Shown here piece by piece: positions 1 through 36,165 of a stretch of DNA of 36,165 nucleotides. Origin of the DNA: a virus. The stretch lies in the IMG/VR virus record IMGVR_UViG_3300047462_000078, positions 1-36,165 of that record; one strand, written 5' to 3'. A program made the position numbers and the translations under genes. Positions within the stretch are counted from its first letter, which is position 1, and every line of letters begins with the position of its first letter. The notes under the pieces were generated by a model. The model was not told where the DNA came from. It worked only from the letters and a program-made list of their open reading frames with translations, and searched no databases.

Positions 1-105
1 ACCCTGAGCGCACTTGCAGCCATCAGTGTCGATCAATTTTCCTCGAAAGAGTGGCCGCTCCATCCCACTCCAACGCTGTACCATCGCTTCGATAGTTACT
101 GACAT
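1..105 (-). CDS. Partial hypothetical protein, cut by the window start
   Basis: A leftward reading frame begins with ATG at 105 and stays open for 35 codons to the edge of the window, so only the N-terminus is visible. An AAGGAG ribosome binding site lies about 6 bases upstream of the ATG, within 106-120, which makes the start convincing. The visible part ends in a cysteine-containing motif (DGCKCAQG). It lies 12 bp downstream of the leftward gene ending at 118 and is probably in the same transcript. I do not recognise the family well enough to assign a function. Confidence 0.6.
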   Translation of the reverse strand, partial: MSVTIEAMVQRWSGMERPLFRGKLIDTDGCKCAQG

Positions 106-117
106 GTTTGTTTCTCC

Positions 118-615
118 TTAAATGAATGGATTCCAACTCCACTGCAGTAAGCCTTGACGCTGTCTAAGCCGTTTATTTAGGTCTCCTGGACAATTTTTGA
201 GTATTTGACCCGAGTGACGAGCTCCAAAAGAACGCCAGCGCATAATCTGTCGGTGGTCATCACGAGAGCGCCTTCCAAGCCAAAATCGACAGTACCACTC
301 GAACCAGCCTCGAGGATCTTGAAGGTCTATCCAACCATTTTCTCGCCAAGCACTCAAAGGCTGCCTGCTCTTAACCCCAAAGTAGTTGTGCTTTTCTGTT
401 GAGAAGTACATCATGTGCTCTCGCCATTCCTCAGGATACTCATCGCTATTAGGGTCGAGGTATCGACCTTCGAATACCCCCATCCGCAGCATCTCAAGAG
501 GAGTGTAGACTGGCTGAAACTCAGGATGGTCAGACATATCCCCTGCGGCGCGCTCCCGGGTATAGCTATAGTTAGTCTGCATCGAGTTTTTGACGTGAAT
601 AATCAATATGCTCAT
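118..615 (-). CDS. Conserved hypothetical protein with YFGVKSRQPLSAW and DPRGWFEWYCRF motifs
   Basis: The protein belongs to a widely distributed family of unknown function, recognisable by YFGV.SRQPLS.W, DPRGWFEWYCR, a basic RRSRDD.RQI.RW stretch and a C-terminal RQRQ.LLQW. The family part starts around Met27 (ATG at 537). That ATG, preceded only by a poorly spaced purine stretch (AGGGGAT), may be the real start. The longer start at 615 has no ribosome binding site, but it falls almost exactly where the promoter at 622-650 should begin transcription, so a leaderless start is possible. The many Trp and Arg residues and the conserved QRQ.LLQW end suggest nucleic-acid contact, which is inference only. 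Confidence 0.75.
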   Translation of the reverse strand: MSILIIHVKNSMQTNYSYTRERAAGDMSDHPEFQPVYTPLEMLRMGVFEGRYLDPNSDEYPEEWREHMMYFSTEKHNYFGVKSRQPLSAWRENGWIDLQDPRGWFEWYCRFWLGRRSRDDHRQIMRWRSFGARHSGQILKNCPGDLNKRLRQRQGLLQWSWNPFI

Positions 616-621
616 AAAATA

Positions 622-650
622 ATTGTATTATGCGTATACGCGGTTGTACA
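622..650 (-). promoter_or_regulatory. Leftward promoter of the TGTACA family, with a GTTGT-AC-ACAAC palindrome
   Basis: Read leftward, TGTACA (645-650) is followed after exactly 17 bp by TACAAT (622-627). The -35 hexamer sits in the inverted repeat GTTGTACACAAC (643-654). The expected transcription start is near 615, the first possible ATG of the next gene. It is one of seven promoters of the same design in the left arm. Confidence 0.65.
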
Positions 651-662
651 CAACTTTATTTC

Positions 663-932
663 CTACATGTATCTCACGTTTCCAATGGCTTCTTCTACTG
701 CTAATTTCTGAGCGTTACTCTCGATCTTATCCCAGTACACCTCAGAGTACTCTAACCCTACGAGTCTCTGCCTATGGCTGTCGTTTTCGACGACAATTAG
801 GTATATTCTGGCTTCCGGCAACTCTACGGTTGTTGAGCTAGGGTTGTATCTAACTTGTATATAGTTAGATTTACTGAACAGCCACTTTTGTTTTGCTTTC
901 TCAGAGCCAAATATAATTAGAGTCTTGGTCAC
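663..932 (-). CDS. Hypothetical protein, 89 aa, GTG start
   Basis: This small leftward gene starts at a GTG codon (932); a weak AAAGG element lies about 12 bases upstream. The protein has a hydrophobic first strand (TLIIFGS), a basic segment (KAKQKWLF) and a central RIYLIVVEND strand. This is followed by RLVGLEYSEVYWDKIE, which loosely recalls the R-G-x3-D-x-V-x2-D-E pattern that precedes Walker B acids in phage ATPases. There is no P-loop, so I do not assign ATPase activity. It is the last gene of the leftward group starting at the 1655-1682 promoter and lies 37 bp after the preceding frame. Confidence 0.6.
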   Translation of the reverse strand: MTKTLIIFGSEKAKQKWLFSKSNYIQVRYNPSSTTVELPEARIYLIVVENDSHRQRLVGLEYSEVYWDKIESNAQKLAVEEAIGNVRYM

Positions 933-969
933 TTAAGCACAGTACCTTTCGAGGTTGATTTATCTTTTT

Positions 970-1299
970 TTAGTAAATATAACAGTTTTCAGGCAGCTTG
1001 TCTACAGGTCTGTACCCACCCTCTAAAGGCTCCCGGACTAAAAACTTACCGTAGACTTCAATAGTGCTGAGGCTATTGGCCGACCGCTCGCCGCGACAAT
1101 AGTGCTGAAACCTGCTTATGTCTTGCGCCGTCACCCCGGTCGGCACCCGCACAGCCAATAAACAGACTCCCTCTTCATTGCTCTCTTTCAAGAGAATCTT
1201 GACGTTAAGCTTAGTCTGGCCCTCACCTCTTAAAACAATAGGTGGACGAGGGTAGGTCGTACCTATACTGCGATAGTCGACAACTGGAAAGTCTAACAG
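970..1299 (-). CDS. Hypothetical protein, probable non-standard CTG start
   Basis: The frame has no ATG or GTG. The only ordinary start, a TTG at 1191, has no ribosome binding site and would give 73 residues. Upstream of it the frame stays open and reads like protein (RPPIVLRGEGQTKLNVKILL) back to a CTG at 1299. That CTG lies 7 bases after an AGGAG in the end of the preceding gene (stop at 1302-1304). I therefore propose CTG initiation, giving 109 residues, coupled to the upstream gene. Near the C-terminus is a pair of strands (EVYGKFLVREPLEGGYRPV). I do not recognise the family. TTG initiation remains the conservative alternative. Confidence 0.55.
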   Translation of the reverse strand: MLDFPVVDYRSIGTTYPRPPIVLRGEGQTKLNVKILLKESNEEGVCLLAVRVPTGVTAQDISRFQHYCRGERSANSLSTIEVYGKFLVREPLEGGYRPVDKLPENCYIY

Positions 1300-1301
1300 A
1301 G

Positions 1302-1646
1302 TTAATCTCCTAAGATATAGTAGCCTTCTAAGGACTGCTCGACGACTCTTAGGGCACGATCTTTCTTAGTTCTTATGAGCACCTCAGGCATCGGCGCAAT
1401 CCAAAAGGATCGAATTCCGGTCTTTACGAGGTTGTTTCGGACAAACTCTTGGAACTTTGGCAACTGGTCAATTGGGAGACCGCGAGGAACTAAAGTGCTG
1501 TTGATCGCTGACTTCTTGGTAAACTGAAGAATAGTTAAAACTCTCAAGCTTACTAAGATGTCGTCAGGCTTTCGAGCTATTGGCGTATATTCAAAGCCGT
1601 AGCCTAGCTTATTGTTTTGGCCGATGTGCATGCCTTGATATTCCAT
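1302..1646 (-). CDS. Hypothetical protein, 114 aa
   Basis: This is the first gene of a leftward group. The ATG at 1646 is only a few bases from the transcription start expected from the promoter at 1655-1682, and there is no Shine-Dalgarno sequence, so the message may be leaderless. A second in-frame ATG (codon 6) has only AAGG in front of it. The protein mixes strands and helices (DDILVSLRVLTILQF, LPKFQEFVRNNLVKTGI) and ends with EQSLEGYYILGD. No motif is recognised. It lies next to the repeat-rich region 1650-2708, so a replication or regulatory role is possible but unsupported. Confidence 0.6.
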   Translation of the reverse strand: MEYQGMHIGQNNKLGYGFEYTPIARKPDDILVSLRVLTILQFTKKSAINSTLVPRGLPIDQLPKFQEFVRNNLVKTGIRSFWIAPMPEVLIRTKKDRALRVVEQSLEGYYILGD

Positions 1647-1654
1647 ATTTTTAT

Positions 1655-1682
1655 TTTATAACGGCCGTGGGTCGGTTGTACA
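1655..1682 (-). promoter_or_regulatory. Leftward promoter of the TGTACA family
   Basis: TGTACA (1677-1682, read leftward) is separated by 16 bp from TATAAA (1655-1660). The upstream stretch CACACATTATTTTA is a decayed version of the CTGCTCATTATTTTG block seen upstream of the other members. It should drive the genes at 1302-1646, 970-1299 and 663-932. Confidence 0.55.
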
Positions 1683-1713
1683 TAAAATAATGTGTGGGCT
1701 ACATAGGGCGAGA

Positions 1714-1839
1714 GACGGTGGTTAGAGTGGGAGAGGCGAAGGTTGAGGTGGGAGAAATGACAGTCGTAGGAGAAGAGTCGAAAGTCGAAGTGGGAAAAGC
1801 GAGAGGATAGAGTGCAAAATAGAAGAAACGAGAGTGGCG
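1714..1839. repeat. Six degenerate 21-bp purine-rich tandem repeats
   Basis: Consecutive 21-base units can be laid out at 1714, 1735, 1756, 1777, 1798 and 1819. Most share a core like GAGGTGGGAGA or GAAGTGGGAAA, and the plus strand is almost purely purine. The last unit is the most diverged. A period of 21 bp is two helical turns, as in replication iterons and operator arrays. On the minus strand the same period gives a 7-residue repeat in an ORF (1604-1945) that overlaps the promoter at 1655-1682 and the next gene. I regard that ORF as a by-product. Confidence 0.7.
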
Positions 1840-2023
1840 CTGCGCCTCCCGGCCTATCTAAGGCGACCTCCTGGCGATACGGATTTAGATGTAACATCTG
1901 AAACACCGAGTGACATATTGTAACAAGATATATCAGGCTCATCACATCAATGTGTCGTTATCCTGATGTTACATTTTTCACAGTTGTTACATCTGAAACA
2001 GTAAATGAAAGGGTAAAAATCAC

Positions 2024-2048
2024 TAAGTTATTTGTTATCAATAACTTA
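2024..2048. repeat. 25-bp interrupted palindrome, copy 1
   Basis: TAAGTTATT (2024-2032) and AATAACTTA (2040-2048) are perfect 9-bp arms around the 7-base spacer TGTTATC. A second copy at 2161-2185 differs at a single spacer base. The arms-plus-asymmetric-spacer design is typical of binding sites for recombinases, partition proteins or initiators. Confidence 0.7.
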
Positions 2049-2062
2049 ACATCTAAGTGGAA

Positions 2063-2353
2063 TTGGTATGCGCCTATTATGTATTATTTTTTGGGTCATA
2101 CCAGTACACCTTTTTTGTGATGATATATTAAAAAATACATAGAATGTTACATGGTGAGTCTAAGTTATTTATTATCAATAACTTAGGGATGAAAAAAGTG
2201 TAACATCAGATTTATAACAACTTGTTACAAGATTTCTTTTATTCTTTTTGAGCTTTGTGTATACTTGTTCCTACGTTGAAAGCCGCTATATACAGAGAAA
2301 AACCAATGTAGAGGATGTGTCGATTTTACAAAATAATTATAGGCGCATACCAA
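2063..2353. repeat. 15-bp inverted repeat arms about 260 bp apart
   Basis: TTGGTATGCGCCTAT at 2063-2077 is the exact reverse complement of 2339-2353. The arms enclose the second 25-bp palindrome and three of the TGTWACA sites. They are too far apart for a simple RNA hairpin. They could mark the borders of an origin or a pair of binding sites for the same protein. Confidence 0.65.
2161..2185. repeat. 25-bp interrupted palindrome, copy 2
   Basis: TAAGTTATT (2161-2169) and AATAACTTA (2177-2185) flank TATTATC. The copy lies in direct orientation relative to 2024-2048, and the copies start 137 bp apart. Confidence 0.7.
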
Positions 2354-2381
2354 ATCATCTTAGAGCGCTAGGCCTTATTGA

Positions 2382-2511
2382 GGCTATAACCGTTGGCATT
2401 ATAGGATAGGTAGAGCCATAACTGTCTATTGAAGAAGGAGGACAAGGCTGTCCATAACTGTGCTGACATTTAGGTAGGATGAAGGGCCATAACTGTATAA
2501 GGCCATAACTG
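2382..2511. repeat. Five iterons of GCCATAACTG
   Basis: The decamer GCCATAACTG, or a variant with one or two changes, occurs at about 2383 (GCTATAACCG), 2415, 2451 (TCCATAACTG), 2486 and 2502, all in the same orientation. Spacing is irregular (16 to 36 bp). Same-direction iterons beside an AT-rich block are the usual plan of an initiator-dependent origin. They could equally be repressor sites. Confidence 0.65.
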
Positions 2512-2556
2512 GCTAATGATATAACAGCTGTACACAAGTTGTTATATCAACTTTTA

Positions 2557-2594
2557 AAAGCTGTATATACAGCTTTAACATAGTTGTATATACA
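2557..2594. promoter_or_regulatory. 20-bp perfect palindrome plus a second TGTATATACA operator-like site
   Basis: Positions 2557-2576 are a perfect 20-bp palindrome centred on TGTATATACA, and the same decamer returns at 2585-2594. A third, slightly changed copy (CTATATACAG) is near 2285. Nearby at 2529-2534 is a TGTACA without a good -10 at 17 bp. These look like operator sites for a dimeric regulator. Confidence 0.5.
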
Positions 2595-2598
2595 GAAT

Positions 2599-2700
2599 GC
2601 GTCCCGCGAAAAGTTTTTAAGTTCTGTCTTAATTTACTGTCTCATGGGCGAGCGTCGGCGGGTCTGAGGTCTAGTTCAGAATGTGGCCGAAGCGGGACGC
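2599..2700. other. Possible structured element closed by a 9-bp GC-rich stem
   Basis: GCGTCCCGC (2599-2607) pairs perfectly with GCGGGACGC (2692-2700) and encloses about 84 bases with further GC-rich segments (GGCGAGCGTCGGCGGGTC). It lies just after the leftward zinc-finger gene. It is not a tRNA: no D or T arm fits and there is no CCA. A structured untranslated RNA, or a cruciform at the edge of the repeat region, is possible. Confidence 0.35.
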
Positions 2701-2708
2701 GTGCACCG

Positions 2709-2855
2709 TCATTCCCGGGTCGTCTTCCGACTCCCTGAGCCACCACACCAGAAGCACACCTTAGTCACCATCGCAGACTCCCCCACACCTGCTTTAGCCA
2801 CTGTCACAGTCCCCTTCCCGCTGCAAAAGCTGCATGCCTTTTGCTCTTTACTCAT
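2709..2855 (-). CDS. 48-residue DnaJ-type zinc-finger protein
   Basis: This short leftward gene has an ATG at 2855 and a GAGGAG ribosome binding site 9 bases upstream. The protein contains two CxxCxGxG units, CSFCSGKG at residues 8-15 and CFWCGGSG at 34-41, the pattern of the central zinc-binding domain of DnaJ chaperones. Half a DnaJ finger normally binds one zinc ion through two such units, so this is a complete minimal finger without a J domain. It follows the promoter at 2903-2931 directly. Phages often carry such isolated fingers. The role is unknown; a protein-binding or chaperone-modulating function is a guess. Confidence 0.75.
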   Translation of the reverse strand: MSKEQKACSFCSGKGTVTVAKAGVGESAMVTKVCFWCGGSGSRKTTRE

Positions 2856-2902
2856 TGGAGTTTTCTCCTCATGATGACATAAAATAAACGGCTCACAATA
2901 TT

Positions 2903-2946
2903 ATTATATACTACTACGATTGAGTTGTACACAAAAAAGTGAGCAG
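2903..2946 (-). promoter_or_regulatory. Leftward promoter of the TGTACA family for the zinc-finger gene
   Basis: Read leftward, CTGCTCACTTTTTTG runs directly into TGTACA (2926-2931), then exactly 17 bp to TATAAT (2903-2908), a perfect -10. It is the clearest leftward member of the family and lies about 50 bp upstream of the ATG at 2855. Confidence 0.75.
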
Positions 2947-3035
2947 TATTCCAAATAGTTTTATCATTTGGAATACATGCCTCTGTGAGCAAAGCATGAG
3001 TTTTACGTAGCTATATACCAGCGCGTACGCGCACG
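2940..3035 (-). ncRNA. Candidate small structured RNA between two leftward promoters
   Basis: The promoter at 3036-3064 has no plausible gene before the next promoter at about 2946. The transcript would contain the palindrome GCGCGTACGCGC (about 3021-3032), a CATGC/GCATG hairpin (about 2973-2998) and an 11-bp stem GTATTCCAAAT/ATTTGGAATAC (about 2947-2977). A run of T follows seven bases later. A short ORF through it (2914-3111) starts upstream of the expected transcript and has no ribosome binding site. A small RNA, or a leader of the zinc-finger gene, fits better. Confidence 0.4.
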
Positions 3036-3079
3036 CGTATATCACAACTCTGTCAAGTTGTACACAAAATAATGAGCAG
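3036..3079 (-). promoter_or_regulatory. Leftward promoter of the TGTACA family
   Basis: CTGCTCATTATTTTG leads into TGTACA (3059-3064, leftward), then 17 bp to TATACG (3036-3041). The upstream block plus TGTACAACTTGA is identical to that of the rightward promoter at 3446-3489. It faces away from the rightward promoter at 3115-3158, so the two are divergent. Confidence 0.7.
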
Positions 3080-3114
3080 GCGATTATAAAGTTTTGAACA
3101 GCTTCTGTCATCGA

Positions 3115-3158
3115 CTGCTCATTTTCTTATGTACAACTTTGTTTACATAGTGTATAGT
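3115..3158 (+). promoter_or_regulatory. Rightward promoter of the TGTACA family
   Basis: CTGCTCATTTTCTTA (3115-3129) precedes TGTACA (3130-3135), then 17 bp to TATAGT (3153-3158). It drives the two tiny genes at 3189 and 3267. Confidence 0.7.
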
Positions 3159-3188
3159 TATTCTAGATTGAATAGAGGAGGTACTCAC

Positions 3189-3257
3189 ATGAACAAGCTC
3201 ACTTTGATTTTCGGGATTTTGGTCTACAGCTTTTTCTTCATCTGCATTTTTATCTAA
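3189..3257 (+). CDS. 22-residue membrane micropeptide
   Basis: The ATG at 3189 is preceded at ideal spacing by GAGGAGGT, one of the strongest ribosome binding sites in the window. The peptide is MNKL followed by a wholly hydrophobic segment (TLIFGILVYSFFFICIFI), that is, a single membrane span with almost no loops. The stop at 3255-3257 is 9 bp before the next ATG, whose ribosome binding site (AAGGAGG) overlaps the stop. It stands first after a dedicated promoter and so is probably expressed early. Phage peptides of this size often modulate host membrane proteins, but no target can be read from the sequence. Confidence 0.65.
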   Translation: MNKLTLIFGILVYSFFFICIFI

Positions 3258-3266
3258 GGAGGAAAC

Positions 3267-3437
3267 ATGTACTCAGTGACTGTCTACAAAGAACCGGGAA
3301 TCGGAGCCTACTTCTCTTGGAACACAAGAGGAGAGCTCTTGGACCACATTCTCCGTTGCCTTGAGGCTAACACACCCTTTACCGTCGGGCACATCTTTGG
3401 TAACATTGACGGTACCCGCCCCAAACGCACAAAATAA
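3267..3437 (+). CDS. 56-residue hypothetical protein
   Basis: The gene starts at ATG 3267 after TAAGGAGGAAAC, an excellent ribosome binding site fused to the preceding stop codon. The protein begins with a strand (YSVTVYKEPGIGAYFSW), continues with an amphipathic helix (RGELLDHILRCLEAN) and ends with basic residues (RPKRTK). This alternation suggests a compact folded domain. It is co-transcribed with the membrane micropeptide. No family is recognised. Confidence 0.65.
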   Translation: MYSVTVYKEPGIGAYFSWNTRGELLDHILRCLEANTPFTVGHIFGNIDGTRPKRTK

Positions 3438-3445
3438 TTTGCAAA

Positions 3446-3489
3446 CTGCTCATTATTTTGTGTACAACTTGATTTACTTGATGTACTAT
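3446..3489 (+). promoter_or_regulatory. Rightward promoter of the TGTACA family
   Basis: CTGCTCATTATTTTG (3446-3460) precedes TGTACA (3461-3466), then 17 bp to TACTAT (3484-3489). It drives the winged-helix-like gene at 3552. Confidence 0.7.
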
Positions 3490-3551
3490 ATAAATATTGG
3501 TAATGGTAGTACGAGCCAAACCCTTACCAATCTCAAATGAAGGAGTTCCAC

Positions 3552-3953
3552 ATGTCTACCGCAACCATGGAAATGCCCGTCGTCGCCCCCACGAAGTCCA
3601 ACAAGAAGTCGGCTGTCAAGGCCGAAGTCAAGCCCACCGAGACGGCGGTTCCCGTCATCAAGCAGACTCCTGTCGAAGAGCGCAAGTATCAGCTGACGGC
3701 AATCGGTCAGGAGCACTCTGAGAAGTTTCGCGGCAAGCAGCGGCAGATTGTCTTCGACGTTCTCAAGGCCGCGACCAAGCCGATGACGTACACCGAAGTC
3801 GCTCGCGAGGCTGAGAAGCTCGAGCTCAAGGCGGTCGGCGGCATCGACCTCTCCTGCCGCTACCACCTGCACCACCTCGCACTCGAGAATCTCGCTGAGG
3901 TGACCAACCTCGCCATCAACGTCGCTGAGGACCCCACTCTGACAGAGAAGTAG
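3552..3953 (+). CDS. Putative winged-helix DNA-binding protein
   Basis: I choose ATG 3552 because AAGGAG lies 6 bases upstream; an earlier ATG at 3537 has none. The first 45 residues are a flexible, Lys/Pro/Ala-rich tail. Residues 55-120 look like a winged helix: KQRQIVFDVLKAA, then TKPMTYTEVAREAEKL as the turn and recognition region, then a helix around SCRYHLHHLALENL. The gene has its own promoter and a strong terminator, and its codons are much more C/G-ending than those of its neighbours, resembling the capsid gene. This suggests strong expression. A phage regulator or an abundant DNA-binding protein are both possible. Confidence 0.65.
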   Translation: MSTATMEMPVVAPTKSNKKSAVKAEVKPTETAVPVIKQTPVEERKYQLTAIGQEHSEKFRGKQRQIVFDVLKAATKPMTYTEVAREAEKLELKAVGGIDLSCRYHLHHLALENLAEVTNLAINVAEDPTLTEK

Positions 3954-3967
3954 TTCTATCAAGAGAC

Positions 3968-3993
3968 GCCTAGCCTACGGGCTAGGCTTTCTT
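3968..3993 (+). terminator. Rho-independent terminator
   Basis: An 8-bp stem GCCTAGCC/GGCTAGGC with the stable loop TACG is followed by TTTCTT. It lies 14 bp after the stop of the winged-helix gene. The reverse direction has no T run, so it works rightward only. Confidence 0.85.
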
Positions 3994-4309
3994 GCGTGTG
4001 AGGTCGGTGGACCGCTGTTTGAATATCTTTAGACCTAATAGACGCCGCCGGGGCGGGGACCGCGGATTTCATAGCATATAGTACGCGACGCGTAAGGCGT
4101 GCTCCCTCCCGGGTATATAAGAGAAGTGAAAAACGCGGCAGGTGAGGTGCCGGCCAAGGCGTAAGCTGACGTAGGACGGGAGTCCACTGACGTATAGACT
4201 GAGGAGGGTGGTGGGTGGCGTCTCTCGACTTACGCGCCGCGGGCGCCGTATCGTGAGCGAAGAAGCCTGGGACAGATGTTTCCGCCGACCGGCCGCGCCT
4301 CCGAGTAAC
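3994..4309. other. GC-rich hairpin-dense stretch without a gene
   Basis: This stretch lies between the rightward terminator and the end of the leftward genes and has no reading frame with a ribosome binding site. It is far richer in GC than its flanks. Small hairpins include GGTC-GGTG-GACC (about 4002), CCGCC/GGCGG (about 4046), GGCA/TGCC (about 4138-4152) and GGAC-GGGA-GTCC with a GNRA-type loop (about 4174). GCGTAAG (4159-4165) pairs with CTTACGC (4229-4235), and CTGACGTA is repeated on both sides of the GGAC hairpin. A structured non-coding RNA or foreign DNA is possible. Confidence 0.4.
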
Positions 4310-4495
4310 TCACGTCCCGGGCCCAGACTTCCGTAGAACTTCTCCCAGATTTTGGGAAGGCGAATTACGTTGTTCTAAGTAGAAATTCTCTTCCATGTTT
4401 ATAGCTTCATGAATTGCTTTACCGGCGTCCTTATTACCAGTAGCCAAATAGAGCAGTACTAACTCAGAGCCATTCAGTTCTAGTGATAACTTCAT
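4310..4495 (-). CDS. Hypothetical protein, 61 aa
   Basis: The ATG at 4495 overlaps the TGA of the upstream gene (ATGA), indicating coupled translation. The protein has an N-terminal strand and helix (KLSLELNGSELVLLYLATG), an acidic helix (GKAIHEAINMEENFYLEQ) and a C-terminus running into the GC-rich stretch. It is the last gene of the leftward group that begins near 5987. No family is recognised. Confidence 0.6.
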   Translation of the reverse strand: MKLSLELNGSELVLLYLATGNKDAGKAIHEAINMEENFYLEQRNSPSQNLGEVLRKSGPGT

Positions 4496-4698
4496 CTAAC
4501 TTCTCCATAGTCCCAAACTCTGTATTTCTTAAAAGCTGCTAATTTTGAGTACTGCTCAAACTTTTTCTCATACGTTTCTATAAGCTTATAGTTAGGTGAC
4601 CCTTGACTGAGTATTATCTTTAGTAGTTCTTTACCTTCTTCATTAAGTCTTGTCATCTCAGCGTCGACATCTGCAGGAGGGTAGTTTAACTGTCTCAT
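4492..4698 (-). CDS. Hypothetical helical protein, 68 aa
   Basis: This small, charged protein is probably all helical: ADVDAEMTRLNEEGKELLKII, then YKLIETYEKKFEQYSKLAAFKK. The ATG at 4698 overlaps the TGA of a 15-codon mini-ORF (ATGA), and the gene overlaps the next by 4 bases. It looks like a typical early phage accessory gene. No function can be assigned. Confidence 0.6.
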   Translation of the reverse strand: MRQLNYPPADVDAEMTRLNEEGKELLKIILSQGSPNYKLIETYEKKFEQYSKLAAFKKYRVWDYGEVR

Positions 4699-4867
4699 TT
4701 AGATTCCCACATTTCCTTTGCCGTCATTAGACTGATAGCCATTTTAGAGGCTCTTCTTAACTATGGTTTTCATACTTCTCCCTAAGCCCTTGTAATCTAG
4801 ATAGCAGCATTTTAGTAAAGTGCGGTGAGACGCTACGCCCTTCTTGAGCGATCTGAAAAAGAACTTT

Positions 4868-4972
4868 CTAATCCTCGAGTAGACTCCTAGGATTCAAGGC
4901 TCTTGGATATCTAGGAGCTATAGCCCTATGTAAGTCTTCTTGATCTACAGTCTCACGATGCTGATATCTCAT
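4868..4972 (-). CDS. Possible 34-residue protein
   Basis: An ATG at 4972 opens a 34-codon frame that overlaps the end of the upstream gene by 20 bases. An AAGGAG lies 12 bases upstream, somewhat far. The product is short, basic and Arg-rich (RAIAPRYPRALNPRSLL). Between its stop and the gene ending the next unit at 4698 there are only mini-ORFs of 9 to 17 codons. I keep it as a weak call. Confidence 0.3.
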   Translation of the reverse strand: MRYQHRETVDQEDLHRAIAPRYPRALNPRSLLED

Positions 4973-5285
4973 GACTTTGTAGTTCTCCTTCACGATCCTT
5001 TTGAATTTCTTGAGCTAGCTTTAAAGCTTTCTTTTTTTTACCCTCAAGAACGAGCTTAAGCAGACTTCCCAGGCTTTCTCCATAGTATCGGTAATTGAAC
5101 CAATGGTCTCTTCGCATCTCTTTAGTGGTCTTATCTGCCGTAAAGACTTGAACAGAAAGTTCTTCACCATTCTCTACAGAGATTTTGTAGGCGTGTGTTG
5201 AGCCACAGTCACAGCAAGTTAAGTGAAATAGCTCACCACTAGGCTGAATCCAGCTTCGACCGTTAGTTATGTTGTCAATCTCCAC
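4953..5285 (-). CDS. Small phage protein with a CCDCGSTH zinc-binding motif
   Basis: I start at GTG 5285, because AGGAGG lies 4 bases upstream and overlaps the stop of the preceding micropeptide (5294). The longer ORF from ATG 5306 would overlap that peptide. The protein carries WIQPSGELFHLTCCDCGSTH (about residues 12-31), the signature of a common small-protein family of phages with the motif CCDCG.xH, followed by strands and NYRYYGESLGSL. A basic helix follows (LEGKKKKALKLAQEIQK). The three clustered Cys and the His probably bind a metal. The family function is unknown. Confidence 0.7.
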   Translation of the reverse strand: MEIDNITNGRSWIQPSGELFHLTCCDCGSTHAYKISVENGEELSVQVFTADKTTKEMRRDHWFNYRYYGESLGSLLKLVLEGKKKKALKLAQEIQKDREGELQSHEISAS

Positions 5286-5293
5286 ATTTCCTC

Positions 5294-5374
5294 CTATAGG
5301 AAGCACAAGCTAAGTATCACCAATAGTATGAAGATAAGAAGTATCCCGTTAAATGTCTCTTCATGCTTTTCCAT
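5294..5374 (-). CDS. 26-residue membrane micropeptide
   Basis: The ATG at 5374 has a very strong ribosome binding site (GAGGAGGG) 4 bases upstream, inside the end of the preceding gene, which it overlaps by 14 bases. The peptide is MEKHEETFN followed by a hydrophobic span (GILLIFILLVILSLCFL), so a single-pass membrane peptide with its charged end first. Its stop codon provides part of the ribosome binding site of the next gene. It is the second such micropeptide in the left arm, and its sequence is unrelated to that at 3189. Confidence 0.6.
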   Translation of the reverse strand: MEKHEETFNGILLIFILLVILSLCFL

Positions 5375-5594
5375 GTTCCCTCCTCGATGTCCACCCTCTT
5401 CCCTCGATCATTGGGTGGTTTTCCGCGCCCTTCCTTACATTGATAAGGTAGTCGAGTCTAAGACTTAACTCGTTAAGAACAGTCTTCTCGAGAGCATCGA
5501 CTGTCTTTCCCTCTAAAATAGCCGCCACTCTGGCCTTAAGACCTTTAAAAGCCTGAATAGCCCTGTTATTGTTTTGACGTTCAGTTGAGTTCAT
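5361..5594 (-). CDS. Hypothetical helical protein, 77 aa
   Basis: The start at 5594 overlaps the end of the upstream gene by 14 bases. The protein is highly charged and predicted helical: NNNRAIQAFKGLKARVAAIL, then VDALEKTVLNELSLRLDYLI. A C-terminal ENHPMIEGRGW resembles a segment found in other small phage proteins of unknown role. It lies in the leftward group from 5987 to 4310. Confidence 0.6.
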   Translation of the reverse strand: MNSTERQNNNRAIQAFKGLKARVAAILEGKTVDALEKTVLNELSLRLDYLINVRKGAENHPMIEGRGWTSRREHGKA

Positions 5595-5835
5595 ACTTCT
5601 CCTTCGTGATTTTCTTCATCATCTCGATACAGTGGTCTGCCAGAAGTCTGAGCTCAGACTCATTGAGAAGAAACGCGCACGTCTCTTTAGACTGATAAGG
5701 AGTCACGAGAAACGCGGCACACCCGTAGGTTAGCTCATCACAAAGTGTGAGTTCCGCATCCCCCTCTACTTTCGGGTTATGCTTAAGTAGAGGCTCCACA
5801 ATTAAGTAAAGATCCCTAGAACCTGCTATGTTCAC
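5581..5835 (-). CDS. Hypothetical protein, 84 aa
   Basis: The gene overlaps the upstream gene by 4 bases and the downstream gene by 14. The sequence suggests a mixed fold, with strands at ELTLCDELTYGCAAFLV and a C-terminal helix (NESELRLLADHCIEMMKKITKE). No motif or family is recognised. Confidence 0.6.
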   Translation of the reverse strand: MNIAGSRDLYLIVEPLLKHNPKVEGDAELTLCDELTYGCAAFLVTPYQSKETCAFLLNESELRLLADHCIEMMKKITKEKYELN

Positions 5836-5987
5836 TGCGTTTCTCCTCTGTATTTTGCTATTAACTCAATGCGACGGTTTTCAAACTCAGTTAAAGTGCG
5901 TTGAGGTTTCCATAAAAAGAATCCTAACAAAAATTCTTCCCAGAGTAGACGACGCTCGGCTTTTGCTATCGCTTTTTCTTTTTTCAC
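5832..5987 (-). CDS. Hypothetical protein, probable GTG leaderless start
   Basis: An ATG at 6026 lies upstream of the -10 of the promoter at 5997-6025, so it cannot be on that transcript. The first start codon after the expected transcription start (near 5990) is the GTG at 5987, giving 51 residues with almost no leader and no ribosome binding site. The product is basic and helical (VKKEKAIAKAERRLLWEEF), followed by RTLTEFENRRIELIAKYRGE. It opens the leftward group ending at 4310. Confidence 0.5.
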   Translation of the reverse strand: MKKEKAIAKAERRLLWEEFLLGFFLWKPQRTLTEFENRRIELIAKYRGETQ

Positions 5988-5996
5988 TATGTAATA

Positions 5997-6029
5997 ATTA
6001 TATCCTGTGTATACGCAGTTGTACACAAC
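5997..6029 (-). promoter_or_regulatory. Leftward promoter of the TGTACA family, with a GTTGT-AC-ACAAC palindrome
   Basis: TGTACA (6020-6025, leftward) is followed after 17 bp by TATAAT (5997-6002). The hexamer lies in GTTGTACACAAC (6018-6029), the same 12-bp inverted repeat as at 643-654. Both these members also share GCGTATAC in the spacer. Confidence 0.7.
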
Positions 6030-6203
6030 CTTATTTCTCTTTTGTGCACTAGTCCAACTTTCTGTTTAACATGTGGAACAAGATATGATTAAATTATTAA
6101 ATGTAGTAGGGCCAAGGCCCTTGCTCCACGGTTTGGACAAGAAAGCCTTCAGCCATCCAGGGCTATAGCTGGAGCATAAACCGATTGATAGCGAAGGTGT
6201 CAC

Positions 6204-6485
6204 ATGGACTGTTGTCTTCTTTCTGGTGAAGAGGTTGGCCAACTCGATAACTACGGGATTGAGCCAAATCACGAGAATCATGTTCATGTTCCTGTCGAAC
6301 AAGCCATGAGAGGTATTCAGGATGAAACCTATAGACTCGTTCGCGGAAAGCACGGTCGTAACTACATCACTCTCGAAAAAACATACTTCTTGAAACGGAC
6401 GCCGTCGGGTGGAAGAGGCGGAATCCACATCATTCAACGGGTTATCAGTAACCATATAACGGAACTGAAACCCTTAAAGTTTTGA
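6204..6485 (+). CDS. Hypothetical protein at the start of the late operon
   Basis: ATG 6204 follows AAGG at workable spacing. The protein (93 aa) contains a His/Asn-rich segment (NHENHVHVPVEQAMRG) and strands around YRLVRGKHGRNYITLEKTYF. Its codon use fits the downstream genes, and it ends 9 bp before the small-terminase candidate. No family is recognised. The region 6030-6203 contains no convincing gene and no clear rightward promoter. Confidence 0.5.
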   Translation: MDCCLLSGEEVGQLDNYGIEPNHENHVHVPVEQAMRGIQDETYRLVRGKHGRNYITLEKTYFLKRTPSGGRGGIHIIQRVISNHITELKPLKF

Positions 6486-6494
6486 GGTCAAACT

Positions 6495-6944
6495 ATGGGA
6501 TACAGCGACTCGCAGTACAGTATGGACCCTATAGATACTCCAATTCCTCGCAGAAAGGAAAGGCGTATCACGAGAAAAAATGCTTTTTCCCTGTCCAGAG
6601 CGTACAAGATGGAGTTGGGTAAGCCTGTTTCTCAGGCAGTTAAGGAGAAGCTCTCCTTAGAGGATGGTGCCTCTTACGCGGAAGCCATTGCTCGTCAAGT
6701 CGTTCATAAGGCCATTGGTATGGTTAAGGACGACGAACTCGACTTCTGTGCAATCAAAGAGCTGCGTGAGACGACTGAGGGTAAGACGGCCGACAAGATT
6801 ATTGCCGCCGGAACCAACAGTGAGCTCGAGAATCTGGCTAAGATTATGGCGGGGGAGCCTGCTAAGCCGGATGGTGAAGAGGATGAAGCTACTGTCGGGG
6901 ATGATGAAACAGAGAGTGCCGAGGAGGCATTCCATGCGGATTAA
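6495..6944 (+). CDS. Putative terminase small subunit
   Basis: The position directly upstream of the large subunit suggests the DNA-recognition partner of the packaging motor. The N-terminus is basic (RRKERRITRKNAF). The middle carries SYAEAIARQVVHKAIGMVKDDELDFCAIKELRETTEGKTADK, the alternation seen in small terminase-like phage proteins where a helix ends in A-I-K-E-x-x-x-x-x-E-G-K; quoted over positions 6660-6800. The C-terminus is strongly acidic (DGEEDEATVGDDETES). Start ATG 6495 follows GAGGT. There is no obvious classical helix-turn-helix, so the assignment relies partly on context. Confidence 0.6.
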   Translation: MGYSDSQYSMDPIDTPIPRRKERRITRKNAFSLSRAYKMELGKPVSQAVKEKLSLEDGASYAEAIARQVVHKAIGMVKDDELDFCAIKELRETTEGKTADKIIAAGTNSELENLAKIMAGEPAKPDGEEDEATVGDDETESAEEAFHAD

Positions 6945-7311
6945 TGGCGGTCATTCTGTTTTGAATGATTCTAAGTTTCATGACACTCTCTATCATGGAA
7001 CTACTCAGATGCATTATAATGACGGGATTAAAACCGAGGGTTTAAAAGCCTCTAAACATGAAACCGGTCACGGAGCTGTTCACGTAACTACAGACCCTGA
7101 TATGGCTAAGGAATATGCTCACTATAAGGCTGAAGAAAACGGATCTCATCCAATAGTTCTTCACATTAATCGAAATCATCCCTCAGTAAGAGGATTCAGC
7201 AAAGATTTAGATATCCATACCCCCGTTGAAAGAGGAGTAGCTTTTCACACTGAAAATGACATTCCTCGTAACGCCATTAAAAAAGTTCAAAGACTTAAGA
7301 AAGAATACTAG
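6934..7311 (+). CDS. ADP-ribosyltransferase-fold protein (putative)
   Basis: The gene overlaps the end of the small-terminase candidate by 11 bases and starts at ATG 6934 after GAGGAGG. The 125-residue protein has the layout of the ADP-ribosyltransferase/Tpt1-like fold. There is LYHGTT near residue 19 (the NAD-binding His), an I..GL segment, the strand AVHVTTDPDMAKEYA near 48-62, and HPIVLHIN. Near the end, ERGVAFHTENDIPRNAIKKV could supply the third-motif glutamate. Phages use such enzymes to modify host proteins, and some package them in the head. Its codons are AT-richer than those of the terminase. Catalysis is inferred, not shown. Confidence 0.6.
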   Translation: MRINGGHSVLNDSKFHDTLYHGTTQMHYNDGIKTEGLKASKHETGHGAVHVTTDPDMAKEYAHYKAEENGSHPIVLHINRNHPSVRGFSKDLDIHTPVERGVAFHTENDIPRNAIKKVQRLKKEY

Positions 7312-7313
7312 TT

Positions 7314-8627
7314 GTGGGAATCTTTAAAAAGTTTGGCTATAAAGCTCACAACTTCATTAAGAGACATCCCAGTCAGGACAAGAAGTACACGCTCCTCGAA
7401 GGGTCGGTTAGAAGCTCTAAGACATTTGCTGTTGATGCCAAGCTTCTTCTTCAGCTCTGTACCTACAACGTACAGGGTAAGCGGGTGATCTGCGGAGCTA
7501 CAAAGCAAACCGTCTACAAGAACATGCTACTCGACATTTTCCAGGTTGTAGGAAAAAAGAACTACTCCTACAACCGGGCATCTGGGGAATTGTGGCTTTT
7601 TGGAGTTCAATGGTTTATCATCGGAGCTCGAGATGAGGCTTCCTATAAGAACATCTTAGGAATGACCATCGGTATCGCCCTCTGTGATGAGTGGACTGAG
7701 TTTCCTCGCTCGTTCACGATGCAGTTGTTTCTCAGACTTTCTCCTCCAGGTTCAAGGCTTTATGCCACCACTAACCCCGGTACTCCTCAGCACTATCTGT
7801 TTACTGAAGTCATCAATAATGAGAACTTTGAGCCAGACCTCGAAGTTATTCACTTTACTTTAGAAGACAACCCAAACATCGAACCTGCTCAAAAGCGGCA
7901 GATCATTGCTTCTCAAAAGGGTGTCTACTACCAGCGGTATATTCTCGGGCTGTGGGTAGTCGCGGAAGGGGCCATTTATAAGGACTCCTGGTCGGAAGAC
8001 TTAGTCTACTCTAGAGAGCTTAACGAGGATGTGGTCAATGAGGCGAATCGACAACTACTCGAAAAACGACCTCTATCTCTTTATGGTGCTGGTGGCTACG
8101 CTAGTCATGTTATATCTATTGACTACGGTACTCACAATCCATGTGTCTTTCTGGAGATGTTTGATGATGGAGATCGCGTCTGGGTAGACCGAGAGTACTA
8201 CTGGGATTCAGTTAGAGAAATGAGGCAAAAGACAGACTCTGAGTACGCGGATGACTTAGAGCAGTTTATAGCCTCTTCAAGAGCTATAGGAATCAACAAT
8301 CCCAAGATCATCGTTGATCCTAGCGCTGCAAGCTTTAAGACAGAACTTGTTAAGAGAGGTCTTTGGGTCGTAGACGCCGATAACGATGTTGAGACTGGCA
8401 TACACCGTGTTTCTGAGCTTATGGCTTGTAAGGTTTTACGGATTGAGAATGGCTGTACTAATCTTCGTCGCGAGAATGGTCTAATTTCGTGGGATAAGAA
8501 AGCCTCAGAAAAAGGCAAAGAAGTCCCAGTGAAAGTTAACGACCACGCCCCCGACGCTGAGAGATATGGGCTTATGGACCTATTCCCTGAGTGGAGAATA
8601 GTCAATCTCCTAGAAAAGGCGGCCTAA
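7314..8627 (+). CDS. terL: Terminase large subunit
   Basis: This is the ATPase and nuclease of the DNA packaging motor. The start is GTG 7314, 2 bases after the preceding stop. The ATPase half has a Walker A-type loop GSVRSSKT (about residues 30-37) and a Walker B strand ending IGIALCDEW (about 118-127). It also has an ATTNPG coupling motif (about 142-147). The nuclease half shows the acidic clusters expected of the RNase H fold: SIDYGT (about 267), KIIVDPSA (about 333) and NDHAPDAERY (about 409). The length (437 aa) and motifs fit the PBSX/Terminase_3 group. It acts at the portal vertex with the protein of gene 9840. Confidence 0.93.
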   Translation: MGIFKKFGYKAHNFIKRHPSQDKKYTLLEGSVRSSKTFAVDAKLLLQLCTYNVQGKRVICGATKQTVYKNMLLDIFQVVGKKNYSYNRASGELWLFGVQWFIIGARDEASYKNILGMTIGIALCDEWTEFPRSFTMQLFLRLSPPGSRLYATTNPGTPQHYLFTEVINNENFEPDLEVIHFTLEDNPNIEPAQKRQIIASQKGVYYQRYILGLWVVAEGAIYKDSWSEDLVYSRELNEDVVNEANRQLLEKRPLSLYGAGGYASHVISIDYGTHNPCVFLEMFDDGDRVWVDREYYWDSVREMRQKTDSEYADDLEQFIASSRAIGINNPKIIVDPSAASFKTELVKRGLWVVDADNDVETGIHRVSELMACKVLRIENGCTNLRRENGLISWDKKASEKGKEVPVKVNDHAPDAERYGLMDLFPEWRIVNLLEKAA

Positions 8628-8845
8628 TGCTAAGCCCCTTAGAAGTTAACTGTCCCCATCAAAACTCAAACCTAACTAACTGCGGTGCTGGAGTTGGAGA
8701 GCCTTGTAGGTGGGACTGTCTAAATCCAGTAGAACTCTATCACGCTGAGAGACTTGAGGTTGCAGATGAGCTATCTAAAGGCAAAGGCGCAGAGCCTAGC
8801 GTAGAGGATTTTAATTTAGCAGTAGAAAGGTCGGACCTCATATGA
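8627..8845 (+). CDS. Small cysteine-motif protein (putative zinc binder)
   Basis: Start ATG 8627 overlaps the terminase stop (TAATG); a longer frame from 8591 lies inside the terminase. The 72-residue protein carries CPHQ near residue 9, then CGAGVGEPCRWDC and YHAERL. This spacing resembles small phage zinc fingers of the type C..C.A..GEPC....H..R. The rest is an acidic helix (ERLEVADELSKG). It overlaps the next gene by ATGA. Possible roles in packaging or DNA binding are unproven. Confidence 0.6.
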   Translation: MLSPLEVNCPHQNSNLTNCGAGVGEPCRWDCLNPVELYHAERLEVADELSKGKGAEPSVEDFNLAVERSDLI

Positions 8846-9246
8846 TTCCTTGGGGAGAATCTGCACTAAAGCAAGCAAACGACGCCATTGAAGAGGACGC
8901 TCATCCAGTTAAACCTTTCCATGACGTTCTTCGCAGTCATGGTTTTAAGCCTCGCGGCTCTGAACACATTGATGGCGTTCGCCACAATACCTACGTGAAG
9001 CCAAACCCTGGCGGCGGTGAAGAGAAGGTCGTTATCAAGCATACCCAGAAGATGGGCCCTGACTTTGGAAAGACCGATACTGAGACTCATTCTGGTGATC
9101 CTGAGGCTGGAATTCCTCGGTATAACAACAGTCCTGAGAAACTTGATCGAAACATCCATGCTCAGTCTTATCGAGCCCCAGAAGGTCTTCCTTCTAAGAT
9201 GAAGCCAGGAGAAATCAAAGAGTACGCCAAGAAGATTAAGGAGTAG
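8842..9246 (+). CDS. Small head-operon protein with an HxxLRxxGFxP module
   Basis: The 134-residue protein starts at ATG 8842, overlapping the previous stop. Residues 4-15 (WGESALKQANDA) match a segment in the scaffold part of the protease gene (GESVLKQANDS, near 14872). Residues 22-60 contain AHPVKPFHDVLRSHGFKPRG, then NTYVKPNPGG and EEKVVIKH, a module shared with the genes at 9550 and 12983. The strand pattern after GFKPRGSEH recalls the HicA/dsRBD-like fold, though the match is weak. The C-terminal 60 residues are polar. I infer a protein carried in the prohead. Confidence 0.6.
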   Translation: MIPWGESALKQANDAIEEDAHPVKPFHDVLRSHGFKPRGSEHIDGVRHNTYVKPNPGGGEEKVVIKHTQKMGPDFGKTDTETHSGDPEAGIPRYNNSPEKLDRNIHAQSYRAPEGLPSKMKPGEIKEYAKKIKE

Positions 9247-9250
9247 CTTA

Positions 9251-9550
9251 ATGCCAATCCCCATGGGTTCCTCTGCTTACAATCTTCCTATCATAGGGGA
9301 TTCTGGCGAGTTTGACAGTCTGGCCAAGCCTTTTCATACTTCTTTAAAGCAGGACCCAGACGGCGGCTGGGGTACCGGTCTTAGTCTTCATCCCCTTGAA
9401 AAAGGAGAGAGAAGCCCTTCTTTAGGACACGACGCCGAGGATGCTATAGTTGATGACAAGCGCTTTACCGAGTCTCTTCACGCTCGTAAAGATGATGGTC
9501 GCTTTATTCTTTCTAGTGGAAAGACTAAGAACAGCAGGAGAAAAACCTAA
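9251..9550 (+). CDS. Hypothetical small head-operon protein
   Basis: This 99-residue protein is polar and low in hydrophobic residues, with MGSSAYNLPIIGDSGEFD at the start and LAKPFHTSLKQD near residues 24-35. The latter loosely matches the KPFHDVL segment of the preceding gene. The central part is Gly/Asp-rich (DPDGGWGTGLSLHPLEKGE) and the end is basic (SGKTKNSRRKT). The stop overlaps the next ATG (TAATG). No family is recognised. Confidence 0.55.
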   Translation: MPIPMGSSAYNLPIIGDSGEFDSLAKPFHTSLKQDPDGGWGTGLSLHPLEKGERSPSLGHDAEDAIVDDKRFTESLHARKDDGRFILSSGKTKNSRRKT

Positions 9551-9822
9551 TGGCTATCGATGGTGGTTATTCTGTTCTTAACGATGCTCATCCTATTAAG
9601 CCTTATCACAATGTTCTTCGAGAAAAAGGATATGCTCCTTCATCTGGACAAACTAGATATGAAGGCAGTGATGAACGCCAAAACACTTATCACAATAAAC
9701 AAAACCCTGAAAAACCTTTAGTGACAATATTTAGTCACTCTGAAAAAGGAATTAGTGGTAGTACTGGAGGTAATAAAAACTTTAAAACTCCTGCTGGATT
9801 AAAGAGAAGTTTAAAAGATTAA
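9550..9822 (+). CDS. Small head-operon protein, paralogue of the 8842 gene module
   Basis: The 90-residue protein begins with IDGGYSVLNDAHPIKPYHNV, which matches both the ADP-ribosyltransferase-like protein (INGGHSVLND) and the 8842 protein (DAHPVKPFHDVLR). The module continues with LREKGYAPSSG, RQNTYHNKQNPEKP and LVTIFSH. The DNA is clearly AT-richer than the terminase and portal genes on either side. A ribosome binding site lies in the stop of the previous gene. It is likely a recently duplicated or acquired accessory protein of the head. Confidence 0.6.
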   Translation: MAIDGGYSVLNDAHPIKPYHNVLREKGYAPSSGQTRYEGSDERQNTYHNKQNPEKPLVTIFSHSEKGISGSTGGNKNFKTPAGLKRSLKD

Positions 9823-9839
9823 AAGAAAGGACTTAGCTA

Positions 9840-11501
9840 ATGGCACCCAAGAAGACAGCTGTAAAATTGTCTAGTGGACCAAAGGCTAAGCCTAGCTCTA
9901 AAAGAAATCGTCCTCTTCCTAAGAATGATGATCAAAACTACGTAAGAGGAATAGCTACCGACTCTTACAGCAACGCCCCAGCTAGACTTGGTGACGGTAC
10001 CCCTAACTTAGCCCAAGCTGGCCAGTATCCTTTGATTCGCCTTACTGAAGACTATCCCCTAATTTTGAGTTTGTACCGCAGCTCATGGGTTATTCGTAAA
10101 GTAATCGATCAGTTTGCTGAAGACATCTACAAATCATTCCCAATCTTAGACACTGAGCTATCTCCTGAACAAGTTAACATGTTCAACAAGGTAGTCAAAG
10201 ATACCGCTACTCTGTCTAAGTTAAGGACAGCTCGTAAGTGGGGTAGACTCTTTGGTGGAGCCGCCTGCGTCATAGTCATCGACGGTCATGATGATCTGAT
10301 GCAGCCTCTAAATCTAGACGACATTAATCTGGGAACTTATAAGGGGCTCATACCCTTAGACCGCTGGTCGGGAATTATCCCTGGTCCTCAGATCAACAGT
10401 AACATTCAAGACCCGACTAGCTTTGGCCTGCCGACTTACTATAACGCCATCATGGACTCAGGCAACGTCAATATACACCACAGTCGGATTCTTCGGTTTA
10501 CTGGCCGAGAGCTTCCTCAGTGGGAAGTTCAGGTTGAACTCTATTGGGGAATGTCTGAAGTAGAGATTGTGTTTGATGAGCTTCGTAAGAGAGACTACAG
10601 TTCTTGGAACATCGTCTCTCTACTGACTAGAGCTCAGATTCTTTCTATTGTAGAGCCTCAACTGGCCACATTGATGTCTGGCGCTGGTGGGACTAACAAG
10701 TCTTACAATAACTTTGCGTCTCGTATGTCTGAGATTAGTACTCTTCTCAACAATCAGGGGTTGCTGGTCCTCGGCAAGGACGGCCACTTAGAACAGACTC
10801 AGTATGGATTTGGTGGCGTTTCTGAGATGTACCACGAATTCATGAAGGACTTAGCCGCTGCCTGCGAGATTCCTTATGAGCTTATCTTTGGCCGCGAAGG
10901 CGGTTTAAGCAACACTGGTGAGTCGGGACTCCAGCTCTACTATGATAAAGTAGACCAGAAGAGAACCAGTGAAGACGGGGCCATCATCGACAAGCTCCTG
11001 CCTATTATCGCTATGAGCACCTGGGGAATGGTCCCAGATGACCTAGAATACCACTGGGCGCCGACTCGTACCATGACCGAGCGAGAACGCATGGACATGG
11101 CCACAGTGACTACAAACACCGTGGTTCAAGCCTACAATGCCGATCTACTGACCAAGAAAGAAGCTCGCACAGAGCTTATGCAGGCCAGCAAGAGAAACGG
11201 CTTCGCAACCAACATTACTCAAGCGGCCATTGAAGCTACTCCTGATAAGTTTGCCAGTGAGATCGGCTTAGATCAGATGGAGCTCGAGCAGGAAATAGCA
11301 GGAGAAGCGCCAGGGGAACAGCAAGAAGGGGGTGATCAAGATCAAGAGGCTAAGGAGCCTCCTAGGGTTGGTGACAAACCCAAGGGCACTAAGCACGAGT
11401 TAAGAGATTCGGCTAAGTACCTTACAGATTCCGCTCCTAAAGATGCGGATAGCCTGCTTGAGTGGATGCTTGGAAAAATCAATTCTTGGAGGATTAAGTG
11501 A
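9840..11501 (+). CDS. Portal protein, DUF1073 family
   Basis: This 553-residue protein forms the ring at the capsid vertex through which DNA passes. It matches the DUF1073 portals. An early region has YPLILSLYRSSWVIRKVIDQFAED (positions about 10060-10130), then RKWGRLFGGAACVIVIDG, and a central LDRWSGI. Toward the C-terminal half are EMYHEFMKDLAAACEIPYE and LIFGREGGLSNTGESGLQLY, and the end is acidic (EAPGEQQEGGDQDQEAKE). The start ATG follows AAAGGA. The next gene begins immediately after its stop. Confidence 0.92.
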   Translation: MAPKKTAVKLSSGPKAKPSSKRNRPLPKNDDQNYVRGIATDSYSNAPARLGDGTPNLAQAGQYPLIRLTEDYPLILSLYRSSWVIRKVIDQFAEDIYKSFPILDTELSPEQVNMFNKVVKDTATLSKLRTARKWGRLFGGAACVIVIDGHDDLMQPLNLDDINLGTYKGLIPLDRWSGIIPGPQINSNIQDPTSFGLPTYYNAIMDSGNVNIHHSRILRFTGRELPQWEVQVELYWGMSEVEIVFDELRKRDYSSWNIVSLLTRAQILSIVEPQLATLMSGAGGTNKSYNNFASRMSEISTLLNNQGLLVLGKDGHLEQTQYGFGGVSEMYHEFMKDLAAACEIPYELIFGREGGLSNTGESGLQLYYDKVDQKRTSEDGAIIDKLLPIIAMSTWGMVPDDLEYHWAPTRTMTERERMDMATVTTNTVVQAYNADLLTKKEARTELMQASKRNGFATNITQAAIEATPDKFASEIGLDQMELEQEIAGEAPGEQQEGGDQDQEAKEPPRVGDKPKGTKHELRDSAKYLTDSAPKDADSLLEWMLGKINSWRIK

Positions 11502-11936
11502 GTGAATCTTCCTCTAGGTCATACTCCTCCAAGGCTTGCTCCTGACGTAAAGCATTTTAAAGGTCTTACCGTAGTTATCGAAAATCCTGTTGGAAGTATT
11601 CGATACGGTAAAGACTGGCATCATAAGATGCTCGACGACTACGGCTACATCGAAGGCTACGTAGGAGCAGACGGCGATGACGTCGACTGTTACCTTGGAA
11701 AACATCTTGAGGCCAGGAGGGTCTACGTTGTAAACCAGGGTGTGATGGGCAATCCTAGTGAATTTGATGAACACAAGGTGATGCTAGGGTATCCCTCAGA
11801 GTCATATGCAAAAAATCGCTATATAATCAATCATACCTCGGGTGCATCTATTTTCCAGTCAATCATCTTAATGACTGTAAGTAAGTTTAAAGAATGGTTA
11901 AAGACGGCAGATAAGTCTAAGCCTGCAGGAGTTTAG
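11502..11936 (+). CDS. InPase-like domain protein (inorganic pyrophosphatase-related)
   Basis: The 144-residue protein shows the pattern of the InPase domain described in polyvalent phage and plasmid proteins. It has FKGLTVVIENPVGSIRYGKD (about residues 19-38), YGYIEGYVGADGDDVDCYLG (about 47-66) and VYVVNQ. FDEHKVMLGYPS follows near residue 88. The clustered acids in GADGDDVD are the likely metal ligands. The gene uses GTG 11502 directly after the portal stop, with GGAGG about 9 bases upstream. It sits between portal and head-morphogenesis genes, where such domains are often found. Enzyme activity has not been shown here. Confidence 0.7.
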   Translation: MNLPLGHTPPRLAPDVKHFKGLTVVIENPVGSIRYGKDWHHKMLDDYGYIEGYVGADGDDVDCYLGKHLEARRVYVVNQGVMGNPSEFDEHKVMLGYPSESYAKNRYIINHTSGASIFQSIILMTVSKFKEWLKTADKSKPAGV

Positions 11937-11937
11937 A

Positions 11938-12801
11938 GTGAGTGCTTTATTTTCTCCTCCTACACAACTGGAAGTTACCTACCGTACTTTAATCTCGAAA
12001 GTAGTTCGATCTTGGTTACCTGTAAGACTTAAGGACGTCAGTGATGAGTATTGGCTTAGAGAGCTTGTTGATCTAAGCACCAGAAAGAGTGTTATCCAGT
12101 CGGCTACTTCTGTGGCTGTCAATATGATAACACGAGTGAATGTCTCCAACTTAAAAGACTGGAGACAAGCCGCCTTTAAAGCTCAGGGCGGGCCTCAAAT
12201 CTACAACCTCCTAAAAGAGGAACTTGATTCAAGAGGGCGGAAACAACTTAATGACTACATCTCAGAAACAGCACGTTACATTTCTGATATACCTGCTGAT
12301 GTGGCTAAATCTCTTATGGAAGAGATTGCAGGAGCGCAACAACGAGGAATCCGGCCTGATGCTATCTCAAGCATTTTAAAGCTGAAATTCCCAACTCTGG
12401 TTAACACTAAGATTAAGATGTTGGCTAGAACAGGAACTAGTTCGGCTAGTTCCAACCTTACCAGAATTCGTAGTGAGGACCTTGGAATACCTTGCTTTGT
12501 TTGGGACACTTCTGAGGATCAGAGAGTTCGACCATCCCATAGAATCATGGACGGAGTCGTGGTTTTCTGGAGTGACTTACCTTCTCCTGAAGAACTTAAC
12601 GGCGGAAAGCCAGTTCTTGGAAGATACATCGCAGGAGATGCCCCTAACTGTCGTTGTTTCTGCCGACCTGTTCTTACGCTTGAGGATTTATTCTCAGCTA
12701 AGAAAACTTCAGTAAGAGTCTATCTCAATGGTCATATTGAGTATATGACTAGACAGAAATTTGCTAATCTGTCAGGCATCGAATCGAGGTTAGCCGCATG
12801 A
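11938..12801 (+). CDS. Minor head protein, Mu gpF-like
   Basis: This head-morphogenesis protein of the Phage_Mu_F family (287 aa) is thought to sit near the portal. The diagnostic part is C-terminal: ARTGTSSASSNLTRIR, then WDTSEDQRVRPSHRIMDGVV (about residues 189-208) and DAPNCRCFCRPV (about 237-248). The His and Cys are positioned as in the family. The N-terminal half is helical. The start is GTG 11938, one base after the previous stop. The following gene overlaps it by ATGA. Confidence 0.88.
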   Translation: MSALFSPPTQLEVTYRTLISKVVRSWLPVRLKDVSDEYWLRELVDLSTRKSVIQSATSVAVNMITRVNVSNLKDWRQAAFKAQGGPQIYNLLKEELDSRGRKQLNDYISETARYISDIPADVAKSLMEEIAGAQQRGIRPDAISSILKLKFPTLVNTKIKMLARTGTSSASSNLTRIRSEDLGIPCFVWDTSEDQRVRPSHRIMDGVVVFWSDLPSPEELNGGKPVLGRYIAGDAPNCRCFCRPVLTLEDLFSAKKTSVRVYLNGHIEYMTRQKFANLSGIESRLAA

Positions 12802-12980
12802 ACACTGGAAACTCCGCTTTAGAGCAGTATAAGCCTCCTGCTTCTTCTGGCTATTACGACGCGGGCAACGGCGGTGGAAACAGCGGCTGCGTTATCTCGC
12901 CAGCACCAGGACTTGGCCTGAGTGCGTATCAGGATGCTTCAGTTCCGGTGAAACCACTTCCTAAAAGACAAGGACCCTAG
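12798..12980 (+). CDS. Hypothetical small protein, 60 aa
   Basis: The start overlaps the stop of the Mu F-like gene (ATGA). The protein is Gly/Ser/Pro-rich and probably unstructured, with TGNSALEQYKPP at the N-terminus. It shares the GxSAL pattern with the 8842 protein (GESAL) and with the scaffold (GESVL). It contains a glycine cluster (AGNGGGNSGC) and a basic end. Function unknown. Confidence 0.55.
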   Translation: MNTGNSALEQYKPPASSGYYDAGNGGGNSGCVISPAPGLGLSAYQDASVPVKPLPKRQGP

Positions 12981-12982
12981 AC

Positions 12983-13825
12983 ATGAAACCAATTCACGAC
13001 ATGATTCACACGTTCAGCTCTGGCCCCTCCATCACGCAATCAGTACCGGTGGCTCAGAGAACTCCTGTTATTCCTACTGAGTTTGGAATACCTTCAATGA
13101 GTCTGGACTCTGCTTTTGAAAACACTGATGGTCGCTTTCAAGATATTCCTGCGATGGATTCAATGGAAGATGCAGTCTCTCCTGAGAAGGTTAGGGTCAA
13201 GATTTCTGGTCCTAATGAGCAAGGTTCTTACGCAGCTGGAGCTGGCCACGAGCGGGATAAGGCAGTTAGAGGCGGTTTCCCTGATGCAAAGTCTGCCTAT
13301 AAGTGGGGAAGCACGATGCAGAGGAAGATTGCTAAGCAGAGTTTACAGCATGATGATGGAGAAGAATTAGCTGAGGATGCTAAAAAGCACGCTGATACTG
13401 AAACCTATAAAACTCCTCGTGAAATGCTAGCTGCTCATCATCGTGGAGAACATCCTAATAATAGTGACTATAATAGCTATAAAAGTCAAGCTCATGCGTT
13501 AGCTCAGAGAATATCTCAAAAGCATGGTGGTGGAAATAGTAGTTATCCATATGCTTATGAGGAAAAAGAATTAGCTGAGGATTTTAATCCAGAACTTCAT
13601 AAACATTTCAAAGAAGCCCGTGAAAGTGGATTTAAGCCGTATGAACATACATACCATACTCATGGTGCTGACCCTAATAAGTCTAGCTCTAGACATGAAA
13701 ATGGGTCTAATAAAGTGGTGAGATTAAAGAATCATACAACAGGTAAACATCTCGATATCGAACATAACTCAAAACATGGATTAGTATCCAGTGAAGAATC
13801 TGAGCCCATAGAGAGCTTAGAATAA
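12983..13825 (+). CDS. Hypothetical head-operon protein with a C-terminal HxxxxRExGFxP module
   Basis: The 280-residue protein has a Ser/Pro-rich N-terminus, then KVRVKISGPNEQGSYAAG and a helix (YKWGSTMQRKIAKQS). Two related segments follow: GEELAEDAKKHADTETYKTP near 125 and EEKELAEDFNPELHKHFKEA near 192. The second runs into RESGFKPYEHTYHTHG and strands around NKVVRLKNHTTGKHLDIEH, resembling the module of genes 8842 and 9550. The second half is AT-rich. The gene directly precedes the protease (spacer of 9 bp with TAAGGAG). A role as a prohead-internal protein is inferred from context only. Confidence 0.55.
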   Translation: MKPIHDMIHTFSSGPSITQSVPVAQRTPVIPTEFGIPSMSLDSAFENTDGRFQDIPAMDSMEDAVSPEKVRVKISGPNEQGSYAAGAGHERDKAVRGGFPDAKSAYKWGSTMQRKIAKQSLQHDDGEELAEDAKKHADTETYKTPREMLAAHHRGEHPNNSDYNSYKSQAHALAQRISQKHGGGNSSYPYAYEEKELAEDFNPELHKHFKEARESGFKPYEHTYHTHGADPNKSSSRHENGSNKVVRLKNHTTGKHLDIEHNSKHGLVSSEESEPIESLE

Positions 13826-13834
13826 GGAGTAACC

Positions 13835-15205
13835 ATGGCAAAGTATTACTCACTAATGCTGAGTAAAAACATTTCCAAGACTCCTGAAGGTTATCTTATC
13901 TGCGAGAATGTACCCCTTTGTAGATCGGGATTTCAGGAGTATCTCGGAAAAGAGCTTGTAGGGTTTCCTGGTTATGACCCTGACTGGGGACTAGAGCCCG
14001 ATACCCGCTATAAGGTGTTTAGACCCAAGAATGAAGTCCTAGACAAAGACTTTATTAAGTCTCTTGAGGGTAAAACGGCTGTAGATGAGCATCCTAGTGG
14101 TAAGCCTGTCTTGGCTGATAACGAAAGAGAACTTCACTGCGGTCATGTTCAGAATATAAAGCCTGGTCCTGAAGTCGACGACGAAGTAACTCTTCAAGGC
14201 GATATTCATATTAAGGACCCTGCTCTTATCGAGAAGGTCTACCCAGAGAATAATCCAGACTCTGAGGATGCGGTACGTGATGTTAGTTTAGGCTACAGTC
14301 TCGTACTTAAAAGATTGGACGACGGGACTATCGTGATGACAAAACTTCGCGGTAATCACGTGGCCATAGTAGAAAAGGGACGCGCAGGACCTTTGATAGC
14401 TATCAAAGACTCAGCTATTCCAGAGGTTGAGTTCGTTCCTCCTCAACCAGAAACTAAATCAGTTAAGAAGGAGAACACTATGTCACTGATGGATAAGATT
14501 CTCGGATTGGGGTGGAAGCAATTTGCTACTGACGCCAGTCCTGAGGAGATTGTAGAGGCGGCTAAGGAGTTGAAAGGCTCTGAGGTCAAAGAACCTGAAA
14601 AGAAGAAAGACGATGAGCCTCACGCTGAGCACATGGCTGCCTGCAAAGGCTACTGCGATGCTGGTGGTGATAAGGAAGCTCTGATGTCTTTCCTTAAGGG
14701 TGAGCACAAACCTGCTCACGATGCTGATGAGAGCCTCGAAGACCTCGAAGAGCAGACCGGAAATTCCGGTAAGGGCGACAAGACTGAAGGCGAAGAAGAG
14801 CAGGATGAAAAACCTGCCGCTGAAGAGGATGAAAAGATGGTTACCGACGCTGATGAGATCAATGACCCAGGCGAGAGTGTTCTCAAGCAGGCCAATGACT
14901 CTGTTCGTGAATACATTAAGTCCACGAAGCCAATTGTAGCTGTCATTGCCTCTAAGCCCAAGGCAAAGCGGACTCAGATGGAACAGCTCGCTCTGGATGG
15001 CTATAATGGAGCGGTTAAGTCGCTTAACGCGGCTAAGGTTAATCCCTACAAAGCCTTGGCTGTTTCAAAGATTCCTGAAAAGCTTGCCACAGACTCATCC
15101 TCTGTGACCAAGACTGAGGGGCCTGTGTGTACTTGCTTCGAGGGAGTGCCGTACCGAGTAGGTATGGAGAAGCATCAAAATACCTGCTTAAAGGAGAATA
15201 AATAA
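13835..15205 (+). CDS. Prohead protease (DUF2213) fused to a scaffold-like C-terminus
   Basis: The N-terminal 195 residues match the DUF2213 capsid maturation protease: LICENVPLCRSGFQEYLGKE, TAVDEHPSG, then EDAVRDVSLGYSLVL and KLRGNHVAIVEKGRAG (about residues 168-183). The last holds the family His, and the Ser of VSLGYS is a possible nucleophile. After a Pro-rich linker the C-terminal half is acidic and helical, as expected of a scaffold. It contains LEDLEEQTGNSGKGDKTEGE and GESVLKQANDSVREY. An internal in-frame ATG at 14480 with its own ribosome binding site probably yields the scaffold alone. The C-terminus has CTCFEG and HQNTC. The stop overlaps the next ATG. Confidence 0.88.
   Translation: MAKYYSLMLSKNISKTPEGYLICENVPLCRSGFQEYLGKELVGFPGYDPDWGLEPDTRYKVFRPKNEVLDKDFIKSLEGKTAVDEHPSGKPVLADNERELHCGHVQNIKPGPEVDDEVTLQGDIHIKDPALIEKVYPENNPDSEDAVRDVSLGYSLVLKRLDDGTIVMTKLRGNHVAIVEKGRAGPLIAIKDSAIPEVEFVPPQPETKSVKKENTMSLMDKILGLGWKQFATDASPEEIVEAAKELKGSEVKEPEKKKDDEPHAEHMAACKGYCDAGGDKEALMSFLKGEHKPAHDADESLEDLEEQTGNSGKGDKTEGEEEQDEKPAAEEDEKMVTDADEINDPGESVLKQANDSVREYIKSTKPIVAVIASKPKAKRTQMEQLALDGYNGAVKSLNAAKVNPYKALAVSKIPEKLATDSSSVTKTEGPVCTCFEGVPYRVGMEKHQNTCLKENK
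14480..15205 (+). CDS. Nested scaffolding protein from an internal start
   Basis: Inside the protease gene, ATG 14480 is in frame (codon 216) and has AAGGAG exactly 6 bases upstream, which is unusual inside a coding sequence. The product of 241 residues would begin MSLMDKILGLGWKQFATDAS and consist of acidic, helical, low-complexity protein. Nested scaffold genes within protease genes are well known, for example Nu3 within C of lambda. Separate expression would supply scaffold in excess over protease. The separate product is an inference from the start signal. Confidence 0.65.
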   Translation: MSLMDKILGLGWKQFATDASPEEIVEAAKELKGSEVKEPEKKKDDEPHAEHMAACKGYCDAGGDKEALMSFLKGEHKPAHDADESLEDLEEQTGNSGKGDKTEGEEEQDEKPAAEEDEKMVTDADEINDPGESVLKQANDSVREYIKSTKPIVAVIASKPKAKRTQMEQLALDGYNGAVKSLNAAKVNPYKALAVSKIPEKLATDSSSVTKTEGPVCTCFEGVPYRVGMEKHQNTCLKENK

Positions 15206-15765
15206 TGCCCGCGACTATAATTCCTGTTAAAGGACTTTATCTCGGCTTCGTCGGTAACATCAGTAACGAGGGTTACTCACTCCGCACTGCCCGGCAAGTC
15301 AATCCTACGGACACTCTCTCTGTTGCTTTTGGCGAGACCATTGTTCTCAACACTAACAACACCTACTCCAGCGTTAAGACTTTTGTCGCTGGTGGCGGTA
15401 CGGTTACAGCAGCTACTCCTATGGGGATTGCTGTCAGCAACGTAAACATTAATCCAGCTTACAACTCTCAAGGCTCTCTTGATGCTGTAACTCCTGGTGG
15501 TGTTTATCTGCCTGGCACGATTATGGATGGCCTGGTTCAGGGGACGGTTAACGTAACCTGCAACAATGGAACTCCTACTGCGGGTGGTACCGTCTACATT
15601 CGAGTGGCTCTGAATGGGGCTATTCCTAACGGCGTTGTTGGTGGTCTTGAGGCTGTTACTGATGGTGCCAACACTGTCGCTCTCACCAATCTGAAGTGGA
15701 AGACAGGTTATCTCGAAACTGATCTTACGGCTCAGGTTACTATCTTAGCTCGGACCATAGCCTAA
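15205..15765 (+). CDS. Capsid cement/decoration-type protein
   Basis: This 186-residue, all-beta, Gly/Thr/Asn-rich protein lies between protease and major capsid gene, the usual position of structural cement proteins (DUF2190-like or Gp24-like). Visible features are FGETIVLNTNNTYSSVKTF, PMGIAVSNVNINPAYNSQGS, PGGVYLPGTIMDGLVQGTVN and repeated strands to the end (TGYLETDLTAQVTILART). Codons are more biased than average, fitting high expression. The start overlaps the preceding stop (TAATG) and follows AAGGAG. Confidence 0.65.
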   Translation: MPATIIPVKGLYLGFVGNISNEGYSLRTARQVNPTDTLSVAFGETIVLNTNNTYSSVKTFVAGGGTVTAATPMGIAVSNVNINPAYNSQGSLDAVTPGGVYLPGTIMDGLVQGTVNVTCNNGTPTAGGTVYIRVALNGAIPNGVVGGLEAVTDGANTVALTNLKWKTGYLETDLTAQVTILARTIA

Positions 15766-15784
15766 TCGGCGGAAAGGTAAAAAG

Positions 15785-16789
15785 ATGAATCCCAAACAAT
15801 ACGAACAGAGTCTCATCGCTCTGCGCAGTGGAAAGATTCTGTCCGATGCCGCCGCGGCTGCTACCGGTCAGACTTTTCTCATGGCAGAGCTTGCGAAGCT
15901 TGACCCAGTCGTAAGACTGCCGCTGGAGAACTATACGTATCTCCGCGACATTCCAATCGATCGGGGCGGTGGCTGGATTATGAACCACATCGCTCACAAC
16001 GTTGATTTCCGCGGACCCCGGGATAATTCGGCCGGTTCTCAGACCAACGATTCGCGAGTGATTGAGTACAACGTCAATCAGGATACCTGGCCGGTATTCC
16101 CCTATCAGGTTCGGGTCCGTATTCCGATCGTTGAGTCTCTTCGGATGGCTCAGGTTGGTCGGAGTCCTCAGGACCTCCTTGATAAGGGAGTTCGGGTTGA
16201 CTACAGCAAGACCCTCGATACTCGCACTTATGCGGGATTCGGTGGTCAAGCTGGGCTTGTCAACAACCCAGCAGTAACCAGCACTTCTCTGCCGGCTACT
16301 GGTACAGGGACCACGACGACCTGGTCAACTAAGACGGCGACTCAGATTCTTCAGGACTTTAACTTCATGGCTCAAACCAACTGGAACGCCAGTGGTAATG
16401 CGCCGGGAGCTATGCCTGACCGGTTTCTGATTCCTACGGCTCAGTACCTCCAGATCACTCAGCCAATGGCGGTAGTTGGTGGACCTTCGGGTTATGCCTC
16501 GATTCAAGACTATGTCAAGAAGAATTATCTTGGTTCGGCTTTTGGCATTATTCCTGAGTTCTACCCGCTTCCTCAGTGGTTGGACGCTCAGGGTCCTGGC
16601 GGTACGCAGCTTATCGTAGCTTACAAGTATGATAAGGATTGCCTGTCGCTAGGTATCCCGCAGGAGATCACTCGGTTTGGTGCTCCTCCGTCGATTGTTT
16701 CGGGTGCGTTTGAGTTCTTGTACCTCGCCAACATTGGCGTAGTCAAGATTAATCGTCCCCAGACTGTCCAGCAGTACTACGGTTGCTAA
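15785..16789 (+). CDS. Major capsid protein (DUF2184-like)
   Basis: The 334-residue protein is placed after protease, scaffold and cement and just before a strong terminator. Key stretches are LAKLDPVVRLPLENYTYLRD (about residues 36-55), GGGWIMNHIAHNVDFRG, NQDTWPVFPYQVRVRIPIVE, SIQDYVKKNYLG, and a C-terminal FEFLYLANIGVVKINRPQTV. These fit the DUF2184 capsid proteins with the HK97 fold. Codon bias (C/G-ending) is the strongest of the morphogenesis genes, as expected for the most abundant virion protein. The start ATG follows GGAAAGG. Confidence 0.8.
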   Translation: MNPKQYEQSLIALRSGKILSDAAAAATGQTFLMAELAKLDPVVRLPLENYTYLRDIPIDRGGGWIMNHIAHNVDFRGPRDNSAGSQTNDSRVIEYNVNQDTWPVFPYQVRVRIPIVESLRMAQVGRSPQDLLDKGVRVDYSKTLDTRTYAGFGGQAGLVNNPAVTSTSLPATGTGTTTTWSTKTATQILQDFNFMAQTNWNASGNAPGAMPDRFLIPTAQYLQITQPMAVVGGPSGYASIQDYVKKNYLGSAFGIIPEFYPLPQWLDAQGPGGTQLIVAYKYDKDCLSLGIPQEITRFGAPPSIVSGAFEFLYLANIGVVKINRPQTVQQYYGC

Positions 16790-16792
16790 AAC

Positions 16793-16820
16793 AAGAGGGC
16801 CTCAGAGACGAGGCCCTCTT
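16793..16820 (+). terminator. Strong hairpin after the capsid gene
   Basis: An 11-bp perfect stem AAGAGGGCCTC/GAGGCCCTCTT with loop AGAGAC begins 4 bases after the capsid stop. T residues on the right arm and A residues on the left make it able to work in both directions. It probably ends part of the transcripts and so gives more capsid than tail mRNA. Confidence 0.8.
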
Positions 16821-16841
16821 AATTCCCCAGGAGATGTAACC

Positions 16842-17189
16842 ATGATTACCGTTCGCTCCATTAAGCCACTGAACCTCTTTACTGCTCCAGAGGGTACTGA
16901 GGTTATTCACGTCCCCAAGAATGTGAATACCGTAGTCCCAGACACAGTTAAAGACCACCCCGGTTTTCAGATTTTGATTGACGACGGTCTGATCATAGAG
17001 GTAAAGACTCCAGCGGCAGAAGCTCAGTCTCAGGACGATAAGGACGCTCTTCTGTCAAAGAGTGAGCATACCGGGTCTATGGGAGACAATGAGGTTATTG
17101 CAGCCAATAGGCTCAAAGCGGAACAAGACCCAAAGGAAGAGACTGAAGAAGACTCAGAAGAAGAGATTGACGAAGACGAAACTAAGTAA
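16842..17189 (+). CDS. Hypothetical head protein with an acidic tail
   Basis: The 115-residue protein has an N-terminal beta part (MITVRSIKPLNLFTAPEGTE, NTVVPDTVKDHPGFQILIDD) and a long acidic C-terminus (KEETEEDSEEEIDEDETK). It is the first gene after the capsid terminator and precedes the DUF4054 connector. The beta part resembles short phage proteins found beside head-tail connectors, but I cannot name a family. The start ATG follows AGGAGATG at good spacing. Confidence 0.6.
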   Translation: MITVRSIKPLNLFTAPEGTEVIHVPKNVNTVVPDTVKDHPGFQILIDDGLIIEVKTPAAEAQSQDDKDALLSKSEHTGSMGDNEVIAANRLKAEQDPKEETEEDSEEEIDEDETK

Positions 17190-17205
17190 AAGTTAGGAGG
17201 GCCAA

Positions 17206-17952
17206 GTGGGAACTTATAGCACAGGGTGGCCGCCCATTAATGCCTTCATAGACATGCTCTACGGCACTGGCGGCGTAGACTGGCAAACATTAACTCTTAA
17301 TGGCTTTGGTGGGGCTTCGGGTGTTGTCTTTTGCGGTAATCCCCCCTATACTGTAACTGACTTTGCTAGTGTCTATCCCAAGTTCCTTGGCCCTCCTACT
17401 CCATTTTCTGGTTTATCAACTGTGGCTGGCACACCAACTATTTCTGGGTTTACTTCTACTTCAGGTTTAGCCCCTGGCCAGTTACTAGTTGACCCTAACT
17501 TTGCAAAAGACACTTTGATTTTAACTGTGTCTACTGGTAGTATTACAGTAACAAACAACGCAATAGCCTCTAGCTCCTCCGAGTCTATTGTAGTCTATCA
17601 GACTCCCTTTGTTCCTATCCTCATCATTTTGAACTACGTTTATCTCGCGTTAGCCTCGGTGATGTTTAGTAGGTATCAAGAGTTTTGGTTTATGTGTGTT
17701 TCATTTTTTGTGGCTCACTACCTTACCCTCTTTATGAGAACAGAGTCTGGTCCTAACAGTACAGCCTCTCAAGTTGCCTCTTCTGGTCTAACTAAGGGAG
17801 TTCTTATCTCCAGACATGCTGGAGACGTTGGAGCTAGTTCTCAGCTGATTCAAGGCTATGAGCAGTGGGGAGCTTGGATGGAGACCCAATACGGGGAACA
17901 GTTTATAACTATAGCCCGAGCGGTAAACGCTGGTCCTATCCTTGTCTCTTAG
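17206..17952 (+). CDS. Head-tail connector, DUF4054-like, with an inserted Ig-like domain
   Basis: The ends match the DUF4054 connector family: TVTDFASVYPKFLG near residue 44, later LIILNYVYLALASVMFSRYQEF, AHYLTLFMRTESG and a C-terminal TQYGEQFITIARAV. Between about residues 66 and 130 the protein carries an insert, GLAPGQLLVDPNFAKDTLIL plus SITVTNNAIASSSSESIVVY. It resembles the small Ig/Big-like domains that decorate phage virions, and a related insert occurs in the gene at 18996. The start is GTG 17206 after AGGAGGGC. Confidence 0.72.
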   Translation: MGTYSTGWPPINAFIDMLYGTGGVDWQTLTLNGFGGASGVVFCGNPPYTVTDFASVYPKFLGPPTPFSGLSTVAGTPTISGFTSTSGLAPGQLLVDPNFAKDTLILTVSTGSITVTNNAIASSSSESIVVYQTPFVPILIILNYVYLALASVMFSRYQEFWFMCVSFFVAHYLTLFMRTESGPNSTASQVASSGLTKGVLISRHAGDVGASSQLIQGYEQWGAWMETQYGEQFITIARAVNAGPILVS

Positions 17953-17955
17953 ATT

Positions 17956-18114
17956 ATGCGCAAAAACCTCGAAAAAGACGAGCCGGATAACTCTTGGACC
18001 GATAGAGAAATCTTCTATTGGATGATAAAGACTGGAGTGGTGGATGAAGCCCACAGTATCGGTGGTAAAAACCAGCAACTCCAAAAGTCTTCAAACCCGT
18101 CTAAATCGAATTAA
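17956..18114 (+). CDS. Possible small protein overlapping the next gene
   Basis: ATG 17956, 3 bases after the connector stop, opens a 52-codon frame. The first part (KDEPDNSWTDREIFYWMIKT) looks like a real acidic-to-amphipathic protein. The last 23 codons overlap the gene at 18044 in another frame. No ribosome binding site is visible, but translational coupling to the preceding stop is possible. Without it there would be a 91-bp gap in an otherwise tightly packed operon. Confidence 0.4.
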   Translation: MRKNLEKDEPDNSWTDREIFYWMIKTGVVDEAHSIGGKNQQLQKSSNPSKSN

Positions 18115-18613
18115 GGGTAAAGCAGTCTACGTAGGAATTCCTTCTACCAATACGGCAGCTAGACGCTCTCAGCTAATGAAAATAGCTGGAAACATTCCTA
18201 CTCAGAATAAGACCAAAAAGGCTAGAGTAGTTAAGGCTGCTGCCGCCGATGTGAACAATGCTGAGCTTTTGTATATCTTCTCTAAAGGATCTCCAGCGAA
18301 TAGTCAACCCCCGAGGCCGGTCATTGAGCCTGCTATTGTGGCTGAGGGAAACAAAGAAGCCATAAGCCACGAACTTGCTAAGGCTACTAAGGCTACTCTT
18401 CAGGGAAACGAGCAAGAAGCTTCTTCCAGACTCAAGAGAGCAGGCATCGCTGGTCAAAATGCCTCAAGAGCTTGGTTTAGAGACTCTAGGAATGGCTGGC
18501 CTCCTAATGCTGAGAAAACAATCAGAGAAAAAGGCTCAGATCGCCCAGGTATTGATACTGGAGCAATGAGAGATTCCATAGTTTATGTAGTCAGAGAGGA
18601 TTCTAATGAGTGA
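18044..18613 (+). CDS. Neck/tail-completion-type virion protein
   Basis: The 189-residue protein has the pattern of phage virion morphogenesis or HK97 gp10-like proteins. It has GKAVYVGIPS near residue 25, AELLYIFSKGSPANSQPPRP (about 74-93) and the conserved PRP-V-I-E-P-A motif, then a helical segment (ATKATLQGNEQEASSRLKRA). The C-terminal part reads FRDSRNGWPPNA with RPGIDTGAMRDSIVYVV. Its place between head-tail adaptors supports a role in joining head and tail. The gene starts at ATG 18044 after GGAG and overlaps the next by 8 bases. Confidence 0.72.
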   Translation: MKPTVSVVKTSNSKSLQTRLNRIKGKAVYVGIPSTNTAARRSQLMKIAGNIPTQNKTKKARVVKAAAADVNNAELLYIFSKGSPANSQPPRPVIEPAIVAEGNKEAISHELAKATKATLQGNEQEASSRLKRAGIAGQNASRAWFRDSRNGWPPNAEKTIREKGSDRPGIDTGAMRDSIVYVVREDSNE

Positions 18614-18992
18614 GGTTTCAGACCTTTCTGAAGTAGTCGATGATGGAACTTTATCTGAGGTCTATGTCATTCAACGCTCAGTTGGTCAGCTTCAACCTGG
18701 CGGGTGGGTCACGGCGGTTACAAATCTTCCTGGGTGGGGAGTAGTTTCTACAGCTCGTGAAGAAGAGCTTAAGATGCTTCCTGAGGGCGATAGAGTTACT
18801 GGTGCTATGGTTTTTCACTCAATGGAAAGAATCTACGAAACTCAGCTTGACGGGGTATTGGTTGGTAATCCTCAGCAGAGAGTTTCTGATAAGATGATCT
18901 GGTACGATCAGGTCTGGAGAGTTCTTGCTGTGTTTCCATACCCCAATAGAAACTACTGGAAGGCGATTGCTGTTAGATTGCAGGGTAACTAG
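18606..18992 (+). CDS. Head-closure/head-tail joining protein
   Basis: This 128-residue, beta-rich protein has PGWGVVSTAREEEL, GDRVTGAMVFHSMERIYETQ (about residues 60-79) and RVSDKMIWYDQVWRVLAVFP (about 91-110), then YWKAIAVRLQG. The motif with SD.I.W....W.V and a closing YWKAI is shared by small adaptor proteins of this type of myovirus. It sits in the standard neck gene order. The exact ring position is unknown. Confidence 0.65.
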   Translation: MSEVSDLSEVVDDGTLSEVYVIQRSVGQLQPGGWVTAVTNLPGWGVVSTAREEELKMLPEGDRVTGAMVFHSMERIYETQLDGVLVGNPQQRVSDKMIWYDQVWRVLAVFPYPNRNYWKAIAVRLQGN

Positions 18993-18995
18993 TTT

Positions 18996-19805
18996 ATGTC
19001 AGTTATCAACTACCCTAATGGAGGGTCTCTTACTTCCACCGCTCTAACCCGTCAGCAGATTGAATCTGCTTTTCAGATAATTACAGCTCAATCTCTTGGG
19101 CTGGTCATGATTCAAGTTTCTATGGCGTTGGTGGCTGGGAGTCCTATAGCTAACCCCTCAAGTATGGCTAATTTAGCTGTTGGTCAGCTTCTTATTGGGC
19201 CAGACATCCCCAGTGGAGTTCCAGCCCCGACAATTATAGCCGTAGGCACTGACACCATTACAATGAGTGAGAGTGCTCTCAATACAGCTACTGATATAGT
19301 GACTGTAGCTTCTCCGAGTGTTTCTAGTCAAGTTCGAGTAGGCTGGCAGCAGCAAGGTCAACCAGGTCCTTCTATCTATAGCGATACAGTAACGGTCTAC
19401 TGTAATCCTGTTAAGAAGGAATACAGCAACATGAGGGATATTACTCGTTCAGGTAATGAAGACACAGTAACTCATACAGACGTGTTTACTCGTTGCTGGA
19501 GAACTTCATGGGTGTTTTATGGGCCTGATGCTCTAGACAATGCCAGAGCAGTACGTTCTGCTTTGATGACACAGCAGTTTACAGTAGATTTTCTTTCTGC
19601 TTTAAATCTCTACATTAAAGCAGACGTGGAAGAACCTGATTCTTTTCCAGAAAACTTTCAGGGTTCTTGGTGGGAAAGAGCCGATCTTTCTGCGGACTTT
19701 AACGAGCAAATTACCGAGACTTGGACCATTGGCACCGTTGGAAGCGTCGAGGTTAAGGTCTACGACGATAGCGGCCTTCAAAAAGATTTTGTTGTTACGG
19801 AATAA
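18996..19805 (+). CDS. Neck/tail terminator protein with an inserted Ig-like domain
   Basis: The 269-residue protein matches gp12-like neck terminators. An N-terminal helix is followed by VRVGWQQQGQPGP (about residues 112-124), YSDTVTVYCNPV, TRCWRTSWVFYGPDALDNAR and SWWERADLSADFNEQITETW (about 227-246). Between residues 48 and 105 an insert (NLAVGQLLIGPDIPSGVPAP, then IIAVGTDTITMSESALNTAT) interrupts the family sequence. It resembles that in the connector at 17206. It should cap the tail tube before head joining. Confidence 0.72.
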   Translation: MSVINYPNGGSLTSTALTRQQIESAFQIITAQSLGLVMIQVSMALVAGSPIANPSSMANLAVGQLLIGPDIPSGVPAPTIIAVGTDTITMSESALNTATDIVTVASPSVSSQVRVGWQQQGQPGPSIYSDTVTVYCNPVKKEYSNMRDITRSGNEDTVTHTDVFTRCWRTSWVFYGPDALDNARAVRSALMTQQFTVDFLSALNLYIKADVEEPDSFPENFQGSWWERADLSADFNEQITETWTIGTVGSVEVKVYDDSGLQKDFVVTE

Positions 19806-19816
19806 GGAGCTAAAGC

Positions 19817-21277
19817 ATGAGCACATTACCCCTTTCGATTATTGCGGATGTGACTGTAGTCACCAGTTCTCCGCAGGTAGCGGCTCCTAAGTTTAATACA
19901 GGCTTAGTAATCGGTAACTCGACAGTTATTCCTTCCTATGGAGTTAACTCCAGAGTAAGAATCTATCAGTATGGCACGTATTCGTCTTCAATGCTTACTG
20001 ACGGTTTTACTATCAATAGCCCTGAGTATATCTGCGCTCAGATCTATTTCAGTCAGTCTCCTGCTCCTGCCCAGATAGCAATCGGTAGACAAGATGCTAC
20101 GGCCATTTCCGCTTTAACCATTATGTCGGGAGATGCTGGAACAGGCTATGCTGTCGGAGACCGTTTCAGCATTACTCAAGGCGGGGCCAGCTTTGGCATT
20201 GGTCAAGTGACCACTATTGGCACTAATGGCGCAGTCACTGGGGTTTCTATCTATCAGCAGGGGACCAGCTATACTGTAGCTAACGGGCTTACCACAATTG
20301 CTCTTACTGGATCTGGCACAGGTCTAGAGGTTGACGTCACTGCTCTTGGAGAAAGTGCTCTACAAGCCTTCCAAGCTTGCCGATCTGCTAACGCTATCTG
20401 GTATGCTGGAATGGTCACGACCGCGGTTGACGCCGACCACATAGCTATCTCCGCTTGGGTCCTCAGTCAAGCAGGAACAACCTACTTTGGGAATAACTCT
20501 GAAGCGGCTGTCGCAAATGCCGTTGCCGGAAATGTGTTCTCCACACTATTTGGAGCTAACTCCAAGCGGACATGGATGCAGTGGGCAACCACTCAGAGCG
20601 GTTTGTACCCTAATCAGATCTACTTTACTGCGGCTGTTATTGGCCAAGCTATGGCCTCTAATACTCAGCTTTCAAACTCAGCCTTTACTGAGAAGTTTAG
20701 CGGGGGAGTTCCTCTAGTCGGAGTATATGTTGAGCCTACTGGTCCTGGCGGTTTGTCTACTACTCAGATAAGCAACATTGAAGGAACGAGCACGACAGCT
20801 GGTCCTAACGGAAATCTATACCTGAACTACGGAAGCTCTTTCAATGCTATAGAGCAAGGTACTATGATGGCACCTGGGGTGTTCTTTGACCAGATATTGA
20901 ATCTTGATATTTTGGGCTCAAACATCCAGTTCAACATTATGAATCTGCTGACTACTCTTCCTAAGGTTCCCCAGACGGACGGCGGGCAGCAGCTACTGAT
21001 TCAAGCAGTTGAGGCTGCTCTTGCCCAATCAGCATCTACTGGATTCATTGCTTCTGGCATCTGGGAAGGCCAGACTATAAGTCTCGGTGGAAACAATAGT
21101 CTAACTCCTGGAACTTCTCTTCCTAACGGCTACCTTGTGCTATCTCCTAGCTATAGCGTATGGGGTAAAGCCAACCCAGCTCTATTGGCTCTTCGGCAGG
21201 CTCCTCCTATCTACGTGGCGCTCATTGAAGCGGGAGCGGTACACTTTGTTACCGTGGAAGTTCTAGTACAGATTTAG
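19817..21277 (+). CDS. Tail sheath protein, DUF3383 family
   Basis: The 486-residue protein is the contractile sheath subunit, which makes the tail type clear. Supporting segments are SIIADVTVVTSSPQVAAPKF at the start, SPAPAQIAIGRQ, GNVFSTLFGANSKRTWMQWA and MAPGVFFDQILNLDILGSNI, followed by NIMNLLTTLPKVPQTDGG. A Gly-rich beta insert (AGTGYAVGDRFSITQGGASF, GTSYTVANGLT; about residues 110-180) could be exposed on the sheath surface. The start ATG follows AAGGAG. Confidence 0.88.
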   Translation: MSTLPLSIIADVTVVTSSPQVAAPKFNTGLVIGNSTVIPSYGVNSRVRIYQYGTYSSSMLTDGFTINSPEYICAQIYFSQSPAPAQIAIGRQDATAISALTIMSGDAGTGYAVGDRFSITQGGASFGIGQVTTIGTNGAVTGVSIYQQGTSYTVANGLTTIALTGSGTGLEVDVTALGESALQAFQACRSANAIWYAGMVTTAVDADHIAISAWVLSQAGTTYFGNNSEAAVANAVAGNVFSTLFGANSKRTWMQWATTQSGLYPNQIYFTAAVIGQAMASNTQLSNSAFTEKFSGGVPLVGVYVEPTGPGGLSTTQISNIEGTSTTAGPNGNLYLNYGSSFNAIEQGTMMAPGVFFDQILNLDILGSNIQFNIMNLLTTLPKVPQTDGGQQLLIQAVEAALAQSASTGFIASGIWEGQTISLGGNNSLTPGTSLPNGYLVLSPSYSVWGKANPALLALRQAPPIYVALIEAGAVHFVTVEVLVQI

Positions 21278-21281
21278 AAAT

Positions 21282-21380
21282 CATATGCAAATCTTGGACA
21301 TTGAATTAATCATCTAATTTTTGCATATGAATCCTATGAACTCCTAGATATCCCCAAGGTTGACCTGGATTTCTCAAAAT
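21282..21380. repeat. Structured intergenic element, copy 1
   Basis: CATATGCAAA (21282-21291) pairs with TTTGCATATG (21320-21329); inside it, TTGGA pairs with TCTAA. The element is closely related to 35501-35590: both share TGCAAATC, ATTAATCATC, ATTTTTGCA and ATGAATCCTA. In the second copy an A-T pair at the stem is replaced by G-C. A looser second stem-like part follows. It fills the gap between sheath and tube genes. Confidence 0.75.
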
Positions 21381-21414
21381 TATCATTTTAATGCCCGTAG
21401 CGGAAAGGAAATCT

Positions 21415-21858
21415 ATGGCAACTACGTACGCTTTTAAGAGTATCGTCGGGAGCTTTACAGACCCTGATGTAGGAACCTATATTTTTGCAGGTCAAGAGGG
21501 TGTCAAGCACATTACCGTAGGTAACACCATTGATCGCACAGTTCAAGACGTTGCCGCCGACGGTACTGTGATGGTTAGCTATGTTTCTGGTGCTAATGGC
21601 TATGTTGAGATTGAGACTCAGCAAAACAGCAGTCTTCATCAGTTTCTCGTGAATTGGGCAAACTATAAGTTTACTGAGAGTGAGAATGGTGGAGCGGCCC
21701 TGTTTGCTGCTGCTGCCATTAAGATCATCGACACTCTTTCAGGGGCGAATCACACGATTACCGGAGTATCCCCGATGAAGATTCCTGACAAGCCGTACGG
21801 GCCTTCAGGCAGCACAACCACCTGGAGACTGCCGGCAGCAAATCTCGTTCAGCAGTAA
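21415..21858 (+). CDS. Tail tube protein, DUF3277 family
   Basis: I start at ATG 21415 after GGAAAGGAAA rather than 21391. The 147-residue protein follows the sheath and has the tube-family pattern: YAFKSIVGSFTDP, TVGNTIDRTVQDVAADGTVM (about residues 38-57), IETQQNSSLHQFLVNWANYK (about 67-86) and a C-terminal PYGPSGSTTTWRLPAANL. It should polymerise into the inner tube around the tape measure. A structured intergenic element lies just upstream and may set its expression apart from the sheath. Confidence 0.83.
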   Translation: MATTYAFKSIVGSFTDPDVGTYIFAGQEGVKHITVGNTIDRTVQDVAADGTVMVSYVSGANGYVEIETQQNSSLHQFLVNWANYKFTESENGGAALFAAAAIKIIDTLSGANHTITGVSPMKIPDKPYGPSGSTTTWRLPAANLVQQ

Positions 21859-21877
21859 AACTTAAATAGGAGAGAGT

Positions 21878-22243
21878 ATGGACCCCCGAGTTACGACTAA
21901 GGACATAACAATAGATGATAAGTCTTTTAGATTGTCTAAGATGGACGCAAGACTGGCCTGCTGGCTCTTTGCTACTCTTGGTGCAAATGCTAGTTCTAGC
22001 GGTCTTCTTCTATCGACTCTAGGGAGCTGTACTCACGCTCAATTTGATGAGATTCAAGGTCACGCTCTCAGACACGTCATGCTTTTAGATAATAAGGATG
22101 GAAACGTATTTCCTGTTCCTATTCTCTCTGGAGAAGGAAAGTTCGCAGACCCTAGCCTTGGAACAGATGGCAACCTAGTCTTTAGGCTTACCTCAGAGTC
22201 CATCATGTTTAATGTGGCTCCTTTTTTACCCGAACCCAAGTAG
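21878..22243 (+). CDS. Tail assembly chaperone, short form
   Basis: The 121-residue protein between tube and tape measure begins with an acidic/basic N-terminus (KDITIDDKSFRLSKMDARLA). It continues with CWLFATLGANASSSGLLLST, THAQFDEIQGHALRHV and FRLTSESIMFNVAPFLPEPK. This is the gpG-like partner that coats the tape measure during assembly. Seven codons before its stop is the heptamer T TTT TTA in the correct frame, allowing a -1 shift into the next frame. The start ATG follows GGAGAGAG. Confidence 0.72.
   Translation: MDPRVTTKDITIDDKSFRLSKMDARLACWLFATLGANASSSGLLLSTLGSCTHAQFDEIQGHALRHVMLLDNKDGNVFPVPILSGEGKFADPSLGTDGNLVFRLTSESIMFNVAPFLPEPK
22222..22228 (+). promoter_or_regulatory. -1 ribosomal frameshift site T TTT TTA
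   Basis: The heptamer is in the canonical X XXY YYZ register of the chaperone gene (codons CCT TTT TTA). After slippage reading continues without a stop for 11 codons to the ATG at 22261 and then through to 22470. A 7-bp stem TTCCCAA/TTGGGAA (22247-22253 and 22272-22278) lies 18 bases downstream and could stimulate it. Confidence 0.7.
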
Positions 22244-22470
22244 AGATTCCCAATAGGCAAATGGGCTCTGCTTGGGAACCCGCTGAATACCTTAATCTTA
22301 GTGAAATTCTCATGAGACCTGTTGAATCAGGGCTATGGAGACTTCACGAGACTTTTGATGGCACTTACACTGGAGATGACCTTCTCGACATCTTAGAACT
22401 CCTAGACGTTAGAGTAGAGAATAGACTCAGGGCAGAAGAGTATAGAGAGAGGAAAGCTAATGCCGGATAA
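22228..22470 (+). CDS. Tail assembly chaperone, frameshifted extension (GT-like)
   Basis: This frame encodes TRTQVEIPNRQ followed by MGSAWEPAEYLNLSEIL and an acidic, helical end (DLLDILELLDVRVENRLRAE). Read together with residues 1-117 of the gene at 21878 it gives a 197-residue fusion, as in the G-GT pair of lambda. The ATG at 22261 has only a poor ribosome binding site, so the frameshift is the likely way of expression. The stop overlaps the start of the tape measure by 11 bases. Confidence 0.68.
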   Translation, partial: TRTQVEIPNRQMGSAWEPAEYLNLSEILMRPVESGLWRLHETFDGTYTGDDLLDILELLDVRVENRLRAEEYRERKANAG

Positions 22471-24058
22471 TGTATTAGACTCCTATCTCGTTCGCCTGGG
22501 GGCCACGGTTGATACTTCCTCTTTTGTGCGATTTAACGCGGTCTTAAAGGGCTCTGAGAATACGGTAACTTCCTTTACCTCAGGAGCACTTTCTCAGTTT
22601 CTTAAGTTTGAGTTTGCTGCAATCTCAACTCTAACTTCAGTAGGAATTGGTCTTATTGGATTGGCGGATAAGACAGCCATGGCGGACCAGCAGTACCGTC
22701 TGTTTGGCATGAGAATGCTCATGACCAAGGACTCTGCCCGAGCTATGCAGATGGCTCTAGGCCAATTAGATGCCACTCTAGACGAAGTCTCTTACGACAA
22801 AGAGCTCAATCAGAGATTTCAATATCTTTATGAGCAGAACGAGAAGCTCGGAAAAACTCTTGGGCCCAATTTCGATAAAAACATGATTGGGATTAGAGGT
22901 TTAAGAACTGAAGTTAAGTTCTTTGGGGATGAGCTCGAAGTCCTGGCTATGGGCAGTATCTCTAAGCTTTTTGAGAAGTTAGGTTACAGCATAGGAGACT
23001 TGCAGAATAGATTAGATAGGCTCAGCGATGAGTTTATGAAAGACATACCTTACTGGTCTGAGCAGATAAGTTCCAATCTTATTCCTGTTTGGAATGAATT
23101 TAAGCTTGTTCTTTCAGAGTCTTGGGATATTGCTAAATCCTTCATAGGAGACTATACCCTACTAGACGCACTAGTTAGAGGCGATGACTCTGTCCAAAAC
23201 GCACAGTTAAGCTGGACCAACTTTGGGAAATCAATAAAGCAAAGCTTTAACGATGTCTTCGAGATTGTCAATGAGAGTTTAACTGCAATCAAGGCCGTTG
23301 ACCACGCCTTTAAGTCTGCTATCTATTCTGGTATGGCTATGAGAGCTCTGGCTCATGGAAAAACTGATGAGGCTTCTAAGTATCTTAACATGGGGGATAA
23401 GGAAAGCGATAAGATTATCGACTTTCTTTATGGGCAGTATAACACTAAGTTTACTGGAGGGGATTACTCCTGGAGAAATAAAACCAGTTCTTCAGATATG
23501 CCTTCTACAGCATCTGCCCCTGATTCTTTAAAGCCTTACTTAGCCAACCCTCAATTTCAAGCCTTACTCTACGGAGTAGGCATGAGAGAGTCCGGTGGCC
23601 ATCAGTTTGATATCAACGGTCGCCCTACTCAAGGTCCTGCTACAGACAACTTTGGTAATCCTCTTCCTGAGAGAGCCGTTGGTAAGTATCAACTTTTTCC
23701 TTCTTCTGCTAAGAAGTATGGGTTCGATATTAACACAGAAGAAGGAAATACTCTAGCCGCAGCCAGTCTGCTTAGAGATCTTCTTATTAAGCACAAAAAC
23801 AATGATGCGGCGGCATTAGCTGACTATGGTGGATTTAAGAAGGCTGATCCTTCTAGGTACATCGGAGCAGTAAAAAGATTTGCTGGTCAATATAGTCCTT
23901 CTTCCGCAAGTATTAGTATAGGTTCTGTCGTCATTAACGTACCGCACTCAATTCCCCCTCACGAGATGAGTCGCTTTGTTAAGGATTCAATGAGTAACAT
24001 AACAGATAAAGCCATTAAACAAACTACAGCCCAGATGGCAGCAGGAGCGTATTACTAG
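22460..24058 (+). CDS. Tail tape measure protein with a lysozyme-like C-terminal domain
   Basis: At 532 residues this is a short tape measure. The first 300 residues are helical with a hydrophobic stretch (FAAISTLTSVGIGLIGLADK) and a region of repeated helices. About residues 375-480 look like a peptidoglycan-cleaving fold: YGVGMRESGGHQFD (candidate catalytic Glu), RAVGKYQLFPSSAKKYGFDI and ADYGG near the end. Such domains help the tail tube cross the cell wall. The gene overlaps the chaperone and ends by overlapping the GTG of the next. Confidence 0.78.
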   Translation: MPDNVLDSYLVRLGATVDTSSFVRFNAVLKGSENTVTSFTSGALSQFLKFEFAAISTLTSVGIGLIGLADKTAMADQQYRLFGMRMLMTKDSARAMQMALGQLDATLDEVSYDKELNQRFQYLYEQNEKLGKTLGPNFDKNMIGIRGLRTEVKFFGDELEVLAMGSISKLFEKLGYSIGDLQNRLDRLSDEFMKDIPYWSEQISSNLIPVWNEFKLVLSESWDIAKSFIGDYTLLDALVRGDDSVQNAQLSWTNFGKSIKQSFNDVFEIVNESLTAIKAVDHAFKSAIYSGMAMRALAHGKTDEASKYLNMGDKESDKIIDFLYGQYNTKFTGGDYSWRNKTSSSDMPSTASAPDSLKPYLANPQFQALLYGVGMRESGGHQFDINGRPTQGPATDNFGNPLPERAVGKYQLFPSSAKKYGFDINTEEGNTLAAASLLRDLLIKHKNNDAAALADYGGFKKADPSRYIGAVKRFAGQYSPSSASISIGSVVINVPHSIPPHEMSRFVKDSMSNITDKAIKQTTAQMAAGAYY

Positions 24059-24891
24059 TGGCTACTTCAGGCATTTTGTTTCCTGTGATTAGTGAGGTCT
24101 ATGCTAAGTCGTTACCGCGTTATAAAGGCTCTTCTAGTCAGTCTGGAAACTATACAAGTGAATTAACTGGACCCTGGACTCCTCCCCAGTATTCTCAACC
24201 TGCAGTAACTATTCTTACCGTACCTTCTTCAGGTAATCCTGTTTTAGTTCAAGCTCCTATCACAGGGACTGACGGGACCACATCAGCTCCTGTCTACCAG
24301 GGAGGAACTCCAGCATCTGATTATGTTTTTGATGCTATTCTAAGACTCAACCATAAGCGGTCTATAGAAAAGACTAGTCATCCTGTCCTTACAGGAGCTA
24401 ACATTTCAGACCACTTTTACGTTAAGCCTTCTAGAGTAGTCTTAGAGATTGGAATGAGTGACGCAATGTCCTCATTTACAGCAGGAGTTTGGGTAGGAGC
24501 TTCAACAAAGAGCGTATCTGCTTGGCAAATTCTTAAGTCTCTTCAAATCGCAGGAACTCTGTTTACCTTAACAACTCGTCTAGACACGTACTATAACATG
24601 ATGATTATAGACCTAGATACCTCTGATGACCACAAGACACTTCATGGGTTAAGAGCTTCTGTAGTTCTAGAGGAATTACTTTCCGCCGCCGTGGTATCAA
24701 CCGCCGGAGCAAGCTCTAGAGACCAAGCATCTGGGTCTACATCTCTAGGTACTATTCAGGGAACGTCAATTAACTCAACTCAACAGGAACAGAACGTCTT
24801 TCCTTCTAGTCTATACCCAGACGCTCCTACCTATCCTAACGTTCCTGGGGCTGGAGACGTTAGCTCAACCAGTTTAAGCCAAGTCCCTTAA
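24058..24891 (+). CDS. Dit-like baseplate/tail hub protein
   Basis: The 277-residue protein starts at GTG 24058 inside the preceding stop. The middle part, DYVFDAILRLNHKRSIEKTS, DHFYVKPSRVVLEIGMSDAM and LTTRLDTYYNMMIIDLDTSD, is typical of the Dit-like N-terminal domain family in contractile tails. The N- and C-terminal regions are Ser/Thr/Pro-rich and probably flexible. It should form the ring between tube and baseplate. Confidence 0.72.
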   Translation: MATSGILFPVISEVYAKSLPRYKGSSSQSGNYTSELTGPWTPPQYSQPAVTILTVPSSGNPVLVQAPITGTDGTTSAPVYQGGTPASDYVFDAILRLNHKRSIEKTSHPVLTGANISDHFYVKPSRVVLEIGMSDAMSSFTAGVWVGASTKSVSAWQILKSLQIAGTLFTLTTRLDTYYNMMIIDLDTSDDHKTLHGLRASVVLEELLSAAVVSTAGASSRDQASGSTSLGTIQGTSINSTQQEQNVFPSSLYPDAPTYPNVPGAGDVSSTSLSQVP

Positions 24892-24900
24892 GGAGTCAGC

Positions 24901-25326
24901 ATGTCTCTTCAGTTGATTCCCTTGACTAGTTCTCCAAATCAGTCGTTGACTGTTCAGCTTCAGGTAGACGGAAACACTTTAACCCTGAATCTAATTATTA
25001 AGTACGATGATATGGCGGGTTACTGGATAATGTCTATTTCAGACATAAGCAATAACCTTCTCATCGACTCTATTCCAATGATCTGCGGAGCTTACCCTGC
25101 CGCTAACTTACTTCAGCAGCAGAGGTACTTAGCTATAGGCTCTGCTTTCATAGTTAACGTCGGCAATACTTCTTCAGTTGGTGGAGGAAACATTGGGTAC
25201 GGTCAGGGAGGCTACGGTCAGGGCCCCTACGGAGGTCAAGAAGGCCAAGGCGGAGTAGACTACCCCAATCAATTTAACCTTGGTACAACCTTTCAACTGT
25301 GGTGGGGGGATACCCCAAGTGTCTAA
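24901..25326 (+). CDS. Baseplate plug protein (Pam3 gp18-like)
   Basis: The first 90 residues (QLIPLTSSPNQSLTVQLQVD, IIKYDDMAGYWIMSISD, LIDSIPMICGAYPAANLL, YLAIGSAFIVNVG) match the small baseplate plug family known from cyanophage Pam3. The C-terminal 50 residues carry a Gly/Gln/Tyr-rich repeat (GYGQGGYGQGPYGGQEGQGG), unusual for this family. The start ATG follows AAGGAG. It overlaps the next gene. Confidence 0.75.
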   Translation: MSLQLIPLTSSPNQSLTVQLQVDGNTLTLNLIIKYDDMAGYWIMSISDISNNLLIDSIPMICGAYPAANLLQQQRYLAIGSAFIVNVGNTSSVGGGNIGYGQGGYGQGPYGGQEGQGGVDYPNQFNLGTTFQLWWGDTPSV

Positions 25327-26419
25327 TCCTTCAACTACTCCATTCTTTGGAAGAGCCTACTCTCTCGTTGTAACTCCTGCTCAAGGCCCAAGCGCCAAAA
25401 CTCCAATAACTATCTCTGACGACTCCTTTGACCAGTACGCGCTTAGAATAACCTTTGAGATTAATCAACTGGCTTTCTCAGCCTTTTGGTCCGCGGAAAT
25501 AACTGTTTGGAACGCAGACGGCAACATCACAGCTGGACCTTCTAAGGGAGTAAATCTCTATCAGTCTGTAATTCAAGAGGGAAGTACAGTTTCTTTATCT
25601 GCTGGCTACCAAGCGAATGGATTTTCTGGAGTTATCTTTGAGGGTCAGGTTTTCTACACTACTCAAGATAGAGTAAACGCCACTGACAGACGATTAACCT
25701 TTCACTGTCTTTTAAGTAGGGCGCTTACGACTCAAAACTTTCTTAATGCCACTCTTCCCGCAACCTCTACTCAATTTACACAAGCTCAATTTATAGCCTC
25801 TCAGTCTAAGAACCCTATAGCTTTTAATTCTGATCAGTTTAAGACTAACGTAGAGGGCGCTATACCTCAAAGGGGTTCTGTTCAACTTCCGCGAGGTAAG
25901 TCATTCTTTGGAAACCCTCACCACTACTTAAAGTCCTTAGCTGATCAGAATGGTCTATTAAGCTGGTTTGACGGGAAGGGCTGGAATACTGACTCTCTTC
26001 AGAATCCCGCGGGACCCCTGGTGACTACTTACGCCCCTGTTCAAACTATAGGTCAGCCTCCTTCTCTGGTAGGAGATTTGACTTTAAGTTTAATAGGTCA
26101 GCCTCAACAGACTCAGTTTGGAGTAAACTTTAGAGTTCTTTTAGACTCCCGAGTTCAAATTGTGGCCCCTCTTCCTCAGGTCGGTCTACAGACTCAGTAT
26201 ATTCGTCAAGCTTCTATTTCCTATCCTTTGCCGCAAGGACAAGGGCCTCCAAGACCTCTATCTGAGAATGGCCAGTACATCGTTATCGGAGTAAGACTCA
26301 GTGGAGACACTAGAGGAAATGAGTGGTACAGTGAGTTTACTGCTGTTACTCTTATCACAGATGTCATAGCTATGCTAGGACAAAATAAGCAGGCTCTTCC
26401 GATGGGCGGTAATGGCTAA
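25319..26419 (+). CDS. Baseplate hub protein
   Basis: I choose GTG 25319, preceded by GGGGGGAT at good spacing; an ATG at 25280 would lie deep inside the plug gene. The 366-residue protein is beta-rich with FFGRAYSLVVTPAQGP, LRITFEINQLAFSAFWSAEI, YTTQDRVNATDRRLTFHCLL, LPRGKSFFGNPHHYLKSLAD and QYIVIGVRLSGDTRGNEWYS. This agrees with the gp27/gpD-like hubs that hold the spike. The stop overlaps the next ATG. Confidence 0.72.
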   Translation: MSNPSTTPFFGRAYSLVVTPAQGPSAKTPITISDDSFDQYALRITFEINQLAFSAFWSAEITVWNADGNITAGPSKGVNLYQSVIQEGSTVSLSAGYQANGFSGVIFEGQVFYTTQDRVNATDRRLTFHCLLSRALTTQNFLNATLPATSTQFTQAQFIASQSKNPIAFNSDQFKTNVEGAIPQRGSVQLPRGKSFFGNPHHYLKSLADQNGLLSWFDGKGWNTDSLQNPAGPLVTTYAPVQTIGQPPSLVGDLTLSLIGQPQQTQFGVNFRVLLDSRVQIVAPLPQVGLQTQYIRQASISYPLPQGQGPPRPLSENGQYIVIGVRLSGDTRGNEWYSEFTAVTLITDVIAMLGQNKQALPMGGNG

Positions 26420-27138
26420 TGATCTCTATAGCAGAAAGACTTTCTGTAGCTTCTGAGCCAGTTGAAGGAGCTTTGTGGCAGTGGGCCTGCCGCCTGAGAT
26501 CAGCTATACCTGGAATAGTAGTCTCATTTGACCCAGATAAGCAGACCTGTGTAGTTCAACCTGCAATTCAAGAGCTTGTTCTTTTGCCTCCTCCAGCTAC
26601 TCCTCAAAACTCTAACCCGGATTCAACGCAAAACATACCCACTTCAGTTTCTATAGAGCCTCTACAGGATGTGCCCATCATAATGATGAGAGTTCCTGGG
26701 TGGTCTATAACGTTGCCTATAACTGAAGGGGCTGAGTGTCTTCTTATTTTTGCGGATAGCTGTATAGATGGTTGGTGGCAGAACGGAGGAGTAAATGCGC
26801 AGTTTGATAGGCGGAGACATGACCTCTCTGACGCAATGGCCCTGTTTGGGCCTTGGTCGCAGCCTAGTGCTCTTGAGAACTATTCCACTGATTCTCTACA
26901 GATTAGGTCTGATGACCAGTCGGTGGTCGTTGACCTCAGATCCGGAAAAGTAACTATAGCAGCTCCAACTGTTGAGATAAAAGAAGCAGGAGGAACCAGT
27001 CAGCCTTTAGTTACCGCGGACTGGTTAACTTTCTTTAACACCGACATTCTACCTTTTCTTCAGAGTAAAGGCTATACCGGACCTACCGGTCCAACCCCTA
27101 GTTCTTCGTCTTTGACTACTGTACTGGAGGCTCAATAG
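26419..27138 (+). CDS. Baseplate spike protein, Gp138-like
   Basis: The 239-residue protein matches the Gp138 N-terminal domain family: CRLRSAIPGIVVSFDPDKQT (about residues 25-44), CVVQPAIQEL, DVPIIMMRVPGWSITLPITE (about 86-105), GAECLLIFADSCIDGWWQNG and RRRHDLSDAMALFGPWSQP. It forms the OB-fold base of the cell-puncturing spike. A C-terminal beta segment (VVVDLRSGKVTIAAPTVEIK) is the usual needle, and the end is Ser/Thr-rich. Confidence 0.85.
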   Translation: MISIAERLSVASEPVEGALWQWACRLRSAIPGIVVSFDPDKQTCVVQPAIQELVLLPPPATPQNSNPDSTQNIPTSVSIEPLQDVPIIMMRVPGWSITLPITEGAECLLIFADSCIDGWWQNGGVNAQFDRRRHDLSDAMALFGPWSQPSALENYSTDSLQIRSDDQSVVVDLRSGKVTIAAPTVEIKEAGGTSQPLVTADWLTFFNTDILPFLQSKGYTGPTGPTPSSSSLTTVLEAQ

Positions 27139-27542
27139 TGGCTACTATTACAGTTCGTCAACTAAACCCTACGACATGGGAGCCAATGGAAGGGAATGGG
27201 TTAAATAACTTTATATCTGACCTTCAAGCTGTCGCTCAAATAATAGCCACTAGATTAAGACTCTTTCAGGGCGAGTGGTTTCTTAATCTTAGCGATGGAC
27301 TTCCTCTTTTTCAGTCTATGCTAGGCTCTTCTGGGAGTCAAAGAAATCTAGATGTGATAACAAACTTCCTATCTGCTAGGATTCTGGGAACTCCCTACGT
27401 CACTGGAATAGCCTCTTTATTAACCTCGTATGCTGATAGAAAGTTTCAGTTTAGCGCAGTTGTCTCTACTCAGTTTGGTACTGTTTCCATAAACAATTCT
27501 TCCGCGATATCCGCCAGTCTAAGTACTACGACTAGCAGTTAG
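27138..27542 (+). CDS. Baseplate wedge protein (gp25-like)
   Basis: The 134-residue protein starts at GTG 27138 overlapping the previous stop. It carries NFISDLQAVAQIIATRLRLF (about residues 24-43) and GEWFLNLSDGLPLFQSMLGS (about 45-64), followed by DVITNFLSARILGTPYVTGI. The combination GEWF..L..G.P..Q..LG is typical of wedge proteins placed between spike and gpJ in this phage type. It links the wedge to the sheath start. Confidence 0.75.
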   Translation: MATITVRQLNPTTWEPMEGNGLNNFISDLQAVAQIIATRLRLFQGEWFLNLSDGLPLFQSMLGSSGSQRNLDVITNFLSARILGTPYVTGIASLLTSYADRKFQFSAVVSTQFGTVSINNSSAISASLSTTTSS

Positions 27543-27554
27543 GAAAACCACGAC

Positions 27555-28754
27555 ATGGCATATTTTCCACCGGTTATTACTCCGGCCGGGTTATCTGTTC
27601 CGAGTTTTTCTGACATTCAACAGGCTCTGTTAGACGCCTATTCTTCAATCTACGGCTCGACTACTTACCTGGGAAACGACTCAGCTGACTATCAATTTTT
27701 ATCTGCGCTAGCCTTAAAGCTCAGCGACAACTGCGGACTTTGCCAATTAGCTTACAATTCCAGGTCACCACTAACAGCGGTTGGGGCAGATTTAGATGCC
27801 GTCGTCGAATTGGGTGGGTTAACTAGACTTTCTTCTTCTGCTTCTTTTGCGGCTCTCTTGCTGTCTGGAACCCCTGGAAAAGTAATCAACAGCGCAGTCA
27901 TTCAGGATGAGAATGGAATACTCTGGTCACTTCCTTCTGGAGTAACTATAGGCGGTGGCGGCTCCGTTGTCTCCACGGCAACCTGTCAGCAAGCAGGTCC
28001 TATAAGTGCCGAAGCTAATACCATTACAAATCCTGTTGGAGGCTTTACTGCGGGTTGGACAGCGGTTACCAATCCATTAGCCGCCACTCTGGGAACCTCA
28101 GTTGAGGCTGACTCCTCTCTTAGAGCTAGATACGCCATTTCAGTTGCTTTACCATCTAGTACTAGACTTGCAGGAACCACCGCTGAAATTCTGGCAATAC
28201 CTGGAGTTACTCTTACAAATATCCTAGAAAATCAGACAGGCACGACTGACTCTTACGGGAATGAGGGTCACTCTCTTACTTGCGTAGTTCTAGGAGGCTC
28301 TGATCTTGCCGTTGCTACAGCTATCTACAATAATCGTGGAATAGGCTGCAACACTCAAGGAGCAACATCTACGGCCATGACCATAGTCCCCGTGACTGAT
28401 CCTAATACAGGAAACGTTACTAGCATTGGCTTTATCCGGCCGACAGCGGTTCCCGTTTACGTAAGTCTATCGGTTCATGGCCTAAACGCCAGTTTTACGA
28501 CGGCTACTCAGGCTGCTATTATTGCCGCGATAGTTGCTTACCTTAATAGTCTCCAAATTGGAGAAGAAGTTACTCAGTCCGCTCTCTATGGGGCTGCTCT
28601 TTCTGTGATGGCTAACCTATCACAGCCTTATTTTTCTATAAGAGCTCTTACCCTGGGAACCTCCGCTTCTCCCACAGGTACTACTGACATTTCTCTTAAC
28701 TTTTATCAAGTTTCCTCGGGAGTAACTGGAAACGTGATACTGACGGTGGTTTAA
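27555..28754 (+). CDS. Baseplate J-like protein
   Basis: The 399-residue protein belongs to the Baseplate_J family. Its N-terminus has PSFSDIQQALLDAYSSIYGS, then LAYNSRSPLTAVGADLDAVV (about residues 66-85). The middle shows ANTITNPVGGFTAGWTAVTN, ADSSLRARYAISVALPSSTR (about 181-200) and LAGTTAEILAIPGVTLTNIL. These are classic J-family landmarks. The start ATG 27555 lies 12 bp after the preceding stop. Confidence 0.92.
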   Translation: MAYFPPVITPAGLSVPSFSDIQQALLDAYSSIYGSTTYLGNDSADYQFLSALALKLSDNCGLCQLAYNSRSPLTAVGADLDAVVELGGLTRLSSSASFAALLLSGTPGKVINSAVIQDENGILWSLPSGVTIGGGGSVVSTATCQQAGPISAEANTITNPVGGFTAGWTAVTNPLAATLGTSVEADSSLRARYAISVALPSSTRLAGTTAEILAIPGVTLTNILENQTGTTDSYGNEGHSLTCVVLGGSDLAVATAIYNNRGIGCNTQGATSTAMTIVPVTDPNTGNVTSIGFIRPTAVPVYVSLSVHGLNASFTTATQAAIIAAIVAYLNSLQIGEEVTQSALYGAALSVMANLSQPYFSIRALTLGTSASPTGTTDISLNFYQVSSGVTGNVILTVV

Positions 28755-28755
28755 G

Positions 28756-29343
28756 ATGGCTGGACAAGTTCCTACTCAATCTCTTCCAATAGGGTACTAT
28801 CTCAGCCTGTTGACGTCAGAGTATAGAACTGCTCCAATGTTCAATCAGTGGCTATACACTGTCTTGAACATTGCTAGTGACATTTCAAACTGCTTACAGT
28901 TTATTAGTTCTGCCTTTAATCTTAAGTTTGCTAGTGGTGTTCAACTAGACATACTGGGAGACATCGTAGGCGTATCTAGAACTCTTAATTTTCAGCCAAG
29001 CGGCGGGGTTAGCCCAGTGCTAGATGACGCCACCTATAGGATTCTTCTTCAAGCTACTATAGCCAATAACAGGTGGGATGGAACTATAACTAGTTTATAC
29101 CCTATCTGGAAGAGTCTCTTTCCAACCGGAACGATAGTCATCGTAGATAACCAGAACATGACAGCAAATGTCATCCTTACCGGAACTTTCACCTCCATTA
29201 TTCGAGATTTAATAACTAATGGTTTGATTGTTCCAAGACCTCAGGCTGTTCAGTACACCTACGAGTTTGGTACTTTGCCTTACTTTGGGCTTGACCGAGA
29301 AGATGCCTTTATAGCCGGTCTTGACGTAGGGCACTTTAGTTAG
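28756..29343 (+). CDS. Baseplate protein, DUF2612 family
   Basis: The 195-residue protein follows gpJ, in the place of gpI-like proteins. It has YYLSLLTSEYRTAPMFNQWL, GVQLDILGDIVGVSRTLNF (about residues 57-75), LLQATIANNRWDGTITSLYP, IVIVDNQNMTANVILTG and a C-terminal PYFGLDREDAFIAGLDVGHF (about 175-194). This matches DUF2612. It probably anchors the fibre of the next gene to the baseplate. Confidence 0.85.
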   Translation: MAGQVPTQSLPIGYYLSLLTSEYRTAPMFNQWLYTVLNIASDISNCLQFISSAFNLKFASGVQLDILGDIVGVSRTLNFQPSGGVSPVLDDATYRILLQATIANNRWDGTITSLYPIWKSLFPTGTIVIVDNQNMTANVILTGTFTSIIRDLITNGLIVPRPQAVQYTYEFGTLPYFGLDREDAFIAGLDVGHFS

Positions 29344-29351
29344 GAGAATAG

Positions 29352-30305
29352 ATGGCAAGTACTAACTTTCTTCAGTTTAATCCCGGAGCAGTAAACCAAG
29401 AAACTGATTCTCAGTATACCGCCGACTCCTCTAGAAGTGGTGGAGCGGTAACTGGGATTTTTGCCTCTGCTCTTCTTAATAAAGTCTTTTACCAGTCTTC
29501 TACTTTCATTGCAGCTCTAGCAAACACTCTAGCTAATAAAGGCTATAGCACTAGCGATGCTAGCTTAGCAACTCTAGAGAGTGTGCTGTCTAACATCGTA
29601 ACTTTTGCCGATCTAAAGGCCAATCTCTCTACGGTAGCTTTTTCGACTACGCCAAACTTTAACGCCACCGCAACAAACGGCTTTGACTTTACTCTCGCCG
29701 CTAACGTCACCTCCTCTACACTTACAGGGCACCAAGTTGGCCAGACACTAACCTTTGTAGTTGCTCAGGGAGCCACGCCTTATAGCTTTAGCCCTCCTCC
29801 TAACATTAATGGATGGATTCCTGTTCCAGTCACAGCCAATACGGTATTTGTTCAGACCTTCATTGTTAGAGCAGACGGTACCGTCTGGCCCACTGAGAGT
29901 GAAATTGGGCTTTTAGTTTCTGAGGTAGCAGCTTTACAGTTGCAGCTAGCTACTTCCACAGTTGGGGATATCTTGGTGAGCAATGGTACTTCCTATTCTG
30001 GAAGAACTAGAATAGTTGCTGTAGTTCCTAAGTATTTTGGAGTAACGTACCAAAATAATACTCCAGGAAGTATACTGGTTACGATTATTGCAGGAGCAGG
30101 TAGTCCTGGTGGGCAAATGCAGGCTAATGTAGGTCCTCTTTCCCCTAGTATAATTGCAGGGTATCAATCTAGAGTTCCTGCCGCTGATTCTGATCCTTAT
30201 CAGCAGATGTCCATGACTTTTGAAGTTCCTCAAGGTTGGTTCTATAGCGCTACCTCTGGTGGGGGCATGGGGCTCAATGACTGGGTTGAAACTTACTACC
30301 AATAA
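29352..30305 (+). CDS. Tail fibre or fibre-anchoring protein
   Basis: The 317-residue protein has an N-terminus common to baseplate-attached fibres: FLQFNPGAVNQETDSQYTAD, RSGGAVTGIFASALLNKVFY and FIAALANTLANKGYSTSDAS. A beta-rich middle follows, and near 200 a short coiled-coil-like stretch (EIGLLVSEVAALQLQLATST). The C-terminal 90 residues form a small Gly/Pro-rich beta domain. It precedes the long fibre and may be its adaptor. Confidence 0.68.
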   Translation: MASTNFLQFNPGAVNQETDSQYTADSSRSGGAVTGIFASALLNKVFYQSSTFIAALANTLANKGYSTSDASLATLESVLSNIVTFADLKANLSTVAFSTTPNFNATATNGFDFTLAANVTSSTLTGHQVGQTLTFVVAQGATPYSFSPPPNINGWIPVPVTANTVFVQTFIVRADGTVWPTESEIGLLVSEVAALQLQLATSTVGDILVSNGTSYSGRTRIVAVVPKYFGVTYQNNTPGSILVTIIAGAGSPGGQMQANVGPLSPSIIAGYQSRVPAADSDPYQQMSMTFEVPQGWFYSATSGGGMGLNDWVETYYQ

Positions 30306-30317
30306 TTAGGAGAACGA

Positions 30318-33300
30318 ATGAAAAAGTACCTACTCTTCATAGCTCTTTTCTTTAGCCTAAAGGCTAGTGCTCAGTACACCCCTACTCCTAATATTGGACT
30401 TCAGATTCCAGCCAACGGGTCTAATAACTGGAATGTTCCTCTTAACTTTAACTTTAACCTCCTTGACCAGTTACTGGGTGGAACAGCATACATTCCTGCA
30501 CTTAAGATTACCAATAACCTTACTGTGGGAGGCACTGTTACAGCTGGAGGCTTTGTTGGTGCGGGTGGCACAGGATTTGCTCTAACTCCAGGGGCAACTC
30601 AGTATAGCGCTTCTTTCTTTTCTGCTTCAGGAACAGCTTCTACAGTCTCAGGAATCCTACTTAATGGAATTTCTGTCTTTAGTCCCAGTACTCCTCCAAG
30701 AGCTGCTATTAGCTCAGATATTACCAATCTCTTTGGGACACTTACTACGGGCTGCTATCTAAGTGGGGCAGGAACCTGTACCGTGCCTAGCTCTTACACT
30801 CCACCAACCGGGACAGGATTCGTTCACGTCACTGGCGGGGCGCAAGACAGCGCAGCGCGAGCTCTGGTGAGCGCGGACATACCAAACAACGCGGCAAACA
30901 CCAGCGGTACTGCGGCGAGTTTGAGTGCGGCAAGCGCGTTGCCCAACGGCACGACAGCGACGACGCAGGCACCGGGCGACAACACAACGAACGTGGCAAC
31001 AGATGCGTTTGTGCTGGCGAATGCGGGGGCAACGCCCTGCACATCCACAATGGGTGCGGGGCAGTACAACAACTCAGGGGCCTTTGGCTGCACAGCTCCA
31101 GTGACTGTGATCAGCTACTCACAGCTTCTCGCGGCCATTGCGGCGGCTGGGTCTAACCCTACGACGATTCAGATTCCGGTGGGGATTACTCTGGCGGCGA
31201 ACCTGAGCATCCCGGCGAACGTGGTGCCTTTGTTCCAGTCGGGCGGCGAGATTCTGGGTGCGTACACGCTGACGTTCAACGGGAGCAATCCTATTGCTTC
31301 GGCATCGCAGAAGATCTTCGGTTCAACGTTGACTGTGGTGGGGCTAACGCTGCGAGACGTTCCGGCGCAGTGGTTTGGGGATGTTCCAGACGGCACTACG
31401 GACAACACGGCTGCGTTGCAAGCTTGCTTGGCATCACTCTCCTCTGGGGCGTTATGCCAAGTGCCTCTCGGCTGGAGCAACACATCAACAGTGCTGAACA
31501 TCGTGAACAATGGGACGGGCTTCGATGGGGTCAATAACTTCCTTTGGTATCCCGGGTATCCCGTTCCATCGGCGATTCGATCAACTTCTACGAGCGCCAT
31601 CATCGTTCACGCCTCTGGAATCACGAATCCGGTGGTGAGGAATGTGACGCTGACGCGCTCCGTGGCCGGTGGAAGTGGTTCGTTTGGGTTGGACTTCGAC
31701 AGTTCGCTCAACCTTACCGACGAGAACGTGGGCGCGTATGAGAGTAACTACAACTTCCGCTTTGGTCCTTCCTCAGGAAGCTCCAAGGTGGGAGTTGACC
31801 ACCTGTTTTGCGGGCAGACACTCAGTGGCCCAAACTCGGCAAACGACTACTGCTTGTACTTCGATTCGCAAACGGGTGGTGGATCAAGTTCGCTTTGGGT
31901 GGATGATGTGTACGGCTACGCGGCGAACGGCGTGAATCACTCGGGCACGCAGATCGCCGATGTTCACCTAAAGCACGCAGAGTTTAGCTCCCCTGGCATT
32001 GGCGTGCTGATTGATTGTGCGACAGGCGGGACGTGCGGTGACGCTCAAGACATCGACTACGAAGACATTGTCATCGACAGCTACGGCACGTATGGGTACA
32101 AAATTACGAACGTACCGAGCGGAATAGGAACAGGTGCGGGCGGGATTCACATTGATGGAGGATGGGTTGCCGGAGACGCCACAGCAAACGTGTGCGGCCT
32201 TTACACGAACAACGTGCAGGGATTGCAAGCGAACCTGCCGTACATGGCGACGAACCAGGCAGCCAACGTCTGCACGACCGCAACGACGAACTCAAGCATC
32301 AAATGGTATGACGCGCTACACGTTACAAACGCGTTCAGCGTGAACTCCACGACGAACAGCACGTTTGATATGACGCTGGCGAACAACACTGGAGCACCGA
32401 TGACGCTGGGCAATGTTGCCAACAGCAGCACGGGAAACGTGTTCAAGGGAGTGGCAGGGCCAAACTTCAATTTCGCAACGTTCGACAGCGGCTCGCTGGC
32501 AAACACATGGGAGGTTGCGAACGTTCAGCCGAACGTGTTTCTGACCGGAGCTGGCGGATTCATGATGCTCCCGGCAAACACCGCCATAGGTGGTGTTCAG
32601 GTGTGTTCGGCCAGCAATGGCTACTGCCCCACAGGGCTCTCCGGCATGACGGCAGGACGCGTTCCCATTGCCACGACTGCCACGACTGCCACGACCTCCA
32701 AGGCCATCGCTGGCAGTGGGGCTGGGTTGACCAGTGGCCCGACAACCACCACGGCCAATGACTGTGCCAAGTTTGCGGATGCGGCAGGAACGTTGGCGGA
32801 TGCGGGAAGTCCTTGCGGCAGTGGCAGCAGCTTCAACCCGGCATCTCCAGGGCCCATCGGTGGCACGACTCCAGGGGCAGGAACGTTTACCACGCTAAAC
32901 GCACAGGGCGACACTTCCTCAACTCCGTCGCTGTTTGACTACGTGACCAGCACAAACGCAGCAGGAACGATAACCTCTCCAGCCTCGCATCAGCTCAGCA
33001 CCGCTGGTATCGCAGCGGGATATGCTTGCTCGATCATCCGCACCTTCATCTCCGGTTCTGTCTACAACGGCTTCGCGACCTGCAACAACAAGGACTCTGG
33101 GTACGCCATCAGCCAACTTTATACGAGCAATAACCACGCGCTCGGTTCGGAAGCATGGGTGCTCGCTATGAACGCCTCTCCCTCGACTACTCAATACACT
33201 GGAGCAGTGACGGCTCCGAGCTTCAACGGAGTATCCCTCACGAACACAGGGGACGGCACGCAATCTCTCTACAACGACGGAAACTACAAACCGACACCGG

Positions 33301-33668
33301 CTGTGGTATCAACAACTACGTTCACTGGAGCGACAGGGCCGCAGACAGGCAGCCCGTTTACGATTGCCAGTGCGGGGCTGTATGAACTGGAGTTCGGATG
33401 TCGCGTGACAACGCCATCGACCACAGGTACGGCTCTACAGTTTTACTGGAACATGACAACCCCTAGTGTTTCAGAGACCAACACACAGGTGGGAAACATT
33501 CAGATGGGACAGGGAGCAGGTCAGTGCTCGAACAACAGCTCTTACCCGTCCGTCATCAGCGTACTGTTCGCGGCGGGAGACCAAGTGTACTGCAAGTCAA
33601 TCAACCAATCGACAGCGACGACCGATGGCGTTTACAGCGCCACATGCAAAATCGTCAAGCTGCCCTAA
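30318..33668 (+). CDS. Long tail fibre/spike with signal-peptide-like start and beta-helix domain
   Basis: The 1116-residue protein begins with MKKYLLFIALFFSLKASAQ, a textbook signal peptide with an AQ cleavage site, then NIGLQIPANGSNNWNVPLN, like secreted host proteins. Around residue 350 AQWFGDVPDGTTDNTAALQA is the entry motif of pectate-lyase-like beta helices, consistent with polysaccharide binding or cleavage. Near 785 lies a run ATTATTATTSK. The last 130 residues (TFTGATGPQTGSPFTIASAG and on) look like a C1q/TNF-type trimeric head. From about codon 170 the DNA becomes much GC-richer, so the gene is a mosaic. Confidence 0.78.
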   Translation: MKKYLLFIALFFSLKASAQYTPTPNIGLQIPANGSNNWNVPLNFNFNLLDQLLGGTAYIPALKITNNLTVGGTVTAGGFVGAGGTGFALTPGATQYSASFFSASGTASTVSGILLNGISVFSPSTPPRAAISSDITNLFGTLTTGCYLSGAGTCTVPSSYTPPTGTGFVHVTGGAQDSAARALVSADIPNNAANTSGTAASLSAASALPNGTTATTQAPGDNTTNVATDAFVLANAGATPCTSTMGAGQYNNSGAFGCTAPVTVISYSQLLAAIAAAGSNPTTIQIPVGITLAANLSIPANVVPLFQSGGEILGAYTLTFNGSNPIASASQKIFGSTLTVVGLTLRDVPAQWFGDVPDGTTDNTAALQACLASLSSGALCQVPLGWSNTSTVLNIVNNGTGFDGVNNFLWYPGYPVPSAIRSTSTSAIIVHASGITNPVVRNVTLTRSVAGGSGSFGLDFDSSLNLTDENVGAYESNYNFRFGPSSGSSKVGVDHLFCGQTLSGPNSANDYCLYFDSQTGGGSSSLWVDDVYGYAANGVNHSGTQIADVHLKHAEFSSPGIGVLIDCATGGTCGDAQDIDYEDIVIDSYGTYGYKITNVPSGIGTGAGGIHIDGGWVAGDATANVCGLYTNNVQGLQANLPYMATNQAANVCTTATTNSSIKWYDALHVTNAFSVNSTTNSTFDMTLANNTGAPMTLGNVANSSTGNVFKGVAGPNFNFATFDSGSLANTWEVANVQPNVFLTGAGGFMMLPANTAIGGVQVCSASNGYCPTGLSGMTAGRVPIATTATTATTSKAIAGSGAGLTSGPTTTTANDCAKFADAAGTLADAGSPCGSGSSFNPASPGPIGGTTPGAGTFTTLNAQGDTSSTPSLFDYVTSTNAAGTITSPASHQLSTAGIAAGYACSIIRTFISGSVYNGFATCNNKDSGYAISQLYTSNNHALGSEAWVLAMNASPSTTQYTGAVTAPSFNGVSLTNTGDGTQSLYNDGNYKPTPAVVSTTTFTGATGPQTGSPFTIASAGLYELEFGCRVTTPSTTGTALQFYWNMTTPSVSETNTQVGNIQMGQGAGQCSNNSSYPSVISVLFAAGDQVYCKSINQSTATTDGVYSATCKIVKLP

Positions 33669-33740
33669 CAACCGCACCCGCGAGGCGGAGAGTGGGGAAG
33701 GAACACGAAGCCCTAGTGCAGTAATAGCAAGCCGGAGACG

Positions 33741-34091
33741 GTGGGCATAATAAGAAATCGGGGTATCAAGGTGGAGAGAGAGCAGGTGCAAGACATGATT
33801 AGCGCAGCGGTAGCAGCGGCACTTGTTCCAATTCAGCGGAATCAAGCAGAGTTGCGGGAACGCCTCATTGGCATTGATGGAAACGGAACTGGCCGCATTG
33901 GGGTCTTGCAAAAGCAGGATGAGAAGATGCAGGCAATGGATGTGAAACTGGACATGCTCGTAAATCGGTCACAGAGCTGGAACAAAAAGAACGTATGGGC
34001 TCTCGCAAAATGGGTCGCAGGCGGCATCTGTGGATTAGCCTTGATGTTGCTATCGCATTGGCTCGATCATCACTACGGAGGAACACCCTAA
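33741..34091 (+). CDS. Coiled-coil membrane protein (XhlA/holin-accessory-like)
   Basis: The 116-residue protein has an N-terminal amphipathic helix (VQDMISAAVAAALVPIQRNQ), the segment GIDGNGTGRIGVLQKQ, a short coiled coil (DEKMQAMDVKLDMLVNRSQ) and one membrane span (WVAGGICGLALMLLSHWL) near the C-terminus. This is the layout of XhlA-type proteins near lysis genes. The GTG at 33741 is the longest start; GTG 33771 is an alternative. The gene shares the high GC of the fibre end and probably came with it. Confidence 0.6.
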   Translation: MGIIRNRGIKVEREQVQDMISAAVAAALVPIQRNQAELRERLIGIDGNGTGRIGVLQKQDEKMQAMDVKLDMLVNRSQSWNKKNVWALAKWVAGGICGLALMLLSHWLDHHYGGTP

Positions 34092-34092
34092 A

Positions 34093-34581
34093 ATGCCTTC
34101 ACCTAAACAACTTACTTGGCTTAAGTCCCTGGTCCCAGCCGCCCAGGCAACAGAACAAGTCTTTAAGGTCCCTGCCTCAGTAACCCTAGCCCAGTGTATT
34201 CTAGAGTCTGGTTGGGGTACTACTCAGCTATCTAGAGACTGCAACAACTACTTTGGGATCAAAGCAGAACACTTAGATGACCCGTCTACCTATCAAGAGT
34301 TTCCAACTAGCGAGTACATTCATGGGGTTGAGACTCTAGTCAAAGCCGACTTCGAAAAGTACCCAGATGTTGAAGCCAGCTTTAGAGATCACGCTAGACT
34401 CTTAGCTATGGCTTCTCGATATGCTCCTGCTATGGCAGTCTCTGGAGATGCCTTTGCTTTTTGTAATAAGCTTCAGTCTTGCGGGTATTCGACTTCTCCC
34501 ACCTATGGGGCGACGCTGGACTCTTTAATAGAAGAACTAGACCTTACTCAGTACGACGGAGGAGCAAATGACGGCAGCTAA
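34093..34581 (+). CDS. Endolysin, GH73-type N-acetylglucosaminidase
   Basis: The 162-residue protein matches phage/FlgJ-type glucosaminidases. It has VTLAQCILESGWGTTQLSRD (about residues 30-49) with the candidate catalytic Glu in LESGWG, then NNYFGIKAEH, YIHGVETLVKADFEKYPDVE and a helix ending in LAMASRYA. No signal peptide or membrane span is present, so release needs a holin or another export step. The start is 1 base after the preceding stop, and the end overlaps the next gene by 14 bases. Confidence 0.83.
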   Translation: MPSPKQLTWLKSLVPAAQATEQVFKVPASVTLAQCILESGWGTTQLSRDCNNYFGIKAEHLDDPSTYQEFPTSEYIHGVETLVKADFEKYPDVEASFRDHARLLAMASRYAPAMAVSGDAFAFCNKLQSCGYSTSPTYGATLDSLIEELDLTQYDGGANDGS

Positions 34582-34888
34582 AATTTGGGGATGGCTTATG
34601 TATGTCCCTGCTAAAGTTTCTGGATACCTATGTGAGTATCCTACGGTCTCCAATTTCCTTCTGCTTTTCTGGAACGCGTTTAGCACCAGTTGGGCGACGG
34701 GCATTAAAGCTCCAATCAATTTTGATGGTCTGAACTTCAACATTGATGCTAGAGTTTGGATGACTAACCTACAGTATCACACCCACCTCCCGACTTGGAC
34801 GGTGGCTGTGCTTACTTTACTACTTAACGGCCTTGTAGCCTATGGAAATTGGCGCAAGACCCATCCCGCTAACAAGGAGTCAAAATGA
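34568..34888 (+). CDS. Holin-candidate membrane protein
   Basis: The 106-residue protein has hydrophobic segments at about residues 25-45 (VSNFLLLFWNAFSTSWATGI) and 76-94 (TWTVAVLTLLLNGLVAYGNW), with a short basic C-terminal tail (RKTHPANKESK). Together with its place between endolysin and lipoprotein, this makes it the best holin candidate. The first segment is only moderately hydrophobic, so the topology is uncertain. It overlaps both neighbours by a few bases. Confidence 0.5.
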   Translation: MTAAKIWGWLMYVPAKVSGYLCEYPTVSNFLLLFWNAFSTSWATGIKAPINFDGLNFNIDARVWMTNLQYHTHLPTWTVAVLTLLLNGLVAYGNWRKTHPANKESK

Positions 34889-35238
34889 AGAAGGCTATAT
34901 TTCTTTGCTTATTCTCGGCCACTCTACTTATAGGCTGCACTAACTTTGACAGAGACACGTTCAATACGCTGTCTGCTTCAAATGCTGTGCTTAAGACAGC
35001 TCAGGCTGATTACGAGTCGGGCAAGATTCCTCACAACTCTTGCGATTTTAAGATTATCACCGATGCAAAAGTAGTTCAGCTAACGGCTGAGACAGCCTTT
35101 CTCGACTACTATCAGATTGAGCAAGCTAAGGGAAATACCACAGCCACTCAAGCGGTGGTAGTAACAGATCTTACCGCTCTTGTGCCTGTGATTGCTCAGG
35201 TAAAGTCTCTCTACTCTAACCCGAATTGCGGAGCTTAA
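34885..35238 (+). CDS. Lipoprotein (possible outer-membrane spanin component)
   Basis: The 117-residue protein has a lipoprotein signal: MKKAIFLCLFSATLLIGC, with lipobox LIGC and Cys18. The mature part is helical (FNTLSASNAVLKTAQADYES), with further helices to the end and two Cys (NSCDF, NPNCGA). A lipoprotein beside endolysin and holin suggests an o-spanin-like function in disrupting the outer membrane, which would imply a Gram-negative-type host. It is larger than many o-spanins and no clear inner-membrane partner is identified. The ATG overlaps the preceding stop. Confidence 0.6.
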   Translation: MKKAIFLCLFSATLLIGCTNFDRDTFNTLSASNAVLKTAQADYESGKIPHNSCDFKIITDAKVVQLTAETAFLDYYQIEQAKGNTTATQAVVVTDLTALVPVIAQVKSLYSNPNCGA

Positions 35239-35239
35239 C

Positions 35240-35494
35240 ATGACTGTGTCTGAAGTTCAAGGAATTGTGACTGATGTTGAATCTTTAGGTGCTCAGATTC
35301 TAAGTGTTCTGGAGGCTCTAGACCCCGCAGTTGATGTTCCTGCTGTTGAGGCAGGAACTCTGCTTAAGCTGTTTGGTGATATGGTTACTTCCGCTCTATC
35401 TGGAATCAGCGCAGCTCAGTCAGTTGTTATAAGTGACGCTTCAATAGCGACACTTGCCCCTGACCCCACTCCTCTTACTCCTCCAACATCTTAG
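35240..35494 (+). CDS. Hypothetical protein, last gene of the late operon
   Basis: The 84-residue protein starts 1 base after the lipoprotein stop. It is acidic and helical (VTDVESLGAQILSVLEAL, LKLFGDMVTSALSGISAAQS) and ends in a Pro/Thr-rich tail (PDPTPLTPPTS). The amphipathic helices could lie on a membrane surface. No family is recognised. The structured repeat element begins 7 bases after the stop. Confidence 0.55.
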   Translation: MTVSEVQGIVTDVESLGAQILSVLEALDPAVDVPAVEAGTLLKLFGDMVTSALSGISAAQSVVISDASIATLAPDPTPLTPPTS

Positions 35495-35500
35495 ATATAG

Positions 35501-35590
35501 TGTGCAAATCCTGGATATTAGATTAATCATCCAATTTTTGCACATGAATCCTAGGATACCTCAAGTTTCTCTAGGATTGACTCAAATCAA
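35501..35590. repeat. Structured intergenic element, copy 2
   Basis: TGTGCAAA (35501-35508) pairs with TTTGCACA (35537-35544); inside it TGGAT pairs with ATCCA. A second stem, ATCCTAG with CTAGGAT (about 35548-35577), follows. The element repeats the sequence at 21282-21380 with paired changes that keep the stems. Confidence 0.75.
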
Positions 35591-35617
35591 TGGTTTTATG
35601 ATTGTTGATGTACATAC

Positions 35618-35655
35618 GCCCTCACCCTACTTAAATGTAGGGTGAGGGCATTTGT
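35618..35655. terminator. Strong terminator between convergent genes
   Basis: A perfect 13-bp stem, GCCCTCACCCTAC with GTAGGGTGAGGGC, has loop TTAAAT and is followed by ATTTGTAGTTT. It lies between the end of the rightward late operon and the end of the leftward MazG-like gene. It may serve both directions, although the T run is better rightward. Confidence 0.85.
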
Positions 35656-35671
35656 AGTTTGTAGAGAGGTT

Positions 35672-36091
35672 TTAAGCAGCGGCTAGCTCGTGATTCATCT
35701 CCAGCTGAGTACTTTCCTCAGGATCAAAGAGAATTGTCTGAAGATCTGGAGCAATATAGTCTGGACCCTTCGGTGTCTTGGTTCCATACTTCTCTCCACT
35801 TTCAGCTTTGCCGCTTGTTTTTGTCATGTTACTGCGATGAACCTCTGAGAATACTCTCTCAATAGGTATGCCGTAGGAAATAGCAGTACCAAGCGCTACG
35901 TAGATAAGATCCGCAATGCCATCTGCAATCTCGATAAGATTATCCTCATCTATGGCAGTATTAAGCTCTTTGAGTTCCTCAGTCATCAAATCTTTTCTTA
36001 GATTTTTGACCCGTTGAGGAATGTTGATTGTAGGCTTTTCTGAGACGAGGTGGCCGTACTTGTTATGAAACTCCAAGACTGAGTCTTCCAT
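35672..36091 (-). CDS. MazG-like nucleotide pyrophosphohydrolase
   Basis: The 139-residue protein carries the MazG/PRA-PH pattern: [20 protein letters not shown] (about residues 29-48; the EExxE-type metal site), then [20 protein letters not shown] with the second acidic pair, and EVHRSNMTK (about 84-92). [11 protein letters not shown] segment follows. Such enzymes hydrolyse non-standard or excess nucleoside triphosphates, or lower alarmone levels. I choose ATG 36091, preceded by AAGGA; a longer frame to 36148 and beyond lacks a signal. It is leftward, opposite to the late operon. Confidence 0.82.
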
Positions 36092-36165
36092 ATACTTCCT
36101 TTCGGTTAGAGGCCATGATAGCCTTGAGTTGGCGGATTCCTTTTCCATGAGCCAAGTATGCCTCA

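Follow-up and report, generated by a model that had tools for sequence, protein, structure and literature searches.

A covarying palindromic hairpin with helically phased boxes forms a dispersed intergenic element family in a clade of uncultivated myophages

What links two similar palindromes lying some 14 kb apart in the late region of an uncultivated tailed phage, and do they act as RNA? In the window analyzed here (the whole 36,165-nt stretch, a fragment of an IMG/VR virus record), one copy separates the tail sheath gene (19817–21277, + strand; phrog_205, 5e-59) from the following gene, a probable tail tube by position (21415–21858, +; phrog_280, a PHROG virion structural protein). The other stands at the end of the late operon, behind its last gene (35240–35494, +), which has no assigned function; these neighbors confirm the locations given in a preliminary description. 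Copy 1 consists of a CATATGCA-N32-TGCATATG hairpin or palindrome, designated HP1 (21282–21329, +), followed by a second module, D2, of phased CCTAT/CCTAG/CCAAG/CCTGG boxes (21330–21368, +). Copy 2 has a AGTGTGCA-N32-TGCACATG HP1 (35499–35546, +) and a D2 of degenerate phased boxes (35547–35585, +) that is retained without a following gene on the + strand. Both hairpins are supported by covariation and by a covariance model (CM), which scores 74.3 bits for copy 1 (21282–21368) and 71.3 bits for copy 2 (35499–35585). A 46-kb record of the same phage (IMGVR_UViG_3300049216_000064) contains both window copies and a third at 9132–9217.

The two HP1 sequences with their flanks are identical at 39 of 48 positions, the next-best 48-mer of the window reaching 34 of 48, which bears out the claim that they share sequence; the two nested stems that had been described exist as well. 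The compensatory changes that had been named, A-T to G-C (pair 4/45) and G.U to G-C (15/34), are present, as are A-U to G.U exchanges at 2/47 and, within the loop, at 23/26; however, only favorable changes had been listed, and one gained pair (C.A to T-A) and two lost ones (C-G to A.G and T-A to C.A) had been omitted. Because these stand beside the compensatory changes, the covariation evidence from the two copies alone is weak, and the pair does not prove a structure.

The search for further copies in the phage and its relatives that had been proposed revealed an undescribed family of intergenic elements in one clade of uncultivated myophages. Relatives were found via the sheath and tube proteins and via pattern scans, and a CM built from 25 copies was searched in 20 clade contigs from IMG/VR, 18 of which together contain 36 copies, about 30 of them non-redundant once near-duplicates are dropped. 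E-values extend down to 1e-17, and no CM match was found in 835 kb around the tube genes of more distant phages (best E = 0.98). Two weak matches (G003:38140 and G007:67628, 24–25 bits) appear to lie within conserved coding sequence and were excluded from the count. An exact TGCA-N32-TGCA look-alike at 11803 in the window was judged coincidental; it lies inside an open reading frame (11502–11936) whose encoded protein is conserved, and the same spacing occurs in the G005 orthologue. No Rfam family matched the window at gathering thresholds or four relatives at E ≤ 1. Neither a close cultured relative by DNA nor a cultured phage with a sheath, capsid, or Pam3-gp34-like protein of >60% identity was found, and prophage relatives of the tube protein were only 37–47% identical, all without the element; two early proteins of these phages carry Pam3-type Pfam domains.

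HP1 is a hairpin-forming palindrome of fixed length in which pairing has been conserved while the sequence drifts. Its form is TGCA-N32-TGCA, 40 nt in all; the tip (TGGATGA...TCAT) is conserved, and the middle of the arms varies. Exact 40-nt pattern scans could bias the claim of fixed length, but a variable-gap scan (among the matches listed) and the CM, both of which permit other lengths, gave only 40 nt, and 42 nt in one phage (G014). In all three G014 copies the length is 42 nt and the right box reads CGCA; in two of them the left box is TGCG, which compensates at a pair that is otherwise near-invariant. A CGCA right box also occurs in two copies at a primase site (in G001, which is the window phage, and in G004). 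Stem energies are strong in many copies (to -33 kcal/mol) and weak in others (e.g., G005b, G001c, and G004c), with the primase-site copies of G001 and G004 barely folding, and the 40-nt length persists in poorly pairing copies.

Covariance statistics, another of the checks that had been suggested, gave a clear result. Across 26 copies, the covariation score is 0.265 against 0.170 ± 0.017 in shuffles, none of 500 shuffles being as high; 72.5% of cells are paired (66.0 ± 1.3 in shuffles), 66 are double-changed (43 in shuffles), and pairing falls to 29–46% when the partner column is slid. The middle arms form 139 Watson-Crick pairs with their own partners and 102 with swapped ones, and HP1 energy is lower for own arms than for chimeras on either strand (z = -6, P = 0.0003). 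Against dinucleotide shuffles, the mean HP1 z is -4.1, with 84% of copies below -2. A.C mismatches are depleted (P = 0.003) and G.U pairs are not (difference P = 0.04–0.08), and between the close contigs L109 and L030 the sense-strand HP1 changes are G.U/Watson-Crick exchanges or double changes. The shuffles leave the relatedness of the copies in place, and the same covariation pattern can be produced when template switching homogenizes the arms of an inverted repeat, as is known to happen (PMC8604942; PMC7202029). A strand preference by free energy was rejected, the mRNA strand being the lower in 22 of 28 copies on raw values and in 16 of 28 (P = 0.57) after composition correction.

D2 is of a different nature. 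Downstream of HP1, CCWGG-like boxes recur at about 7.5, 18, 28.5, and 39 nt, 80 being seen where 20 are expected, and the best period of 10.5–10.75 nt (resultant 0.82, null mean 0.21) is that of the DNA helical repeat. Because the copies are related by descent, this period is a shared, retained trait rather than many independent events. Folding revealed no structural signal (mean z -0.9; own versus swapped halves, P ≥ 0.3), leaving a stem in D2 unsupported, and W.W mismatches are frequent in boxes 2 and 3. End-of-operon copies keep D2 with no gene behind it, which argues against a role in translation initiation.

The element recurs at conserved genome sites across phages. The sheath/tube gap is filled in eight phages (the window phage G001, G002, G004, G005, G011, G012, G014, and G020) and empty in six, including G003, G007, and G009. 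A site before the baseplate hub gene is filled in 11 related contigs and unoccupied in the window, where the genes abut (25280–25350, +). The site at the late operon's end is occupied in the window phage, G004, G005, and G014, where the element is followed after 49–75 nt by a strong terminator and a MazG gene in convergent orientation. In the window, this separate intrinsic terminator (35618–35649, +) lies 75 nt downstream of the copy 2 HP1 and is followed by the convergent MazG-like nucleotide pyrophosphohydrolase (35672–36148, - strand; phrog_671, 4e-31); the order of element then terminator is the same in three relatives. G003 lacks the element there, and an unrelated-looking long hairpin with GTACGTGT/ACACGTAC arms (L015, about 17960–18020) precedes its terminator; this may be a diverged or substitute element. 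Beside a primase-like 496-aa gene, copies occur in seven phages (G001, G003, G004, G005, G007, G008, assigned via near-identity to G007, and G014), all antisense to that gene and its operon, and further copies occupy three other sites (m, d, and y). Late-operon copies are all sense, as are the two d-site copies, and every late-side copy is intergenic. On the genome, late-side and primase-site copies point the same way regardless of the direction of transcription, and the two d-site copies, beyond the primase gene, point the opposite way.

RNA processing, stability control, and protein binding, the roles first put forward, are all possible for such an element. Termination at HP1 is unlikely: the hairpin lacks a U-tract, and behind the 35.5-kb copy stands a strong terminator distinct from it. 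The reading that we tentatively prefer, at a probability of roughly 40%, is that of a dispersed, two-part, cis-acting intergenic element that would act on the late transcript. A factor of the phage or its host would recognize the element and act on the late transcript, during its synthesis or once it is complete. Most likely, the element would serve to process the RNA or to control elongation where it separates genes of the long late operon, with HP1 serving as a structural signal and D2 as a sequence-specific contact. Pointing this way are the covariation, the own-arm folding, and the HP1 z against dinucleotide shuffles, together with the sense orientation of late copies, their location in gaps, the stronger depletion of A.C than of G.U, and the L109/L030 exchanges; the shared 42-nt length and CGCA box in G014 are what co-evolution of the copies with a genome-specific trans factor would be expected to produce. 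Against it count the antisense primase-site copies of seven phages, including the poorly folding ones of G001 and G004, the resemblance of the 10.5-nt period and palindromic D2 boxes to B-DNA recognition, the fixed length of poorly pairing copies, and the loss of the strand energy bias after composition correction. The preliminary description had held that changes that keep pairing point to function as RNA. That view is partly supported: the covariation is indeed significant, but the conclusion goes too far because DNA-level constraint or template-switch homogenization would also be expected to give complementary arms, and because of the antisense copies and a D2 that is a phased box array, not a structure.

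The closest rival, a DNA-binding site, ranks slightly below an RNA-acting one; we hold it to be possible though doubtful. Here, a phage protein would bind the TGCA boxes, 36 bp apart, and the CCWGG array on one face of the DNA, for transcription control, replication, condensation, or segregation. Such a nucleoprotein site would account for the helical phasing and excess of boxes, for a D2 in which W.W mismatches are common in boxes 2 and 3 and own halves fold no better than swapped ones, for a 40-nt spacing that is fixed even where pairing is weak, and for a polarity that late-side and primase-site copies share whichever way transcription runs and that is reversed in the two d-site copies. That polarity is largely confounded with transcription, however. 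Sequence sharing within a genome would also be expected, yet the G004 copies differ widely while each is self-complementary, and A.C and G.U should be equally depleted. A replication origin at the primase site, with polarity set by replichores, was considered and is unsupported, the GC skew having no inflection there.

Less probable is an intergenic cassette that moves or recombines and has little function of its own, its copies arriving and disappearing between genes and its arms kept complementary by template switching. Occupancy of the sheath/tube site requires two to three changes on the tree, and relatives have a copy at the hub site that the window lacks. Near-duplicates occur within genomes (over the 30-nt core, 100% in G006, 83% between the two window copies, and 73% in L198), and the changes that separate the near-identical phages L190 and L193 are clustered, a double G-C/A-T change among them. 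Diverged phages nevertheless use the same few sites, length is fixed, and D2 is conserved; neither a transposase nor a target duplication nor defined ends were found, and copies from one genome do not resemble each other significantly more than copies from the same site in different genomes do (P = 0.25), so that within-genome homogenization is a trend only. Although short hairpins are common in AT-rich gaps, a reading as chance repeats or simple terminators is refuted by the CM E-values, the empty 835 kb of distant relatives, the significant covariation, the lack of a U-tract, and the presence of a separate terminator.

What is new is a structurally conserved non-coding family common to a clade of uncultivated tailed phages, and its orthologous filled and empty sites offer a natural set of variants for studying how a phage partitions or marks its long late transcript. 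The family also serves as a warning against taking compensatory changes in a palindrome as necessarily a sign of RNA. It is rather unlikely, but conceivable, that the family represents a new class of phage cis-element, in which a structure-recognized hairpin of fixed length and free sequence, with helically phased boxes, would be read by a phage-encoded factor and mark fixed points of the genome (the late operon, its end, and the primase site).

Other repeats were seen in these genomes. A second dispersed palindrome, GTTGTACACAA(C), occurs nine times in the window (0.5 expected), eight of them in the first 6.1 kb (643, 1675, 2527, 2924, 3057, 3127, 3458, and 6018), with longer repeats around it at 618–662/5993–6037 and 3053–3079/3446–3472; related sites occur in G001, G004, G005, G006, and G014, and the palindromes may be a family of early promoters or operators. 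At 2023–2048 and 2160–2185 of the window, 137 nt apart, lie two 26-nt near-palindromes, CTAAGTTATTTGTTATCAATAACTTA, that are near-identical. G005 has a low-complexity run of TTGCAGC-type repeats (L176, 4341–4620), and G004 (IMGVR_UViG_3300036781_000230) has two diverged terminase/portal regions near its two ends (L018, 3760–12559; L021, 11736–19895), suggestive of an assembly that mixes strains or of a true duplication.

Several known systems resemble the element in part. Phage RNase III sites of the T7 type are long intergenic hairpins that divide polycistronic transcripts, and the predicted stem of about 20 bp in the intergenic hairpin described here would suit RNase III, but many copies pair weakly, and a conserved downstream box array is not known to be a feature of such sites. 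T4-type PeSL cassettes are likewise intergenic, contain a stem-loop, and are present or absent between related phages; they carry an early promoter and a terminator, neither of which was found within the element. By the intrinsic-terminator criterion of a GC-rich stem followed by a T-run, the terminator listed is 35618–35649 and not HP1, and neither copy has a sigma-70-type consensus promoter (18 such consensus matches in the region, 16.7 expected). Since the tested defining features of terminators, promoters, put, and ESAS are lacking, the element is not filed under any of these. The put RNA of HK022, about 70 nt with two stem-loops, acts in cis in antitermination and has two copies, both near early promoters (PMC9378689); the element resembles it as a short phage cis-element with a long hairpin predicted in the transcript, but its second module has no supported stem (mean z -0.9, P ≥ 0.3), in place of the two conserved stem-loops of the put type, and its copies are found inside the late operon and at its end. 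The extended start-associated sequences (ESAS) of cluster K mycobacteriophages each comprise a pair of imperfect 17-nt repeats, separated by a spacer of variable length, close to the 13-nt SAS (GGGATAGGAGCCC) (PMC12699233); by reading, this motif is absent from the copies described here. ESAS resemble the element as dispersed inverted repeats in gaps near start codons, several per genome and absent or altered in some relatives (PMC12699233), but the element of these myophages has a fixed overall length, free but covarying arms, and a phased CCWGG module after them, and some of its copies stand without a following gene.
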